From a virus, in the IMG/VR virus record IMGVR_UViG_3300027973_000030, positions 62,001-126,000 of that record: DNA of 64,000 nt; one strand, 5' to 3'. Positions within the stretch are counted from its first letter, which is position 1. Each line of letters begins with the position of its first letter. Position numbers and translations under genes: made by a program. The notes beneath the pieces were generated by a model. That model saw only the letters and a list, made by a program, of their open reading frames with translations, was not told the origin of the DNA and made no database searches. This document shows, one piece after another, positions 1 through 64,000 of the stretch.

Positions 1-1
1 G

Positions 2-433
2 GATTGTAATCCTCCAGGTAAAGTAGGTACAATGCATAAACAACCTTTAACTGTAAGAGAATTCTTACAAAGATTAGGTACAGATGCATTAAGATATGGT
101 CTACATGAAAACGCATGGGTTAATGCTCTTATGTCTGATTATACACCTACACAAGTACAATGGGCTCAAGGTCCTATTGGTGGTTATGAAGACGGTGATA
201 TGCCTAACTGGATTATTACAGACACTAGATTTCCTAATGAAGCAGATGCTATCAGAGAAAAAGATGGTGTACTAATCCGTGTAGAAAGACCTGGCGTAAA
301 ACCAATTAATGATCATCCTTCAGAAATAGGATTAGATCATTATAAGTTTGACCATGTTATTAAAAACAATGGTTCTATACAAGAGTTAGCAAATCAAGTT
401 AAAAGTATACTACGTTTACACAAGATGTTATAA
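2..433 (+). CDS. Deoxynucleoside monophosphate kinase, 5' end outside window
   Basis: The frame is open from the first bases of the window (residues DCNPPGKVGT precede the first ATG at 32), so the gene begins upstream and only the C-terminal part is present. Visible signatures are TVREFLQRLGTDALR followed by WVNALM, and a later WIITDTRFPNEADAI followed by IRVERPG. These are typical of phage dNMP kinases related to T4 gp1, which phosphorylate deoxynucleoside monophosphates to supply dNTPs for phage DNA synthesis in the cytoplasm. The N-terminal P-loop is not in the window. The gene ends in TAA two bases before the next ATG, so it is probably co-transcribed with the phosphoesterase that follows. 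The family call is fairly firm; substrate range cannot be read from sequence. Confidence 0.85.
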   Translation, partial: DCNPPGKVGTMHKQPLTVREFLQRLGTDALRYGLHENAWVNALMSDYTPTQVQWAQGPIGGYEDGDMPNWIITDTRFPNEADAIREKDGVLIRVERPGVKPINDHPSEIGLDHYKFDHVIKNNGSIQELANQVKSILRLHKML

Positions 434-435
434 TT

Positions 436-1119
436 ATGAAAATACTACACATCAGTGACACCCACGGGTTTCATAATGACTTCCCTAAAAATTATTTTGA
501 TGGTATAGATATGGTCATACATAGTGGTGACTGTTCTAATAGTAATCTTCTACATCAATCAATTATTGAAATACAAAGTTTTCTTAACTGGTATGAAACT
601 GTACCAGTTAAACATAAGATCTTTGTAGCAGGTAATCATGATACAGCAATTGCTAGAAGAGCTATAGCACCTGAAGATATCAGGCTTAGAGGTATTACAT
701 ACTTAGAAAATGAATCTGTAGATATAGAAGGACTAAAGATATGGGGCTCCCCTATTACACCAACCTTTGGTGATTGGTCCTTTATGAAAGCTAGAGATAA
801 AACCTTTACTGTATGGGACAAAATACCTGTAGGTACAGATGTCATCGTAGTACATGGACCACCAAAAGGTATACGAGATCTTTCGTTGGATAGACAGAAC
901 AACTTAGAAATGTGTGGTGATAAGTCATTAGGTAAAAGAATTAAGATAATTAACCCACAACTAGTATGCTTTGGTCATATCCATAACTGTAAAGAGATCA
1001 TAAACCAAGGAGTATCAACTTATTATGGTACTCGTACTGTATTCTCTAACGGTGCTTGTGTAGATGATGGAAGATTTGACCGTGGTCTTACATCTTTTGG
1101 TAATATAATAGAACTTTAA
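436..1119 (+). CDS. Calcineurin-like metallophosphoesterase
   Basis: A 227-residue cytosolic enzyme with the full set of metallophosphoesterase motifs in order: SDTHG (D8, H10), HSGD (D32), GNHD (N67-H68), VVHGPP (H140) and GHIH (H181, H183). These residues coordinate two metal ions in calcineurin-like phosphoesterases, and the compact size and the HGPP spacing resemble the MPPED/239AB-like subgroup. The likely reaction is hydrolysis of a phosphomono- or phosphodiester, but the substrate is unknown: nucleotides or cyclic nucleotides are possible, given the neighbouring dNMP kinase and the receiver-like protein further downstream. The start at 436 follows the preceding stop by two bases, matching the tight spacing in this cluster. 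A second, unrelated-looking phosphoesterase lies at 44720-46036. Confidence 0.9.
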   Translation: MKILHISDTHGFHNDFPKNYFDGIDMVIHSGDCSNSNLLHQSIIEIQSFLNWYETVPVKHKIFVAGNHDTAIARRAIAPEDIRLRGITYLENESVDIEGLKIWGSPITPTFGDWSFMKARDKTFTVWDKIPVGTDVIVVHGPPKGIRDLSLDRQNNLEMCGDKSLGKRIKIINPQLVCFGHIHNCKEIINQGVSTYYGTRTVFSNGACVDDGRFDRGLTSFGNIIEL

Positions 1120-1146
1120 TAACTTTAATTTTTAAATCAATGACGT

Positions 1147-1374
1147 ATGAAAGATTGTTGCGTATCTTGCGGTGTAGAAACTGCATACGATGAATCAACT
1201 CATGTAGACATGAGAAACGGTTATATAGATGGATTAGGTCAATTATGTTCAAGCTGCTACCTTTATGGTAGTAACCGCAGACATATCCTAGTATCTGAAG
1301 CTACAATTATAAACACTCCTAATGACAATGAGTTAGGTAGTAAGGTAAGAAAAATATATCATGAAGCGAAATGA
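1147..1374 (+). CDS. Small CxxC-type zinc-binding protein, unknown function
   Basis: A 75-residue protein with two cysteine pairs: CCVSC near residues 4-8 and CSSC near residues 34-37. That arrangement is consistent with one zinc knuckle or ribbon. The region after about residue 45 shows no recognised feature. The start is the only in-frame ATG near the beginning, 27 bases after the previous stop, and the end overlaps the next gene by 14 bases, suggesting translational coupling. I do not recognise a named family, and no function is claimed beyond probable zinc binding. Confidence 0.75.
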   Translation: MKDCCVSCGVETAYDESTHVDMRNGYIDGLGQLCSSCYLYGSNRRHILVSEATIINTPNDNELGSKVRKIYHEAK

Positions 1375-1615
1375 TAACTTGATACAAATTATTATAGACC
1401 AAATGTTTATTATAGCCGGCCATAACGTTAGCTATAATGATATTATTGGTAGAAAAGATGACTGGTATTGTCAATGGACAATGACAGATGACCAACGTAA
1501 AGAATGGATAGACTGGGGCGTAACGTACATCCGTAAGAAAAAACGTTGGAGTAAAAAGTTAGCCGAAAGAGAAATGGCTTTCTTAGATTTATATTGTGGA
1601 CTTAAAAATGTTTAA
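1361..1615 (+). CDS. Conserved small phage protein of unknown function
   Basis: An 84-residue protein with a distinctive central block (DDWYCQWTMTDDQRKEW, residues about 33-49) followed by a basic stretch (IRKKKRWSKKLAEREM). The last residues (FLDLYCGL) resemble the end of small proteins often seen in phages and may hold a short amphipathic helix. There is no signal peptide or membrane segment. The start lies inside the end of the preceding gene. The Trp/Lys-rich composition would be compatible with nucleic-acid binding, but that is a guess. No family name can be assigned. Confidence 0.75.
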   Translation: MKRNDNLIQIIIDQMFIIAGHNVSYNDIIGRKDDWYCQWTMTDDQRKEWIDWGVTYIRKKKRWSKKLAEREMAFLDLYCGLKNV

Positions 1616-1616
1616 A

Positions 1617-1886
1617 ATGAAAAAATATATAACAGCAGCATTAAGCTTAGGTACAATTACTTTATTGTTCTACACTATGTTTGATTTAAAAGAACAAGTA
1701 AAACAAGTGGACATTCTACAAAAACAATTAGATAGTGTTACAATATTAAAAGACAGCTTATATGATGTAAGTTTTGGAGCTCAAGTAGAAAATGGTAGAT
1801 ACCAAATGTCTCTAGAGCATTTAAAGACAGTTAATCCTAAAGCAGCTGATGAATTTGAAAACTTCTACGGTCATGAAACAGAGTAA
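1617..1886 (+). CDS. Small membrane-anchored coiled-coil protein
   Basis: With the ATG at 1617 this is an 89-residue protein: one N-terminal membrane segment (about residues 4-21, rich in I/L/A/F) followed by a probable coiled coil (KEQVKQVDILQKQLDSVTILKDS) and a conserved-looking tail (NPKAADEFENFYGHETE). The layout of one membrane anchor plus a helical extracytoplasmic part resembles inner-membrane spanins, but no partner outer-membrane spanin or lysis cassette is evident, so this stays open. In-frame alternatives are GTG at 1596 and ATG at 1608; 1617 was chosen because it lies one base after the previous stop, as in neighbouring genes. The end overlaps the next tiny gene by 14 bases. Confidence 0.75.
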   Translation: MKKYITAALSLGTITLLFYTMFDLKEQVKQVDILQKQLDSVTILKDSLYDVSFGAQVENGRYQMSLEHLKTVNPKAADEFENFYGHETE

Positions 1887-1977
1887 ATGGAAATGGGATG
1901 TAATCTTTGTGTGGTTTATTATAGCTGCTACAAGTTTTACGCTCTGGTATAATATTATAAACTGGATAAAGAATTAA
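1873..1977 (+). CDS. 34-residue single-pass membrane peptide
   Basis: A very short gene starting with ATG inside the end of the preceding gene and ending in TAA one base before the next ATG. It encodes MKQSKWKWD, then a hydrophobic stretch (VIFVWFIIAATSFTLWY) that fits a single membrane helix, then a short polar end with a lysine. The tight packing on both sides is the main reason to accept it as real. Function unknown; a role in membrane remodelling or lysis is possible but unsupported. Confidence 0.6.
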   Translation: MKQSKWKWDVIFVWFIIAATSFTLWYNIINWIKN

Positions 1978-1978
1978 C

Positions 1979-2260
1979 ATGAAACTATATACAGAAGAAC
2001 AAGTGTTAAATACTGTAAACGCTATACAAAGTTATATTGAAAAATTTGGTATTGATGGTGCACAACCTACAATCAAAAATCATTTAAAGATGCTTGCACC
2101 AATAGAACTACCAAGTGATGAGGATATAAAATCATATTCTGATAGATATTCAACAATGCATGAAGATGTGTCTGATAAACTAGGTCAATACCTTGTATCC
2201 GCTATTCATATAGATGGTGCTAAATGGATAAAAGAACAAATCATTAACCAAAACAAATAA
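1979..2260 (+). CDS. Hypothetical protein, 93 residues
   Basis: A 93-residue, mostly helical-looking acidic protein (KLYTEEQVLNTVNAIQSYIE at the start; LPSDEDIKSYSDRY in the middle; GAKWIKEQIINQNK at the end). Similar short proteins with an opening like YTEEQV are frequent in phages of Bacteroidota, but no function is known to me. The last four residues (NQNK) and the stop are encoded by the first copy of the 22-bp repeat described separately, so the C-terminus may have been reshaped by cassette recombination. Confidence 0.75.
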   Translation: MKLYTEEQVLNTVNAIQSYIEKFGIDGAQPTIKNHLKMLAPIELPSDEDIKSYSDRYSTMHEDVSDKLGQYLVSAIHIDGAKWIKEQIINQNK

Positions 2261-2266
2261 CCTATG
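2245..2266 (+). repeat. Repeated stop-leader-start element, copy 1
   Basis: A 22-bp sequence, T followed by AACCAAAACAAATAACCTAT and G, ending exactly on the ATG of the gene at 2264. It also encodes the last residues and TAA stop of the gene that ends at 2260. Three further copies lie within the next 360 bases. Confidence 0.9.
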
Positions 2267-2365
2267 AAGAAATTATTATGTAAAATATTTGGTCATAAAT
2301 TAATACCATACCAAAATACAAATCGTATTCATTTTTGTAAAAGATGTGGATACATAAAATTATAA
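2264..2365 (+). CDS. 33-residue zinc-ribbon-like protein (DUF1660-like)
   Basis: Encodes MKKLLCKIFGHKL, a short linker, and FCKRCGYIKL. The C..xxxGHK...C..C pattern and length match the tiny phage/prophage proteins grouped as DUF1660, which are thought to bind one zinc ion. The start codon is part of repeat copy 1 and the TAA stop is the first triplet of repeat copy 2, so the coding segment is bracketed exactly by two repeat copies. Function of the family is unknown. Confidence 0.7.
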   Translation: MKKLLCKIFGHKLIPYQNTNRIHFCKRCGYIKL

Positions 2366-2384
2366 CCAAAACAAATAACCTATG
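2363..2384 (+). repeat. Repeated stop-leader-start element, copy 2
   Basis: Identical over 22 bases to copy 1. Its first triplet (TAA) is the stop of the upstream miniature gene and its last triplet is the ATG of the next one at 2382. Confidence 0.9.
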
Positions 2385-2468
2385 TCAGCAATACCATTAA
2401 TAATATTTTTTATAATAGCAATAATAATTGGCTTAAAAGTTGATGATGAAAAAAGAAAAAAATACTAA
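2382..2468 (+). CDS. 28-residue membrane peptide
   Basis: A tiny frame with ATG supplied by repeat copy 2 and TAA supplied by repeat copy 3. It encodes MSAIPLIIFFIIAIIIGL, an uninterrupted hydrophobic helix, followed by a charged tail (KVDDEKRKKY) that would remain in the cytoplasm. The arrangement is that of a single-pass membrane micropeptide. Acceptance rests on the exact repeat-to-repeat placement and the sensible topology; no function is known. Confidence 0.55.
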   Translation: MSAIPLIIFFIIAIIIGLKVDDEKRKKY

Positions 2469-2487
2469 CCAAAACAAATAACCTATG
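2466..2487 (+). repeat. Repeated stop-leader-start element, copy 3
   Basis: Identical over 22 bases to copies 1 and 2, again starting with the stop codon of the upstream gene and ending with the ATG of the next (2485). Confidence 0.9.
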
Positions 2488-2619
2488 AATGAGTTAGTAT
2501 GGTATCCAAAATCAGTAACATTTATTGTTAATGGTAAAAAATATGAAGGATATAAAACACCAATGAATTATTTAATAGCTTGTATTATATGGATTAATTT
2601 ACATAACCAAAACAAATAA
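2485..2619 (+). CDS. 44-residue hypothetical protein
   Basis: Starts on the ATG of repeat copy 3 and ends within copy 4, so that its C-terminus reads NQNK followed by TAA, the same ending as the 93-residue protein at 1979. The body has a beta-like segment (VTFIVNGKKYEGYKTP) followed by a hydrophobic helix (YLIACIIWINL) that may be membrane-associated. No family recognised. Confidence 0.6.
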   Translation: MNELVWYPKSVTFIVNGKKYEGYKTPMNYLIACIIWINLHNQNK

Positions 2620-2625
2620 ATTATG
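2604..2625 (+). repeat. Repeated stop-leader-start element, copy 4 (variant)
   Basis: Matches the other copies over its first 16 bases and at the final TATG; the CC just before the start is replaced (AATAAATTATG instead of AATAACCTATG). It ends on the ATG of the HAD-family gene at 2623. Confidence 0.85.
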
Positions 2626-3033
2626 AAAGTAAGCTTTGATTTTGACGGTACGCTAGAGTTTCAAGATGTTCAAGATTATGCATCTGAACTTATAAAACAA
2701 GGCGTAGAAGTATGGGTAGTCACCACAAGGTGGGATGAAAACCATAAACATAAGTATCCTATGAACGCTACACTAGATGATCTATGGGAAGTAGTAGATA
2801 GATTAGGTATACCTAGACATAGAGTAAGATTTACTTGTATGGAATGGAAAGCCACTTATCTAAAAGGGACCAAGTTTATGTGGCACCTAGATGACAATGC
2901 TAGAGAATTTACAGAATGTAAAAGAACAGAAGGTTGTGCTGTACCTATGATTGATGTAATGGGTAATAACTGGAAAGAAAAATGTGAAAGACTACTACTA
3001 GAAGCTAATAAAATAGAGGAAAATAAAGACTAA
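2623..3033 (+). CDS. HAD-superfamily phosphatase-like protein
   Basis: A 136-residue cytosolic protein beginning with the HAD motif I, DFDGT (D6 nucleophile, D8 acid/base). Motif II is the TTR after the second strand (T34-R36), and HLDDN (D90, D91) fits motif IV, where acidic residues bind magnesium. The short length leaves little room for a cap domain, as in capless HAD phosphatases. A phosphomonoesterase acting on a nucleotide or on 5'/3' nucleic-acid ends is plausible; the substrate is unknown. Its ATG is supplied by repeat copy 4, and it is followed after three bases by the receiver-like gene, so the two are likely translated from one message. Confidence 0.8.
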   Translation: MKVSFDFDGTLEFQDVQDYASELIKQGVEVWVVTTRWDENHKHKYPMNATLDDLWEVVDRLGIPRHRVRFTCMEWKATYLKGTKFMWHLDDNAREFTECKRTEGCAVPMIDVMGNNWKEKCERLLLEANKIEENKD

Positions 3034-3036
3034 TTT

Positions 3037-3483
3037 ATGAAAAAAGCGTTATATTTGGATGATGTAAGGACACCTACAGATACTATTCCAGGTTATGAAC
3101 CTTGGAATGTAGTAAGGAACTACGAAGAGTTTACTAGTTGGATACTAGTTAATGGTATACCAGACTTAATCAGCTTTGACCATGACCTAGCTACAGAGCA
3201 CGTAGAGGACTATTACAGACAGGTAGCTTCTCAGGGGTATCAACACCCAGATTATGATCAATATGAGGAGAAAACAGGTCTAGATTGTGCTAAATGGTTA
3301 GTAGAACTTGTACAAGCTAATCCAGATATGGTAATTAAGTCTTGTTCTATACATAGTCATAATCCTGTAGGAGCTAATAACATCCACGGATTAATTAACG
3401 GATTTAAAAAACACATGGGATGGCCCGAAGATTGTTATATTGGAAAGCACCCTTTTAAAGTGGAAACAACAAAAATAGAATAA
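3037..3483 (+). CDS. Cyclic-phosphate processing receiver (cREC)-like protein
   Basis: A 148-residue protein with ALYLDDVRTP at the start (D8, D9), SFDHDL in the middle (D48, H49, D50), GLDCAKWLV, and SIHSHNPVGANNI near the end (H106, H108, N109). This set of conserved Asp and His residues is the hallmark of the receiver-like cREC family, which is predicted to process cyclic phosphates rather than to take part in two-component signalling. The conserved HSHN block distinguishes it from ordinary response-regulator receivers. It follows the HAD gene with a three-base gap and precedes a short terminal gene. Substrate and role are not known from sequence. Confidence 0.75.
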   Translation: MKKALYLDDVRTPTDTIPGYEPWNVVRNYEEFTSWILVNGIPDLISFDHDLATEHVEDYYRQVASQGYQHPDYDQYEEKTGLDCAKWLVELVQANPDMVIKSCSIHSHNPVGANNIHGLINGFKKHMGWPEDCYIGKHPFKVETTKIE

Positions 3484-3486
3484 TAT

Positions 3487-3654
3487 ATGAAAAAGTACGG
3501 AGTAGAAGTTCACTTGTTTAGTCCATCAAGAGTTTGTCTTGGTATAGACTTTATAGAAGGTGTGATACATGAAAAACATGGAGACAGTAACTATAAAGAA
3601 TTAGTCATAGGTTTCTTATTTTTTTATATAGAAATAACCGTAAGACAAAAGTAA
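3487..3654 (+). CDS. 55-residue hypothetical protein, possibly membrane-associated
   Basis: Begins three bases after the previous stop (TAA, TAT, ATG) and ends a few bases before the terminator stem. It encodes a polar first half (MKKYGVEVHLFSPSRVCLGID), then a hydrophobic stretch near the end (LVIGFLFFYIEI). Length, spacing and context support it as the last gene of the plus-strand cluster. No family recognised. Confidence 0.6.
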   Translation: MKKYGVEVHLFSPSRVCLGIDFIEGVIHEKHGDSNYKELVIGFLFFYIEITVRQK

Positions 3655-3657
3655 AAC

Positions 3658-3688
3658 AAAAGGAGAGACTAACAATCTCTCCTTTTTT
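3658..3688. terminator. Bidirectional intrinsic terminator between convergent clusters
   Basis: A perfect 11-bp inverted repeat (AAAAGGAGAGA at 3658-3668 and its complement at 3676-3686) with a 7-base loop. On the plus strand it ends in a run of six T; on the minus strand it ends in TTTTG. It lies between the last plus-strand gene and the end of the minus-strand gene at 3696, so it can stop transcription arriving from both sides. Confidence 0.9.
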
Positions 3689-3695
3689 ATTATAT

Positions 3696-6600
3696 CTATC
3701 TGATGTAGAAACTCTTAACGTTATCAAATGCTTCCCATCTATTTAGCATACCTAAAGCTGGAACTACATCTTTTAATTCTTTCCAAGCTTTCAGGTCTCC
3801 TTTATGTGTACCACGCTCATAATAATTTTTATCATATGGTGGGAACGGTATAGAAGCAGCACTTGCTAGCACTTCACCGTAATCACGTAATGTAGTTAAA
3901 GCAGCTAATGGATTCTTAGCCATTTGATATTGTTGTGAAGTACCTAATACAGGAATAAAAGTTAATATCTCTTGTTGTTGACGTGTCTGTTGATAGATCA
4001 TAAAGTTAAGAAGACGTTTTACTTCTTTGTCATCATCATCTAAACCAGAAGCTAGCATCTTAAACAAGTAAGCCATTGCTACAGAAGCCATAAAGAACCC
4101 AAGTTCTGCTATGTTCTTATACATATTTCTTACTTCCATCTCTGACATGTTCTTATATGTCTTAGATCCCGGTACAAGTATACCAAGTAAACCACCAGTC
4201 TTAGCTAAGAAACCTTGTTCAGTTTGATAGACATGTTTCATTACATTCCAAAATGTTCTATAACGACCTTCTATCTCACCTAAGTTTTCATTATCATATC
4301 TCTTAACAAATCTAGCTCTAAACATAGGATACACCCACTTGTGGAACTGTGCTCCTAATTCACCTAACCAATGAGATTGTATAACCATACGATCTTCCCA
4401 GGCGTAGTTACCATGTATCTGTTTATTAACTTCATATACATAGTTAGTAACTTTAGTACGTAAAGCTTCGTCTATTTCAAATCCTGGTTTTAAAGTTAAC
4501 TCACCTGTATTCTCATCAAAGTTTAATGCATCAAAGATGCTCATCTTTTCACCTGTATTTTTATTAGTAAGCTCAAACTTACTACTCATAGTAACAGCTA
4601 TACCAGTTTTAGATTGAACGTTAAATTCACCACCTTCCTGGAATATGTAAGCTAGTTCTAAAGAGTTAACTTTACCTGAGTTTTCTTGATACTTACGTAC
4701 CATTCTAAAGTATTTAACTACTGCTTCATATTTAGAATTAGGTTTATGTAAGTCATAAACTCCATCTTTAGAACCCATACCTTTCATTAAACCCGGCATA
4801 TAGTCTTTATTATATTCACCAGTAGCTCTAAAATATGCAGGACGGTCAAAATAAACTCCTCCATATGCTTCTATAGCATTGTTTATTCTACCCATCACAT
4901 AGTTATTAACGGCACCAAAAACGTTAAAACCTATACCTTTTAATGATGTTATGTTTTGTAGTTTAGCAGACACTTGTGCAAATGTGCTATAGTCATACTC
5001 ATCATTATTATAATACACCATCTTAAACCATTTCTTAAGACGTTGGTTAGCTAAAGAATCACCTTCTTTTTTGTATACAGATTCACCATCTGTACCTTTC
5101 TTAGTGAATTTCTCTTCTATACTATTTGCTGCAAAATACTTTTTCTTCTCTACTGTTTTAGCTATAGCCAATAAAGAGCTTTCAATATCAGACATTTGCT
5201 CAAACTTCTCTGCCATCATTCTGAAAGCAATTAAGTTTTCTACTAGGTCTGTATTAATATCATTAAAATTAATCTTACCATTTTCAATAGCTAAAGATAA
5301 TTCTAACTTTTTAAGTTCTTGCTCATACACATTATTACTAATACTCTTTTCAAGTACATATGCGTTCTTAAGCTCAGTTATCTTTTCGTTTATTGCGTTT
5401 ATACGAGCTTCATTACGAGGATCGTTAGTATATAAAATAGGTAAATTATCTACAGGAACACCTTCATCATCAGTAAGTCTCTGTGTAGAATGCACTCTTC
5501 CAGATACATCAAACCAACTTCTTACAGATTTTGCTATAGCACCTAATGTAGAAGCACCATTTCTTTTAGCAGCATTAATGTAGTTATCTTTAACTCTAGC
5601 CACCTTACCTAACATCTTTTGTTGAATATCAATAGGAAGCATCTCAAGCGTAGCTCTCATCTCTTTATTAAACACTTCAAAGAACTCTTTCTGAGCACGT
5701 TCTACTTCTGTAGTAGGATTCATTAGTTTTACATAACGCTCATCACGCATCTCTTTACCAGCTAAAGTAGTTTCTCTAATCTCAATATACTTAGCTTTAA
5801 CAAAATATCCAGTTTTTAATTCTGTACGTCCTTTATATACACCGTTCTTTTCAAATACGGCACCCATATATTCTACACGATCATAATGTTTATCTCTAAA
5901 CTTTCTATAGGCTTCATCAGATACTGTAGATTTCTTAACCCAAGATAGAATACCACGCTTAGCAGAAGGACCATGGGGCACCTCATATAAAGCACGCTCA
6001 TTAATAAAGTCACTAGAGTATTTATGATGCTCACCACTAATTATATTATTATTGTCATCTAGCTGTTCAGCTTGTCTGAACTGTCTCACTTTATCTTTAC
6101 GTCTTTGAAGTTCTATATTATATAATACATCTTCACCTTTTGCGTCTTCAAGATTTTCAATAGGGATATAAGTCATCTTTTCACCCTTATCATCTCTAAC
6201 AAGAGCAAATATATCCTTCTTAAGATCATAATACTTTTGACCTATAACCTGTAAGTATCTTCCACTAAAGTTACCATCTTTATCATAGTTTAACATAAAA
6301 GAGAAATCAATCTTCTTTACACCAAACGCTGCAGCTAACTTATTACCTGCTGTTTTAATCTTACGCACAAACTCATCTGTACGATTCATAGCTTTTTGAC
6401 TAGCTTCTGTATATAGATTTGCTGCTATAGCTAAAAGTCTTTCTTTACTATTCTGAAGATCTCCTAAAGCATATTGATCTAAACTAATATCAAAACCTTC
6501 TTTAAGAATCTTTGTAATCTCTTCCTCAGTTAATGTACCATTAGACTTTTTAGCAATCAAGTCTTTCATGTATGATTCTAAAGCAGGATTTATCTGATCT

Positions 6601-8855
6601 TTTACAACATTAAGCATGCTCTGAACTTCACGCATAAGCTTATATTGTTCTTGAGATCCCAATCCTAACTCAGGAATTGCAGCTAAACCTCTATATGATT
6701 CTATAAACTTCTCAGCTTCTAACACTACATCTATATATCCAGGATTACCAACCTTAGTTGGGTCTGTGATATACTTATACATATTTGTTAATGTACTCTT
6801 TGTATAGTTAAGTAGTCTACCAAATGAGATATCTGGTCTACCAGCATCTTTCATTTCTATAGCAGATAACAATTCAGATATTTTATCAACGCTCTGCTCA
6901 CGACTCTCTTCAGAAAAAGATTCAAATCTAGCAGACTTATTTAAGTTCTTTAAATACAACTCACGTTGACGTAACTTGTCTACAAAAGTTTTGATAGTAA
7001 ACTGAAGCTTATCTAATAAGTCTCCAGGAATATCATCATCTGGTTGTTCTTCTTCACCATTAAGAAAGTCTTCATCATTAGCAGGGTTCTGTAAACCTAA
7101 AGCTTTTTTATATCCTTTAACTTTACTCTTAGAACCTTTAGTTTTTACTATCTTTTCTACAAAACTTACATTAGCACTCGGCTGGTGTACCTGGATACCT
7201 TCCCATTCAAAGTCAGTAACCTTTTGTTCTTTACCAACACCTTCTATAGAAAGTTTAATATGTAAAGTCTGTACTCCTTTAACAGGAAAACCATTAATTT
7301 CTGCAAGTCTTTTATAAGTACCAACTTGTATACCATGTTGTTGCTGAGTAGTAAGAGGACCTTCTAATACAGATTCTTCCCCTACCGGGAACTTTCTATT
7401 ACGATAGTTATCACTTTTGTAACTATTCTTAGAAACTTTTAGATCAGTGATAAAAATATCACCATTAGGTTTAACTATAAATATATCTAGAGATCCTGCT
7501 ATACCGCTCTGAGGATCTGAAAGAATCACCTGCGGTAGAATAATAGAACCATCTGACATTATACCAATAACATAGCCTTGTAAAGCTTCGTATGATCTTC
7601 TTGATATATCTTCTGATATAATACCAGTCATGTTTTCTTTAGCCTGGTCAAAGGTTTTACCTTCAATAATATCTTGAAGAGTTAAATCAAACTGAGAACC
7701 AAATAAACGGTTAAGCTCAAACATCCCTTCTGGGTCATCAAGCTTACCTTTGATAGCAGTAGTTACAGACTTATATGTTTGTCCTGTAACAGTATGTACA
7801 TAGATATGATTCTTCTCTTCTAAGATAACACGTCCTGGATCTTCCTGGCCCGCTTTAGCTTCAAAATAGACATCATCTACTATTTTCTTTTGTAGGTCAT
7901 TACCTAACTGTCTAATACGATTTTTAAAACCTCTTGTTCTATCATCTAACTGATATGATGGCGTAGCACTTACCGGCATCCCTGTTAGATCTATCTTACT
8001 TTCAGACATGCTTATCATATCTGCAATGTCTTGTAAGTTATAGTTTACTTCTAAATCAGATAACTTGATACTAAAAACATTATTAAACATTCTACGTAAC
8101 CAGTTTTTAAACTGGGTCAACATAGACTGTCTCACTCTAGCAACTTGACTATCAGATATATCACCTGCATCAGTCATGTTACCTGCAGCTAATTTACCAA
8201 GGTAACTAATCAAAGCTTCATCCATCTGATCTTCTTCAGATAAGTTACTGTAACCCTCAGTAGCTTTAACATTTTCAATCTCAGCTAATCCTTCTTCTAT
8301 AGACTGAAGCTCTTTCATAAGCTTGTCATATAGAGACTTATTATCAGTTTTTAATACACTTATGAACGGGTGTAGATACTCATGAAATGGAGTATCCTTA
8401 CTAATTTCTTTAGCAGAGTTAATATAAACTTTACCGTTTTGAAACTTAGCTTTCCACTCAGCATTTGGTTCACTAACCATTTGATAATCAACACCAAATC
8501 TTTCCTTAAGTCTATCAAGCATTTTAGTAGCTGTAGCCATATCTACTGGAACTTGTGGTGTTTCAATCTTAGGAGCTTCTATTGTAGGCTCAGATCCTAA
8601 GTATTTTCTAACTGAACTAATAAATGGCTCGTTATTACTATCTACTAAACCTTTAGCTTCTCCAGATTCAAAGTCACCAAAGTAAGCTTTAAAAGATGGC
8701 GTGTATGCAAGTAGATACATATCTACAGCTAACTCTTGATCTTTACCTACTTCAGGTAATGAGATGATGTCACTATACAATTTAGACTCAACACCATTAG
8801 GAGCCTTAACTGTTACAACTTCACCTTTATCATTTCTAAATATTTTACAAGCCAT
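3696..8855 (-). CDS. Giant virion protein with gluzincin and PD-(D/E)XK-like domains
   Basis: A 1,719-residue protein, last gene of the leftward structural block. Near the N-terminus it has an HExxH zinc-protease motif (H158, E159, H162 in FHEYLHPF) with a candidate third ligand downstream in DEALISYLG. A PD-(D/E)XK-like nuclease core follows (residues about 345-520): a YVHTVTGQTYKSVT opening, D457 in GSLDIF, D471-L-K473 in ITDLKVSK, and a later Q...Q..TYK segment as in RecB-like nucleases. The long middle part is helical and charged. Near the C-terminus is one probable membrane helix (LGFFMASVAMAYLFKMLASGL). The stop is TAG. By position and size it corresponds to the large co-injected proteins next to the virion RNA polymerase in crAss-like phages; nuclease and protease activities are inferred from motifs only. 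Confidence 0.75.
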   Translation of the reverse strand: MACKIFRNDKGEVVTVKAPNGVESKLYSDIISLPEVGKDQELAVDMYLLAYTPSFKAYFGDFESGEAKGLVDSNNEPFISSVRKYLGSEPTIEAPKIETPQVPVDMATATKMLDRLKERFGVDYQMVSEPNAEWKAKFQNGKVYINSAKEISKDTPFHEYLHPFISVLKTDNKSLYDKLMKELQSIEEGLAEIENVKATEGYSNLSEEDQMDEALISYLGKLAAGNMTDAGDISDSQVARVRQSMLTQFKNWLRRMFNNVFSIKLSDLEVNYNLQDIADMISMSESKIDLTGMPVSATPSYQLDDRTRGFKNRIRQLGNDLQKKIVDDVYFEAKAGQEDPGRVILEEKNHIYVHTVTGQTYKSVTTAIKGKLDDPEGMFELNRLFGSQFDLTLQDIIEGKTFDQAKENMTGIISEDISRRSYEALQGYVIGIMSDGSIILPQVILSDPQSGIAGSLDIFIVKPNGDIFITDLKVSKNSYKSDNYRNRKFPVGEESVLEGPLTTQQQHGIQVGTYKRLAEINGFPVKGVQTLHIKLSIEGVGKEQKVTDFEWEGIQVHQPSANVSFVEKIVKTKGSKSKVKGYKKALGLQNPANDEDFLNGEEEQPDDDIPGDLLDKLQFTIKTFVDKLRQRELYLKNLNKSARFESFSEESREQSVDKISELLSAIEMKDAGRPDISFGRLLNYTKSTLTNMYKYITDPTKVGNPGYIDVVLEAEKFIESYRGLAAIPELGLGSQEQYKLMREVQSMLNVVKDQINPALESYMKDLIAKKSNGTLTEEEITKILKEGFDISLDQYALGDLQNSKERLLAIAANLYTEASQKAMNRTDEFVRKIKTAGNKLAAAFGVKKIDFSFMLNYDKDGNFSGRYLQVIGQKYYDLKKDIFALVRDDKGEKMTYIPIENLEDAKGEDVLYNIELQRRKDKVRQFRQAEQLDDNNNIISGEHHKYSSDFINERALYEVPHGPSAKRGILSWVKKSTVSDEAYRKFRDKHYDRVEYMGAVFEKNGVYKGRTELKTGYFVKAKYIEIRETTLAGKEMRDERYVKLMNPTTEVERAQKEFFEVFNKEMRATLEMLPIDIQQKMLGKVARVKDNYINAAKRNGASTLGAIAKSVRSWFDVSGRVHSTQRLTDDEGVPVDNLPILYTNDPRNEARINAINEKITELKNAYVLEKSISNNVYEQELKKLELSLAIENGKINFNDINTDLVENLIAFRMMAEKFEQMSDIESSLLAIAKTVEKKKYFAANSIEEKFTKKGTDGESVYKKEGDSLANQRLKKWFKMVYYNNDEYDYSTFAQVSAKLQNITSLKGIGFNVFGAVNNYVMGRINNAIEAYGGVYFDRPAYFRATGEYNKDYMPGLMKGMGSKDGVYDLHKPNSKYEAVVKYFRMVRKYQENSGKVNSLELAYIFQEGGEFNVQSKTGIAVTMSSKFELTNKNTGEKMSIFDALNFDENTGELTLKPGFEIDEALRTKVTNYVYEVNKQIHGNYAWEDRMVIQSHWLGELGAQFHKWVYPMFRARFVKRYDNENLGEIEGRYRTFWNVMKHVYQTEQGFLAKTGGLLGILVPGSKTYKNMSEMEVRNMYKNIAELGFFMASVAMAYLFKMLASGLDDDDKEVKRLLNFMIYQQTRQQQEILTFIPVLGTSQQYQMAKNPLAALTTLRDYGEVLASAASIPFPPYDKNYYERGTHKGDLKAWKELKDVVPALGMLNRWEAFDNVKSFYIR

Positions 8856-8883
8856 GTGTTATGTGTATATAAATTAATAATTA

Positions 8884-11800
8884 TTATCCTGCTGCTTCAC
8901 AACCAGCGTCATCTTCTTTCTTACGCTCATCTAACTCTTTCCTTCTAGCTTCTAACAATATCTTCATATTTTTCTTAGCTTCTTCAGGATCAACTTCAAA
9001 GTTAGGAACTTTTATGTCAGTTTCCTCAGTAGCTTTAAAAGTATTTTTCATAGCTTTAGGTGACGTAGTTTCCTCTCTAGGAGCTTGATTTAGCATACGT
9101 AGTAACTCAGCAGGTTCTGTAATATCAGTTTGATATGGTGTGTTCTTACCATTTTCTACTTTAAAGAATGTAATCTTATTACCTATAAACTGAATACGAA
9201 TACCCCAATCTTGCTGTAGCTCATAAGCTTCTTGAGAAGTTAACACTGGATTTATATTTCCTATAATGTTATCTATAGATGCTTCAGCTTTAGATATAGA
9301 ATCATCAAGACCGTACTTCTTACTGTTTGCAGCTTGCCTATTTCTAAGAACTACATTAGTAGGCATCTCACCTGTTAAACCTCCAACCTTCCATTGTTTC
9401 TTAGAACCAGTGGGATCAAACTTCTCATAGATAGCTGTATTACTTAATGCTATAGTATCACCTACTTCTTTAATAAATGAACCAATACCTTCTGTAGGAG
9501 TAGACTTAGTAACAGTTTCTTGTAGTCTTGTAAGTTCTGCATTTAAATACTCAAATGTTCTAGGAGCTTTCTCTGAAAGTTTAGCTAATCCAACACCAAT
9601 TGGGGGAACTAATAATTTATTATATTTACCTGTATTCCAAGCTGCAATAATATTGTCTATATCTGCAGTAATTATACGTGCATTTTCTTCAAACTGATTA
9701 TCAGATTTAAAAGCAGAATCATCCATATTAGGAGCTTTCTTAGTAGAAATACCCATAGCATTAGGTTCTCCTCTCATCTCTTTAGCTTGACCACCCAAAC
9801 CACTTCTTTGATCATTATCTCCAAAGACATATAATGTACCTGGATTTTTCTTAAGATCTTCTCTTTTAAGAATTCTAGTAGTTCTTGAAAAAGCAGTAGC
9901 TGTATCTACTTTTTTAGCAGTGCTTCTAAGCTTATAGAAAATAGCCTTTTCATTAACTCCTTTTTGACCAGTTACAATTTTAATAGTATAAGGAAGTTCA
10001 ATATAGTATCTATTGTTACCTTTATCATCAGGACGATTTGTTAATTTAAAACCGTTAGCTTTAAGAACTTCTTTATTATAGTTTAACTTATCTAGGTCTT
10101 TTTGTTCAAATTTACCTGTAGCTATAACTTCATCTATAAATTCATTACCGTATTGATCAGTTAACAACATCATTTCTGGTTTACGAATACCACCAAACAA
10201 GTCAATTGCTAATATAGAATTATCTTCAGACTGCAGTATGACTTCAGGTACATATCCTTTAGGTTTATTCTTTTCAACCTCTGTTGAAGGTTTAGCACCT
10301 GCATAAACACGCTTGATATTAAATGCATTATTAATATTTGTAGTGTATAATCCAGTAAACTGATTAAACAACTCCATAGCTGTAGCACCAAATATTTCTT
10401 TATACTTCTCATTATCATTAATTAAAGCATCTTCTTTAAGTAATTGATGAGAAACTCCTGTTGCATCTAACAACTCTTTAAACATAGCAGGAGGAATAAA
10501 CTTAATAAAACTACCGCTCTTAAACTGACCACCGTCTTTAACTATAAGATAGTTAAACATGTTGTAAGCTAACTGTCTAGTCTTAGGATTACTATATATC
10601 TCAATAAAGCTATCTGCAATACGATTTTGTTCGTACTCTCCTAACTTAGCCCATGTATTAGACTCTACAGTGTTGATACCACCTCTAGACTTAGCATTGT
10701 AATATTCTTGACTGCTGTTAGCGTCATATAACTTTACAGGAATAATGTTTAAGAACTTATTAGCAAAGTAGTTCTTAGGTAATTGCTGTCTTATAGACTT
10801 AACTGTATCAATTATATCCATAAATCCATCACCTCTAGACACAGCTTCAGCATCATAAATCATAGCATTATCTAAACCGGCAAGCTTAGCTCCTTTACCA
10901 TTTACCTTTAAGTATTGTACATAAGCTTTGATACCTAGGTAAGCTATAATGTCACGCTTAAGTGTTGTGTTAAAAGTCTCAGTCTCTTTCTTAGTAACTT
11001 GTAAGTTGTTAAGAATTGTATTCTTAAGCCTTTGGAAGATGTAAGTCTTTTCTGTAAAGACACTCTTCTGAAGTTCTTTAATCTGATTCTTTATTCTTAT
11101 ATAGTTAGCTGTAATATTGTGATGTGGTTTAGCAGCTTCTTTACCTGTAAGTACTTGACGAACATCAAAAGGTATCTTACTCTTAGCAAAATCAACATCA
11201 CCCATATTCAAACCTAACATCTCTTCTTTCTCTTCTATCTTATCAATAGACTCATTACTTGTACCTAAACCTTTAGATAGTTTAAGTACTTGAGCTACAG
11301 CAGAATAGTATTCAGTTTGGTTATAAAACTGTAAGAAAGAATTGAATACTGCAAAGTCAACGTCTGAATTAGTACCTGCAGACTTAATATTATTCTCTAA
11401 CAAATCAGTAGTAATATCTTGTACTCCAGAATCTTTAGATAGTTTAGAAGCAAGTTCTTCTAATAGCTTATCACCCACTTGTGACTTAATTAACTTTTCT
11501 TCTTGAGTAGTTTTAATCTTTTTAGAAGCTACCTCAATACGTTTGTAGAACTCACGAACCGATGGCTGTAAGTTAAACATAAGTGCTGTTTCTAAAGGTA
11601 CACCTAGTGCCACCATATTAGATACAACACCTACAGCATTAATATTAAGACCAAGTCTAGCAGCTAAACGCTCTTTAGCGTTATCCGTCATAGCAGATAC
11701 TATAGCAGAAATATGATAGAATATACGCTCACCTTCGTAAGTGTCAGTATCTTTATTATATGCCTTATTATATTCATAACTGTTAAACTTATGACCATCT

Positions 11801-14800
11801 ATAGTAAGTACAAACATCTCTTCACCTGCACCATTAGTTTCTCTAATTCTAGTTTGTTTACCAAAACTATTCATAACAGAGTAAACCAACATAGAGTTTA
11901 CAGCTGGTCCAATATTACGAGCTCCTTCTTTATTATTTTTAAATGCTTTGTATTGACCAATCATTGAATCAACATCTGATCCAGTTTCAACAAGTACATC
12001 TCTTAATATAGGGAATCTATCTATAAAATTATCTACAACATCAATAAGAGGTTGAACCTCAGCTACTTGGAATGCTGATGGTATAGAACCATCTTTAGTC
12101 TTAGTAACTCCATCATTATTCTGTAGCTTTATTTTAGCTTCAAGAATACGATTGTTAAGAACACCGTTATTAAGTTCACCATATTGATCTACAGCTTTAG
12201 CATACTCATCAGCATTACTAGGTAATCCTAATTCTTTTAAAGCATTTTCAATCATCATTGATTCCAAAGACTTAGTTAATAAATCTTTAGCTAACTCTTC
12301 AAAGCTATCATAAATACCACCTTCTTCTGAATAGACTTCGTCATCTTGAGCTTCATCTCTAAGTTGTACAAGTTTAGTTTTAAAAGTTTTATTGTTAGCC
12401 TGTAAATACATTACATATTCTGTAAACTTTCCTTCTTTAGTTTTATCTGTACCGTACGCTACACGCTCTCCATCTTTACGATAAAAGTCCATGATTTGCA
12501 TGTACACCTTATCTATATCAAAGTCAGCTCCAGAGATCTCAATCAACTCATGAGGGAACACTGCAGTAGAACCATAGAATGCCGGTAAGAAATCTATAAG
12601 TTTAGTAGTAGCAAATGAGTGCTTATCCTGTGAAGGAATACGTACAGCAAATGCTTTTAAAGCAGCTTCTGAAATAGTACCATCTTCATTGTACATACGC
12701 ATATCTTCTCTAAAGTGAGGAGGCATCATATACTCTGTAAAGTAACCTGTGATATTACCTTGTTCATCAAACTCAGGTACATTATGTCTTAAATCATCTA
12801 TGTAAATATCACCAACTTTTAAACCATCAAACTCACGATCCATATCATTATTAAAACGCTTAGCTGCTTTTACTTCAGCTAGTAACGCTCTATCTTTTTC
12901 GTATTGACGTCTAGTAATAACTTCCCAACTTAATGGTTGACCATTCTCATCTAGTCTAGTTACACGCTTAGCAACCTTCATACCATAGTTAGAAGCTAAA
13001 GCTAAAGAGTGACCTGGAGCTTTCTCACTCATTACACCTTTAGAGAAATAAGCTAAGAACAATTGAGTAAACTTATCTAATGTAATAGGGTGGTTAAGAT
13101 CATACTTAGGAGTATACTCACCAGTTTCTTTATTCTTTATAGGAGTAAAGAACTCAATCAATTGAGGATCAGCACCTGTAGACTTAAGAGTTTCAACTTG
13201 TTTACTTAAGAACTTACCTAATGTAGGAGTAATCTGAGATTGTTTAAGAGACTTTTTAAGTTCTTTAAATGCTCCTTCAATATCAAACATCTCATCACGA
13301 GCTGAAAAGAAGTTATTCTTAACACGCTGTTCAGTATCAGATAAGTAGTTATCAATCACTTGACCTAAAGTCATCTCTTCTCCTTGGTAGTTAACTATAA
13401 GATCTCTTGACTGCTCAGCAATAATTAACTGCTTAGCTTGTGTAGGATCAGTAATTAACAACTTGTTAGAAGGGTTTTCTAACTGAAGTCTCCAGAAATT
13501 ATTATCATGCTCTACAAAATTCTCATTTGTAATTGAATTTACATCTGAAGCAATGTTTTGTTTAACCCCTTTAGAAGCAGACTTAGGTATAGCAAATGTA
13601 ATAGTCTCGTTAGCAGCTTCGTATCCTTCAAGTTTTTCTCTAAGTGTATGAAGTTCTTCGTAGCCTGGTCTTGCTATCCAACTATTACCTTGTGGAAGAG
13701 ATGTAAGTTGCTTAGTAAGTATAATACCAGAAGTTTTAATGTACTTTTTACCATCATTGTAAACAAGCTTGATTGAATTTGTCTGAGCATTATAAGTGAT
13801 AGATCCACCTCTTGTACGAGTGATGCCATCTTTATCTTTAACACGCTCTCCAAAAATATCTTTTACAGATACATCTTGACCTTTTTCAATCTTATCTAGT
13901 AATTCAGCTTGAGCTTGGTTTAATTTACCAAGTCCAAACAATGTATAGCGTAAAGCTTTTACAGACATCCACATCTGAGCATCTGCTTTCTCTTTATTCT
14001 TACCTGAAAACTTACCTTTGTATTGAGGATCAGTAATAGTAACTACGTGTGACTTAGTATTAGTATGATTGATGCCTAAGTTAGATGCTGTAACAACACT
14101 AGATATGTTATTACCAGAACCATTTAAACCTTTATTACGCTTAACTTCATCTATACCACCATCGTTCTTATAGTTCTCAGCAGCATCTCCAATAAACAAT
14201 TGTCTAGCTGACAATGTATTAATAAAGTTGTTTACTAGAACTTGACCAATGTTATGCTCAGCTGCACCTACTACCATGTTTAGCATGGCGTTTCTGTCTT
14301 TATCAGTTTTACCGTTGCTCTTAAATCCTTGGAAGACATAGTTATTAAGCAATTGACTATATAAAGTATCTTTCTCAGAAACTCCAATGATACCTTGATC
14401 TTTTAATAGTTTAACCATTTGATCAACTTGACCACCATCTCCCAACCAATATTTGTTGATTGCAGATAAGATCTCATCATTGTATTGAGCAATGTCTTCA
14501 CTATTCTTAGCAGCATCTTCTAAAGTAGAAGTTAAACTACCAAGCATATTACCCATCTTAATAAACTTAAGACCTCTCTCTTCACCATTATGATATCCTT
14601 CTATGATACCATTAGTATATCTACCGCTTTCTATTTCACTATTTACTCTAGCTATTCTCTCAAACTCACGTTTTACTTCGTTAAACAATATTTTTTCAGC
14701 ATCTTTAGTAAGAAGTATTTCACCTTTCTTATATTCAACAGATCTAATTACAGGCAAGTTTAACATATCTGCGGTATTAGATGCTTCTAAGACAGCTAAT

Positions 14801-17800
14801 AACACTGAAGATGTCATAAACTCTTTACGAGGCTGACCATCTGCAGCAGGGATCACATGCTTTTTATTGTTTGCATATAACTCAAATAGACTAATCAAGA
14901 ACTCACGGTCAGACATGCTACCGTAAGTAACTCCATCATTTTGGTTTACATTAAGACGCTTATCTTCTGTTAAAGTTCCATCTTCATTCTTAGTAAGACT
15001 AGATGCTTTAATACCATCTATACGAGAAACCTTAATAGTATCAGCAATATAGTTAAAGAAAGGACTATTTAATAAGTGGTTGGTAGCCAAGAACTTATTC
15101 TTCTTAAGTTCATTACGGAACTCTTCTTTCTGTAATTCAGCAGCTCTCACTAAATTAAATGTAGGTAACTGATGAGAGTATACAAGTTCACCTTCTGCAT
15201 TCTTATAAGAAGTAGAAGACACTTGTTCATCAAATACAGCATTACCAGCAGCTATCTTAGTCAAACGACCAATGGCAGCATCTACATCATCTTCAACATC
15301 TTCTTCTTGATTTTCAAAATCTTCTTCAGATTGAATCTTAGGTTCTTCAGCAGCAGTTAATGTAGAGACTTGTTGCTCAGATTCAGCAATCTTATCTGGA
15401 TCAATATTAGTACCAAATGGATTTTTACCACTTCTAATAGCAGCACCAATTTCTCTAGCGTCATCTTCAGTCATTACCTCAGTACCCTCAAATGCTTTAA
15501 GAATTCTTAAGTCATCATCTGTAAGATCTTTAGTATCTACACTTGATAGATAACTATACTTGACAAATAATGGAGATAAAGAAATACCTAACTCATCTTT
15601 TAAAGAAAGTATAATATTATCAATTTGAGTGGTAAGTACGTCTTTACTATATACATTTCCTTTCTTTAATATAGTAGCAAGCTTATCTAAAGCAACTGTT
15701 TTAGTCTTTATAAACTTAGAAAGACTCTCAGAATCTCTAGGCGTATCTGCATATTGATCTGCATACAGTCTCAAGAAAGCATTATACCATATAGAAAATT
15801 GATTTCTAGCAGCTCCTTTACGGTTAGCTTCACTAACTCTAGTTTCTTTCTTAGAGATATCTTTATTAATAAAGTAGTAATCAACAGAGAATTGATTAAA
15901 TCCTTTTACAACAGCTTGGAATAAATTAGCTTGATTCTTGTTACCGATATCTACAAAGTTTCCATCTTCATCATATTGTAGATCAACGTCATTAGAAAAC
16001 TTAGTCCAGAACTTTCTAGCTTCTGGATTATGCTCAGCAAATATTTTTAAACGCTCAAGCATCTGATACTGATCAGTAGAACCTGCTACAGCTTTAAGAA
16101 TACCATTATATAATACGTTTGCGTTAACAGCTTCAATTAATACTTCTTCAGTAGGAGCACCATCTTCAGAAACAAATCTAGTGTTACCAAACTCATCAAC
16201 TGTTTCTTCTGTAATAGTAGATAGGTATTGACGTAGTTCTTTAGATAGAGAACCATATCCTCCAATACTATAAGTTTCTTTCCAGTTATCTGTAGTTACT
16301 CTGTCTCCGTATTCATCTACTTGCTGGTCAAATTCATCAGATTCTAGCTCTTCTTGATAACCCATAATACGAGTATGCTCACGTATAGAATCTTTAAGAG
16401 TTTCTATTAACTCAGGATTACTAAATATTTTATATTTCTGATCTAATTTTTCTATAGCTTTTTGCATAGCTAAAGCATTTTCAAACCTTTCTACAAACTC
16501 ATCTGATTGATAGTAAGGGTTAATTCTTCTATCATATAGGTTAGCATAGTCAGCAAGTACACCATCCATGATATCTACACTATGGTCAGTTAATCCAGCT
16601 TCAGACATACGTCTATGATATATAGCTGCAATAGTAGAAGCTAATACGTCTCCTTCTTGTTGACTTAAGTATATAGGAATACGTTCTCTCTCACCATCTT
16701 CATTATCTATAACAGTATACCCAATCTGAATAGCTTTTAAAGCTGTCTGAGTAACTGCAATATTAGGACCAGTAGTAAATCTATTAGTAGCTAATGCAGC
16801 ATTCTTATAGTTACCTTTCTCTATAGATTGAAATAATCTATCTAAAGGAGATGCCTTAATGTTCTTGAAAAAGCTTCTAATAAAGTCTAATAACTTTCTA
16901 AAGAAACCTTTATTTTCTGCAGAAGTAGGAGTCTTAATATCAGACTTCCATGCATCAAACTTATCTGCTAAATATTCTTCATATACACGCTCTTCTAATT
17001 GTTCTTCAGTAAGCTTAGAATAGAACTCTGGTTTAGAAGCTATTAATTCTTGTTTAAGTTTAGATAAGCTCTTACCTTGTTGACGAAGCTCTTGCTTAGC
17101 AATATTCAAGTACTTATCAATCTGTTGATCAGTAAGAAGCATACGGAAAATACCGTGGAATGCTTCATGATATTTAAAAGGGGTATTTTTACCTACAGCA
17201 ATCTTACCTTCTAGTCTATTGTTTAACTCATTCATATGAGTATAAAACATACCAACTGTCACACCTTCTGCCTTCATCTTACGAGCCATATTACTAAGCT
17301 CTTCTACAGAAATAAATTCTGGTAAATGTTGTTGAGCCCACTTTCTAAACTCATTAATATGTACAGCGTCTTCTCCTGTAAGTCTATCTGACACTTTAAG
17401 AGCAGCACTGTTATTAATCTGAGCAATCTCTTGATTAACAGCAGCTACACGTGGATCAGCATTATAGTTATGCTTCATCACATCAACTCTTTTCATACCA
17501 GATTTAAGAAGCTCACCTTCTATCTCATTGATTAAAGCATCTTTCTTATCACTAAGTTCTTGTAATCTATCTTGAGCACTAGTTTTCTTTTGCTCAGCTT
17601 TACGTCTAGCTAAAAACTCTGCTTGTGCAGCAGCAATAGCTGGAGGTATAACCACACCTTCTAATGCAGCATCTGATGGTTCTTGATTTACTTTAGGTTT
17701 ACTAGTAGGTACTATAACATTGCTAGATGGAGAAATCTGTTGTTTCTTAGGGTATACAAATATACCTTCATTCTTAACTACAGGTTTATTTACACCCGAT

Positions 17801-20800
17801 ATTAACTGACGGTATACAGAAAGAGGAGCACTTTCGTCTAAAGAATTTTTAAAACTATTTTTGTTTAATTTAACATTACCAATCTTATCTACATATAGCT
17901 GATTATAGTCTTCTATAGCACGATTAATTCTTTCAATTAAATCTGTAGAATCTTTTAACTGTAAAGGTTTATTAAAATCTGTAGATTCTGAAATAGTTAA
18001 TTTCATCCTTTTTGGATTTTTTTGACCCTTAGTATAGAAAGCAAATTCTATTCTAATATTTCCAGAAGGGTGCATTTCAAAATTAACTTTAAGTCCACGT
18101 TTACCTGCTACAGCTATATAAATAGAGTCATTAATTTCAGAGTTTATATCATTAGCAGCTGTAGGATCAATAGGACCCATGTATTTTTTCTTAGTTTCAG
18201 GATCTGTCTTCTCTTCTATGTTATTCTCTTTCAATACTTTAGACTTCTTGTTTAATTTATCAACAAGAATATCTAAGTCTTCAGATGGAAGTACACTAGA
18301 CTGTAATTCTATAAACTTAATAGCACCATTAGGTAAAGCTACTACTGCTACATAACGACCATAGTTTCTAAGCTTATCTTCACCACCTTCAAACCTAGCA
18401 GCTTCAATTCTTTTTTCTAACTCTTCAGTATCAACAGCATTAGTATGTGGAGACACAAGACTTTCTTCATACATACCATTTCCTAAATACTTAGTTCTGC
18501 GGTCAATAATATATGTGAACCCATCAATAGTGCTATGATCTAATTCATCTAACGATACTCTAGCGTTTTTATCTGTAGCAAAATCATACTCACCGGCAGA
18601 TGGTACAATGTTAAACAATGTATTTACCTCATCATTAGTTAAGGTAACATCTGTAGCTCCATCAACTAACTTATTAGTGATAGCACTATAAAACTTCATA
18701 CCTGAAATATAGTTCTCCTTAAAAGTTTGGAACTCTTTATTTACATCTTTATTCTGAGTATCAAAGATTTGTACAAATTGTTCTTTAGTAATATTACTTA
18801 ATGCAACTGGTTTACCAGCATTATCTAAATAAGTGTACCTATTATAATATGTAGCAAACCCAATAGTTTGACCACCATACATAATCTCAACCATGTATGG
18901 TTCTGGGTTCTGCTGTAGATGTTTATTTGGATCTTGACCATCTTGACCTGCTGCTAAAGTAGTTTGACCTAATGTACTATTCTTAGTAATTTTAATAGTA
19001 ACACCAGACTGAAAAGCTTCTTTAGAAGTATTATAAATAAGCTCTCTTAATCTTTCATTAGCTTGTTCTTGTTCCTCGTTCTTATTTCTTTTAGCATAGA
19101 TTCTATTAAGTTCATTAACTCTTTTTAATCTAAAAGCGTTAGGGTTTTCTGGTTCTATAGCAGATTCAAATGCAGCTTCTAGTTTATATCCAGCAAGACT
19201 TTCAATAGTAGTTGTGGATGTTATACCCTGCATAGGTTGAATAGTAATCTTCAACTTACCTTGAATATTCTTAGGAGCTTTTTGTGTAAGCACTCTAAAC
19301 TTCCTACCTCTTGAGTCTACAAGAATATCACCATATTTCAATGTTTGACCATCAAACTGATATTCAGTATACTTATCACTATTAACTTCTGCTAAAGCAT
19401 CAAAGATAACTTTAGCTTCTTCTATAGTAGGATAAGTAACAGCAGCTTCATAACGAGGAAACTTTTTAGCATCTAATGTAATATCTGTAACAGGATCTCC
19501 AGCTTTATTAACAATGTAATAGAACTTCCCTGCTTTAGGATCTTCTTCTTCAATAAGATAAATACCATTCTTCTTTTCAAGAACTTTAGCAGCTTCTATT
19601 AAGCCGTCTGGTACATCTTCTGTAGTATCTCCAGGTTGTAAAGGATCTTTCTTTTTTACAGGAGGTTTTCCAGTAAACTCATTGTTTACTTCCTCAATAT
19701 GTTCTTCATTAAGTTTCTTACCTGTAGCATCTATAGCTTCCATTAATCTTTGGTGCACCTTTACAAACTGTATAGGATTAGCCATAATATTATAAGCATC
19801 TACATACTCTTTACTATCATTGTTAAGATCAATATACTCTGTAAGATTCTTATAGATCTCTTGGATATCATCAGCTTTTACAACAGCATCTATACCAGAC
19901 TCTCTATTCTTAGCATTAATATACTTTTCAAAACTCTTAGAAGCTTTATTGTATTTACGTTTCTGTCCAGGCTCCATGCTCTTAAGACTCTCATGATGTT
20001 CTAACCACTCTTGTAAAGATTCTAATTGTTCTTTCTTAGATTTAAGAAGCTCTCTTCCTGCAGCATCCTTTTTTGGTACAGCAGTTAGGCCCTCAATCTC
20101 AGCTTTAAGAATGTCTATTTCTTTCTGTGTGTTTTGAATAACACCTAAGTTACGAAAAGCTGTACCTACAGAAGCACCAATTTGTGGTGTATTTGCCATT
20201 TCAGTTTGTAACTTAACAGCACGCTGAGCTGCTTTATGAGACTTGTAATCATTAGTAGCCATTATTTCAATAGCATCATCTAATGCACGCTTAGCCATTA
20301 AAGCTGTCTTACGTTCAGGTGTACCCTCTTTGTACATATCAACTAGTACAGAGTCACCATATTTATCTTTAAGAGCTTTCCAGTTTTTATGGAATGTCTC
20401 TACATCATCTGCAATATTATTAAAGAACTCTTTAGTTGATTTAATATTATCTGTAGTTTTATCTAAACCAAAACCTTGTTTAAACTCTTCATCAGTAAAT
20501 GCTTCACCATAACTACGTAATGTATCAAGAACTGATTCTGCCATGTCTGTTTTAATAGCAGCAGAAACCATCTTAGCAAAACCTGAATTCTTATTATTAG
20601 TGTAAACATATTGGTCTCTGTTTGCAACAGCTTCCTCCATGTTACTAGCCACCTTATTTTGTACTTTAATATTAGCTATATGTTCTGGTAAGAACTTATT
20701 AGGGTTATCATAGTATGCATTAACTTCTTTTACAGCTTCATTAATATCTTTATACCGAGATGCTCTTTGATCAGAAGTAGTAGCAGCATACATTTTAGCT

Positions 20801-22422
20801 TTGCCTACAGTATAGTTTATAGGTGATAGCATACGACCTGTTAAAGCTCCCATTAAGAAAGTCTTTAAACCTTGTATATTAGCTTGAGAATCAATAGCTT
20901 TATCTATTGATTTATCCATACTTGTACCTTTGTACCCATGGTATAAATCATAATAGTAATCTTGTAACGCTACATTAGAACCTTCTTGGAATAATTCCTG
21001 AAGACCTTCTGAAGCTTCCCACTTGAATACATTTTTACCTATAGATTTAGTAGCTTGCCATGCGGCTGTACGCCCACCAAAATCTCTAGATACTTGACCA
21101 AGTAAACCTAATGTTCCTAACTTACCTTTTGTATATAATTTAGTTGTTTCTTCTGCTGCTTCTTTACCAACACGTCTTCCAGTAACTTTTAATACATCAT
21201 CTGCAAATTCACCAGTGGCTCCAAATAAACCACGACTAGCTCCAAATTTACTAAACATGTTATCAAACTGTAAGCGGTTACTTAACATTAAGATACCTGT
21301 ATTAACTGTAAAGTTATCTTGAGCTGCCGCTTGAGCAGAAGATTTCATACGTTCTTCTAAAGCAAAACTAGGAGCTTGTCCTGTTCTATGAAGTTCTTCA
21401 TCATATAGTTTAGTGTATAATTCTCCATAAGTACCAGCAGCTTCCATACGAGCTTCAGTCATAGCCATATTAGCTTCTGCTAAAGCACGTCTTACACCAC
21501 CTATACCAATAGCTGCCATCTGTCCAATACCAGCTCCAGCTCTACCATACTTAGATAACATATATCCAGTATCAGCAAAAGGAACAAGTTGTCTTGCAGC
21601 TTGTACAAAACCTTCTCCTACACTACGAGCTTTCCATACAGGATTGCCAAGTCTAACTAAATCTGTAGCAATCTCAGCTTTAGTTATTACTCTTCCAAAA
21701 GTTGCAGGAGCTCTGATACCAAGTTTAGCTAATGAAAATTCTGTAGATAAACCAAATGTAATTAACTCTTCTGATAAAAACTGTCCAATAGTACCTATAG
21801 CAAAACCAGATTGCTGTAACATATCACCAAAAAACTTACGGTTAAGAACACCACTCTCAGATTCAGGTGTAGAATAGATAGCATATCTATTCATAATATC
21901 TTTAGTAGCTTTATCTTGCTCCATTAAATGTTCTGGAGTACCTAATAAATCTTGTTTAGCTTCATCCCAACTAGTACTATATATAGCATCTGCCATATTA
22001 CCCCAACCTTTCCAACCTTCTATAAAAGTATTACCTGCTAATCTAAACATTCCACTTAGACCATTAGACCATACATCTCCCCAAGTTTGATAAGCTCCAT
22101 ATTTATACTCATTATTAGTTTGACCACTTGGATCAAAACCTAATGCATGAAAATTATCTGAACTTTTATATCTATCTACCTGTGCAGCATCATAATCAAA
22201 AAAAACAGGTGCTGATAATGTATCTAAACTAGTAGCTTGGTTTTTAAAAGCATTAAGACCGTTTTGTACAACATCACCTATAGGAGCATTATTAGATTGT
22301 GCGTAACCGGGGCTACCCATCAAATCTAACATACTTGTGTTATTTTGTGGTAATGAAAGTATAGGATCTTGAGAGTAAACTCCTTGTAATTCTTGAGGTA
22401 TTACACCAGTTTCTAATGCCAT
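8884..22422 (-). CDS. Giant virion RNA polymerase polyprotein of crAss-like type
   Basis: 4,512 residues, about a fifth of the window. The key feature is GADFDIDKVY (D3300, D3302, D3304), the metal-binding DxDxD loop of multisubunit-type RNA polymerases, preceded by RIPSQDKHSF and FPHELIEIS; in cellular beta' subunits the equivalent stretch reads R.PTLHR...NADFDGDQ. The closest precedent is gp66 of Cellulophaga phage phi14:2 (about 2,200 residues), a single-chain virion RNA polymerase that is injected and transcribes early genes. Other regions: an N-terminal part with hydrophobic and Gly/Ala-rich helices (to about residue 550) that could help cross membranes; a gluzincin motif HEAFH (H1752-H1756) with a downstream EERVYEEYLADKF glutamate cluster; and a C-terminal domain (about 4190-4305) with YVFGDNDQRSGLGGQAKEM and VPPIGVGLAKL, resembling phage macro-like proteins. 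Processing into smaller pieces is possible but not shown. Confidence 0.88.
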   Translation of the reverse strand: MALETGVIPQELQGVYSQDPILSLPQNNTSMLDLMGSPGYAQSNNAPIGDVVQNGLNAFKNQATSLDTLSAPVFFDYDAAQVDRYKSSDNFHALGFDPSGQTNNEYKYGAYQTWGDVWSNGLSGMFRLAGNTFIEGWKGWGNMADAIYSTSWDEAKQDLLGTPEHLMEQDKATKDIMNRYAIYSTPESESGVLNRKFFGDMLQQSGFAIGTIGQFLSEELITFGLSTEFSLAKLGIRAPATFGRVITKAEIATDLVRLGNPVWKARSVGEGFVQAARQLVPFADTGYMLSKYGRAGAGIGQMAAIGIGGVRRALAEANMAMTEARMEAAGTYGELYTKLYDEELHRTGQAPSFALEERMKSSAQAAAQDNFTVNTGILMLSNRLQFDNMFSKFGASRGLFGATGEFADDVLKVTGRRVGKEAAEETTKLYTKGKLGTLGLLGQVSRDFGGRTAAWQATKSIGKNVFKWEASEGLQELFQEGSNVALQDYYYDLYHGYKGTSMDKSIDKAIDSQANIQGLKTFLMGALTGRMLSPINYTVGKAKMYAATTSDQRASRYKDINEAVKEVNAYYDNPNKFLPEHIANIKVQNKVASNMEEAVANRDQYVYTNNKNSGFAKMVSAAIKTDMAESVLDTLRSYGEAFTDEEFKQGFGLDKTTDNIKSTKEFFNNIADDVETFHKNWKALKDKYGDSVLVDMYKEGTPERKTALMAKRALDDAIEIMATNDYKSHKAAQRAVKLQTEMANTPQIGASVGTAFRNLGVIQNTQKEIDILKAEIEGLTAVPKKDAAGRELLKSKKEQLESLQEWLEHHESLKSMEPGQKRKYNKASKSFEKYINAKNRESGIDAVVKADDIQEIYKNLTEYIDLNNDSKEYVDAYNIMANPIQFVKVHQRLMEAIDATGKKLNEEHIEEVNNEFTGKPPVKKKDPLQPGDTTEDVPDGLIEAAKVLEKKNGIYLIEEEDPKAGKFYYIVNKAGDPVTDITLDAKKFPRYEAAVTYPTIEEAKVIFDALAEVNSDKYTEYQFDGQTLKYGDILVDSRGRKFRVLTQKAPKNIQGKLKITIQPMQGITSTTTIESLAGYKLEAAFESAIEPENPNAFRLKRVNELNRIYAKRNKNEEQEQANERLRELIYNTSKEAFQSGVTIKITKNSTLGQTTLAAGQDGQDPNKHLQQNPEPYMVEIMYGGQTIGFATYYNRYTYLDNAGKPVALSNITKEQFVQIFDTQNKDVNKEFQTFKENYISGMKFYSAITNKLVDGATDVTLTNDEVNTLFNIVPSAGEYDFATDKNARVSLDELDHSTIDGFTYIIDRRTKYLGNGMYEESLVSPHTNAVDTEELEKRIEAARFEGGEDKLRNYGRYVAVVALPNGAIKFIELQSSVLPSEDLDILVDKLNKKSKVLKENNIEEKTDPETKKKYMGPIDPTAANDINSEINDSIYIAVAGKRGLKVNFEMHPSGNIRIEFAFYTKGQKNPKRMKLTISESTDFNKPLQLKDSTDLIERINRAIEDYNQLYVDKIGNVKLNKNSFKNSLDESAPLSVYRQLISGVNKPVVKNEGIFVYPKKQQISPSSNVIVPTSKPKVNQEPSDAALEGVVIPPAIAAAQAEFLARRKAEQKKTSAQDRLQELSDKKDALINEIEGELLKSGMKRVDVMKHNYNADPRVAAVNQEIAQINNSAALKVSDRLTGEDAVHINEFRKWAQQHLPEFISVEELSNMARKMKAEGVTVGMFYTHMNELNNRLEGKIAVGKNTPFKYHEAFHGIFRMLLTDQQIDKYLNIAKQELRQQGKSLSKLKQELIASKPEFYSKLTEEQLEERVYEEYLADKFDAWKSDIKTPTSAENKGFFRKLLDFIRSFFKNIKASPLDRLFQSIEKGNYKNAALATNRFTTGPNIAVTQTALKAIQIGYTVIDNEDGERERIPIYLSQQEGDVLASTIAAIYHRRMSEAGLTDHSVDIMDGVLADYANLYDRRINPYYQSDEFVERFENALAMQKAIEKLDQKYKIFSNPELIETLKDSIREHTRIMGYQEELESDEFDQQVDEYGDRVTTDNWKETYSIGGYGSLSKELRQYLSTITEETVDEFGNTRFVSEDGAPTEEVLIEAVNANVLYNGILKAVAGSTDQYQMLERLKIFAEHNPEARKFWTKFSNDVDLQYDEDGNFVDIGNKNQANLFQAVVKGFNQFSVDYYFINKDISKKETRVSEANRKGAARNQFSIWYNAFLRLYADQYADTPRDSESLSKFIKTKTVALDKLATILKKGNVYSKDVLTTQIDNIILSLKDELGISLSPLFVKYSYLSSVDTKDLTDDDLRILKAFEGTEVMTEDDAREIGAAIRSGKNPFGTNIDPDKIAESEQQVSTLTAAEEPKIQSEEDFENQEEDVEDDVDAAIGRLTKIAAGNAVFDEQVSSTSYKNAEGELVYSHQLPTFNLVRAAELQKEEFRNELKKNKFLATNHLLNSPFFNYIADTIKVSRIDGIKASSLTKNEDGTLTEDKRLNVNQNDGVTYGSMSDREFLISLFELYANNKKHVIPAADGQPRKEFMTSSVLLAVLEASNTADMLNLPVIRSVEYKKGEILLTKDAEKILFNEVKREFERIARVNSEIESGRYTNGIIEGYHNGEERGLKFIKMGNMLGSLTSTLEDAAKNSEDIAQYNDEILSAINKYWLGDGGQVDQMVKLLKDQGIIGVSEKDTLYSQLLNNYVFQGFKSNGKTDKDRNAMLNMVVGAAEHNIGQVLVNNFINTLSARQLFIGDAAENYKNDGGIDEVKRNKGLNGSGNNISSVVTASNLGINHTNTKSHVVTITDPQYKGKFSGKNKEKADAQMWMSVKALRYTLFGLGKLNQAQAELLDKIEKGQDVSVKDIFGERVKDKDGITRTRGGSITYNAQTNSIKLVYNDGKKYIKTSGIILTKQLTSLPQGNSWIARPGYEELHTLREKLEGYEAANETITFAIPKSASKGVKQNIASDVNSITNENFVEHDNNFWRLQLENPSNKLLITDPTQAKQLIIAEQSRDLIVNYQGEEMTLGQVIDNYLSDTEQRVKNNFFSARDEMFDIEGAFKELKKSLKQSQITPTLGKFLSKQVETLKSTGADPQLIEFFTPIKNKETGEYTPKYDLNHPITLDKFTQLFLAYFSKGVMSEKAPGHSLALASNYGMKVAKRVTRLDENGQPLSWEVITRRQYEKDRALLAEVKAAKRFNNDMDREFDGLKVGDIYIDDLRHNVPEFDEQGNITGYFTEYMMPPHFREDMRMYNEDGTISEAALKAFAVRIPSQDKHSFATTKLIDFLPAFYGSTAVFPHELIEISGADFDIDKVYMQIMDFYRKDGERVAYGTDKTKEGKFTEYVMYLQANNKTFKTKLVQLRDEAQDDEVYSEEGGIYDSFEELAKDLLTKSLESMMIENALKELGLPSNADEYAKAVDQYGELNNGVLNNRILEAKIKLQNNDGVTKTKDGSIPSAFQVAEVQPLIDVVDNFIDRFPILRDVLVETGSDVDSMIGQYKAFKNNKEGARNIGPAVNSMLVYSVMNSFGKQTRIRETNGAGEEMFVLTIDGHKFNSYEYNKAYNKDTDTYEGERIFYHISAIVSAMTDNAKERLAARLGLNINAVGVVSNMVALGVPLETALMFNLQPSVREFYKRIEVASKKIKTTQEEKLIKSQVGDKLLEELASKLSKDSGVQDITTDLLENNIKSAGTNSDVDFAVFNSFLQFYNQTEYYSAVAQVLKLSKGLGTSNESIDKIEEKEEMLGLNMGDVDFAKSKIPFDVRQVLTGKEAAKPHHNITANYIRIKNQIKELQKSVFTEKTYIFQRLKNTILNNLQVTKKETETFNTTLKRDIIAYLGIKAYVQYLKVNGKGAKLAGLDNAMIYDAEAVSRGDGFMDIIDTVKSIRQQLPKNYFANKFLNIIPVKLYDANSSQEYYNAKSRGGINTVESNTWAKLGEYEQNRIADSFIEIYSNPKTRQLAYNMFNYLIVKDGGQFKSGSFIKFIPPAMFKELLDATGVSHQLLKEDALINDNEKYKEIFGATAMELFNQFTGLYTTNINNAFNIKRVYAGAKPSTEVEKNKPKGYVPEVILQSEDNSILAIDLFGGIRKPEMMLLTDQYGNEFIDEVIATGKFEQKDLDKLNYNKEVLKANGFKLTNRPDDKGNNRYYIELPYTIKIVTGQKGVNEKAIFYKLRSTAKKVDTATAFSRTTRILKREDLKKNPGTLYVFGDNDQRSGLGGQAKEMRGEPNAMGISTKKAPNMDDSAFKSDNQFEENARIITADIDNIIAAWNTGKYNKLLVPPIGVGLAKLSEKAPRTFEYLNAELTRLQETVTKSTPTEGIGSFIKEVGDTIALSNTAIYEKFDPTGSKKQWKVGGLTGEMPTNVVLRNRQAANSKKYGLDDSISKAEASIDNIIGNINPVLTSQEAYELQQDWGIRIQFIGNKITFFKVENGKNTPYQTDITEPAELLRMLNQAPREETTSPKAMKNTFKATEETDIKVPNFEVDPEEAKKNMKILLEARRKELDERKKEDDAGCEAAG

Positions 22423-22451
22423 GAATATATCTTTATATAATTAATTTACTA

Positions 22452-25400
22452 CTACTGCTTTATTAGATGACTTAAACCAGCTTGTTTTAAGGCATTTTTA
22501 GGGTCCCAAACTGTACCGCCATTAGTTCCTTTTACTTTATCATATTCTAACTGTACCCTTCTATTCTCTTGCATATTTTCATAATATAAAGATTTTAACT
22601 TTCCAACAATTTCATCAGGTCCTTTAGCGTTTTCACCTGATAGATTTATTGTACTAAGATAAGACTTTTCTTCTACACTAGTATCTACTCGACCAGTTTG
22701 TGGATCTTTTTTATTATTTCTAACTTTATATCTTAAATCTACAGTAACATATTGAGGAGCTGCATCAAGACCTGTAGTATTAGGAGTAATTAAATATTTA
22801 AAACCAGCAGCTTCTAATATAGAATCAGACTTAATTTCTTTACCTCTAAGCATAGCACCATATACTTGATAACCTGTATTGTTAGGAAGTTGATCAAGAA
22901 GTGTACCAGTATTTTCTTTAAGTATAAAATTAACTTCTGTATCTTTAGTTATAGAACTTAAAGATTTACCTCCCACCTCATCTTTTGATTCTGAAGAAAT
23001 TGGTTTATTAAATATAAATCTAAAGGTTTTTTTACCATCAATACCTTGAGGTATATATTGTCCCACTCCATATTCTTCTAAATTCTTTTCACTTGATAAT
23101 AATGCTCTTACAGCAGTTATCATTTCAGTATCAAGTACTTTACCATCTTTATCAGTTACTTTATCAACATTACCTGATTGAACAGATTGGTACATTTGCA
23201 AAACTGCAATATCACCATTACCCATTGTTTTATTTGGCATTATATTAAAACTAAAAATACCACCTTGTCTACCAGTCATATTTTTGTACATTAATAAATC
23301 TGGTACTACCAACAAGTTTGCCGCTTTAATTTTTTTAGAAAAATCTTCTGAGGTACCAAACTTTGGAGTTAATACATTATTATACATATCATTCCATAGT
23401 GCTTCAGTATTACCTATCATGCCCCAAGCAGTTGATGATTCTTTACCATCAACTTTATTAATCCAATATATATTATCATCTAATACTATTTCACCTTGAC
23501 TAGTTTGATTTAACTTACCTTGCATATAATATCTAGCTACATCTTCTTTTGATAAAGTTTTTGTAGTTCTATCAGATTTATTAAACAATTCTAAAGAAGG
23601 CATATCAGCAGCTAATTCAGATATTGTTAATAAACTAGCTTTACCATTAGAATTCTTTTTAACTACCGATGCATACTCAGGATTATTAGCTAATCTATCT
23701 TGCATTAATTTTTGTCTATTATCTTCATTAGCATTATAAGTATCTAACTGTTCAACAGCTAATCCATATCTAATCAAAGCTTCTTGTTCTGATTCAGTAA
23801 ATGGAATATCAGAACCATCTGCAGCCACTGTACTACGTTGTTTTAAATAGTCTTCAGTATAAGCCATTAAAGCTCTTCTTACTAATCCTGTATCATCTAT
23901 AGTTAATTTTTTAGGATTAATTCCAGATACTTGTACAGCCTGACTAGTAAGTAAAGCTGCAGTTAATTTATTACCAGCAGCAGTTTGTGCTGCTGTAGCA
24001 ACATAAGCACCATCAGTAGCTACTTCTTTTTGCATCAATGTAGCTACTTCTGATATCTCCATTTGAGATAATCCTAGTTTAGTAGCAAAACCAAGAACAC
24101 CACGTTGATCAAATATTAAATTATGACTTTGTATAAAACTTTGTTTTTGTGTTTTATTCCAAGCATCATAAGCTGTTTCAGCATTTTTAGTAATATCTAT
24201 ACCAGAAAGTCCTATGTAACTTAATGAGTTATTTACAGGTTCTCCACCAGGTCCAGGTTTAGGAACTATGTTACCATTAGCATCTACTATTGTTTCACTA
24301 CCACCAACTTTTTTAGGGTTAGCCATTTCCCACAACTGTTTTTCTCTTTCATATCCAGCTTTCATTACCTCTAATTCAAATTTTCTATTATTTAAATCAG
24401 CAGTAGAAGCAGCTACCCAAGCAGAATTTTCTTTTATAAGTTTCTGATCTATACTTGCTCTACCTGAAGACCAGTTATTAACAAGACGTTGCTTAGCTAA
24501 TACAGCAAAATATTGATTAGGTGCATTACTTACATATTCAAGTGTTTTGTCTTTACCTTGATCAAACCCTTTATACTCTTCATTGATAACAGCTTTTTTT
24601 GCTATTAATTCTGAACGTTTTGATACAAGATTATCAAACATAGCTTTATTATTAGGACCACCAGTTTGACTAATAGAAGTTAATAAACTATCTATTCTAG
24701 CCATCTCAACATCAACTTCTTGATGTCTTTTAGTAAATCCTTGATTTAATTCAGCAACTGCATCTTTAGCAATTAAAGATTTAATTTCTACATCTGTAAG
24801 ATTAGGATTACTTTTTTTTAAAATTTTAATACGCTCTTCATTTTCTACTGTACCTGTTACATTAAACTGTCCTTGAAAGTTATTACCAATCATGGCAGTT
24901 GCCCATGTAGCATATTTCTTTTCAGAACGTTCACCATTTTCAGTTGAAATTAAATATGGTCCATCAGGACTATCATATTTAACTTCAAGCTTGTCAGCTG
25001 CAGCCATTTTTTGTAGGTAAGCTTCTATATTAGTAAAAGGTTCTGCTTTACGCATTTCTACAGCACTAAAAGCTTCAGGAGTTCTATCAGCATTTTGTAA
25101 CTTACTTAAACCATTCTGAAGATACATCATACCAATGTTATTGTACTTTTCACGATCTTCAGGTTTAGCTGAATCTTTCCAAGAAGCATACTTTTGTATT
25201 TCATTTTGATAAGACTTAGTCATAGCAGCATCTTGTACTATAAACTTGTCTTGCCAGAAAGGAGCATATATACTTTCAGCTGCATTTACATTCTCCATTA
25301 AAGAAAGATCAGATGAAGATAACTTAACAAGTTTTTCTTGTGCATCTTTAATATATTGATCTCTAAGAGGAATATTATTCTTATTAGAAAGTTGTGCATT

Positions 25401-25553
25401 TAGTACCGAGCTGTACGCTGATTTAACTTTACTAGCTCCCTGTTCAAACAGAGATTGCTTCCTCTGAAGCATCTTGTCATAGAAGTTAAAGTCCGGTTTA
25501 TATAAAGCCGGTTCAGGAAAGGTCTCTGGTATATAAGGAAGGTATTGTGCCAT
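22452..25553 (-). CDS. Large virion cargo-type protein
   Basis: A 1,033-residue protein starting MAQYLPYIPETFPEPALYKPDFNFYDKMLQRKQ. This opening, with many Pro and Tyr residues followed by a long helical region (residues about 25-330), is characteristic of large proteins located just before the RNA polymerase in crAss-like phages. The rest alternates charged helices with beta-rich segments; no enzyme motif or membrane helix was found. From its place between two predicted cargo genes I infer that it is packaged in the virion or shapes the internal cargo. The function is otherwise unknown. It is separated from the RNA polymerase gene by 29 bases and is likely co-transcribed. Confidence 0.75.
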   Translation of the reverse strand: MAQYLPYIPETFPEPALYKPDFNFYDKMLQRKQSLFEQGASKVKSAYSSVLNAQLSNKNNIPLRDQYIKDAQEKLVKLSSSDLSLMENVNAAESIYAPFWQDKFIVQDAAMTKSYQNEIQKYASWKDSAKPEDREKYNNIGMMYLQNGLSKLQNADRTPEAFSAVEMRKAEPFTNIEAYLQKMAAADKLEVKYDSPDGPYLISTENGERSEKKYATWATAMIGNNFQGQFNVTGTVENEERIKILKKSNPNLTDVEIKSLIAKDAVAELNQGFTKRHQEVDVEMARIDSLLTSISQTGGPNNKAMFDNLVSKRSELIAKKAVINEEYKGFDQGKDKTLEYVSNAPNQYFAVLAKQRLVNNWSSGRASIDQKLIKENSAWVAASTADLNNRKFELEVMKAGYEREKQLWEMANPKKVGGSETIVDANGNIVPKPGPGGEPVNNSLSYIGLSGIDITKNAETAYDAWNKTQKQSFIQSHNLIFDQRGVLGFATKLGLSQMEISEVATLMQKEVATDGAYVATAAQTAAGNKLTAALLTSQAVQVSGINPKKLTIDDTGLVRRALMAYTEDYLKQRSTVAADGSDIPFTESEQEALIRYGLAVEQLDTYNANEDNRQKLMQDRLANNPEYASVVKKNSNGKASLLTISELAADMPSLELFNKSDRTTKTLSKEDVARYYMQGKLNQTSQGEIVLDDNIYWINKVDGKESSTAWGMIGNTEALWNDMYNNVLTPKFGTSEDFSKKIKAANLLVVPDLLMYKNMTGRQGGIFSFNIMPNKTMGNGDIAVLQMYQSVQSGNVDKVTDKDGKVLDTEMITAVRALLSSEKNLEEYGVGQYIPQGIDGKKTFRFIFNKPISSESKDEVGGKSLSSITKDTEVNFILKENTGTLLDQLPNNTGYQVYGAMLRGKEIKSDSILEAAGFKYLITPNTTGLDAAPQYVTVDLRYKVRNNKKDPQTGRVDTSVEEKSYLSTINLSGENAKGPDEIVGKLKSLYYENMQENRRVQLEYDKVKGTNGGTVWDPKNALKQAGLSHLIKQ

Positions 25554-25611
25554 AGTTTACATATATAATATACAATAAAATCTTTAAAGTTTAAAACTAA
25601 ACCTTAAATGT

Positions 25612-27666
25612 TTACTCATTGTAAGGGTTAGGGTAGCCAAATGGGTATGCACTTTGAGCTGTTGGAGCCATATACTGAGCATTAATAGCTGCAGCATTAT
25701 TTGCATTCCTACGAGATCCAAAAGCATTAGGAAATTTTCTTTCCATTAACATATTAATTGTACCAGAATCTAATGATTTATCTGTTTTCAAACGAGCAGC
25801 ATAGTTTTCCATTTCTTGTAATGTAGCAGTATCAGTTAGACCTGCCTGACCAGTAACCATATTCATCCAACCATTTTTATCTTTCCACTTAATATACTTT
25901 CCTTGATTACTATCTTCTAAAGAGTAATAAGGATTAGTTTGATTAAGTACAGTTTGTTTACCAGCATTTTCATACTCGTTCATATCATACATATCTCTAT
26001 TTCTAAGATCCATTCTCATAGCATTACGATAAGCTTTGTCTTCTTGCTGACCGTTGTATACTAACTTATCTGCAGCATCAGCTCTATATGCCATTACCTT
26101 ATTCATAATATCTGTTTGTAAAGGACTAAACTGATTAGCTACTCCTACACTCATATTCTGATATTTACCTTGAGTATTACCAACTTGTTCAGCTCCTTGA
26201 GCATTTAAAGCATTGACTCTAGCAGAAAACTGTTGAGGATCCATTTGCTGCATGTAAGCAGCCATCATACTACGTTGTGATGCACCTTCAGCCAACTCTC
26301 TGTTAGGATCATAGAACGTAGGTTCTGGTATCATAGCATTAAGAGGAGCGGCATACGGTGTATAACGTTTAGAAGGAACCATAAACTGTTTACCAAAGAA
26401 CGGTCTTCTTCCACCTGGTGTTTCATCACCCCCACCTCCACCAGTTCCACCACCAGTAGGTATTTCATCATAAGTTATTTCAGCAGGAGGAGTTTCCCAT
26501 GATCTAATACACTTAGTAGGATCATTAGGATCTGGAGTATAATAATTCTTTTCTCCGTTAGGTCCATCTGGACAAGTTTTAGTCTCAGGTGTTCCAGGTA
26601 CTACATTTCCAGGAGCAGCCGGTGTATACTTTGGCATTTTACCATGAAGCATATCCCACAATCCTTTTTCTTTTTCTGGATCTGTAGCATCTTTAAAACC
26701 TTGCTTATTTAAGAAAGTATTGTAACAACCAGGTCTAGCTTTCATATCTGCTAGTGTATACTTAAGATTACCACAAGGTCCTCCACCTGTAGGACCACCT
26801 CTAGGAATATTATATCCTGGAGTTAATGATCCAGGTTTACCACCTGTAGTACTACCTGCTTTACCAGGAGTTATAATAATATCTTTACTATCTTTACCTG
26901 ACGTACCAGGTTTTCTCCAAATATTTGTATCACCTACTTTTTTATAACCTTCTTTTTCATATTTAGCAATCTCTTCCTTCTTAACTTTTTTAGGACTAGT
27001 AGTACCGCCACCTTGCATATAGTCTCCACCATCTTGATAGAAACCACCCATCTTAGCTAGTTGTTCTCCCATACCTTCAGGTAATATAGACTTAGCTACA
27101 TCAGGAATACCTTGAGGAAATCCTTTCATACCTTCTTGAACTAAAGCTAAACCACCTAACTTCTTTTCAAAGTTTTGAATCATCAAAGCTGCAGTGTTTT
27201 TAGACATCTTATCAGCATATGGATCGTCAAGGATTGCTTTATACTTGTTAACATCATATTGTTTAGCTAGTTCAGCAGGTGTGTATTTTTGTTTAGTCTC
27301 TGGAGACTTACCAAATTTACCTAGAACAGCACCACCAATACGTAACTTCTTAGTATCTGAATATATAAATGTACCTTCAGGAACTTTTAATGGTGTACCA
27401 CCTTGTGTATGTTTTTTACCACCGATGTTCATATGTTCATTATGACCATCGTTATTAAAGTCTCCATAAGCAGTCTCACCTTTCTCTGCTTCAATGTTAG
27501 CTTCATCTCTATCAACTGGTTGTAGAGTTGTGGATACTGAATCATATGGATTATTATTCATATCAGAGTAAACATTTCTCTGACCTAAATCTAAACCATA
27601 ATTACTTTGACCTCCATAAGCCATAGACTCTGGAGCACTTTTAATTCTTACTTTATATGTTTTCAT
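25612..27666 (-). CDS. GG-motif virion protein with Gly/Pro-rich middle
   Basis: 684 residues. The N-terminal part contains GDFNNDGHNEHMNIGGKKH (residues about 68-86), including a calcium-loop-like D69-N71-D73-G74 pattern, followed by HTQGGTPLKVPEGTFIYSDT, a block common in structural proteins of crAss-like phages. The middle (about 210-440) is low complexity, rich in Gly, Pro and Lys, with scattered Cys. The C-terminal 200 residues (from about FGKQFMVPSKRYTPY) are Asn/Gln/Met-rich and end without a membrane segment. Short GG-containing motifs (AYGG, KMGG, DGGDYMQGGG) recur and link it to the neighbouring 476-, 612- and 2,048-residue proteins. Likely a virion protein; role unknown. Confidence 0.75.
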   Translation of the reverse strand: MKTYKVRIKSAPESMAYGGQSNYGLDLGQRNVYSDMNNNPYDSVSTTLQPVDRDEANIEAEKGETAYGDFNNDGHNEHMNIGGKKHTQGGTPLKVPEGTFIYSDTKKLRIGGAVLGKFGKSPETKQKYTPAELAKQYDVNKYKAILDDPYADKMSKNTAALMIQNFEKKLGGLALVQEGMKGFPQGIPDVAKSILPEGMGEQLAKMGGFYQDGGDYMQGGGTTSPKKVKKEEIAKYEKEGYKKVGDTNIWRKPGTSGKDSKDIIITPGKAGSTTGGKPGSLTPGYNIPRGGPTGGGPCGNLKYTLADMKARPGCYNTFLNKQGFKDATDPEKEKGLWDMLHGKMPKYTPAAPGNVVPGTPETKTCPDGPNGEKNYYTPDPNDPTKCIRSWETPPAEITYDEIPTGGGTGGGGGDETPGGRRPFFGKQFMVPSKRYTPYAAPLNAMIPEPTFYDPNRELAEGASQRSMMAAYMQQMDPQQFSARVNALNAQGAEQVGNTQGKYQNMSVGVANQFSPLQTDIMNKVMAYRADAADKLVYNGQQEDKAYRNAMRMDLRNRDMYDMNEYENAGKQTVLNQTNPYYSLEDSNQGKYIKWKDKNGWMNMVTGQAGLTDTATLQEMENYAARLKTDKSLDSGTINMLMERKFPNAFGSRRNANNAAAINAQYMAPTAQSAYPFGYPNPYNE

Positions 27667-27687
27667 ATTCTTATAGATATTACAAAT

Positions 27688-29526
27688 TTATAGAAATTCT
27701 ACCTCACCACCTGAAGCTAGTATATGTTTTATTTCATCTTCAGTTAATTCATATACTCCGTCAGGTTCATATGATTTAGAATTAATAGACCCACCTTCAG
27801 CAAAAAGATTCATATCTTTTATTTTAGTATAAGCTTTTTTACCTTCCCACCTAGCAAATTCTTTAAAAAGCTTATCTTTTTCTGCAGGAGATAGATCACT
27901 TAACCTCTTATCTCCTCCCATATTTTTTACTATATCAGATGTAGAAGCATTAGGTGTATTACGATTACCACTCACCCATTGATTTCTAGCTTCAGATATA
28001 GTTAGACCTGAATAGTTAGGACCAAATAATAAATCTTTACCAGCTTGAATTCCTGTATTAAGATCTGGGAACCTACCTACATTTCCACCACTATCTTTAG
28101 CACCTTTAGTAGCTCCATATTTAGAAGTAAAATCTCCGTAATGAATGTTTAATGGATTGTTATGTGATAAAGCAACTTCATCACTATTGTCTGAACCTCT
28201 ATTAAAGCTTACATGAACATGATCAGTATGAGGATTATCTCCATTATATGGTCTCCAAGAATCAGATACAGATGGATTCCATATCTGCTTATTCCAGATA
28301 ATATATTTAACGTTCTTATCTTGAGCTTCTTTAATAAGCTTTTGAGCTATCTGAGTTCCTTGATCAACACCTAAGATACCAATATCTAAAGCATCACCAG
28401 TGTTATGATCACTTACCTTTTTTTGGTGAGCTTTATCTCCCCATATACCATAGTTCTTAACTCCTTGAAACTGAGAAGAAATCTCTTGCCAAGTTTGTTC
28501 AGCTATAGGATTAGCTCCACTACTTGCTGCTACTGGAGCAGAAGATTCATAAGCTTCACCTGTACTAACTGGATTAGTCAATGCTGCAGACAACTGAGTT
28601 TCTTCTATAGGCATAGTTAATGCATCAGGAATAACACCCCCACCATACTGAGCCATACGTGGTAAGAACTGACCTGTATACATTCCTTTATTTACAACAT
28701 ACTCATCAGGTCTAAACTCACCAAATCTACTACCACTAACTACATAGTCTCCACGATTACCTGACATTTCACTAGTAACTTCAGGAAATAATGAGTCTGT
28801 AGATGTTTGACGTCTCATATACTTATCAAAATCTTTCTTCTTTTTATATCCGTTAACTAACTGTGTACCAAGGTTTCCCCATGATACAAGTTGGTCCATA
28901 CCTTCAAAAGCTTTTTCTACAGGTTGTCCTATATTTTTATTATACCAACCAGCTGCTTGTGCAAGTTTACCAGGACCTTTAGCTTGTGCAGCTGCTGCAG
29001 TTTGTGGTGGTTGATAATTTTCTCCAGCAGGATCTGTATCAAAACCTTCATCATCCCACTCACTATGCCATTTTCTAGCAGGTTGTGGTGTAGTTATAGG
29101 TGCAGCTGGTTGAGCTGTACCCATTGGTTGAACTGCTGCAGGTAAAATATTATTAGATTGGCTAAATGGATTAATACTAGCAGCTTGCCCAGAAGCTGAT
29201 AAAGGTTTAAAACTTAAACTAGGAGCTTTAGGAGCTAATGATCTAAGAAGATTTACTCTATTATAATTAGGTGTTGTAAAGTTAGGCATTACAGACTTAG
29301 GTGTAGTCATACTAGTATTAAATGTATTAGTATTAAACTGTCCTTTAGAATCTAAAGCTTGTTTAAGTAAAGCAATACCACCAGGACTATTAGGATCTAT
29401 TTGCATACCATTGTATTGTACTGCACCATTAGACATACTTGTAGGCATACCAAACTGACTAGCTGGTAAACCATTAGTTCCAAATTGAGCTTTTGGCATG
29501 CTCCTACCTGTAATACGTATTTTCAT
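27688..29526 (-). CDS. Virion peptidoglycan hydrolase, M15-like peptidase plus second wall-active domain
   Basis: A 612-residue protein. Residues about 340-445 carry a zinc peptidase signature of the M15/ARB_07466 type: SDHNTGDALDIG (H374, D381) and HTDHVHVSF (H433, H436, H438), which would cut peptide cross-links in peptidoglycan. Residues about 450-580 (NNPLNIHYGD...GRFPDLNTGIQAGKDLL...ISEARNQWVSG) look like a phage-associated lysozyme- or glucosaminidase-like domain, less certain. The N-terminal third is low complexity and Pro/Gln/Ala-rich. The last residues (YELTEDEIKHILASGGEVEFL) resemble the ending of the next gene's product. There is no signal peptide, consistent with delivery inside the virion. 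The gene overlaps its upstream neighbour by one base. Confidence 0.8.
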   Translation of the reverse strand: MKIRITGRSMPKAQFGTNGLPASQFGMPTSMSNGAVQYNGMQIDPNSPGGIALLKQALDSKGQFNTNTFNTSMTTPKSVMPNFTTPNYNRVNLLRSLAPKAPSLSFKPLSASGQAASINPFSQSNNILPAAVQPMGTAQPAAPITTPQPARKWHSEWDDEGFDTDPAGENYQPPQTAAAAQAKGPGKLAQAAGWYNKNIGQPVEKAFEGMDQLVSWGNLGTQLVNGYKKKKDFDKYMRRQTSTDSLFPEVTSEMSGNRGDYVVSGSRFGEFRPDEYVVNKGMYTGQFLPRMAQYGGGVIPDALTMPIEETQLSAALTNPVSTGEAYESSAPVAASSGANPIAEQTWQEISSQFQGVKNYGIWGDKAHQKKVSDHNTGDALDIGILGVDQGTQIAQKLIKEAQDKNVKYIIWNKQIWNPSVSDSWRPYNGDNPHTDHVHVSFNRGSDNSDEVALSHNNPLNIHYGDFTSKYGATKGAKDSGGNVGRFPDLNTGIQAGKDLLFGPNYSGLTISEARNQWVSGNRNTPNASTSDIVKNMGGDKRLSDLSPAEKDKLFKEFARWEGKKAYTKIKDMNLFAEGGSINSKSYEPDGVYELTEDEIKHILASGGEVEFL

Positions 29527-30956
29527 TAGTCAATAATTTCAAAATTATAACCACCTTGTTTTAACATTTGTAATTCTTCTGGCGTAACATCAAGTACATC
29601 ACCTTCTACTGGACCACCCATTTGCTTAGCAAAGTTCTTAGCAAAGTTAGCTTTTTTCCTCATAGCAGGACTATACTTTCCTTTAGGAGCGTTAAGTATA
29701 GTAGATGCAGCTTGTTGTACTCCCATGCCCATACGAGTTGCTTGAGCTTTAAATGTACCTTTCTTAGCAGGATCTAGATGTATACCACCATATGCCATTT
29801 CTCCATATTGAGGAATATATGTATCACTATCTGTTATCATAGAACCACCCACTTGATACCACGCATTACCACTAAATGTAGAACCACCATTCTTTCTTGT
29901 AGGAGCAACTGCTAATGACTTTTGCATAGCTTTACTAAACTGCATGTCATCCGCTACCTTTGTCATACGACTAAGATCTGTTTTGCTACTTCCAGGATGT
30001 GGATTAGTCATAATACAAGAAAATGTACCATCTCCATTACTATATTTAGTATAACCTGGAGGACAATCAAAACCACCTGGTCTAGGTATAGAACCTGCTG
30101 TGTTTGATACAGGGTAACCTGTTACATAATCTTTGTGATAAGCTGAAGGATACTTTTCAGCATCTGCAGCATTTTGTTCAAGTATAGAATTATAATCAGG
30201 TTGACCACCTTGTTGATAGTTAGCACCTGGCATTTCATTTTCTGGTTCTTGTTGTTCACCATACTGCATATAATCAGCTACAGTATTAAGATAGTCATCA
30301 GCTAATGTAATCTTAGAAGCAACCCAAGGATCAACTTCTGTATCAGCACTATTAATAAACTTTTGTAAACGAGATAACTTATCATGCATAGCAGCTATTT
30401 GACCCATAGCCATACCTGCATTACTTTCACCACCGTCTGCCATCTCACTCATTGGATTATAATGTCCACCATATCCCATATTACTTAAGATCTTAGCTTG
30501 TACATAATCAGGTAGTGCATCAAAACCTGCATTGTTAGTACCACCGTTACCATACACTCCACCATATGCAGCTTCTTGTGCACGAATCTTTGATTCTTGT
30601 TCTAGCATTTCTTTAGTGGGTTTTTTACCAGAACCTTTATTAGCTCTAATATTATCCCATAAACCACGTTTAGAATAAGAACCATCAGCTCTACGTATCA
30701 TTCCACCATCAACAAACATACCTGTAGTATATCCACCATATGCCATAGCAGCTTGTTCCATATCAGGTTGCTCTTGTTGTTGAGCACTACCTTGTTGTAA
30801 AGTCTGCATCATCTGTTGAATAGCTTGCTGTTGTTGTTCAGCGGGCATCTGTTGTAGCTTCTGCATTAACTGTTTAGGATCAATCTTATTCATCTGAGCA
30901 TACTGTTGAATAATCTGCATGATCTGAGCTTGTTGCCCACCTTGTTGAAAGTACAT
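29526..30956 (-). CDS. GG-motif virion protein, Gln-rich
   Basis: A 476-residue protein with a Gln/Met-rich N-terminus (about residues 1-70, probably coiled coil) and about a dozen short GG motifs (MAYGG, FVDGG, MADGG, QVGG, KQMGG, LKQGG). Residues about 388-440 hold IHLDPAKKGTFKAQA followed by GMGVQQAA and a Lys-rich segment, a small block that I recognise from large phage structural proteins. It ends VTPEELQMLKQGGYNFEIID, similar in pattern to the end of the 612-residue protein. Stop and start overlap with the following gene by one base, so the two are translationally coupled. No catalytic residues were seen; a virion scaffold or cargo role is inferred from context. Confidence 0.75.
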   Translation of the reverse strand: MYFQQGGQQAQIMQIIQQYAQMNKIDPKQLMQKLQQMPAEQQQQAIQQMMQTLQQGSAQQQEQPDMEQAAMAYGGYTTGMFVDGGMIRRADGSYSKRGLWDNIRANKGSGKKPTKEMLEQESKIRAQEAAYGGVYGNGGTNNAGFDALPDYVQAKILSNMGYGGHYNPMSEMADGGESNAGMAMGQIAAMHDKLSRLQKFINSADTEVDPWVASKITLADDYLNTVADYMQYGEQQEPENEMPGANYQQGGQPDYNSILEQNAADAEKYPSAYHKDYVTGYPVSNTAGSIPRPGGFDCPPGYTKYSNGDGTFSCIMTNPHPGSSKTDLSRMTKVADDMQFSKAMQKSLAVAPTRKNGGSTFSGNAWYQVGGSMITDSDTYIPQYGEMAYGGIHLDPAKKGTFKAQATRMGMGVQQAASTILNAPKGKYSPAMRKKANFAKNFAKQMGGPVEGDVLDVTPEELQMLKQGGYNFEIID

Positions 30957-30960
30957 AATG

Positions 30961-33900
30961 TTATTTTTTATAAGTTACTTTTATACTGTGTTTCTTTTCT
31001 AAATATTGTTTACCTAAAGCTACACCACCCATTTGTTTTTTAGGAGTAAAGTTTGGATTCTTAGAATTAAATGGTTGGTAATCATTAGTATTCCAAATAC
31101 GACCATACCAAGTATCATTATAATCACTATTAGGTACACCAGGAGCTGGGTTATTTATATTTCTATAATACCAATCTCTTCCTTTATTCATTAGAACTCT
31201 TCTTTGGTTTTCTGGAAGTTTACCTATTGTACCATCATACTCTTGATCAAATGAATATGGTGCATTTTTTCTACCTGCCCACTTACCATGTGCATCTAAT
31301 TTAGATCCATCATTCTCTCTATAGTATTCTTGTAAAGCAAACGCTCTAGGATCTTTAGTTATTTTATTATTAGCTTTATCCCACCCTGCATTAAATATAA
31401 AGTCCATAGCTTCACCAGCTTCCATAGCACTTGCGTTTGGTAATATTTTTTGTACTTCAGGATATATTTTATCCATAAGTATTGTTTTATACTTAGGGTC
31501 TCTATAATCAGGATTACCATTTGTACCATCTAAAGGTGCACTACCTGAACCTCCTCTTAATACTTCATATTGTAATATTTTATTAGCTTGATGTCTAACA
31601 CTATCTGTTTTACTAACTTGTCCTGCCATTTGATATGGTGGTATAGTACCGCCATCTTCCCAAGTCTTTCTAGCAAATGCTCTAAAGAATGGATTACCAG
31701 CTAAGTTACTTTTATGTCTAGCATAGAAAGCAGCTTTTCTTTTAGGATCATTAGGATGCTGTCCTAATTTAGAATCACCAAAGTATTTAACAGTTCCATC
31801 AGGTCCTGTCACTTTATGTGTCTTACCTTTTCTATCATGACTTCTAGTTACTACATATCCTCCACCTTTCATTTTATTTTTACTAGCAGTAAGTTTATCA
31901 TATTCTTTATCAGCTAATATTTGAAACTCTTCTCTCAATTTAGGTTCAATAATAGAATGAGCTTCATACTCTTGAGTACCTGGAGCATAATAGTTTTTAT
32001 CATACGCACTTTTCCATGAGTCTGCATTAAATATATCACTTAAACTCATATTCTTTAATGTGTTTAAGTAATCATTACCTATGTGTGATTTAATAAATCC
32101 TAGGTTACCTTTTTTATTTAATTGTACTTTATGAGCTAGTTCACTAATAAGTGAATCACCACGATAATCACTTTCAGGATTATGTATTTGTAAAGTGTCA
32201 CTGAAAGGAGTAACTCTAAGCATAGGTCTATCTTGCTTATCAAGCATCTTTATATCATGACCTTTATATTTAGTATACATCTGTTCTCCTGCAAGATAAG
32301 AAGACATAGGACTATTTACAGGTGACTCACGATCTTGCCAATCTTCAGCTTCTTTCCTCCATCTATCAAAATAAGCTTTAGCTGTAGGGTTTCTATGTCC
32401 ATAAACAGTTACTTCTGGAAGAGTATATCCACCAGTTTGCATCATAGGATATTCATCCACATGCTCAGCTTCACCAAAAGAATAATCTTTACCTGGATAC
32501 ATCATTTGCTTTTTACCATTAGAACCTATACCTAATACAGGATAGTTAACACCTTGCATAGTAATGTCTGATCCTGGTATACGTGTAACCTCACCTGGGT
32601 GAGCCCACTGACCCATTGGATCTACCACTGGACCACCTTGTGCATAATATCCTTTTTTCTTAAGTGCCTTTATAATACGATCATAGTCAATCTGATTAAC
32701 ATCCGGCTTACCTAATACTTCTTTATCTTTAGGGTTAGCTTTCATATAGTTAGTACGGATCTGCTTATGAGTAATAATACTATTTAAAGGTATCTTATTC
32801 TTCTTAATAATAGGACCAGCGTATTCTACAAATGAGTTAATCTGTTTGTCTGTAAGACGAGTCTTATCAGTATCACCTTGGAATTCTATACCTACACCAA
32901 AGTCATTTACATTATCTCTACCATTCATCATTGACTTACCAGCATGGAAAGTAACTTGATCTGGACGAGCGTAATTATAACGTGTACCATCAAAGTCAAT
33001 CACTACGTGTGAAGACTCACCAGGATTACTAAATTGTTTAGCAACACCTTGCATAGCTTTAGACATTCCTTTACTTACACCTGTAGTATCTGAGTATCCT
33101 GTATGGTGAAGAATAATAGCTTTCTGTTCATTAGTTAATGAGTGCCCCTTTTTAAAAGACTCATCATTCTTAGTCCTAATGTTAGGAGTATTCATTGGTA
33201 CATCTCTAAACTGAGTTTGTGGTGCCGCCTCGTTAGTACCTCTAGTATAATTACCTGGTTTTAAATATAAAAACGCAGAACCACTTGTATTTTCACCTTG
33301 ATAATCTTTAAGTTGTTGAGCTGTAATCTTTTGATTTTTATTTCTAAGACCCATAGCATAACTACCATTATCAAGCGTTATAGCTTCTACATATGGATTG
33401 TCACCTTTAATTTGTTTAAACGCTCTACGTATATCTTCTGCTGAACCTGATACTAAGAACTGTTCACCTTTAGGAGTTTTAAAAATAACACGTCCTCCAG
33501 TAATCTGACCAAATGATTTAGTGTCTCTATTCCCTTTAGGTATTAATAGATTTAAACTACCTTCAGTCATCTTACCATCATCACCCATTACTTTTACAAC
33601 AGGACTAAGATGTTTATTAGAAGCTTTAGCTTTTGAGTCTTTAAGTTTCATAGAGCCGTCAGCTTCATCTATAAAGTCAACAATCTTATTACCAAATGTT
33701 TTAGTAATTCTATAATCAGTATTTACAAAATCTGCCTTATTACCAACTTTGATTTTACCAGCTGCATCTACACCAATATAAGTTGAGTTGTTAGCATCTT
33801 TAGCATTTTTAGCAAAGTAGTCTTTAGCTTTCTCAAATGATTGGAATGTAGTAATATCTGCTGCTTCTGTATCAATATCTTTATATTCATCTCTATTACG

Positions 33901-36900
33901 TGTATCCCAATTAGTTTGATTAAGATCGATCATAGCTGGAATAACATAACGATTTTTATCTATGTTTATAGTATCTCCTGTAGATATAGCTGGTCTACCT
34001 ACAGTAGGAATATTAAACTTAGTTTTAGTTTCTTGTAGATTATCATTATTTTTAAGATCTTGTCTTTTAAAATAATTCTCTACAATTTTTCCATTATCAG
34101 GTGAAACAAATTTAGCTAAATTAACTAAACCCTTTTTAGCACTTGCTGTTACATCTTTAGTAATAGCTATTGCACCTTCTGGTGAAAGACCTGATGGTGC
34201 CATAGTCATCTTAGAAAAATCTAAAGGTGACCTGTTAACTGCATCTTCAAAATCATTATACAAGTCTTCATACCAAGTTGTTTTTTTAATATCAGCTGCA
34301 CTTTGTTTTTTAGTTTCTACAACTGGTTTATTAGCTGGAATAACAACTGGTATATTTTCTTTAGTATATGGTCCTAATTTATTTGGATTCTGTCTAAGGA
34401 AAGCAAATGGATCAGCAGGATTATAATTACCAAATGTAGTGTTACTATTAAAAGGTACAGGTGTATTTACTGGTGGTGCAACAACTGGAGGATTTTGTAC
34501 TCCAGAACTCATAAAAGAATATGGATCAAACTTTGGAATATTAATCTGTGGTGTTGGAGCAGTAGCAGCAACTGGTTGTACAACAGGAGGTGGTGTATTA
34601 ACAGCAGCTTTTGCTGGAGTTAATGGCATTGGTATAACCATCTTAGGTTTTAAAGAAAACTTATCATATACCACTTTAGGTTGTAATGACAAATTAACTT
34701 TAGTCTTAGGTACTTCCTGATCCATAAATGCAGGTCTGTACAAAGGTTGTGTATTACGCACAGGTGCAGCTTGACGCTGTTCCATTTGCATCATCTTCTC
34801 TACAGCTATAGGAGCCTGAGTTTGTTCATACTCTTTTTCTAATAAGTCGTCATTCTCACGAAGCTTATTAAGAAGTTCTGTATTCTTAGCAGCAGAATAG
34901 TTATAGTCTTCTACACCATACTTTTCAGCAAGACCTTTTCTAAATGCTTTATTACCTGAGTATCCTTTAGTAGCTAAATAGTCTACAATACTTGGACCTT
35001 TATATTCTGTACCGTCTTGAGCAAATACTTGAAACATATTATTCTCACCACCATACTTTTGTTCTTTAGCACCTATTGCAGCTGCTCCAACTCCTACAGC
35101 TCCAGGTACAACATAAGATTTATTTAATGCATCTAATAATCTTTTACGTGCCGGATATGATTTATCCTTTCCATATTTAGTAGCAATTTCATTTACATAA
35201 TCAGCTACATCAGAGTAACGTCTTGCATAACTATTTACATTATCATCTTGAGAAATTTTCTTTAAAAAGTCATGAAGATTTTTTGAACTTATTTGCTGTC
35301 CTCTTTTAATTCCTTCTGACTCTTCAATATGATCTAATAATTCTAAATTTCTAACTTGTTGTTCTGATGGTCTATTAAGATATTGAATATTATCAGCTTT
35401 TTTACCAATACCAGCAATATTTCTTTGAAACCAATTTCCTAGTTTAATTGTTGGATATCCTTTGTAATTAGGTTCAGTATTAGAAACCTGAGAAAATGCA
35501 TGTTTTATTTCATGATCTAATGTAGCTAAGCCTTCATCTCTAGGTACATTATCACCTACTACTACTTTTGGATTTATAGATTGTTTTCCAAATATTTGTT
35601 TACCAATAACATTTGGCGTATATTCTTTTGAATAATAACCTGCTGCACTATTACCAATTGGTGCTGTTATAACATCTGTTCTTTTAAATCTTTCACTAAT
35701 TTTAGCTACATCTGCTTTTACTTGTTCTGCAGTTTCTCCACTAGCAGCCATCCTTCTTTTTAAATACTCATCACTATTTATCCAATCATTTTCTCTTTTA
35801 GCCATTTTATCAATCTCAAATTTAGCTATTTGATTTTTAGGTTCCAGTTCATTTCTCATCACATTACCTTCTGCTATAGATAAGTTTGGTCTAGTTAAAT
35901 CTATTGGTAATCCACTAACATTTCCACTTAGATCTGGAACTTTACTAAATTCTGGAGTTGGTTGTTTAACTTGTTTATATCCTTGTAACCAATCTTTCTG
36001 TAATATTCTACCTTGATCTACAGGAATATCTTCACGAGCTATTTGACTCCAATCAGATCTATATCTTTTACCCCAACTACTAGCATCTCTAGGAACTTCA
36101 GCAATAAAACCATCACCGTAATTATCAGCTACATTAAACTTAGGACTATAATAAGCTTTACTAAATTGTTTAGCTACATTAAAGTTTCCATCCATTATAG
36201 GTTGAACATCTTGTTTAGCTCTAAAAACACCAGATGCTAAAGCATCTTCCATTCCTTCTTTACCTAACCCTCTATACATTACATTATCAGGTAGATTATT
36301 CTGATAAGAAAAAGGATTAACTTTGTATGCATTAGATAGTATCCCAGATTCTTTAGATGCATTTACAGCAGCTCTTACTCCCGGTGCTGCTTCTGCAGCA
36401 AAAGGCATCATATCAAGAGCAGTAACTCCTGTTTCTAGAGCTGCATTTCCTACATTACCCCATGAAGGATTTTGGTAAGCTTTTTTTATAGAACTAGCAA
36501 CATTAGGAATGTTTTTAGCACCTTCGTATGCAAAACCAGCATTAATAAAATTAGTTCCAGTAAGTCCAGCTACACCCGCAATAGGTGCATTAAGACCTGC
36601 TAATACTGACGGTAAAGCTGATGCACCTGCTGCACCTGCAAGAATGATAGGTACTGTTTTAACAAACTGATTAGCTGCTATAGCACCAGCTGCTGAGTTA
36701 TTTCCGCTAGGAGTAAATGATCCAAACGTTTGAGCAAGTTCAGAGTTAGCCATAGCTTCTTGTCTCTGTGCTTCTAAACGTCTTTGTCTATCTGCCTCTC
36801 TACTTGCAGGAGTACTTCTATCTTGTGAGATATAAGTTCTATTATTAAATTCTCTTTCTAAAAGTTCTTTTTGTTCTCTTTCCTTTTTGTTTTTAAGAAA

Positions 36901-37107
36901 CTGTTGTTGTTGTTCATACTCTTTTACATAAGCAGGTTGTCTAGGTATATTATCATTACTACTTAAATTAACATTAGGCATGTTCTTTAAGTCTTGCTTA
37001 TATTTAGATAACCAATCTGTACCACCTTTTTGCATCTTCTGCAATCCAGGAAGTACTCTGTGATCTACATCACCCGCATCAATAATATGTTGTAATAGCT
37101 TATTCAT
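30961..37107 (-). CDS. Multi-domain virion cell-wall enzyme with amidase, zincin, ART-like and lysozyme-like parts
   Basis: 2,048 residues. Order seen: helical/coiled-coil start (about 55-130); hydrophobic Gly/Ala segment (about 145-200) that may enter membranes; an ADP-ribosyltransferase-like stretch (MYRGLG R279, YYSPKF S321, REDIP E359); a zincin with HEIKH (H532, E533, H536) and a later YLNRPSEQQVR glutamate; a KYGVEDYNYSAAKNTELL segment (about 735); an N-acetylmuramoyl-L-alanine amidase (about 1320-1480; H1334-H1335 in ILHHTGYSD, later VTFHAGKSM, HKQIRTNY and KPDV); a second zincin-like block with a changed motif (SELAHKVQ, about 1655); a short TRSHDRKGKTHKV domain resembling DUF5754 (about 1750-1815); and a lysozyme-like C-terminal part (AMDFIFNAGWDKA, about 1832-1985). 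The amidase is the firmest assignment. It lies directly after the muzzle gene, fitting a wall-penetrating injected protein. Confidence 0.82.
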   Translation of the reverse strand: MNKLLQHIIDAGDVDHRVLPGLQKMQKGGTDWLSKYKQDLKNMPNVNLSSNDNIPRQPAYVKEYEQQQQFLKNKKEREQKELLEREFNNRTYISQDRSTPASREADRQRRLEAQRQEAMANSELAQTFGSFTPSGNNSAAGAIAANQFVKTVPIILAGAAGASALPSVLAGLNAPIAGVAGLTGTNFINAGFAYEGAKNIPNVASSIKKAYQNPSWGNVGNAALETGVTALDMMPFAAEAAPGVRAAVNASKESGILSNAYKVNPFSYQNNLPDNVMYRGLGKEGMEDALASGVFRAKQDVQPIMDGNFNVAKQFSKAYYSPKFNVADNYGDGFIAEVPRDASSWGKRYRSDWSQIAREDIPVDQGRILQKDWLQGYKQVKQPTPEFSKVPDLSGNVSGLPIDLTRPNLSIAEGNVMRNELEPKNQIAKFEIDKMAKRENDWINSDEYLKRRMAASGETAEQVKADVAKISERFKRTDVITAPIGNSAAGYYSKEYTPNVIGKQIFGKQSINPKVVVGDNVPRDEGLATLDHEIKHAFSQVSNTEPNYKGYPTIKLGNWFQRNIAGIGKKADNIQYLNRPSEQQVRNLELLDHIEESEGIKRGQQISSKNLHDFLKKISQDDNVNSYARRYSDVADYVNEIATKYGKDKSYPARKRLLDALNKSYVVPGAVGVGAAAIGAKEQKYGGENNMFQVFAQDGTEYKGPSIVDYLATKGYSGNKAFRKGLAEKYGVEDYNYSAAKNTELLNKLRENDDLLEKEYEQTQAPIAVEKMMQMEQRQAAPVRNTQPLYRPAFMDQEVPKTKVNLSLQPKVVYDKFSLKPKMVIPMPLTPAKAAVNTPPPVVQPVAATAPTPQINIPKFDPYSFMSSGVQNPPVVAPPVNTPVPFNSNTTFGNYNPADPFAFLRQNPNKLGPYTKENIPVVIPANKPVVETKKQSAADIKKTTWYEDLYNDFEDAVNRSPLDFSKMTMAPSGLSPEGAIAITKDVTASAKKGLVNLAKFVSPDNGKIVENYFKRQDLKNNDNLQETKTKFNIPTVGRPAISTGDTINIDKNRYVIPAMIDLNQTNWDTRNRDEYKDIDTEAADITTFQSFEKAKDYFAKNAKDANNSTYIGVDAAGKIKVGNKADFVNTDYRITKTFGNKIVDFIDEADGSMKLKDSKAKASNKHLSPVVKVMGDDGKMTEGSLNLLIPKGNRDTKSFGQITGGRVIFKTPKGEQFLVSGSAEDIRRAFKQIKGDNPYVEAITLDNGSYAMGLRNKNQKITAQQLKDYQGENTSGSAFLYLKPGNYTRGTNEAAPQTQFRDVPMNTPNIRTKNDESFKKGHSLTNEQKAIILHHTGYSDTTGVSKGMSKAMQGVAKQFSNPGESSHVVIDFDGTRYNYARPDQVTFHAGKSMMNGRDNVNDFGVGIEFQGDTDKTRLTDKQINSFVEYAGPIIKKNKIPLNSIITHKQIRTNYMKANPKDKEVLGKPDVNQIDYDRIIKALKKKGYYAQGGPVVDPMGQWAHPGEVTRIPGSDITMQGVNYPVLGIGSNGKKQMMYPGKDYSFGEAEHVDEYPMMQTGGYTLPEVTVYGHRNPTAKAYFDRWRKEAEDWQDRESPVNSPMSSYLAGEQMYTKYKGHDIKMLDKQDRPMLRVTPFSDTLQIHNPESDYRGDSLISELAHKVQLNKKGNLGFIKSHIGNDYLNTLKNMSLSDIFNADSWKSAYDKNYYAPGTQEYEAHSIIEPKLREEFQILADKEYDKLTASKNKMKGGGYVVTRSHDRKGKTHKVTGPDGTVKYFGDSKLGQHPNDPKRKAAFYARHKSNLAGNPFFRAFARKTWEDGGTIPPYQMAGQVSKTDSVRHQANKILQYEVLRGGSGSAPLDGTNGNPDYRDPKYKTILMDKIYPEVQKILPNASAMEAGEAMDFIFNAGWDKANNKITKDPRAFALQEYYRENDGSKLDAHGKWAGRKNAPYSFDQEYDGTIGKLPENQRRVLMNKGRDWYYRNINNPAPGVPNSDYNDTWYGRIWNTNDYQPFNSKNPNFTPKKQMGGVALGKQYLEKKHSIKVTYKK

Positions 37108-37114
37108 AGTCTCT

Positions 37115-40100
37115 CTACCTAAAAGATGGTTGTATTTTTTGGTTAGATATTTTAAAGATCATCTTTAGATCATTACTTGTAAGTTTTCTAAGTAACACTC
37201 TATTTACATTGTGTCTAAACTTTTTATGTTCTAAAGCTGACTTCTGGTAGTTTACATAAGCTGGGTTAATTGAATACTCGTAACCATTAGCTTTAGTGTT
37301 AAACATAGGTACATTAGTAGTAGTAGCAAACTCACCACGGTTCTTAGTAATATCCCAGAACTGATTGAATCTAAATTTATTTTCTTCTTTAGCATAATTA
37401 ATCTTTATAGAAGCTGTACCTACTTGTGGGTAAGACAACATTTGTATAGGGTTTGTTTTACTCTTCAAGCTCATCTCTAATAAACCAGATATTTGTTCTG
37501 AGTTATAGATGACAGCTTGATCAAAGTTCTCATCTAAGATATGAAACTTATCAGCACAACCGTTATGATATTTATAAGTTTCTAACATGTATTCTACATT
37601 TCTAACAGTAGTAACTGTCTGTCCTGTAGATGATACAAACTCCACCTCAAAAGGATAATCTTTGTTATAGAAGTTAGCAAACTTATCACAACGTACATTA
37701 TGTTTCCATATAGTATTAGCGTTAACGCTTAAAAAATGTGACTTACTAGGAATTAAGAAAGTAGGAATCCAGTCATGGAATGATAACCACATTTTGTTTT
37801 TAGGATCATAACTTACAGTCCAAGAAGCTTCTTCAAATGCATCACTCTTAAATGTATAATAAGTTTTAACACCGCCTACAATTCTATAGAATCCTTTAGA
37901 GTCATATACTAAGTCAGCAAACTTAGGTTTGTAATCTTTCTTAGTGATATATATAATCTCATGAGTATTATCATAAATCATCTGTACTCCTACACCGGCA
38001 ACCTGATTATCATATAACGGGTAGTCTGGGAATGCTTTAAGTAACTCACTAGGTAAATACTTAGCAAACCACCACTTCATACCATTACGAGATATCTCAT
38101 CAAGCTGTCCAGCATATTGGAATATCTTACCTTGATTCTGACTAACCCAGAACACACCATGTGTAGTTCCTATAGAACAAAATCTACCCTGATTAGAACC
38201 ATATTCATATGAGTCATCTGAGTTAACTAAAGCTTGCATTGGTTGACTAAATAATCCACCATCACCAATAGTTATCTTTGTACCAGCATCTGTCTGTAAT
38301 TGATCCACACCCATAAACTGAACAGGACTTTGGTACGCCATCATAAACAAAGCACCATTTTTATTAACTGGTTTAATACTAGCAACTCTAGATTGAAAAT
38401 CTTTATAGTTGTTAGCTAAGAATAGTCTCCAGTTATCTTTACTCACTTCTTCTTGTTGCGGTAAAGAATAGATAACTCTATTTGGTCTATACGTAAAGCA
38501 TGAAGAATAAGTTGTAGGATCATAACTTCTAGGAAGTAAGTTACCCCATGATATAAAGTTAGAATACAGTTTAGATATGCTTAATGAATAGTCATATTTG
38601 TAATAATTACCACTCTTAATAATATCACTTCTAAACATTAAACTTAAGTCAGTAAACTCATTAGCATCGTAGTGACGCTTAGATGTTTCATCTTCCCAAT
38701 CACGGAAAGCTAAGTTAATCTCAGACTCTACAAAGAACTCTCTAACACCTGAGTTAAACAAATACATGTAACCCTGATGAATATAAAAGAACCTTGTAAC
38801 TGACTTATCTAAGTGATGATGTTCTTTAGCTGAACTCTCTATAAGTTTATATTCAGCTTCTGCAGTGTTCATCCAATATCTAGGATACGGAACGTTTATA
38901 TAGTTTCTATAATCATAAGCAGTTTCATCTGGAAAGTCTATCATCCAATCATTAAAGAATGGCATAGTATTTTTCTCAGTAAACTTATTTATATATACAT
39001 CACCGCCAAATATAATATCAGATGTAAACTTAGTATTAGGTTGACCATTAGTTAAACCTACACAAGTAGTAATAGGTAATTGTTTAATTGATTCTAACTG
39101 CCCATATTGAGAAGCTAAAGGAATCTTGATAGATCCATAATGACAAGATATATTACGTTGAAATCCTTTATTAGGTTCTACTGCTGCATTTGCTAGTGGT
39201 ATTCTGGCAGCATCACTTATTAACACTCTACTATTATCTAAATTAGTTGGATCTGCAAAAGTTTTACCATCAGGTAGTTTTATAATTACAAAGTTGTTTC
39301 TATATAGATTATTGATTCTATATCCATTATTAAAACCTTGTACGTTTCCTTTTACATATAAACTATCATCTATCTTTCTTCTTCTGTTACCTACTTTAGA
39401 TTGACTAAAGTTATTAAAGAAACCATGAGAGTTATATTGTAAAGCATATTGACGTTTAGGTATTAAACCATAAACCAACACTTGTAATTGAGCTGCAGTA
39501 GTTTCAGAATGAATATATTTAACTACAGCCATTTGAGCTTCATACCCAACTACATTCAAACCATAAGCAATAGTATCAACTATATCAGATACAAGATCAC
39601 CTACACCAAAAATACTTCCAACTGCTCCTAAAACAGATCCTAATATTGTTTTCTTTTTTTCAGGTTTAACAGGAACAAGGTTAAGTTTAACAGGCATTTT
39701 AGTAGTACCTGTTAACTCAACACTGCCAACAGGAAAGTTATCATTAGAAAGACTATTAAAAATTCTAATTATTTGTAAAGTTTTAGTAACTATCTCTACG
39801 TTTTTACCAAGGAATTTATTTTTAGGATGTCTCCATGGTTGTTCAAATACCCCTTCAGATCTACCATACACTTCACCATACAATTTAATTTCTTGTACAG
39901 ATAAGAATGGTTGAGTAAAAGTAGTATCAGGACTATGAAAAGAAAATACATCTTTTCTATAACCAGTTAATGGATCAGATTTACGGTTATCAAATGAACC
40001 ATTATTAATATGATCTACATTAGAAGTTAAATAATAGTCAGCAGATAAATCATTATAAGGATAGTTTTGATATAATCCTTGTATACCTGTAGTACTTTCT

Positions 40101-42175
40101 GGTATTGTATACTCACGCATATTATTAAATATACCTGTAGCTACGATTGTCTTATGACCTTCTCTAGTTCCTCTAAGTATTTCATACCCAACTACAGAAG
40201 CAATTGGTTTACCATCTATACCTAAAGGATGAGTGATATTTTCAAACTGTACACCTAACACTACAATATTTTGTCCATCTGTGTTATAGTGATTAACTAT
40301 TGGATCTACAGTAGCATCAGGAAACTTATGGTGTCTAATAGGTTGACCGCACAATGTTCCCCATATTTGAGGTTTATTGTCAGGATATAACTCTGTAGAT
40401 TCCCAATACCCCATCTGCCCACTTGCAATAATTTTACCACCATCTGTTAATATACTTGTTGTTAAACTGTCTACTGTTGCTGTGTTGTCTACTTGCCAAC
40501 GCTGTGGTATTAAACCATCTGCTATTTCATATACATCATCTCCACCAGCTAATGTTCTATCAGAAGCTATAGGAGCTCTTCCTGGAATATGATAAGAATC
40601 AGAACGTTCACCTGTTGTGTATACCCATCTAATAAAGAATGAATATTGTTCATCTCTCATAAAAGAAGGATTGTTTCCTCCTTTAGGATAATATGTTGCT
40701 GGATACTGTACAGCTACCCATTTTGATTTAATAGCATTAGCTTGTTGTTGATAATTAAATCTGAACTTACTATATGTACCTACACGTAATAGATAATTAT
40801 TTACAGAATACATTGCATCTGACTTCTCAATTGGTTCTGTTCTAAGAACAATCATTGTAAGAGGAACCGTAATTAATTCAGGTCCTACAGAACTAATGTA
40901 AATAACCCCTTGGCTAGTAGAATAATAACCAAGACTTTTAGCTACAGCTTGTTGATTGATATTAGATATTACCACCAATTCAAACTCATCAAAGCTTTTA
41001 TCAATATTAGTAATAGTTACTTCTAAAGAACCTGATAAGTTCTGATGACTAAACAAAGCTTGCACTTCACTAAGTCCAAAATAATCAGTAATCTTAACTT
41101 GATCTATAGTGTATGCTAATGCAACTTGATATGAACCATTAGCTAACGTACCCGAACCTTTACCTTTTTGTAAAGACATGCAAGGTTGTTTAACTAATGG
41201 AGCAAGTCTAATCTTTTCACAATCTAATCTATCTGAACATACTGGAGTCTTACAACCTATTCCAGAACTAGCTGGTGTTAAACTTGTAATGTCATTTATT
41301 TTATATGGAGTAGTAACAGTACTTTGAGAAAATCCTGCACACGGTATAGTATTACCATTATAATCTTTTTTTGTACCAATAGTAAGTAGGGCATTAAGAA
41401 CCCCTCCAGGAAATTGTTGCTCGTACGCTTGTTGATCTGTTAAACATAACTCATATGTTGTACGACCAGCTGTAGGAATAGCAATACTAATAACATGTAT
41501 ATAGGATTGTTCTGCAATACAACTTGAAGGAACAATCTGCATTGCAGCAGGTTTATCAAAAGATAAAAACTCAAATACTTCTCCATCAACTAAATATTTA
41601 GTTTGGGAAGTGTAGTTAATGTCTATATAGGTAAGTTTAGTAGAAGCTGTTTTAGCTGGACATGTTGCACCAATTAATCTATACTTAAACGGTTGTTTAG
41701 TAACAGAAGGTTGTGTACATACATATGGTACGTCATCAATATTTAAAACTCTAGTTGGGTTTAAACCATCATCCCAATAAAGCATTTTCTCACAATCAAA
41801 CTTTTTACGGAATACTCCAGTAATAAGATTTGAACGTTTAAAGTTTAAACATGGATCATTTATAACTTTAGTATAAGAGCAAGCAGACTCATCAAATACA
41901 CCAATTTCAGAGTTAAGATCGTCTGTAGTAAATACAGCCCATTGGTCATCTAACATATGTATTAGACCAATCAATGTATATGGTAGAGTTACACAATACA
42001 AGTTAGCTGGTTCATTACCTATGACACCAACCTGACCATCATGTGAATTATTAACTGCATTACGTGCATGAGTGTACAATCCCTCACCTACGAAAGTCTC
42101 GTTGTAATCTTTAACCATACCTTTACTAAAGGTATTAGTGACAGCTCCCGGATTTTGTGATTCTTGTTCAGCCAT
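37115..42175 (-). CDS. Muzzle/stabilisation-type tail protein
   Basis: A 1,686-residue protein rich in beta strands and aromatic residues. The N-terminal region (AVFTTDDLNSEIGVFDE, then MLYWDDGLNPTRVLNIDD) and the C-terminal end (KFRHNVNRVLLRKL...QPSFR) match what I know of the crAss-like protein earlier annotated as stabilisation protein and, from the phicrAss001 structure, called muzzle, which closes the tail barrel. Several Cys-containing segments occur near residues 120-350. There are no enzyme motifs. The gene sits just downstream of the ring proteins and a small zincin, whose end it overlaps by eight bases, and upstream of the cargo genes, the same order as in other crAss-like phages. 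It stops with TAG. Confidence 0.8.
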   Translation of the reverse strand: MAEQESQNPGAVTNTFSKGMVKDYNETFVGEGLYTHARNAVNNSHDGQVGVIGNEPANLYCVTLPYTLIGLIHMLDDQWAVFTTDDLNSEIGVFDESACSYTKVINDPCLNFKRSNLITGVFRKKFDCEKMLYWDDGLNPTRVLNIDDVPYVCTQPSVTKQPFKYRLIGATCPAKTASTKLTYIDINYTSQTKYLVDGEVFEFLSFDKPAAMQIVPSSCIAEQSYIHVISIAIPTAGRTTYELCLTDQQAYEQQFPGGVLNALLTIGTKKDYNGNTIPCAGFSQSTVTTPYKINDITSLTPASSGIGCKTPVCSDRLDCEKIRLAPLVKQPCMSLQKGKGSGTLANGSYQVALAYTIDQVKITDYFGLSEVQALFSHQNLSGSLEVTITNIDKSFDEFELVVISNINQQAVAKSLGYYSTSQGVIYISSVGPELITVPLTMIVLRTEPIEKSDAMYSVNNYLLRVGTYSKFRFNYQQQANAIKSKWVAVQYPATYYPKGGNNPSFMRDEQYSFFIRWVYTTGERSDSYHIPGRAPIASDRTLAGGDDVYEIADGLIPQRWQVDNTATVDSLTTSILTDGGKIIASGQMGYWESTELYPDNKPQIWGTLCGQPIRHHKFPDATVDPIVNHYNTDGQNIVVLGVQFENITHPLGIDGKPIASVVGYEILRGTREGHKTIVATGIFNNMREYTIPESTTGIQGLYQNYPYNDLSADYYLTSNVDHINNGSFDNRKSDPLTGYRKDVFSFHSPDTTFTQPFLSVQEIKLYGEVYGRSEGVFEQPWRHPKNKFLGKNVEIVTKTLQIIRIFNSLSNDNFPVGSVELTGTTKMPVKLNLVPVKPEKKKTILGSVLGAVGSIFGVGDLVSDIVDTIAYGLNVVGYEAQMAVVKYIHSETTAAQLQVLVYGLIPKRQYALQYNSHGFFNNFSQSKVGNRRRKIDDSLYVKGNVQGFNNGYRINNLYRNNFVIIKLPDGKTFADPTNLDNSRVLISDAARIPLANAAVEPNKGFQRNISCHYGSIKIPLASQYGQLESIKQLPITTCVGLTNGQPNTKFTSDIIFGGDVYINKFTEKNTMPFFNDWMIDFPDETAYDYRNYINVPYPRYWMNTAEAEYKLIESSAKEHHHLDKSVTRFFYIHQGYMYLFNSGVREFFVESEINLAFRDWEDETSKRHYDANEFTDLSLMFRSDIIKSGNYYKYDYSLSISKLYSNFISWGNLLPRSYDPTTYSSCFTYRPNRVIYSLPQQEEVSKDNWRLFLANNYKDFQSRVASIKPVNKNGALFMMAYQSPVQFMGVDQLQTDAGTKITIGDGGLFSQPMQALVNSDDSYEYGSNQGRFCSIGTTHGVFWVSQNQGKIFQYAGQLDEISRNGMKWWFAKYLPSELLKAFPDYPLYDNQVAGVGVQMIYDNTHEIIYITKKDYKPKFADLVYDSKGFYRIVGGVKTYYTFKSDAFEEASWTVSYDPKNKMWLSFHDWIPTFLIPSKSHFLSVNANTIWKHNVRCDKFANFYNKDYPFEVEFVSSTGQTVTTVRNVEYMLETYKYHNGCADKFHILDENFDQAVIYNSEQISGLLEMSLKSKTNPIQMLSYPQVGTASIKINYAKEENKFRFNQFWDITKNRGEFATTTNVPMFNTKANGYEYSINPAYVNYQKSALEHKKFRHNVNRVLLRKLTSNDLKMIFKISNQKIQPSFR

Positions 42176-42527
42176 GTTTTATATCAAGCTTCTTCTTTTC
42201 TAAAAATTTATATGTCACAGCGGTTAAGTGTCCTGCCAACCAAGCTTGTGCTTCTTCATCTACCACTCCTCTATCTTCTGTCACTCTAACAGCAGCATGA
42301 AAGATTTCATGAGCTATTGTATTATGCGTTAGATACTTTACTCCTAATAGTAAATAGTAAACATCTGTATCAGGCATAACTAAAGCACCTTCTGCTTCAT
42401 CTCCAAAAGTTTCTTTTATCTTACATCTTTTGTATATTCTATCTGCCTCAACAGAAACACTTTCAACTATACTTATAATAATCTTGCAACTATAAGTAGG
42501 TAATTTTATGGTTGTACTTACACTCAT
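42168..42527 (-). CDS. Small stand-alone zincin-like metallopeptidase
   Basis: A 119-residue protein with HEIFHAAVRV (H73, E74, H77) and a downstream acidic pair in GVVDEEAQAWLAGHLT (E91/E92), which together form the usual zinc site of minimal metallopeptidases. There is no signal peptide. It is coded between a ring-type protein and the muzzle, ending eight bases inside the muzzle gene. This placement within a strictly structural operon suggests a role in virion maturation or as a minor tail component rather than in housekeeping. Substrate unknown; catalytic competence inferred from the intact motif. Confidence 0.78.
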   Translation of the reverse strand: MSVSTTIKLPTYSCKIIISIVESVSVEADRIYKRCKIKETFGDEAEGALVMPDTDVYYLLLGVKYLTHNTIAHEIFHAAVRVTEDRGVVDEEAQAWLAGHLTAVTYKFLEKKKLDIKHG

Positions 42528-42530
42528 ACA

Positions 42531-43397
42531 TTATACTCCCTCTGTTGATTTAAACATATCGTAATACTTGTTGTATTGAGCTTTACGATTTGTCTGCCAT
42601 AACTTATACATTTCTGCAAAGTCTGGAGTGTTAACAATACTTAATGCGTTATTCCTTGCAGATCTAAGACGTTGCTCAACCAATTGAATCTTCTGAGAAA
42701 CATCTTCCCCATTCATATATAAGTTTTCTAGAATACGCTGTTTCATAGCATATTCATAATACTCATTAATCATAGGATGATCTAATACTAATAAATTACC
42801 ATCATCATCTTCTAAAGAACCTTGGTATGAAATAAATACAGAACCTTCTTCTACATTAGTATATATAAAACCATTTTTAATAAGTGCACTTTTTGCATAA
42901 TCATCAAGAGCATCTGTTTTTCCTGTAGAAGAAGCTATATGTAATTTTTCAAAAGTATCGTAAGTTTTAGTTTCATATTTACGTTTCTCTACCACCTGTA
43001 CAAAAACCTTTTCTCCTGTCTTACATTCTACAGTGTATGTAGATTCACAAGTACAAGTGGGGTCAGGTTGACCGCACTTTCTACATAGATCAGATTTAAG
43101 AATAACATTTTCTGTTTCACGACCAGATAATGTTGGCGTAGTTACAGTATATTTACCACACAAATAAGCGTAGTTAAGAACATAGAAATCATCAGGAAGT
43201 TTAGTCTTTCTTTTTTCTATGTCTAATACTTTTTCTTTTGTACCATGAATTTTAAGACCTAAGTCATAGTTTATACGCTGAGCCACTTTGATTAACTGAC
43301 CTGGTTCTATCATCCCCTCATTACTATACGTAACAAAGTCTGCCGAAACCTCATTAAGAAGTTGGTCAAAAGTTCTATATTGTAATTCAGTTTTCAT
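42531..43397 (-). CDS. Ring/tail-tubular-type head-tail connector protein with Cys cluster
   Basis: A 288-residue protein. The opening (YRTFDQLLNEVSADF, then LIKVAQRINYDLGLKI and KLPDDFYVLNYAYLC) and the later helical part (MINEYYEYAMKQRILENLY...YKLWQTNRKAQYNKY) fit the adaptor or tail-tubular proteins of short-tailed phages (T7 gp11/P22 gp4 analogues), which form rings below the portal. An inserted segment has five cysteines (C105, C108, C115, C117, C125), likely a zinc-binding loop. It overlaps the next upstream gene by four bases (ATGA), implying coupled translation and fixed stoichiometry. Confidence 0.72.
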   Translation of the reverse strand: MKTELQYRTFDQLLNEVSADFVTYSNEGMIEPGQLIKVAQRINYDLGLKIHGTKEKVLDIEKRKTKLPDDFYVLNYAYLCGKYTVTTPTLSGRETENVILKSDLCRKCGQPDPTCTCESTYTVECKTGEKVFVQVVEKRKYETKTYDTFEKLHIASSTGKTDALDDYAKSALIKNGFIYTNVEEGSVFISYQGSLEDDDGNLLVLDHPMINEYYEYAMKQRILENLYMNGEDVSQKIQLVEQRLRSARNNALSIVNTPDFAEMYKLWQTNRKAQYNKYYDMFKSTEGV

Positions 43398-44068
43398 CGG
43401 AATGCACTTTGTTTATCTGGAGATGAATCAGTTGGTAATGATAACATACCAGCTAAATCTTTAAATGTGTTACTTTCAATTTCACCAAATAAGTAATCTG
43501 GTACATTAAAAGGTTGGTCTGTCTTTTGAATACAGCTATCAGCAGCACATGTAAATATAGAAATATCTTCTTCAAAGATTCCTTCTATACGTACAGCATC
43601 CCATTCTAAATTAGGAAAATATAAATAGTCATTTAAATACCAATAGTATTTAGTCATATTAAACTTAAAGTTTTTTGACTTAGACATTGATAAATAACTA
43701 TTTGGGTTAGTCGGTTGCAAACTTTCTGACCCATCAATTGATGTAGTGGAACGAATTAACGGACCGTTATAACCCTGCATAAAAACAGGCATTTTTTCTT
43801 TTGTACGTTTAATTTTACAATCAGAACTAATACCTGTACAGCAAGCTTCCACTTTATCCACTTCAATAAGTTCTACAAAATCCATAGTTTGCACTACGCC
43901 TGAATAAGCTAATAGTCTATTCTTACCATCCTCACGTTTCATTAACCACTTTGCATGCTTTAATATAAAAGCATAGATAGCTCTATCAGTCAAGAAAGCA
44001 TCTTGTCTAACAGCTTTTATCTGCGTTCTCATTCTTGAGATTACATCTCCTATAGTAGTTTTAGCCAT
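43394..44068 (-). CDS. Ring/tail-tubular-type connector protein
   Basis: A 224-residue protein starting AKTTIGDVISRMRTQIKAVRQDAFLTDRAIYAFILKHAKWLMKRED, a helical opening typical of a second connector/ring protein of crAss-like phages. The end (FNVPDYLFGEIESNTFKDLAGMLSLPTDSSPDKQS) is the most characteristic part and recurs across such proteins. Cysteines occur in ACCTGISSDC and CAADSC. No enzyme motif. The ATGA overlap with the following gene supports that the two products work together in the neck. Confidence 0.72.
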   Translation of the reverse strand: MAKTTIGDVISRMRTQIKAVRQDAFLTDRAIYAFILKHAKWLMKREDGKNRLLAYSGVVQTMDFVELIEVDKVEACCTGISSDCKIKRTKEKMPVFMQGYNGPLIRSTTSIDGSESLQPTNPNSYLSMSKSKNFKFNMTKYYWYLNDYLYFPNLEWDAVRIEGIFEEDISIFTCAADSCIQKTDQPFNVPDYLFGEIESNTFKDLAGMLSLPTDSSPDKQSAFR

Positions 44069-44072
44069 GGTG

Positions 44073-44657
44073 TTAATCTAAATTAAACTCATCATACTGT
44101 TCTAACAGTTGTTCCGTTTCATTTTTAATAAAATCCTGCATCTTCTGTTTCCTAAATATTCTACTCACTTTAATCATATTGTCAAGTAGTATATATCGTT
44201 TCCAGTTCTCAGGGTATGTTTTAGCCACCGTTCTTTTAAAATCTCTTACACCTGTAAAAGACCACATTTCGTTATTTTTAAAACGATACTTAGTCTCATA
44301 GTTAGTGTATAAAATCTTAGCTACATAACTATCACTTTCCCAGTTCTGGTATTGCACCTTAGAACCGAGTTCGTTAGATACTTTGTAGTTAGTATTGTGT
44401 CTCTTTTTTCGTGGACAAGATCCAATAAATAAATTACCTAACTGTTCTGGTAGTTCTACACCATCACGTTCATTAATAGCCGTTTCCCAAAGTTTACCAT
44501 TGAAGGTACTTATCACTTCTTTAAACTTATCTATAGTTAAAGAAGCATATCTTGGGTGCTCTTCTATAAACCTATCGTAAAACTCAACATTAGTAAAGTT
44601 TAACTTCTTAGATCTATATCTAGGAGCATTTAGGTCAGGTCGTTTATATGTTTTCAC
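44073..44657 (-). CDS. Conserved crAss-like structural-module protein, possibly IHF/HU-like
   Basis: A 194-residue basic protein. The segment FKEVISTFNGKLWETAIN then DGVELPEQLGNLFIGSCPRKK recalls the beta-arm region of HU/IHF proteins (helix, then V.LP.LG.F-type strands and basic residues). Genes in this position of crAss-like genomes have been annotated as IHF-like subunits. The C-terminal half (MWSFTGVRDFKRTVAKTYPENWKRYI) is basic and helical and not part of a normal HU fold. It is the first gene of the neck group, five bases before the ring protein gene. The homology to IHF is weak by eye; DNA binding at the portal or in the packaged genome is only a possibility. Confidence 0.6.
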   Translation of the reverse strand: MKTYKRPDLNAPRYRSKKLNFTNVEFYDRFIEEHPRYASLTIDKFKEVISTFNGKLWETAINERDGVELPEQLGNLFIGSCPRKKRHNTNYKVSNELGSKVQYQNWESDSYVAKILYTNYETKYRFKNNEMWSFTGVRDFKRTVAKTYPENWKRYILLDNMIKVSRIFRKQKMQDFIKNETEQLLEQYDEFNLD

Positions 44658-44719
44658 TATACCGCTACATTAATAATTTACGAAAAATCTACGAGGTTTC
44701 CTAGGTAAACTTTTAGAGT

Positions 44720-46036
44720 TTAAGCATTATACGTAAACTCAGATACTTTACCTTTAGTCAAGTCATGGATTTCCATAACAGCTTGACGTTTAGCTCCTGT
44801 AAACTTATTGTGATAATGCCAGTAATCTGTCTTAGAAAGTGACGGTAAGTGCTTGATTGAGAACCCGTGAACCTCATTATCTGTAACAAACTCTACTACC
44901 TTTTTACTATGAAAGTGTCCAGTGTAGCAGGTTCTAAAGCTAGTCATTCCCCATTGTAATGGAAACTCTGTAGCATATACTAATGGTGTATTTTTCTTAG
45001 TGACATCTCCATGCTCAAAAGCAAAGAAGTTTTCACCCCATGTAATCACCTTTCTTTCTGCATAGGTTGCATTAAAAGTGATAGATATTTCTTGTGTAAA
45101 ACATTTAGAGAGAGCGTGTACTAAATGATATGATGATAAACGATCATGGTTACCAGGTAGGTAAACCACTTCTAATTCTTTACAGAACTGTTTAATAAAG
45201 TTAACTGACCAGAACATTGCATCAAATGCCTCATTGTAAGCATCCTGAGCTCTAAGGTCAGAGTCTACTGGTGTTCCCTTAGTAGTTAATCCACTGAACG
45301 TATCCATGTTAAGAAGGTCTCCTCCAATCACATATACAATTTTTTCTAGATTATGTGACATGTAACTTTTCATAACCAAGTTTGTAATACACTCTTTAAA
45401 GTCTTTTACAATGTCTAGGTTACCCTCTTTACCAAAGTGGAGATCCTGAATGCTCAAGATCCCCACGGTTGGATTATCAAACTTGTTATTAATAAAAACC
45501 TCTGCAATGGGTTTGTAAACAGGTTTAAATGACTTAATTGTTTCAGCTAAAAAGTCTTTTGCCTCCAATTGTTTTTGAGTGACCATAGCTGACACTAACC
45601 AATAGTCCTTATGTTGTTTGTTCCAATAAGAACTAAGTTTCCATTTGTCAGTATCTATCTTAAGTATTCTAATAATTTCTTCAGCACTCTTAGGTTCAGC
45701 AAAAGCTATACCTTTGATTTCAGCTGTACCCTCTTCTAAGTTTTCTTTAAACTCAACTACTTTCTCTTTGTTTAGATTAATAGCTTCTACTAAACTATCT
45801 TCTAATTGAGATATATACTGTGACTTAATAGCCTCATCATCAATGAGTTCCATCATTCTTTGTCCAGCTATGTTAATAAGCTGTGAGTCCAGTTCGTCTT
45901 GTAAAAGACCTTTAGTTTGTAAAATTTGTTTCTTGATTTCTTGGTATTTTTGTAGAGAAATACCTAACTTAGAAGCACAGTAGTCATCTGTTTTCTTCCA
46001 TTTAAAAGACCCATAGACCTGGTTGATTAGTGTCAT
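44720..46036 (-). CDS. Mre11/SbcD-like metallophosphoesterase
   Basis: A 438-residue protein. Residues about 188-380 contain the motif series IQDLHFG (D198, H200), IGGDLLN (D240), LPGNHDR (N296, H297, D298), EHGD (H342) and TGHFHSKK (H374, H376), typical of Mre11/SbcD-type DNA exo/endonucleases and related phosphoesterases. The first 185 residues are helical and charged with no known domain, including a possible helix-turn-helix-like stretch (CASKLGISLQKYQEI). A genome-processing or repair nuclease is likely, but no SbcC-like partner is in the window. It lies between the tail genes and the neck genes, downstream of a terminator region, so it may head its own transcript. Confidence 0.85.
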   Translation of the reverse strand: MTLINQVYGSFKWKKTDDYCASKLGISLQKYQEIKKQILQTKGLLQDELDSQLINIAGQRMMELIDDEAIKSQYISQLEDSLVEAINLNKEKVVEFKENLEEGTAEIKGIAFAEPKSAEEIIRILKIDTDKWKLSSYWNKQHKDYWLVSAMVTQKQLEAKDFLAETIKSFKPVYKPIAEVFINNKFDNPTVGILSIQDLHFGKEGNLDIVKDFKECITNLVMKSYMSHNLEKIVYVIGGDLLNMDTFSGLTTKGTPVDSDLRAQDAYNEAFDAMFWSVNFIKQFCKELEVVYLPGNHDRLSSYHLVHALSKCFTQEISITFNATYAERKVITWGENFFAFEHGDVTKKNTPLVYATEFPLQWGMTSFRTCYTGHFHSKKVVEFVTDNEVHGFSIKHLPSLSKTDYWHYHNKFTGAKRQAVMEIHDLTKGKVSEFTYNA

Positions 46037-46084
46037 ATTGTATATTTTGGTATATGGTGTATAAAGCTAGGTGGAAATAATCAC

Positions 46085-46114
46085 CTTAGATACATTTTAT
46101 ACACATTTTTTCAA
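46085..46114 (-). promoter_or_regulatory. Weak candidate Bacteroidota-type promoter
   Basis: Read leftwards: TTG (46112-46114), 19 bases, then TATCTAAG (46085-46092). Spacing fits the Bacteroidota consensus TTTG-N19/20-TAnnTTTG, but the -7 box matches only partly. It lies downstream of a terminator and upstream of the phosphoesterase gene, where a promoter is expected. Low confidence. Confidence 0.25.
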
Positions 46115-46129
46115 CACTGGTTTAAAAAG

Positions 46130-46159
46130 AAACCCCCGATGTAGAAACACCAGGGGTTT
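46130..46159 (-). terminator. Intrinsic terminator after the FN3-like tail gene group
   Basis: Stem AAACCCC (46130-46136) with GGGGTTT (46153-46159); the loop can close further through TGT/ACA around AGAA. Read leftwards the stem is followed by a T-rich tract (TTTCTTTTT). It is placed 45 bases after the end of the gene at 46204. Confidence 0.7.
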
Positions 46160-46165
46160 TGTAAT

Positions 46166-46198
46166 GTCAGGGAAACCAACAAAACCACTGACTTTTTT
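46166..46198 (+). terminator. Second hairpin with T-run on the plus strand
   Basis: GTCAG (46166-46170) pairs with CTGAC (46188-46192), extended by GG/CC across a bulge, followed on the plus strand by six T. No plus-strand gene ends here, so it may limit antisense transcription or strengthen the adjacent leftward terminator. Confidence 0.45.
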
Positions 46199-46203
46199 AT
46201 ATT

Positions 46204-46722
46204 TTAAATAGAACCAACTGCACTACATATTACCCCACTACTTGGCACATACATACCACCACCAATACATGGATCAATGGTTGCGGAAGAAGCTCCAATA
46301 GGTATAGTACCATAAAGAGTTGTTCTAAGATTTGTATTTACATTACATGCAACACCTGTATTTGTATACTGTACATCAATTGTAAAGTTAGTGGCTACAG
46401 TTACAGGAGCTGATACAGTAATCTGACCACCCATAAAATCATCTATAGTTCCACCAATACATGGTTGGAAACTAGCACTTGCTCCAGTTACGCTAACTGT
46501 TGTAGCAGTAAAACTTCTTGTTGAACCATATATACCACCGCCACAACTTGCCTCTACAGTTCCTGAATATGATGTAGCAGTTAAACCTGATACACTAAAT
46601 GAATTAGTAGCAGTAGTTGCTGTAGTTACTAAAGCAGCATTATTAGTGGGCCAATACTTTACCCTATACCCCAAAGTAGGAGTAGGCGTTACTGCCGGAA
46701 AAGTTATACTTAAAGTTGCCAT
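46204..46722 (-). CDS. FN3/Ig-like tail-associated protein
   Basis: A 172-residue Thr/Ser/Val-rich beta protein. The first 75 residues (LSITFPAVTP, YRVKYWPTNN, FSVSGLTATSYSGTVEASCGGG) show the strand pattern of a fibronectin type III-like domain and match the start of the 372-residue protein encoded just upstream. The rest has paired Cys segments (FQPCIGG, IDPCIGGG) and may be a second Ig-like domain. Last gene before the terminator. Probably a surface decoration of tail or capsid; not enzymatic. It overlaps its upstream neighbour by one base. Confidence 0.7.
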   Translation of the reverse strand: MATLSITFPAVTPTPTLGYRVKYWPTNNAALVTTATTATNSFSVSGLTATSYSGTVEASCGGGIYGSTRSFTATTVSVTGASASFQPCIGGTIDDFMGGQITVSAPVTVATNFTIDVQYTNTGVACNVNTNLRTTLYGTIPIGASSATIDPCIGGGMYVPSSGVICSAVGSI

Positions 46723-46925
46723 TATGAATTAGTATTTATCCAAGTATCTGCTTCAATAAGATCATTAAAAAATGGACTAAGTGTATTATGATCTTTCATA
46801 ACTACACATCTCATTCCATCATATTGTTTATATATAGTGTAATGAAAATTATTAAGTTTATAAGATGCATGCAATACATGGTCTACACCTAAATTATTTT
46901 CTACTATAGTTGTTAATTCTTTCAT
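46722..46925 (-). CDS. Small hypothetical protein, 67 residues
   Basis: A 67-residue alpha/beta protein (ELTTIVENNLGVDHVLHASYKL, then FHYTIYKQYDGMRCVVM, then FNDLIEADTWINTN). It is fitted between two FN3-like genes with one-base overlaps (TAATG) on both sides, so it is almost certainly translated. Its composition differs from its Thr-rich neighbours, suggesting a cytosolic or chaperone-like accessory function. No family recognised. Confidence 0.7.
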   Translation of the reverse strand: MKELTTIVENNLGVDHVLHASYKLNNFHYTIYKQYDGMRCVVMKDHNTLSPFFNDLIEADTWINTNS

Positions 46926-48043
46926 TATACTACAGGGGTTGTTGTATCATTAATATCTATAGATCCTACATTTGTAGTTCTGTTATATTTAATAACAGCT
47001 AAACGTTGTCCTCTTGTTAAATTGGATGTAATATTAGGACTTTCTAAATCAGAAGAACCTGTAACAATATTACTACCATTTTTATATGCTGTAATTACTT
47101 TACTAGCAGATGCTCCTGCTAATGATGAAGTTGCTGTAAGGTTAGTAAATGTATATGCTGGAGAACCAGAATCTCCTTGTTTAACTATACAACCACCCTT
47201 GTAAAGTTTAAAACTTAAATTTACAGCATTAGTACCAAGAATTTCAAACCAGAAAGCACGACAATCTATAACTATTTCACTTTGTCCTGCACCTAATTGT
47301 GTAAAATCAATCATTACAGATTCATAACCTGTACCTACATTATCAGATCCCCATATTGCTAATGGTTTAACAGCTACACTACACACATTACCATTCTCTA
47401 TATAAGTAGCTGATTGTGGAGTTCTTTTATATTGACTCCAACCTATATATCTACCCTGAGCATTTTGATCTGCATATGTTGTACCATCTATAGATACTAC
47501 TCTTGTTCTTGTATCTAAATCTTTACCATTTGTAAATTCATAAGTGATTACCATGTAATCAGCATCAAACGTAAAGTTTGTTTGACCAACAACAATATTT
47601 TTAGTAGTTACACAAGCAGTAATAGTATCTGTAACTGTAGCAACATATGTTTGACCAGCTGTTAATCCAGTGGCTGTTATTGTTGTCTGTGCGGGAACTG
47701 TATTCCAACTATATGTATATGTTCCAGAACCTCCTACAATATTACTAATAGTAGCTGTACCGTTAGTTCCTGCTTGATTAGTTGGAGAAGTAGAAGAAAC
47801 GTTAAATGTTACAAGACAAGCTAGTTTAGTAAAATTCACTCTTGTAGAGTTAGCAAAACTACATACAGATTCAATAGTACCTGTATAATTATAACCAGTT
47901 AAACCAGTAATAACTGCAGGACTAGATGCAACAGTTGTTGTTAACACTGTTCCAGGTGTAGAAGTTTCCCAATACCTAACTAGATATCCACCAGATGGTG
48001 CGGGACTTGCAGCAGTAAAAGTTACACTTAATTGATTAGCCAT
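46925..48043 (-). CDS. FN3-like tail-associated protein with second beta domain
   Basis: 372 residues. The N-terminal domain (about 1-75; LSVTFTAASPAPSGGYLVRYWE, VITGLTGYNYTGTIESVC) is paralogous to the start of the 172-residue protein downstream. Residues about 80-150 (TNQAGTNGTATISNIVGGSGTYTYSW) resemble the SprB/PKD-type repeat common in Bacteroidota surface proteins. The remainder (about 160-372) is beta-rich with aromatic residues (FTFDADYMVITYEFTNG, YIGWSQYKRTPQ) and may be a carbohydrate- or receptor-binding domain. The SprB-like repeat is a Bacteroidota trait. Likely exposed on the virion. Confidence 0.7.
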   Translation of the reverse strand: MANQLSVTFTAASPAPSGGYLVRYWETSTPGTVLTTTVASSPAVITGLTGYNYTGTIESVCSFANSTRVNFTKLACLVTFNVSSTSPTNQAGTNGTATISNIVGGSGTYTYSWNTVPAQTTITATGLTAGQTYVATVTDTITACVTTKNIVVGQTNFTFDADYMVITYEFTNGKDLDTRTRVVSIDGTTYADQNAQGRYIGWSQYKRTPQSATYIENGNVCSVAVKPLAIWGSDNVGTGYESVMIDFTQLGAGQSEIVIDCRAFWFEILGTNAVNLSFKLYKGGCIVKQGDSGSPAYTFTNLTATSSLAGASASKVITAYKNGSNIVTGSSDLESPNITSNLTRGQRLAVIKYNRTTNVGSIDINDTTTPVV

Positions 48044-48047
48044 TTAA

Positions 48048-48518
48048 TTATGCTTGGGTTCCTAAACATTGATCTTTACGAATAAATCTTCCGCCACTCA
48101 CTGATCCATCTACAGCACATATAGCTTGGTTTGCTGATAATACATCTACGCTAGTAGTATTATATATACTTACAGAATTTGTAGTACCACATGGTGTATA
48201 AGTATATTGTCCAGTATCAATAAGATCAAAAGTATAACATGAACTAGAACCAGATCCTTGTACACCAAAAGTTTCTACTATTTGTAATCCTGTACCACAA
48301 TCAACCATTAATCTAACTTCTAAAGGATAGCAAGATGGAACACCAGAAATAACAATTGGGTTAGCTTTTTTATTTGCTTCTGTATACCAAGTCTCAGTAC
48401 CCACAGCTCTCCATTGTACTGTATAACCTGCACTAGGCATTATACTATCAGTAAAGTACTGAATAGTAAGAGTTTTAAGAGAAGAACAAGGTAAATCTAT
48501 AAGTGCTGATGATGCCAT
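48048..48518 (-). CDS. FN3-like tail-associated protein
   Basis: A 156-residue protein. LKTLTIQYFTDSIMPSAGYTVQWRAVGTE, then PIVISGVPSCYPLEVRLMVDC, gives one FN3-like domain in the first 90 residues. The second half (CYTFDLIDTGQYTYTPCG, CAVDGSVSGGRFIRKDQC) has paired cysteines like the other proteins of this group. Spacing to its neighbours is 4 and 11 bases. A virion surface role is inferred from the paralogous set. Confidence 0.7.
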   Translation of the reverse strand: MASSALIDLPCSSLKTLTIQYFTDSIMPSAGYTVQWRAVGTETWYTEANKKANPIVISGVPSCYPLEVRLMVDCGTGLQIVETFGVQGSGSSSCYTFDLIDTGQYTYTPCGTTNSVSIYNTTSVDVLSANQAICAVDGSVSGGRFIRKDQCLGTQA

Positions 48519-48529
48519 ATAATTATTTA

Positions 48530-49153
48530 TTATGCAATCGTACCTGTACCGCTCACTTTAACAGATGAGCCAACAAATGCTTTAAATGTTTTAGGAGTTC
48601 CTTGAGTCACTGTAATACTAAATACTTGGTGATCAGTTCCAGTAGCTGTAATCACTGAAGCTCCACCAGACAATGCTGTACTAGGTGCAACAGAAGCTGC
48701 AAAAACTGTAGCACTTGAAATAGCTGCAACAGTTGCTCCAGCAGGAAAAGCTCCTATACCAGCAGTAACTTCTAAAGTCATACCTACAACTAAACCAGCT
48801 GTAGAACCAACAGTGATAGAAGTAGTAGTACCAGTTGCTCCAGGTGTTGATGTATAAACAGGACCAAGTCCTAAGTATCTTACAACTAAAGGTACAGTGG
48901 TAGTAGATGTAGCTACATAAGTAGCTCTTGTAATTGGTGTAAGAAATGTACTATTACTATTAATAAGTTTATGTAACTTACTTAATATAGTTGTTAATCT
49001 ATCACCATCTAATATACCTAATGCTGGAAAATTTGATCCTACTAGTTTAGTACAATTAGACTGAATAATTTCTTCACATAATTCACCACCTACACAAGGT
49101 ATTAAATTAGTGGCGTTAGAAGGTAGAGGAGTATCGTTACAACCGCAAGACAT
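48530..49153 (-). CDS. Cys-rich N-terminus tail/decoration protein
   Basis: A 207-residue protein with MSCGCNDTP and a further cysteine cluster (CVGGELCEEIIQSNC) in the first 35 residues, then a helical link (GILDGDRLTTILSKLHKLI) and a Thr/Val/Ala-rich beta region to the end. The Cys-rich start followed by DGDRLT..L..LH resembles opening segments of the 411-residue protein upstream, suggesting a common virion attachment module. No catalytic motif. Confidence 0.65.
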   Translation of the reverse strand: MSCGCNDTPLPSNATNLIPCVGGELCEEIIQSNCTKLVGSNFPALGILDGDRLTTILSKLHKLINSNSTFLTPITRATYVATSTTTVPLVVRYLGLGPVYTSTPGATGTTTSITVGSTAGLVVGMTLEVTAGIGAFPAGATVAAISSATVFAASVAPSTALSGGASVITATGTDHQVFSITVTQGTPKTFKAFVGSSVKVSGTGTIA

Positions 49154-49177
49154 ATGTTATATTATTAAATGTTTATA

Positions 49178-49732
49178 TTAAGGTGTAACTGTTACATCAG
49201 CCGTTACTGCCGTAGGTACACTACATACAGCAGGAGCAGAAGTTGTAGCAGAAGTAAATTCACAATCAGTTTTTGTTATAGTTCCTGCTGTAGGAACCAC
49301 TCTAATTTTATAAGTTGTACTAGCTGTAAGAGCAGTAAACGTTCCAGTAAGAGTTGTTGTTCCTGTAGGTGTTTGTGAAGATAATTCTGATGTACCAGCT
49401 GAGTTAAAAAGTTTAACAGCATAACTACTCACTGAACCACCAATCTCTGGAAAACTATATGATATTGTAGTAGTCGCTAATGTAGTTGTAACTGTAGGAC
49501 AAATCATATTGATTTGTTTTACAACAGCACTTGAACCAGCTGTTCCACCATTACAATTAGAAACAATTTTAAGATCATATAATAAATTATCACTAAGACC
49601 GGTAACTGTTTCTGTTACAGCTGTCCCTGTCACTGTACTAAATGTTGTCCATGTAGAAGCTGATGCAAGTTTATATTGCACATTTTGTGATGTTGCACCA
49701 GCACCAACCGTCCAATTAAGAGTTACATTCAT
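49178..49732 (-). CDS. Double FN3-like tail-associated protein
   Basis: A 184-residue protein made of two FN3-like domains: VTLNWTVGAGATSQNVQYKLASA...GLSDNLLYDLKIVSNC (about 1-75) and ISYSFPEIGGSVSSYAVKLF...LTASTTYKIRVVP (about 85-160). Such domains are commonly attached to tail proteins and bind weakly to carbohydrates. There is no signal peptide or membrane anchor. It ends with VTP close to the stop and lies directly before the Cys-rich gene. Confidence 0.72.
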   Translation of the reverse strand: MNVTLNWTVGAGATSQNVQYKLASASTWTTFSTVTGTAVTETVTGLSDNLLYDLKIVSNCNGGTAGSSAVVKQINMICPTVTTTLATTTISYSFPEIGGSVSSYAVKLFNSAGTSELSSQTPTGTTTLTGTFTALTASTTYKIRVVPTAGTITKTDCEFTSATTSAPAVCSVPTAVTADVTVTP

Positions 49733-49733
49733 G

Positions 49734-50969
49734 TTATGATAATGTTGCAGTTACAGATGAAATTACTGGACATGGTACAGATAATGTAAACGTTGCTGTT
49801 TTAGAACATGTACTACCATTCTTAGTAAGACATCCATCAACAGTAATTAAATAGTTCTGACCAGCATTTAAACTTGCACCTGACACTGTAAACTGAATAC
49901 CGCTAGCATTTGATACTGCTGTAACAAGATTTACATTGTCTGTGTATATATGACCTGACGTATCTGAAATTGTAATTTTAGAACCTAACGCTGTGCAGTT
50001 TGCAAATCCTGAAGGAATAACAGTACCACTACCATTAAAATACACTGTAACTACAGTACGAGCTTCGTTAGCAGATGCTGTAAAACCAAGTAAGAAAGCT
50101 GAACAATCTATATTACCAGCTGCAAGTTTAAGATCATAAATTGTTTGACGCATGTCACATAATACCACCCATATATTTTGAATAGTTGATGCTACAGTTG
50201 TAGAGCTAGCATTCCAACCTGGTAATCCACTAATAGTACCAGTTGTACTTAATGCATTAGAAGCTCCAAGTCCTTGACATTGTTGAGCAATAGATGTACT
50301 TAATGCTGTGTTAGTTCCTAATACTCCTCTTAATGTACAATACTGTGCTTCTAATTCATCAAGAACTAAATTCATAGCAGTGGCTACACCTGGAGTTAAA
50401 ATACAGTTAGGTGTTACTAAAGGTAAAGATACAGATGGAGCATTCTCCAAAGCTGTAATTCTGGTGTTATAAGTTGCTAAAGTAGTAGTGTGTCCATCTA
50501 CTGTAGCTTTTAAAGTACAGAACTGATTACCAAGTCTTAAAGTATATTGGTTGTGTACCAATTGACTTACAGTTTGTCCTGTAGCAGGGTCTGTATACTG
50601 TAAACAAGTAGGTAATGTAATATTAGGTTCTGTGTATGCTGCTGCACCACTACCAGTGATTGCATCAACTTTTGTATTAAGACAACATACTTTATCAATA
50701 ATAAAATCCAATACCGCTGACAGGGTCTTAGTAGTTGGAGCCGGATTTACGGAAGCACAAAAAGATACAAGACAACTTAAATCCAGAGGAGTTAAATCCA
50801 AAGATGTCTTAATTGTGCAAAGGTCCGTTGCTACCTTGTAAACTACACTAGATATAGTGTCACCATTGCAGAGGTTAATACATGACAAGTCTGGACCTTG
50901 CCATATGACACAGTTAGAAGATACTGGGGAACAACCCTGATCAGCAGTATTAGATTTCGTAGGTAACAT
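49734..50969 (-). CDS. Bacteroidota-phage fibre/appendage protein
   Basis: A 411-residue protein beginning MLPTKSNTADQGCSPVSSNCVIWQGPDLSC, a start I recognise from appendage proteins of crAss-like and related phages, followed by repeated helical modules (VVYKVATDLCTIKTSL, VLDFIIDKVCCLNTKV, YTLRLGNQFCTLKATV, VLDELEAQYCTLRGVL), each with a Cys before a hydrophobic position. These look like trimeric fibre or coiled-coil repeats. The last 110 residues form an Ig-like beta domain (GTVIPSGFANCTALGSKITISD...NYLITVDGC). Probably a head or tail fibre. First gene of a group that ends at the terminator near 46150. Confidence 0.72.
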   Translation of the reverse strand: MLPTKSNTADQGCSPVSSNCVIWQGPDLSCINLCNGDTISSVVYKVATDLCTIKTSLDLTPLDLSCLVSFCASVNPAPTTKTLSAVLDFIIDKVCCLNTKVDAITGSGAAAYTEPNITLPTCLQYTDPATGQTVSQLVHNQYTLRLGNQFCTLKATVDGHTTTLATYNTRITALENAPSVSLPLVTPNCILTPGVATAMNLVLDELEAQYCTLRGVLGTNTALSTSIAQQCQGLGASNALSTTGTISGLPGWNASSTTVASTIQNIWVVLCDMRQTIYDLKLAAGNIDCSAFLLGFTASANEARTVVTVYFNGSGTVIPSGFANCTALGSKITISDTSGHIYTDNVNLVTAVSNASGIQFTVSGASLNAGQNYLITVDGCLTKNGSTCSKTATFTLSVPCPVISSVTATLS

Positions 50970-50993
50970 AATTAATTATATATCAATGAGTTA

Positions 50994-51500
50994 TTAACAA
51001 TCAACCACGTGCTCAGCACCGAATAAACCAGACAACTTAGTTTTTAAATGAGCATACCCAAACTCAAATACATCTATACCTTCAGCAGAAGATAAGTCAG
51101 GAACAGTCTTAGTGATTGTTTCTTCTACATCTTGCTCTTGCATAGTCTGTCTTGTAACAGTTTGAATAGTTGGTTCTTCACCTTCTACAGGAGAAGGTAC
51201 ACTAACTTCTTCAGTTGTTTCTACAGAAACCATACGCTTTACTGTAACAGTTTCTTCTACTTGTTTAGTCATAGCTACATATAAGCTTTCACCAATTTGT
51301 TGGTTACGAGCTATACCGCCACCCATACCTGGGTAAATACCAGCAGCACCTGGGCTAGCTATATCATCTACACTTTGAAATAATTCAAGTCTGAAGTTAG
51401 CAGAACCATACTTAGAGATCTGATAATCAGCTATTCGTACGTAAGCCTCAGAAGTAATACCCTTATCGGTTCCAATCTGAGAAGTAATTTTTAGTGCCAT
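50994..51500 (-). CDS. Conserved structural protein of Bacteroidota phages
   Basis: 168 residues, starting MALKITSQIGTDKGITSEAYVRIADY, followed by FRLELFQSVDD and GQ-poor Val/Thr/Glu-rich stretches (VEETVTVKRMVSVETTEEVSV). The ending DVFEFGYAHLKTKLSGLFG is conserved-looking. I have seen this opening in small virion proteins of phages of Bacteroidota, but their exact role is not known to me. The gene lies downstream of a terminator; no clear promoter was found in the 64 bases between. Confidence 0.65.
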   Translation of the reverse strand: MALKITSQIGTDKGITSEAYVRIADYQISKYGSANFRLELFQSVDDIASPGAAGIYPGMGGGIARNQQIGESLYVAMTKQVEETVTVKRMVSVETTEEVSVPSPVEGEEPTIQTVTRQTMQEQDVEETITKTVPDLSSAEGIDVFEFGYAHLKTKLSGLFGAEHVVDC

Positions 51501-51564
51501 ATAATTTTATGTTTAAGTTTTAAGTAGTCTACAATATAATATACATTATTTTTAGCTAATTAAC

Positions 51565-51595
51565 AAAAAAACCACCCCAATAAATGGAGTGGTTT
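51565..51595 (-). terminator. Intrinsic terminator after the 170-residue gene
   Basis: Stem AAACCAC (51569-51575) with GTGGTTT (51589-51595), extended by CC/GG inside; read leftwards it is followed by a run of T (TTTTTTTG including the stem end). Lies 27 bases past the stop of the gene at 51622. Confidence 0.8.
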
Positions 51596-51621
51596 AGTAT
51601 ATATAGAGGAAAGCAGGGAGT

Positions 51622-52134
51622 TTAGTTCAAAGGAACCACTTTGGTTTCTTCAACTTTTACAAGTTTAAAGAATGTTCCGTAGTTTTCAGAAGTCTCAACC
51701 TTTTCAAAGTCATCAAGAGTAAAGACTTTATACTCTAATTCCTTCTCAGTTTGAAGCAAGTCGTTAAACTCTTTTTCAAATGATTGGTAATCAGGGTTAA
51801 TAGTTTTTTTGGTGAACCAGTTACCATCCTTGTCTAGGTCTTTAATAGGCTGACCGTCTGAGTCAAGCTCTTCAATTACCATAGGGATAGATATACCACC
51901 CTTGTCATCTTCCTTACCATACTTCTTGATAAGGTCATTTTTAAGTTCCTCTACTGAAGCTTTTTCAGCAGCTACTTTTTTACCTAAGTCTGTTAACCAG
52001 TACTTAGTAACTAAAGATAACTTCTCCTGGATGAGACCAGAAGCAATTTTTTCACCTGTTTGCTGGTTGGTTAAACCATTAAGTTCTGCATCTAGATTGT
52101 AGAACTCAAACAATTTTAAAGAAATTTTTTCCAT
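51622..52134 (-). CDS. DUF1617-like phage protein, separately transcribed
   Basis: A 170-residue acidic, helical protein (MEKISLKLFEFYNLDAELNG, TGEKIASGLIQEKLSLVTKYWL, LGKKVAAEKASVEELKNDLIKKYG). The pattern resembles DUF1617-type proteins of tailed phages, a family without a firm function. Near the end is FTLDDFEKVETSENYGTFFKLV. Unlike its neighbours it has its own upstream Bacteroidota-type promoter and a terminator right behind it, so it can be expressed alone. It lies among structural genes but lacks virion-type composition; chaperone or scaffold use is possible. Confidence 0.7.
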   Translation of the reverse strand: MEKISLKLFEFYNLDAELNGLTNQQTGEKIASGLIQEKLSLVTKYWLTDLGKKVAAEKASVEELKNDLIKKYGKEDDKGGISIPMVIEELDSDGQPIKDLDKDGNWFTKKTINPDYQSFEKEFNDLLQTEKELEYKVFTLDDFEKVETSENYGTFFKLVKVEETKVVPLN

Positions 52135-52181
52135 GTGTTTTTAAATTTTAGATTAATCTGTTACGAATATACAAAGATATG

Positions 52182-52212
52182 CAAATGTAGTACCAAAAAA
52201 GATATCCACAAA
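52182..52212 (-). promoter_or_regulatory. Bacteroidota-type promoter for the 170-residue gene
   Basis: Read leftwards: TTTG (52209-52212), a spacer of exactly 19 bases, then TACATTTG (52182-52189), a full match to the Bacteroidota consensus TTTG-N19/20-TAnnTTTG. It lies 48-78 bases before the ATG at 52134. A second -7-like box (TATCTTTG, 52172-52179) lies 10 bases further on but lacks a spaced upstream box. Confidence 0.6.
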
Positions 52213-52221
52213 TGTTAATGT

Positions 52222-52449
52222 CTAAATGACAGATAGTGCTGCTAACACTGCAGACTTGGCTGTATTAAACTCTTCTTCTGTAATAGATGGCCAAGCTTCT
52301 GCATCAGCTGCAAATCTTGTATAGTAGTCTTCATTAGTCATAAACCCTAAAATCTTTTGATCAGGTTTGTTTACTACGTTAGTAACGGTCTTAGCGTCAC
52401 TATCAATTCTTACTGGAATTGTGTCAGGTCTTTGTTTGTAAGTTATCAT
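52222..52449 (-). CDS. Small hypothetical tail-region protein
   Basis: A 75-residue protein (ITYKQRPDTIPVRIDSDAKTVTNVVNK, then GFMTNEDYYTRFAADAEAWPSITEEEFNTAKSAVLAALS). Proteins of this size with W.SITE.EF..A...VL near the end often lie next to tail-fibre genes in phages and may be fibre assembly factors or distal tail caps. That is inference from position. It lies 17 bases after the next upstream gene. Confidence 0.65.
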   Translation of the reverse strand: MITYKQRPDTIPVRIDSDAKTVTNVVNKPDQKILGFMTNEDYYTRFAADAEAWPSITEEEFNTAKSAVLAALSVI

Positions 52450-52466
52450 ATTTTATTTTTTATTAA

Positions 52467-52940
52467 TTAACAAGGTATTAAATCTAAATAGTAAGTATCA
52501 AATACATAGTTCTGATTACCAGAAGAACTTACAGAAAAATATACGTTATAACTGTTAAAATATTCTCCATAACAGTTAACAGCACTTGTATAAACAGAGT
52601 AGTTACTACCACAAGTAGTTCCAACACCAATATAAACAGTACCTTGAAAAGCTCCACCTAAATCACCATACCAATACATTGTAACCCCTAATGTCGTATT
52701 TAATGCTTCTGTAGCTGTAGCTGCAAAGTAAGTGTAATTATAACAACCAACATTATTTGGATAAAATAAGTTTATATACACATTGTGAGTTGCTGGGGCA
52801 GCACTATACCCATAGAACTCACTCATAGCATCTGGAGTAGATTTACCAGCTGCAGCACTTAAAGCTCTTAAACTATAAGATCCTCCAACTTCTGCTTGTA
52901 TTTGACTAATGCTTATAGCACCTGATGATTGTAAAGCCAT
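52467..52940 (-). CDS. Tail protein with conserved phage N-terminal module
   Basis: A 157-residue protein. The start ALQSSGAISISQIQAEVGG...SYSLRALSAAAGKSTPDAMSEFYGY is a well-known opening of phage tail and fibre proteins that serves as an attachment module. The remaining 105 residues are Tyr/Asn-rich and beta-like (HNVYINLFYPNNVGCYNYTYF ends at about residue 75), plausibly a small receptor-binding domain. It follows the Asp-box propeller gene by 26 bases. Confidence 0.75.
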   Translation of the reverse strand: MALQSSGAISISQIQAEVGGSYSLRALSAAAGKSTPDAMSEFYGYSAAPATHNVYINLFYPNNVGCYNYTYFAATATEALNTTLGVTMYWYGDLGGAFQGTVYIGVGTTCGSNYSVYTSAVNCYGEYFNSYNVYFSVSSSGNQNYVFDTYYLDLIPC

Positions 52941-52966
52941 ATTGTAAAGATATTAATTATTTTTTA

Positions 52967-54544
52967 TTAACAGCAACCTTGTTGTATTGTTTGACCTAAT
53001 GTTCCTATCTGTATAGTACAACCATTTTCAAAAGTTGAGTCCATATACCAAGAATCTAGACCATTAAATCTACTTGTTAGTCCAGTATTTGTATAAAATA
53101 TTGCACCAGATAAAAATGACGGATTATTAGAATATACTGTAGTTGGATAATAACCAAATCCAGAACACATATCATTTTGTGCTTCACTTATATACCAAGT
53201 GTAATAAGTTTCAACAACAGGTGTATAAAGAAGAGCTTTTCTATATATTTGTTTCCAATAATAATCGGTAGTAGCTTTTGGTGTAAATGTTACACCACCA
53301 TTATTACTGTAATTAAACTGTCCAGTTTGATATAACATCATTGCTATATAGTTATTTGTTATACCTGTAGTTACAGCTGTTCCACCTGCTATACCTCTAT
53401 TACCAACATAACCTTCAGTTAATGAAAAATTAGCTCCATAATTAGAAGAGGCAATTACCATAGGTGTTAATCCTGATTGACCATAACCTACAAAAGCTTG
53501 TTCATTAGTTGCACCAACCATAGTCTTTCCATCATCTGTTATTGTAGCAGATACAAAACCAACATGAGATGCACCTCCTAAATAATAAGCAGTTGTATTT
53601 GAAAACTTTTCACTAAAACTTGAACCATAGTTATTTGATACATATGCTTTTAAACCTATTGAACCAAATACTCCAGGTTTAAACCAATCTGAAGTTATAA
53701 ACTGATTTTGTCCGCTATAGTCTAAAGCTACATCAGCAAATGCAGCAAACTCACTACCGCCACTCTTTGTAAAAGATGCACCATAGTTACTTGAATAAAC
53801 TCTAAATGACCAAGGTCTAGGAATATTAGGCCATCCAGGATCAACTTCATAAGAAAATACAGCAGTGATGTATTGACCATTACCTGATACAGCTACCTTT
53901 CCTGATGGAATAGTATACATTTTATATGAAGTATTATCACCATATCCTGAAGAAAATGAACTTCCATAATTTGATGATACAGATACAAGAGCATTTCTAC
54001 TACCACTCATGTTTGTTGTAAGTCCAGAAACAGCTATATAATTACCATTATTAGACATTGAAACTCCTGTAGGATAAAATCCTACAAGAACATAACTTAA
54101 TATTTTTGCAGTAAAAGATGCACCGCCATCAGTAGAAATATATATTTGATTATTTTGAGTAAAATCTATTGCAGCAATATATGTACCTGTACTATCTCCA
54201 GCTATAGCTGTCCAAAATAATGATGGTAATCCTGAAAGAGCTGTAAAAGTATTTCCACCGTCTATTGATTTATAACCAGCTGTAGCTGCTACACCATACA
54301 TTATATATGGAGATGCTGCAGTTATACCTGATAAGTCTTGTTTAGTAATTAATCTATTAGATGCTTTAGCAAGATACGAAGGAAGTGATGTATTAATATT
54401 TATATATACATTAGCTTGAGCTTTAGTAACTTGTTTATTACTAGATGGTATAGTTGTCTTAGCAGTAAAAACTCCTTGATTTACACCACTTTGTAAGTTA
54501 TTATAACTAACCGTTTGATTATTTGCTAAGTCATTATAAGCCAT
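52967..54544 (-). CDS. Tail protein with Asp-box (BNR) beta-propeller
   Basis: A 525-residue protein. The first 75 residues (AYNDLANNQTVSYNNLQSGVNQGVFTAKT) are a common N-terminal module of tail proteins in phages of Bacteroidota. From about residue 80 to 435 there are at least seven Asp-box-like repeats of the form S-x-(D/N)-x-G-x-(S/T)-F: SIDGGNTF, STDGGASF, SSNYGSSF, SSNYGASF, SNNYGSSF, SSNYGANF, SNNGGVTF, as in sialidase-type propellers. No catalytic sialidase residues are evident, so glycan binding is more likely than cleavage. The C-terminal 90 residues (TYYTWYISEAQNDMCSGFGYYP...GCTIQIGTLGQ) form a separate Cys-containing domain. Likely receptor binding. Confidence 0.78.
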   Translation of the reverse strand: MAYNDLANNQTVSYNNLQSGVNQGVFTAKTTIPSSNKQVTKAQANVYININTSLPSYLAKASNRLITKQDLSGITAASPYIMYGVAATAGYKSIDGGNTFTALSGLPSLFWTAIAGDSTGTYIAAIDFTQNNQIYISTDGGASFTAKILSYVLVGFYPTGVSMSNNGNYIAVSGLTTNMSGSRNALVSVSSNYGSSFSSGYGDNTSYKMYTIPSGKVAVSGNGQYITAVFSYEVDPGWPNIPRPWSFRVYSSNYGASFTKSGGSEFAAFADVALDYSGQNQFITSDWFKPGVFGSIGLKAYVSNNYGSSFSEKFSNTTAYYLGGASHVGFVSATITDDGKTMVGATNEQAFVGYGQSGLTPMVIASSNYGANFSLTEGYVGNRGIAGGTAVTTGITNNYIAMMLYQTGQFNYSNNGGVTFTPKATTDYYWKQIYRKALLYTPVVETYYTWYISEAQNDMCSGFGYYPTTVYSNNPSFLSGAIFYTNTGLTSRFNGLDSWYMDSTFENGCTIQIGTLGQTIQQGCC

Positions 54545-54546
54545 TG

Positions 54547-57240
54547 TTATTTTAATTTAGCTTCTAGTTCTGCAATACGTTTTTCTAATGCTGCTATTTT
54601 AGCTGTGTGTATTTGACGGTAAGACAAACTTAATACACCATCTTTATCTTTTAATATAGCACTATCTAACACTCCCTCAAAATCTTGAGCAAAATAACCT
54701 AGCTCTTCTTTACCTTCTTTTATATAAGACTTTGCAGTTATAGAACCTACATTAATAATATTAGGATTTTCTTCAATTAATGTTTTAAATCTTTTATCTG
54801 AAAATTCATAATAGGCATCTGCATATACACCACCACCTGCTAACACTTTAAATCTTGTAGTAATATTACTCTCATTTAATATCCAATCATTTGCATACAT
54901 GGATATATCCCATGTCTTATTACTTGAGTCTCCATTAATAAATACCATAGAAGCACTAGTATTACTACCCACTGACGTTATTGGTCCTGTACTTGACGTA
55001 TAAAAAATTACACCTGCATTACTTGTCACCTTAGCAACTGTTACACCACTTGCTACTAAGTTTAATGCTCCTCCATTAAAATTACCTACATAAGCATCGT
55101 ACCCTGCAGATGGATATATTCTAATACCTGCAGTATTTGTAGCTCCAGTTGCATTTATATGAACAAAAGGTTGAACTTGGTTAATAGTTAATGGAATATT
55201 TGAAACACCATTAATAGTTACATCACCAGATACAGTACCTCCACTAGTAGAATACCAACTACCATAGTTACCAAGATCATTAGTAAATGAGCTTAGTGCT
55301 GTAGGTCTACCTGTTACACTTGTCCAAGCTATTGAACCAATAAAACTAGCTGCAGTGACATTACCAACTGTCCATATTCCAGTACCAATTGCTGTAGTAG
55401 TTACACCATTTTGCATATGTAACAACTGATGATTTAATCCTGCTTTAGATTGAGGATTATTTCCTGCACCACCATAATCTGGATTATAAGACCATGCTAA
55501 ACCATATAGATTACCTATATTAGATGAAGCTCCACCATCTGTTAATATGTATGCAGCACCCATAGCAAATATAGCTTGAGTTTGTGCAGCATCATAGACA
55601 CCTATTAATCCTTTTCTTCCATTACTAAAAACAAGATTTTGTGATGTAGAGTTACCTCTATTTGTAACAGATCCTAATGTATCTGTTTCAGAATAAGAAG
55701 TAATATATCCGGGTCCATTAGTTAACTGATTAAGATTAGTTAAGTTAGCAGCATGCCATATAGTATTACCATTTACCTTAGCAGCACTATCATTAGGTAC
55801 AGATATATTAAACCAATCATCAGCATCATTAGTAAGATATACTTCTAAAGACATAGATTCACCAGCACGAGTTATTAATCTCATTCCTGCTGTATCACCG
55901 CTTCCTCCAAACACATCATTAGGAAACTTAAGACCATTAGCTGCACCTTCTTTTAAAGTGATAGCACCAGTCATAATTCCGCCAGCTAATGGTAACCCAC
56001 CAAGTCCAGCTAATGTATAAGTAGTATCTGCATCATCTCTCCATGCTGGGTTACCTACTGCATCTGTTTTCCACACCTTATTTGCAACAGCTCCAGGAGC
56101 TGCTACATATCCTGCAACTGTTTTAGTATTAGCATCCCATGTATTAGTATCAGTGTCTGTATCAGGAGGAACCTGCCATGTTCCATCTTCTCTCAAATAT
56201 TTAGTAGTACCTGTACCTGCCGGTGCTGCTGGAGTTAATCCATTAGCACTTCTTGTAAACACTACATAAGTAGTATCATTATCAGCTCCCCATACTGCTG
56301 TACCATCTGCAGACCATCTAAGTATTTCACCAGCAACTCCACCAGCAGGAATATGTTTATTACCTGCCGTAGTTGGATGTACATAAATTGTATCATTATC
56401 TGGTGGGATTACCCACGTACCATCTTCTCGTAAATAACGATTAGTGGTTGCTGCTCCAGGATTAGGTACAAGACCTGGTATAGTTCTTGTAAAGTTTGCA
56501 TAAATTGGTAATGTCTGCCAAGACTTATCACCTCTCCAATATTGTAAATTAGTACCAGCTGTAATAGTTGGTTCTTTACTATCTAATGCAATTTGCAAAC
56601 CTGTAACGTTTGCTATAGTATGAATATGATTTAATAAAGAATATAAACCAGCATGATCACCCCATCCGTAAGCTGTATTCCAATTTGCAGAGTTATTAAC
56701 TATACTTGCTCCCCAAGATGTACCATTAGATAAAGGTATACCTGTAGATGGATATGGTATTGTATCAATACTAAATGCTCTATCTACAGATAAATCTGCT
56801 GTCTGACCATTAATACTGATCGTTCTTGTAAGAGGAACATAACTACCACCAGTACCACTACCACTATCAGATACATACTGTGGTATATTTAATATACCTG
56901 TACCACTATCATAAGTGGCAGGACCCGATGTATTAAATGTAGTTAAGAATATAGATTTTCTAACTCTACTTGTAGAAAAGTATTGAGCTTCACCTTCTGT
57001 AATTTGATCTGTATTATAGTCTCCTTGTTGAGCTGTAACTACACCTGTTCTACCAAATACAGAACTAATAAGATTACCACCACTCTGTGTAATAAGCTGT
57101 GCTACAGTAGCAGATGATATCTTACCATTAACTCCAGGTACAAGAACTTTAGCTTGTGTACCAGTAGTAACAGGTATAGAAGCTACAGATACGCCTGCGG
57201 GAAAGTAAGCATTACCATAACTATCTACTTGATAAGACAT
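54547..57240 (-). CDS. Tail fibre with C-terminal S74 chaperone
   Basis: An 897-residue fibre. The N-terminal part (SYQVDSYGNAYFPAGVSV, then SSVFGRTGVVTAQQGDYNTDQI) is a common fibre opening, followed by short repeats (YLREDGTWVIPPDNDT, YLREDGTWQVPPDTDT) and a beta-rich shaft. The C-terminus (about 810-897) is an intramolecular chaperone of the peptidase S74 type with FSDKRFK (S814, K819 as the self-cleaving pair), GYFAQDFEGVL and a terminal coiled coil (KIAALEKRIAELEAKLK). It would assemble the trimeric fibre and cleave itself off. The gene overlaps the upstream fibre gene by 20 bases. Confidence 0.85.
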   Translation of the reverse strand: MSYQVDSYGNAYFPAGVSVASIPVTTGTQAKVLVPGVNGKISSATVAQLITQSGGNLISSVFGRTGVVTAQQGDYNTDQITEGEAQYFSTSRVRKSIFLTTFNTSGPATYDSGTGILNIPQYVSDSGSGTGGSYVPLTRTISINGQTADLSVDRAFSIDTIPYPSTGIPLSNGTSWGASIVNNSANWNTAYGWGDHAGLYSLLNHIHTIANVTGLQIALDSKEPTITAGTNLQYWRGDKSWQTLPIYANFTRTIPGLVPNPGAATTNRYLREDGTWVIPPDNDTIYVHPTTAGNKHIPAGGVAGEILRWSADGTAVWGADNDTTYVVFTRSANGLTPAAPAGTGTTKYLREDGTWQVPPDTDTDTNTWDANTKTVAGYVAAPGAVANKVWKTDAVGNPAWRDDADTTYTLAGLGGLPLAGGIMTGAITLKEGAANGLKFPNDVFGGSGDTAGMRLITRAGESMSLEVYLTNDADDWFNISVPNDSAAKVNGNTIWHAANLTNLNQLTNGPGYITSYSETDTLGSVTNRGNSTSQNLVFSNGRKGLIGVYDAAQTQAIFAMGAAYILTDGGASSNIGNLYGLAWSYNPDYGGAGNNPQSKAGLNHQLLHMQNGVTTTAIGTGIWTVGNVTAASFIGSIAWTSVTGRPTALSSFTNDLGNYGSWYSTSGGTVSGDVTINGVSNIPLTINQVQPFVHINATGATNTAGIRIYPSAGYDAYVGNFNGGALNLVASGVTVAKVTSNAGVIFYTSSTGPITSVGSNTSASMVFINGDSSNKTWDISMYANDWILNESNITTRFKVLAGGGVYADAYYEFSDKRFKTLIEENPNIINVGSITAKSYIKEGKEELGYFAQDFEGVLDSAILKDKDGVLSLSYRQIHTAKIAALEKRIAELEAKLK

Positions 57241-60200
57241 TATCTAGTTTATTTTTAAGTTCTTCAATCTGTAATTGTTGTTCTTTAATAGCCTCAATAA
57301 GTACACCTGCAATATTACCATAAGAAACACCATAGTGATCTACATCAGCAGCATATGTAACAACTTCAGGTAACACTTCATTTATTTCTTGTGCAATAAC
57401 ACCTGTTTGTCTGCCTCTTAGTGGATCGTCAATTCTAGTATAATAAACACCACGTAAATTAATAACTTTATGTAAAGCATTATCTATAGTAACAATATCT
57501 GTTTTCTTTCTAACATCTGAAAATGCTACTATATCACCTTCAGCATATAAAGCACCACCAACATAAGCTCTATATGAAGCAGAAGTAGTTGAAGTTGCTA
57601 AAGCTGTACAGTTGTTTCCTAAATGATGATACCAATACCATCTGCCATTAGCTTCTCTATATACTCCTCCATTACCCGCAGTGTCATACATCATTCCATT
57701 TACAGCACTATCTCCTAAATATACACCTGTATAACCACCTCTTACACCATCAAATCTAAGTTGAGTATATGAACCAGTAGTATTAGCATAAATATGTGCT
57801 CCATTATAAGAAGGCCAATACATACCATGAGCACCATTCATTTGTAACCAAGTATTTACTTGATAGTAAGATGTTCCTGCTTTATTAGGGGCATCTATAT
57901 ATGAAGTGAAATTACTACTATTTAAATAATAAACCCATCCTCCAAAACTATTGCCTGTAATGTTTCTAGTTGCTAATCTATTAGCATTATCTTCCCATCC
58001 CCATGCTACTTGTGTTCCCCAATAATTAGAAGAATTGCTATGTCTATAACTTTCAGAAAACCACCAAGATCCACCAGGACTATTAGCGTCACCTGCATTG
58101 TCACCATAATATCTATAACTACTTGCTGGTGTATTTTGAAAATCTGTATTCCAATTTCCACTAAATCCACCTCTATAAATCTGCCCACCACCATTTAAAT
58201 ATGCTGCTGCTGTAGAAGTACCTCCATTTGCAGGAGCAGAGCCCGCTGTTGAAGCATATGACACTGATTGAGAACCAATGTTACCTGAGTCTATTACTGT
58301 TCTCCATGCTTGCCATGTACCTGAATTTTTACCTCTAATTGCTATTTGACCTGTTCTAAAATCACCATAAATTTGATGTATCCAAGATGAACTATATGCG
58401 GAAGAATATAAACCACCATCTGTTTGTCCAAATAAACTTACAGAATTATTATAACCTAATTGATTTTGTGTTACTCCATCTGGATTAATTCCGTTTGCAG
58501 AACTTGTTAATGTTAATCCAGAAACAGCAGCTGCAGAAGCTACTGATTGAGAACCTATATTTGAATCTGTAATTAATGTTCTCCATGCTCTCCATGTACC
58601 ATTACCCCACATTAATCTCATGTAAATACCAGCACCATTAGATTGATAATACCATTGTGTTTTTACATCGGTGCCACCTGCATCTGAAATTTGTATCCAA
58701 TGTCCATTGCTTTCTATTGGTCTATTTGTACTTCCATTATATTCAGAACTATATAGACCTGGAGTATTATATGTATTTAAATCCCCAGCATTAGCATTTA
58801 ATAATATCATATAAGCAGAACTATCACCACCAGTTAAATAACCAGCAGATGTAGCAGTTGCAGCATTACCACTAATATTTGTTTGGTCACCTGTATTAGT
58901 TCCAGATAAATTAGCTCCTGTTATATTACCATTAGCTCTAATTGTTCCATTTGTCCAAATACCTAATCCAATAACAGTAGCAACAACACCAGCATTTGCA
59001 ACTGCCATACAGTGTTGAAGATTATATCCTGTATTAAGTTGGCGTCCTGAATAATCATATGACCAAGAAACTCCATAAAAATTAGCTAAAGTACCACCAG
59101 CTCCAAGTGTATAAGCAGATCCCATTGCAAAAAAGCCCTGATGTATATCTGGGTTATAAACACCTACTAATCCATATCCTCCTCCCCCTGTATTAAGTGT
59201 AAAATGTGCTCCTGAGTTTTGGCCTCCTGCTGTACCTGCACTAGTAGCTGTAGCAGAGTTACCATTATATTGTGAACCATTAGCACTAATATTATAGGTA
59301 CCACCATTTAAATATATTATACCATTACGATAATAATTTAAATACATAGATTTTCCAGTGCCGCCATCCATATGTAAATTACCATCTGTAGCTTGAACAA
59401 CAGCAGTACCTGCAATTGCTCCTGGATCACCATTTCCCCCTAATTGTATTCTTCCTGACCATGTAGAGTTTGGTTGAGTTAAAAAACTTACACCTGCTGC
59501 TGCTGTTGCTGTAGTAGCATTACCACTTAACGCTCCACTAAATGTTGTTGCAGTTAAAGTACCTGTACTAGATTGAATAGTAACTGCAGCACAAGAATAT
59601 GCTATAGTTCCTATAGTATTTGTATAATTAGCTCCCCAAAGAACAGGATAAGCAGCCGAATCTGTTCTGTTCATTAAATAAGTTACAGAACCTGCATTTC
59701 CTGTTATACTTCCAGAAGAAGTAATTAATCCTAATTGACTTATTAAGTGAGCAGGGGTTGATTTTCTTAAATAGTTATCTCCTGTACTTTGAGTCCAAAT
59801 TTGACCGATAGTAGGATTTTCTGAATTACCAGCTGATGAGTTGAAATAGCTACCTAATATGTAGTTACCTGTAATATGACCATTGCCATCTCTATATACT
59901 ATTGTATTAGCTGTAGCTGCTGTAGTAGGATTATTAAATCCTGATATAGATGCTGCTGTACCTGTTGTATTCTGATTCCACGTAGGAATATTAGCTGAGT
60001 GATAAAGAGTATAAAATGTAGTACCATCACCAACCATAATTTTAGGAACCACTGCTGAACCAGCTGTATTCTTAGCATAGAATCTAAGTTCATCACTTGT
60101 ATTATAGTATGCTCTTATTGTATTAGTTGTAAGTGAGGTACCATTACTCATAATAAAATCATAAGTACCTATATTCTTTAACCATAAGTTTGAAGTTAAT

Positions 60201-61384
60201 GTTACTGCACCTGCTGTTATACTATAACCACCAGTATCTATATTAGCGGTTGCACCAGTGTATGGCACATAGCTAGTTAAAGATGAAGATGTGATATAAC
60301 TACTTGGGTTAGTAGAGTTATAAGGAGTAAATCCAAGAGAAGCTTGTTTACCATCAAGAGCTGTCTGTAAACCCGTTACATCAGAAATGATATGACTATG
60401 TGTTGCAGCAGCATATGATCCTGATGCTTGCTTACCGTCTAATGCTGTTTGTAATCCTGTTATATTAGCTATACTATGTGTATGACTAGCTAATGCAAAA
60501 TCTCCTGTGTTATTATTAGCAGCTGTACCAAATGTACGGTATGCTACAAAGTCACCTGTAGCAGAAGTGGCAGCTGTACCTAGTCCTAAGTTTGTTCTAC
60601 CATATCCTTGTAATGTAGCAGATAACCCTTGAGTGTTAATGTCCACTCTTAATCTATTACCAAGAGCTGTAGATATAGTTGTAGAGAATGCAGCATCATT
60701 TCCCAAAGCTGCTGCTAACTCATTGAGTGTATCAAGAGTAGCCGGTGCTGCTGCCACAAGATTTGATACTTGTGTATTTACATAAGATTGTGTTGCATAA
60801 CTATTAGTAGTAAGGTATGTCCCTACTCTTGTGTCTGTATAGTATAGTCTAGTTCCTTCTGCAATATCTGTAGTGGTTGCACTAGCTCCTACGGTAACTC
60901 TACCTTTAGAGTCTACTGTTACCTTAGTGTATGTTCCAGCTGTTACACCAGATGCTGCTAATGTTAGAGCTGTACTAGTTCCAGTTGTTCCAGATCCAGT
61001 TACATCTCCTGTAAAGGTGAGTGATCCTGATATAGCAGCTGTAGTTACAGAAGTAATACGTCCTTTAGAATCAACTGTTACTACGGGTACGAGTGTAGTA
61101 GATCCGTAAGTACCGGGCGTCACTGCTGTATTAGCAAGTGTAAGAGCAATAGATGTTGTACCAGATCCTGTAGCATCACCACTAACAGTAATAGATTGAT
61201 TACCTGTAAGGTAAGTAAGACCAGTTACGTATGTACGCACCCATGCTGTAGTACCCACCTTAGTACTATTATCATCACTAGCAGGAGCAGTTAATACAAG
61301 TGTACTAGGAAGCGTTACGGCTCCTGTAGTTTCATCATACTGAAATACATTAAGTATATGGGAGGTCTTCCTTTGTTTGTTCAT
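57221..61384 (-). CDS. Long tail fibre with C-terminal S74 chaperone
   Basis: A 1,387-residue Gly/Thr/Ser/Asn-rich fibre. Shaft segments include paired repeats (ITGLQTALDGKQASGSY, VTGLQTALDGKQASLGF) and LDTLNELAAALGNDAAF, also present in the 764-residue fibre upstream. Repeated blocks in the distal part (WRAWRTLITDSNIGSQSV, WQAWRTVIDSGNIGSQSV) suggest internal duplication. The end (about 1285-1387) is an S74 domain: FSDVRKK (S1289, K1293/K1294), TGVIAQEINEVLPEVV, and a final coiled coil. It probably reaches a cell-surface glycan or protein. It lies at the transcription start side of the tail region. Confidence 0.85.
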   Translation of the reverse strand: MNKQRKTSHILNVFQYDETTGAVTLPSTLVLTAPASDDNSTKVGTTAWVRTYVTGLTYLTGNQSITVSGDATGSGTTSIALTLANTAVTPGTYGSTTLVPVVTVDSKGRITSVTTAAISGSLTFTGDVTGSGTTGTSTALTLAASGVTAGTYTKVTVDSKGRVTVGASATTTDIAEGTRLYYTDTRVGTYLTTNSYATQSYVNTQVSNLVAAAPATLDTLNELAAALGNDAAFSTTISTALGNRLRVDINTQGLSATLQGYGRTNLGLGTAATSATGDFVAYRTFGTAANNNTGDFALASHTHSIANITGLQTALDGKQASGSYAAATHSHIISDVTGLQTALDGKQASLGFTPYNSTNPSSYITSSSLTSYVPYTGATANIDTGGYSITAGAVTLTSNLWLKNIGTYDFIMSNGTSLTTNTIRAYYNTSDELRFYAKNTAGSAVVPKIMVGDGTTFYTLYHSANIPTWNQNTTGTAASISGFNNPTTAATANTIVYRDGNGHITGNYILGSYFNSSAGNSENPTIGQIWTQSTGDNYLRKSTPAHLISQLGLITSSGSITGNAGSVTYLMNRTDSAAYPVLWGANYTNTIGTIAYSCAAVTIQSSTGTLTATTFSGALSGNATTATAAAGVSFLTQPNSTWSGRIQLGGNGDPGAIAGTAVVQATDGNLHMDGGTGKSMYLNYYRNGIIYLNGGTYNISANGSQYNGNSATATSAGTAGGQNSGAHFTLNTGGGGYGLVGVYNPDIHQGFFAMGSAYTLGAGGTLANFYGVSWSYDYSGRQLNTGYNLQHCMAVANAGVVATVIGLGIWTNGTIRANGNITGANLSGTNTGDQTNISGNAATATSAGYLTGGDSSAYMILLNANAGDLNTYNTPGLYSSEYNGSTNRPIESNGHWIQISDAGGTDVKTQWYYQSNGAGIYMRLMWGNGTWRAWRTLITDSNIGSQSVASAAAVSGLTLTSSANGINPDGVTQNQLGYNNSVSLFGQTDGGLYSSAYSSSWIHQIYGDFRTGQIAIRGKNSGTWQAWRTVIDSGNIGSQSVSYASTAGSAPANGGTSTAAAYLNGGGQIYRGGFSGNWNTDFQNTPASSYRYYGDNAGDANSPGGSWWFSESYRHSNSSNYWGTQVAWGWEDNANRLATRNITGNSFGGWVYYLNSSNFTSYIDAPNKAGTSYYQVNTWLQMNGAHGMYWPSYNGAHIYANTTGSYTQLRFDGVRGGYTGVYLGDSAVNGMMYDTAGNGGVYREANGRWYWYHHLGNNCTALATSTTSASYRAYVGGALYAEGDIVAFSDVRKKTDIVTIDNALHKVINLRGVYYTRIDDPLRGRQTGVIAQEINEVLPEVVTYAADVDHYGVSYGNIAGVLIEAIKEQQLQIEELKNKLDNVLSSR

Positions 61385-61422
61385 TATCTGTACTATTATC
61401 TATTTATAATTTCATTCTAATA

Positions 61423-61608
61423 TTAAAGAATTACTTGAATTTGATCATCTATTACCGACACATTACTTGGCATTGGTAAAGAACTATGGTTCCATATAAA
61501 CTCATAAAATTTATAATTTGGATTAGTTTCTAAAAAGAAAGCTTTTTGTGATTCTTCTGTAATAAAACCTACAAAGATTTCATCTAAATATATTGCAAAG
61601 TAGTTCAT
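61423..61608 (-). CDS. Small hypothetical protein between fibre genes
   Basis: A 61-residue protein (MNYFAIYLDEIFVGFITEESQKAFFLETNPNY ends mid-protein, then FIWNHSSLPMPSNVSVIDDQIQVIL). It is acidic and aromatic-rich, unlike the fibres around it, and sits five bases after the upstream fibre gene. Such small genes next to fibre genes may encode assembly chaperones, but nothing in the sequence proves this. Confidence 0.6.
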   Translation of the reverse strand: MNYFAIYLDEIFVGFITEESQKAFFLETNPNYKFYEFIWNHSSLPMPSNVSVIDDQIQVIL

Positions 61609-61613
61609 AATTA

Positions 61614-63908
61614 TTATCCTATTCTTTTTAAATTAACACGAAATGATTTTCCACCAGAAACATTATCCATACCAGCCCAAGTAGCATTAGGATTAAATTG
61701 TAAATATATACCAGCTCCTCCTAATGTCATCTGAAGTCTAAATAAAGGAAATGCATTACCTAAGTGGTGACCTGTACCTAATACAGGAGGTAAATCTACA
61801 AAAGTAACACTATTTGAACCTACGTCCCACATATAAAAAGGAACACTAACAAAACTTACAAAATAAATTCCACCACCTGCTGCATATGTATCAACCATTC
61901 CTTGTAATATATAAATTCCAGTAGGTATTACATTTACACCTACTATATTATAATAAGTACCATTAGTATAATTACCACTAGCAGTAAAGTTAAATTGATC
62001 ATAAATACCACCTCTATATCTTACATCACCATTTATATCTAATCTTGCTGAAGGGCTTCCTGTATTTATACCAACATTGCCTCCATTGTCCATTAAAATA
62101 TTACCACCACTAAGCCTCATCTGCCAAGTATCATTACCACCAAGATATAATTCATCTCCAGAACCAGCTTTTATCATAGAAGCATCTGTTCCACCTGATG
62201 TAAGTGTTATACTAGATGAAGCATTTACGTTAAATAAAGCTGATCCACCACTACTTAATGTTAATCTAGGAGTACCATTATCAAAAATTACATCACCACT
62301 AGGATTATATAAAAACCTCATGGCAGTAGCACCACCATTATAAACACCCCATCTATTTGATGCTATTAAACCACCTGCATCTGATTGGTATATGCTTGCT
62401 TGTCCTGTTAGCAAGCCAGCTGTAGTTACTGTACTTGAAAAAGTAGCTGCTCCTGATGCAGCTATTGTAAGTCTTGTTGAATATCCCGCTCCTGTTGCAA
62501 ATACAAGTTTACTAGTAGCTGAACCATTTGTACCCATGCCTACATCAGTAGCTAAAACACCCGCATCTGATGTAAAATTATTACCTGACCCAACTCCACC
62601 AAAACCTGTACCGTTTAGTTGAAACTCTAGACCTACTTGACCATAACTTGTATTAATTTTTAATGGAACAAAATATGTACTATTAATAGTTACAGTACCT
62701 GTTGAATCTATTTTCATTCTTTCTACAAAAGTAGAATTAAAGGTGTTGCCAGCAGTTGTATTATGAGTGTAGAATGATAAAGCTCCACCCCAACTACCAC
62801 CATCTCTAATGGCCCTTATACCGCCAGTTATTACATCTTCATTTTGGAATTGAAGAATACCTCCATGACCTGCTGTATATGTACCTGCTTGAGTATGTAT
62901 GTTTATACCATTGTTAAATGCAGCTGCACCACTTGTTGAAAATGATGTTATAGTACTAGAAAATACAGCACTAGTTCCGTTAATTGGAACATATGCATTT
63001 ATTAAACTACTATTCCATTCAAATAAATCTAATCTTGAATTGTTACCATCTATCCATGCTAAAGCACCACTTCTATCTGATAACGCACCTGCTCCTGCAT
63101 GACTTTTTAATCTTAATACAGCACCATTTGTAGGACCACCTCCTGCTGCTTGAGGTTGTAAATACCATGCTACACCATTACCTACACCATAACTAATGTT
63201 ACCTGACATTATACCACCAGCTAAAGGTAAATATGTAGAAGTAGCAGAAGCTGTAGTTAGATATGTACTATTATCATAAGATATAGTTGTACCAGAGATT
63301 TTAACAAATCCAGTTCCAGATAACGCTGGTTGCCCACCTAAGCTTGATAGTGTTGGAATATCACTAGTCATAGCAATAGTTCCATCTTTATCAGGAAGTC
63401 CTACAATTCTCACACCACTTGAATAACTTAACAACATTGAATACAAAGATGTATTTCCACTATTCTGTACTTTAAAAGCAGGAGATACTACTTGAATATC
63501 AGTTATGATCTGACTAGTAAAAGTTTTAGTACCTCCAACTGTTTGTGTACCAGTTAGTTTTACAACTGCACTATCTAATGCATAAGTTGAGTTATCATAT
63601 GTAATAGTAGTTCCACTAGCTTTTATAAATCCAGTTCCGTTAAGAGAAGCTTGTTTACCTGATAATGATGTAGTGAGCGTAGCAGCAAAGTTAGCATCGT
63701 CACCCAATGCAGCAGCGAGCTCATCTAATGTATCTAATAGACCGGGTGCTCCATTAATTAAATTATTAATCTGAGTGGTTACATATGATGTAGTGGCATA
63801 ACCTGTTATACTACCTGTAACGGTAAGGTTAGCTGGTAATGTAATATTATTACTAGCATCATATTGTACTATGTTCTGTAAGTACCCAGTATTTCTTGTA
63901 TTACCCAT
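61614..63908 (-). CDS. Tail fibre, paralogous shaft, no S74 domain
   Basis: A 764-residue fibre. The N-terminus (GNTRNTGYLQNIVQYDASNNITLPANLTVTG) parallels the start of the 1,387-residue fibre (ILNVFQYDETTGAVTLPSTLVLT), and LDTLDELAAALGDDANF is shared with it. Internal repeats (NGTGFIKASGTTITYDNSTY, SGTGFVKISGTTISYDNSTY) mark the shaft. There is no S74 chaperone at the C-terminus; the last 130 residues (from about GNYTNGTYYNIVGVNVIPTG) form a beta-sandwich-like head ending FRVNLKRIG. The start overlaps the stop of the upstream frame by one base (TAATG). Confidence 0.82.
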   Translation of the reverse strand: MGNTRNTGYLQNIVQYDASNNITLPANLTVTGSITGYATTSYVTTQINNLINGAPGLLDTLDELAAALGDDANFAATLTTSLSGKQASLNGTGFIKASGTTITYDNSTYALDSAVVKLTGTQTVGGTKTFTSQIITDIQVVSPAFKVQNSGNTSLYSMLLSYSSGVRIVGLPDKDGTIAMTSDIPTLSSLGGQPALSGTGFVKISGTTISYDNSTYLTTASATSTYLPLAGGIMSGNISYGVGNGVAWYLQPQAAGGGPTNGAVLRLKSHAGAGALSDRSGALAWIDGNNSRLDLFEWNSSLINAYVPINGTSAVFSSTITSFSTSGAAAFNNGINIHTQAGTYTAGHGGILQFQNEDVITGGIRAIRDGGSWGGALSFYTHNTTAGNTFNSTFVERMKIDSTGTVTINSTYFVPLKINTSYGQVGLEFQLNGTGFGGVGSGNNFTSDAGVLATDVGMGTNGSATSKLVFATGAGYSTRLTIAASGAATFSSTVTTAGLLTGQASIYQSDAGGLIASNRWGVYNGGATAMRFLYNPSGDVIFDNGTPRLTLSSGGSALFNVNASSSITLTSGGTDASMIKAGSGDELYLGGNDTWQMRLSGGNILMDNGGNVGINTGSPSARLDINGDVRYRGGIYDQFNFTASGNYTNGTYYNIVGVNVIPTGIYILQGMVDTYAAGGGIYFVSFVSVPFYMWDVGSNSVTFVDLPPVLGTGHHLGNAFPLFRLQMTLGGAGIYLQFNPNATWAGMDNVSGGKSFRVNLKRIG

Positions 63909-64000
63909 TAGTTAATTATTATATTTTCTAGTGACCCGTCCCATGGATCAGGATTTTCTTGATTAGACCAAGCTCTAACAGCATCTATAAAACTACTCAT
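63908..64000 (-). CDS. C-terminal end of an upstream gene or a 30-residue gene
   Basis: Read leftwards from the window edge the frame is open and gives MSSFIDAVRAWSNQENPD, then PWDGSLENIIIN and TAA, overlapping the next start as TAATG. An ATG happens to lie exactly at 63998-64000, so it cannot be decided whether this is a complete small protein or the end of a longer one. No family can be assigned from 30 residues. Confidence 0.5.
   Translation of the reverse strand: MSSFIDAVRAWSNQENPDPWDGSLENIIIN

What the first reader, a model, noticed from the sequence alone, without database searches (positions are those of the whole stretch)
8884..22422. Single 4,512-codon virion RNA polymerase fused to protease and macro-like domains
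The DFDID loop (D3300-D3304) in a beta'-like context identifies a crAss-like virion RNA polymerase, but the chain is about twice as long as phi14:2 gp66. Extra parts include a hydrophobic N-terminal region, a gluzincin (HEAFH at 1752) and a C-terminal macro-like domain. This suggests an injected polyprotein in which the protease could release the polymerase after entry.
Basis: partly seen in the sequence, partly recalled or inferred. Interest (0 to 1): 0.7.

Follow-up and report, generated by a model that had tools for sequence, protein, structure and literature searches.

The report
Phage polymerase chain with cysteine couplings
The giant protein is a normal crAss-like phage polymerase packed in the virus particle, but it revealed an apparently undescribed rule: wherever such phages split this chain into separate proteins, and only there, a lone cysteine sits on both facing ends, as if the pieces were coupled like railway wagons for injection.

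Summary
The ORF is real (minus strand, 8884-22422, 4512 aa). HEAFH1752 and DFDID3300 are present and the order is conserved in relatives (64/64 DFDxD, 62/64 HExxH). An AlphaFold2 model of residues 2700-3790 matches only the phi14:2 virion RNA polymerase (6vr4, E 8e-27). The giant single chain is not new: public Suoliviridae records hold 4.3-4.9 kaa versions, and crAssphage annotations already name a zincin-RNAP partner. Obligatory self-release by the protease is not supported: 14 of 80 fused chains have no HExxH, and phages with separate genes keep the zincin.

The new result is a cysteine rule. The 4512-aa chain has one cysteine, C4508, four residues from its end; the next protein (1719 aa) has one, C3. 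Call the modules A (zincin), B (catalytic) and C. Across 154 non-redundant loci, B has a cysteine at its facing end at every split junction (A/B 53 of 53; B/C 109 of 109) and at no fused one (0 of 78; 0 of 34). Partners match; outer chain ends lack it; complete A-B-C fusions have none. Ten of ten independent changes agree. Most likely a disulfide couples the pieces so that the cargo is ejected as one thread. The pattern is shown; chemistry and purpose are inferred.

The parts
8884..22422 (-). Giant virion RNA polymerase chain, modules A+B fused, 4512 aa, one cysteine
   Evidence: ORF and translation; A-region profile match to crAss001 gp47 99.5%, B-region match to phi14:2 g066 99.0% and to Suoliviridae giants 100%
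17155..17169 (-). HEAFH (residues 1752-1756), zincin-type metal site
   Evidence: HExxH in 62/64 distinct relatives; same motif in crAss001 gp47 and Suoliviridae giants
16975..16980 (-). Glu1815-Glu1816, invariant, candidate third metal ligand (EEYLAD)
   Evidence: invariant over 62 sequences; in a helix after the HEAFH helix of the model
11053..14325 (-). RNA polymerase core, residues 2700-3790
   Evidence: AlphaFold2 pLDDT 86.5, pTM 0.87; Foldseek 6vr4_A E 7.6e-27
12511..12525 (-). DFDID (residues 3300-3304), RNAP catalytic loop
   Evidence: DFD[IV]D in 64/64 relatives
9538..9876 (-). DUF7831 domain (residues 4183-4295), accessory
   Evidence: Pfam PF25176 E 1.4e-35; patchy in relatives
8899..8901 (-). 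Codon of Cys4508, the only cysteine of the chain, 4 residues before the end
3696..8855 (-). Module C (third RNAP-block protein), 1719 aa, one cysteine (C3)
   Evidence: clade profile matches crAss001 gp49 at 100%; cysteine count
8847..8849 (-). Codon of Cys3 of module C (MAC...), the facing cysteine
22452..25553 (-). Upstream protein (1033 aa, no cysteine) in the position of the ejection cargo proteins; no coupling cysteine towards the chain
   Evidence: position compared with cr4_1 and crAss001
42531..44068 (-). CrAss tail ring proteins 1 and 2 (context: Crassvirales-type virion)
   Evidence: Pfam CrAss_Ring_1 E 8e-12, CrAss_Ring_2 E 2e-21

Best explanation
The ORF is the fused A+B part of the three-part virion RNA polymerase cargo (A zincin module, B catalytic module, C third module) of a Crassvirales-type phage. 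Shown: in this virus group, wherever the A-B-C chain is divided into separate proteins there is a cysteine near the C-terminus of the upstream piece and one at about position 3-6 of the downstream piece, while fused junctions and outer chain ends lack them; in the window's clade these are nearly the only cysteines of the whole cargo. In the window they are C4508 of the giant and C3 of the next protein. Inferred: the two cysteines form a disulfide in the virion, so that A, B and C are one covalent thread that is pulled unfolded through portal and tail in fixed order; the reducing host cytoplasm can later undo the link. Gene fusion gives the same continuity by a peptide bond, so fused junctions need no cysteine. 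The window's phage uses both: a peptide bond for A-B and a cysteine coupling for B-C.
For: Cysteine counts: window chain 1 in 4512 (C4508), next protein 1 in 1719 (C3). Relatives with complete 3' end: 58 of 61 have Cys in the last 9 residues. Two of the three exceptions have the missing tail, with its Cys, in a following ORF (L086, L090); the third (L108) has B and C fused and no cysteine. Cys frequency is 5e-5 per residue elsewhere against 0.11 in the last nine; 52/52 next proteins have Cys in the first 10 residues and 0/52 near their own end. Wider set of 154 non-redundant loci: A/B split 53/53 with N-terminal Cys on B, fused 0/78; B/C split 109/109 with C-terminal Cys on B, fused 0/34. The 53 include L131 and L140, which length alone misfiled as fused; with the first ATG only, 52/53 against 0/78. 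Partner ends, where in view on the same strand: 39 pairs Cys/Cys and 42 none/none with 3 mixed upstream; downstream 103 Cys/Cys plus 4 whose start lies slightly outside the search rule. Independent changes agree 6/6 for A/B and 4/4 for B/C. Breaks elsewhere also carry Cys on both sides: upstream of the zincin (L191, L183), after B (L069, L103), inside C (L186), and at L196 inside the RNAP. Named genomes in four families obey it, e.g. phi14:2 g067 ..TIC / g066 MAC..ECK / g065 MSC. Not a nucleotide effect: in crAss001 A lies on the opposite strand from B and C. Disulfides are resolved elsewhere in the crAss001 virion (PMC10172136). Ejected proteins of N4, P22 and T7 are nearly cysteine-free: N4 vRNAP 0 in 3500 aa.
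Against: No disulfide has been seen; most cargo is not resolved in the crAss001 map (PMC10172136). Host cytoplasm is reducing, so the bond would have to form late or after lysis. A metal site or other thiol chemistry would give the same sequence pattern. Some Intestiviridae B-C proteins have up to 15-20 internal cysteines, so cysteine avoidance is not universal. The A protein of L158 has its only cysteine 23 residues from the end instead of 0-8. Fused forms cannot be released by reduction, so release cannot be the general purpose. The primary paper on gp66 (Drobysheva et al.) could not be read here, so it is not certain that the termini were never discussed.
Confidence: 0.6

Rival explanations
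1. Injected polyprotein cut by its own zincin: HEAFH-domain cleavage near residue 1900 releases the polymerase after entry (first reader's model; also a general idea for phage and plasmid polyvalent proteins).
For: Zincin motif conserved in 62/64 close relatives and located next to the A/B border; zincin processing of injected multidomain proteins was proposed by Iyer et al. 2017 (PMC5512222).
Against: Zincin is kept where A and B are already separate proteins; 14 of 80 fused chains with complete N-terminus have no HExxH upstream of the catalytic loop; the coupling cysteines imply selection for continuity. No cleavage site was identified. The zincin model had no significant PDB match.
Confidence: 0.15
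2. Disulfide staple of a folded complex: the same cysteine bond, but its purpose is to hold folded A, B and C together in the capsid or to help assembly, not to thread them out as one chain.
For: Facing termini must be able to lie close in space, since fusion is tolerated at the same places; virion disulfides stabilise the crAss001 tail and portal vertex (PMC10172136).
Against: Strict confinement to facing chain ends and strong loss of cysteine elsewhere in the window's clade suggest linear continuity rather than a general staple; breaks at very different positions all have it.
Confidence: 0.2
3. Other thiol chemistry at the facing ends: shared metal ion, thioether or acyl modification, or a mark used in packaging.
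For: Single cysteines at both ends fit any pairwise thiol chemistry.
Against: One cysteine per end leaves too few ligands for a zinc site without others; no lipidation signal seen; outer chain ends (A N-terminus, C C-terminus) lack it.
Confidence: 0.12
4. By-product: ejected proteins purge cysteine and the floppy tails are merely where one is tolerated.
For: N4, P22 and T7 ejection proteins are almost cysteine-free.
Against: Tolerance does not give 109/109 and 53/53 presence at split junctions, 0/78 and 0/34 at fused ones, and absence from the outer ends.
Confidence: 0.03

Closest known systems
phi14:2 gp66 virion RNA polymerase (PDB 6vr4), Crassvirales Steigviridae
   Same: Catalytic core fold and DxDxD loop; gp66 itself has only two cysteines, at positions 3 and 2179 of 2180
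   Different: gp66 is module B alone; g067 (in the place of A) and g065 (C) are separate proteins; g067 has no HExxH
Suoliviridae giant RNAP ORFs (cr4_1, cr50_1, cr53_1, cr118_1, cr125_1, cr113_1, cr114_1)
   Same: Same A+B fusion of 4.3-4.9 kaa, zincin motif then DFDxD in the five checked, separate C protein, coupling cysteines at B/C
   Different: Five of the seven read TAG as an amino acid (the window does not); a few more internal cysteines
Crudevirinae 'RNAP associated protein fused to zincin protease' plus B-C fusion (crAssphage ZA, cr110_1)
   Same: Same three modules, zincin at the end of A, coupling cysteines at the A/B split
   Different: B and C are fused instead of A and B
N4 vRNAP (Schitoviridae)
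   Same: Giant single-chain virion polymerase with an HExxH motif, ejected, no cysteine at all in 3500 aa
   Different: Polymerase core related to single-subunit (T7-type) RNAPs, not double-psi barrel (own knowledge)
Polyvalent proteins of Iyer et al. 2017 (PMC5512222)
   Same: Injected multidomain chain with a zincin
   Different: Processing by the zincin is a proposal there and is not supported as obligatory here

Membership tests
Crassvirales virion RNA polymerase (phi14:2 gp66 type) | DxDxD catalytic loop in a beta'-like core | tested here: met
   DFDID3300; 64/64 relatives
Crassvirales virion RNA polymerase (phi14:2 gp66 type) | Fold of gp66 (two double-psi barrels in one chain) | tested here: met
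   6vr4_A E 7.6e-27, TMq 0.66, 1153 aligned columns; the individual barrels were not inspected
Crassvirales virion RNA polymerase (phi14:2 gp66 type) | Packaged in the virion and transcribes early genes | not testable with these tools
   Homologues found in virions by mass spectrometry (PMC10172136)
Suoliviridae-type A+B fusion | Zincin module and catalytic module in one ORF followed by a separate C protein | tested here: met
   Profile match of B region to Suoliviridae giants 100%, 1.5e-39; gene order. The architecture is met; membership of the phage in Suoliviridae was not tested
Order Crassvirales (the phage) | Crass-specific virion genes | tested here: met
   CrAss_Ring_1 and CrAss_Ring_2; TerL match to phi14:2 E 5e-15 elsewhere in the record. 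Family not assigned
Gluzincin protease | HExxH plus downstream Glu ligand | tested here: met
   HEAFH1752 and invariant E1815/E1816; metal geometry not measured
Gluzincin protease | Zincin fold | tested here: inconclusive
   Model pTM 0.44, no significant PDB match
Self-processing polyprotein | Cleavage between modules | not testable with these tools
   Indirect evidence is against an obligatory role
Macro domain | Macro fold and ADP-ribose site | not tested
   Only DUF7831 found

The most novel reading that the evidence does not exclude
Crassvirales eject their A, B and C polymerase cargo as one covalent protein thread; where the thread is not a single polypeptide, dedicated terminal cysteines couple the pieces head to tail by reversible disulfides. 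This would be a modular 'protein train' not described for any virus as far as could be checked here, in which gene fusion and cysteine coupling are interchangeable.
Probability: 0.5. Interest if true: 0.9.

Novelty: new variant of a known kind. Interest (0 to 1): 0.75.

Why it matters
How multi-megadalton protein cargo passes a narrow phage tail in the right order, unfolds and ends up as a working complex is an open question for crAss-like, N4-like and P22/T7-like phages. The cysteine rule gives a concrete, cheap test (non-reducing gel or cross-link mass spectrometry of an existing phage, two point mutants) of whether the cargo leaves as one thread. It also gives an annotation tool: a start MxC or a terminal Cys marks a true break in the RNAP cargo, whereas its absence flags a frameshift, intron or assembly error (as seen at L086, L090 and L029).

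Tried and rejected
1) Giant ORF as anomaly or misassembly: rejected, conserved in dozens of contigs. 2) Translation on the + strand: the ORF is on the minus strand. 3) Search of whole chain in Pfam, PHROGs and PDB by sequence: only DUF7831/phrog_2072; upstream 1033-aa protein gave no named phage hit. 4) Zincin structure search: no significant match. 5) Thioredoxin gene in the own record as helper for disulfides: none found (the record may be incomplete). 6) Nucleotide-level cause of the junction cysteines: rejected, since distances to the stop (0-8 residues) and gaps vary and A lies on the opposite strand in crAss001-type phages. 7) A first tree count of 10 B/C changes was inflated by four loci read through TAG; corrected. 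8) Apparent exceptions followed up: L086, L090 (tail and Cys in the next ORF), L107 (same) and L029 (frameshift), L035 (GTG start, Cys at 3), L131/L140/L126/L153 (split, long B with cysteine-rich inserts, inteins suspected; A partner end with Cys seen in each) and L146 (split by its B-type start; A partner outside the locus), L138/L217/L184/L091 (fragments, set aside). 9) Literature for terminal cysteines: none found in the open library.

Full report
WHAT IS THERE. The window is part of a 131,294-bp virus record. The ORF lies on the minus strand, 8884-22422, 4512 codons, with HEAFH at 1752 and DFDID at 3300. Nearby genes include crAss tail ring proteins 1 and 2, and the record encodes a TerL related to that of phi14:2, so this is a Crassvirales-type phage; I did not assign a family. 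Sequence libraries recognise only DUF7831 at 4183-4295.

IDENTITY. Profile alignment of residues from about 1850 to 4120 gives phi14:2 g066 at 99.0%, crAss001-type B proteins at 99.2% and Suoliviridae giants at 100% over nearly the whole length; the N-terminal part matches crAss001 gp47 at 99.5%. An AlphaFold2 model of residues 2700-3790 built on 64 relatives has pLDDT 86.5 and pTM 0.87, and its only PDB match below 1e-3 is 6vr4_A, the phi14:2 virion RNA polymerase (E 7.6e-27). The next ORF (3696-8855) belongs to a family matching crAss001 gp49 at 100%. So the block is A (zincin), B (catalytic), C, with A and B fused.

IS THE SIZE UNUSUAL? No. Suoliviridae records hold the same single ORF: cr4_1 4491 aa, cr50_1 4774, cr53_1 4645, cr118_1 4946, cr125_1 4502, cr113_1 4328, cr114_1 4272. 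Crudevirinae have A separate ('RNAP associated protein fused to zincin protease') and B-C fused. Steigviridae have three proteins. A review calls giant RNAPs of up to about 6000 aa a hallmark of the group (PMC10136315). In IMG/VR the A+B chain, with the zincin motif roughly 1,400-1,900 residues before the catalytic loop, recurs in almost every relative retrieved with the window's own core.

PROTEASE RELEASE. The zincin motif is conserved (62/64), with an invariant Glu-Glu about 60 residues on, but its model has no significant fold match. It is kept in phages where A and B are already separate, and 14 of 80 fused chains with a complete N-terminus have no HExxH upstream of the catalytic loop. 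Release by self-cleavage is thus neither the only reason for the domain nor obligatory. Whether it cuts anything cannot be told from sequence.

THE CYSTEINE RULE. While comparing ends of the proteins I found that the 4512-aa chain has exactly one cysteine, C4508, and the 1719-aa next protein exactly one, C3. Of 61 relatives with a complete 3' end, 58 have a cysteine in the last nine residues. The exceptions explain themselves: L086 and L090 have the tail, with its cysteine, in a following ORF, and L108 has B and C fused behind a long N-terminal part, 5143 aa, no cysteine at all. Outside the last nine residues the cysteine frequency is 5e-5 per residue; inside it is 0.11. All 52 next proteins have a cysteine in their first ten residues, 49 have no other, and none has one near its own C-terminus.

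GENERALITY. In named genomes of four families (Steigviridae, Intestiviridae, Suoliviridae, Crevaviridae) the rule holds at every split junction that could be read. Examples: phi14:2 g067 ends ..NTIC, g066 runs MAC...QECK with no other cysteine, g065 starts MSC; crAss001 gp47 ends ..RCNS, gp50 starts MSKRC, gp49 starts MAKKC, although gp47 is on the opposite strand. In cr110_1, ZA and the C protein of bajarodcaudo virus the annotated start lies some codons upstream of the MxC start. Where B and C are fused, the fused protein ends without a cysteine; where A and B are fused the N-terminal one is missing.

COUNTS. I then took 185 loci with a B ORF of at least 1900 aa, reduced to 154 by similarity, and classed each junction by profile hits, position of the zincin and length. 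A/B: 78 fused, none with an N-terminal cysteine; 53 split, all with one. The split set includes L131 and L140, which length alone had misfiled as fused; inspection shows a B-type start and an A protein ending in Cys on the other strand. Taking the first ATG only, 52 of 53 against 0 of 78. B/C: 109 split, all with Cys in the last ten; 34 fused, none. Fragments (L091, L138, L217, L184, L086, L090; also L196 at its N-terminus) were set aside after inspection, and six A/B states were assigned by hand. Some classes rest on length where no profile matched, so the counts are not wholly blind. On a tree of the RNAP core, A/B changes state six times and the cysteine follows six times; B/C changes four times and follows four times, three of them on well-supported branches. 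A-B-C fusions (L167, L170, L173, L176, L189, and L166 cut at its 5' end) have no cysteine at all. Partner ends were read where they lie on the same strand.

BREAKS AT UNUSUAL PLACES. The cysteine follows the break, not the domain: L191 and L183 are cut upstream of the zincin, L069 and L103 after B with an extra 707/859-aa piece that has cysteines at both ends and no others, L186 inside C; all have a cysteine at the facing ends. In L196 the B ORF starts MAC only 265 residues before the catalytic loop and the long ORF before it ends ..KKCE, with a short ORF in between. L158 is the loosest case, with the A protein's only cysteine 23 residues from its end.

CONTROLS. Other large ORFs in the same loci have a Cys in the last ten residues in 6 of 62 and an MxC-type start in 5 of 62. 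N4 vRNAP (3500 aa), N4 gp51 and gp52, P22 gp7, gp20 and gp16, and T7 gp15 and gp16 have no cysteine; T7 gp14 has one, at position 2. So these ejected proteins avoid cysteine, and crassviruses place it at breaks. The distance to the stop varies from 0 to 8 residues and the intergenic gap varies, which speaks against a nucleotide signal, as does the opposite-strand arrangement.

MECHANISM. Best reading: the facing cysteines form a disulfide in the mature particle, making A-B-C one covalent thread that leaves the capsid in order and unfolded, in line with the partial unfolding during extrusion that the crAss001 structure paper proposes for its cargo (PMC10172136). That virion does contain resolved disulfides in tail and portal vertex. 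Homodimer links are unlikely, because the outer ends (A N-terminus, C C-terminus) do not carry a cysteine. Shown: the pattern and its dependence on splitting. Inferred: disulfide, time of formation, and purpose.

VERDICT. The finding as given is a real but known architecture, a new member of the giant RNAP type seen in Suoliviridae. The cysteine coupling rule that it led to is robust, appears undescribed and is directly testable.

Noticed in passing
L108 (Zeaxanthinibacter sp. PT1, NZ_JAQPCN010000001, 939843-962632): A crassvirus-like RNAP chain (B and C fused, 5143 aa, no cysteine) lies in a 1.6-Mb bacterial contig; a phi14:2-like TerL (29% identity) was found in the same genome at C1:910592-912001. 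It looks like an integrated crassvirus relative.
   Followed up: partly
window 30961-37107 and 27688-29526: Between the tail stabilisation-like protein and the RNAP cargo lie a cysteine-free 2048-aa protein with Amidase_2 and L-Ala-D-Glu peptidase matches and a 612-aa protein with a weak extensin-like match; possibly a wall-degrading ejection module.
   Followed up: no
L007 and L008, upstream of the RNAP core (first 300 columns of alignment A1): Several hundred extra residues upstream of the RNAP core in two relatives; they contain no cysteine, so probably not an intein.
   Followed up: no
L013, L023, L026, L109, L115: Five of the Suoliviridae RNAP genes read TAG as an amino acid (38-78 TAG codons in the giant ORF), whereas the window and nearly all its relatives use the standard code.
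   Followed up: partly
L225 (phage T7), gp14: The only cysteine among T7 ejection proteins gp14, gp15 and gp16 is at position 2 of gp14; may be worth a look in the light of the crassvirus rule.
   Followed up: no
window 49734-50969: A 411-aa protein in the structural block has 20 cysteines, in contrast to the cysteine-free cargo proteins.
   Followed up: no
L227 (phage N4) gp50: N4 vRNAP has an HELVH motif at 2228 and no cysteine in 3500 residues; the N4 preprint PMC12633501 notes the HExxH in its C1 domain.
   Followed up: partly
L024 (crAssphage ZA) 961-3348: The first cargo protein upstream of A ends ..KQSCR, its only cysteine; its possible partner was not sought.
   Followed up: no
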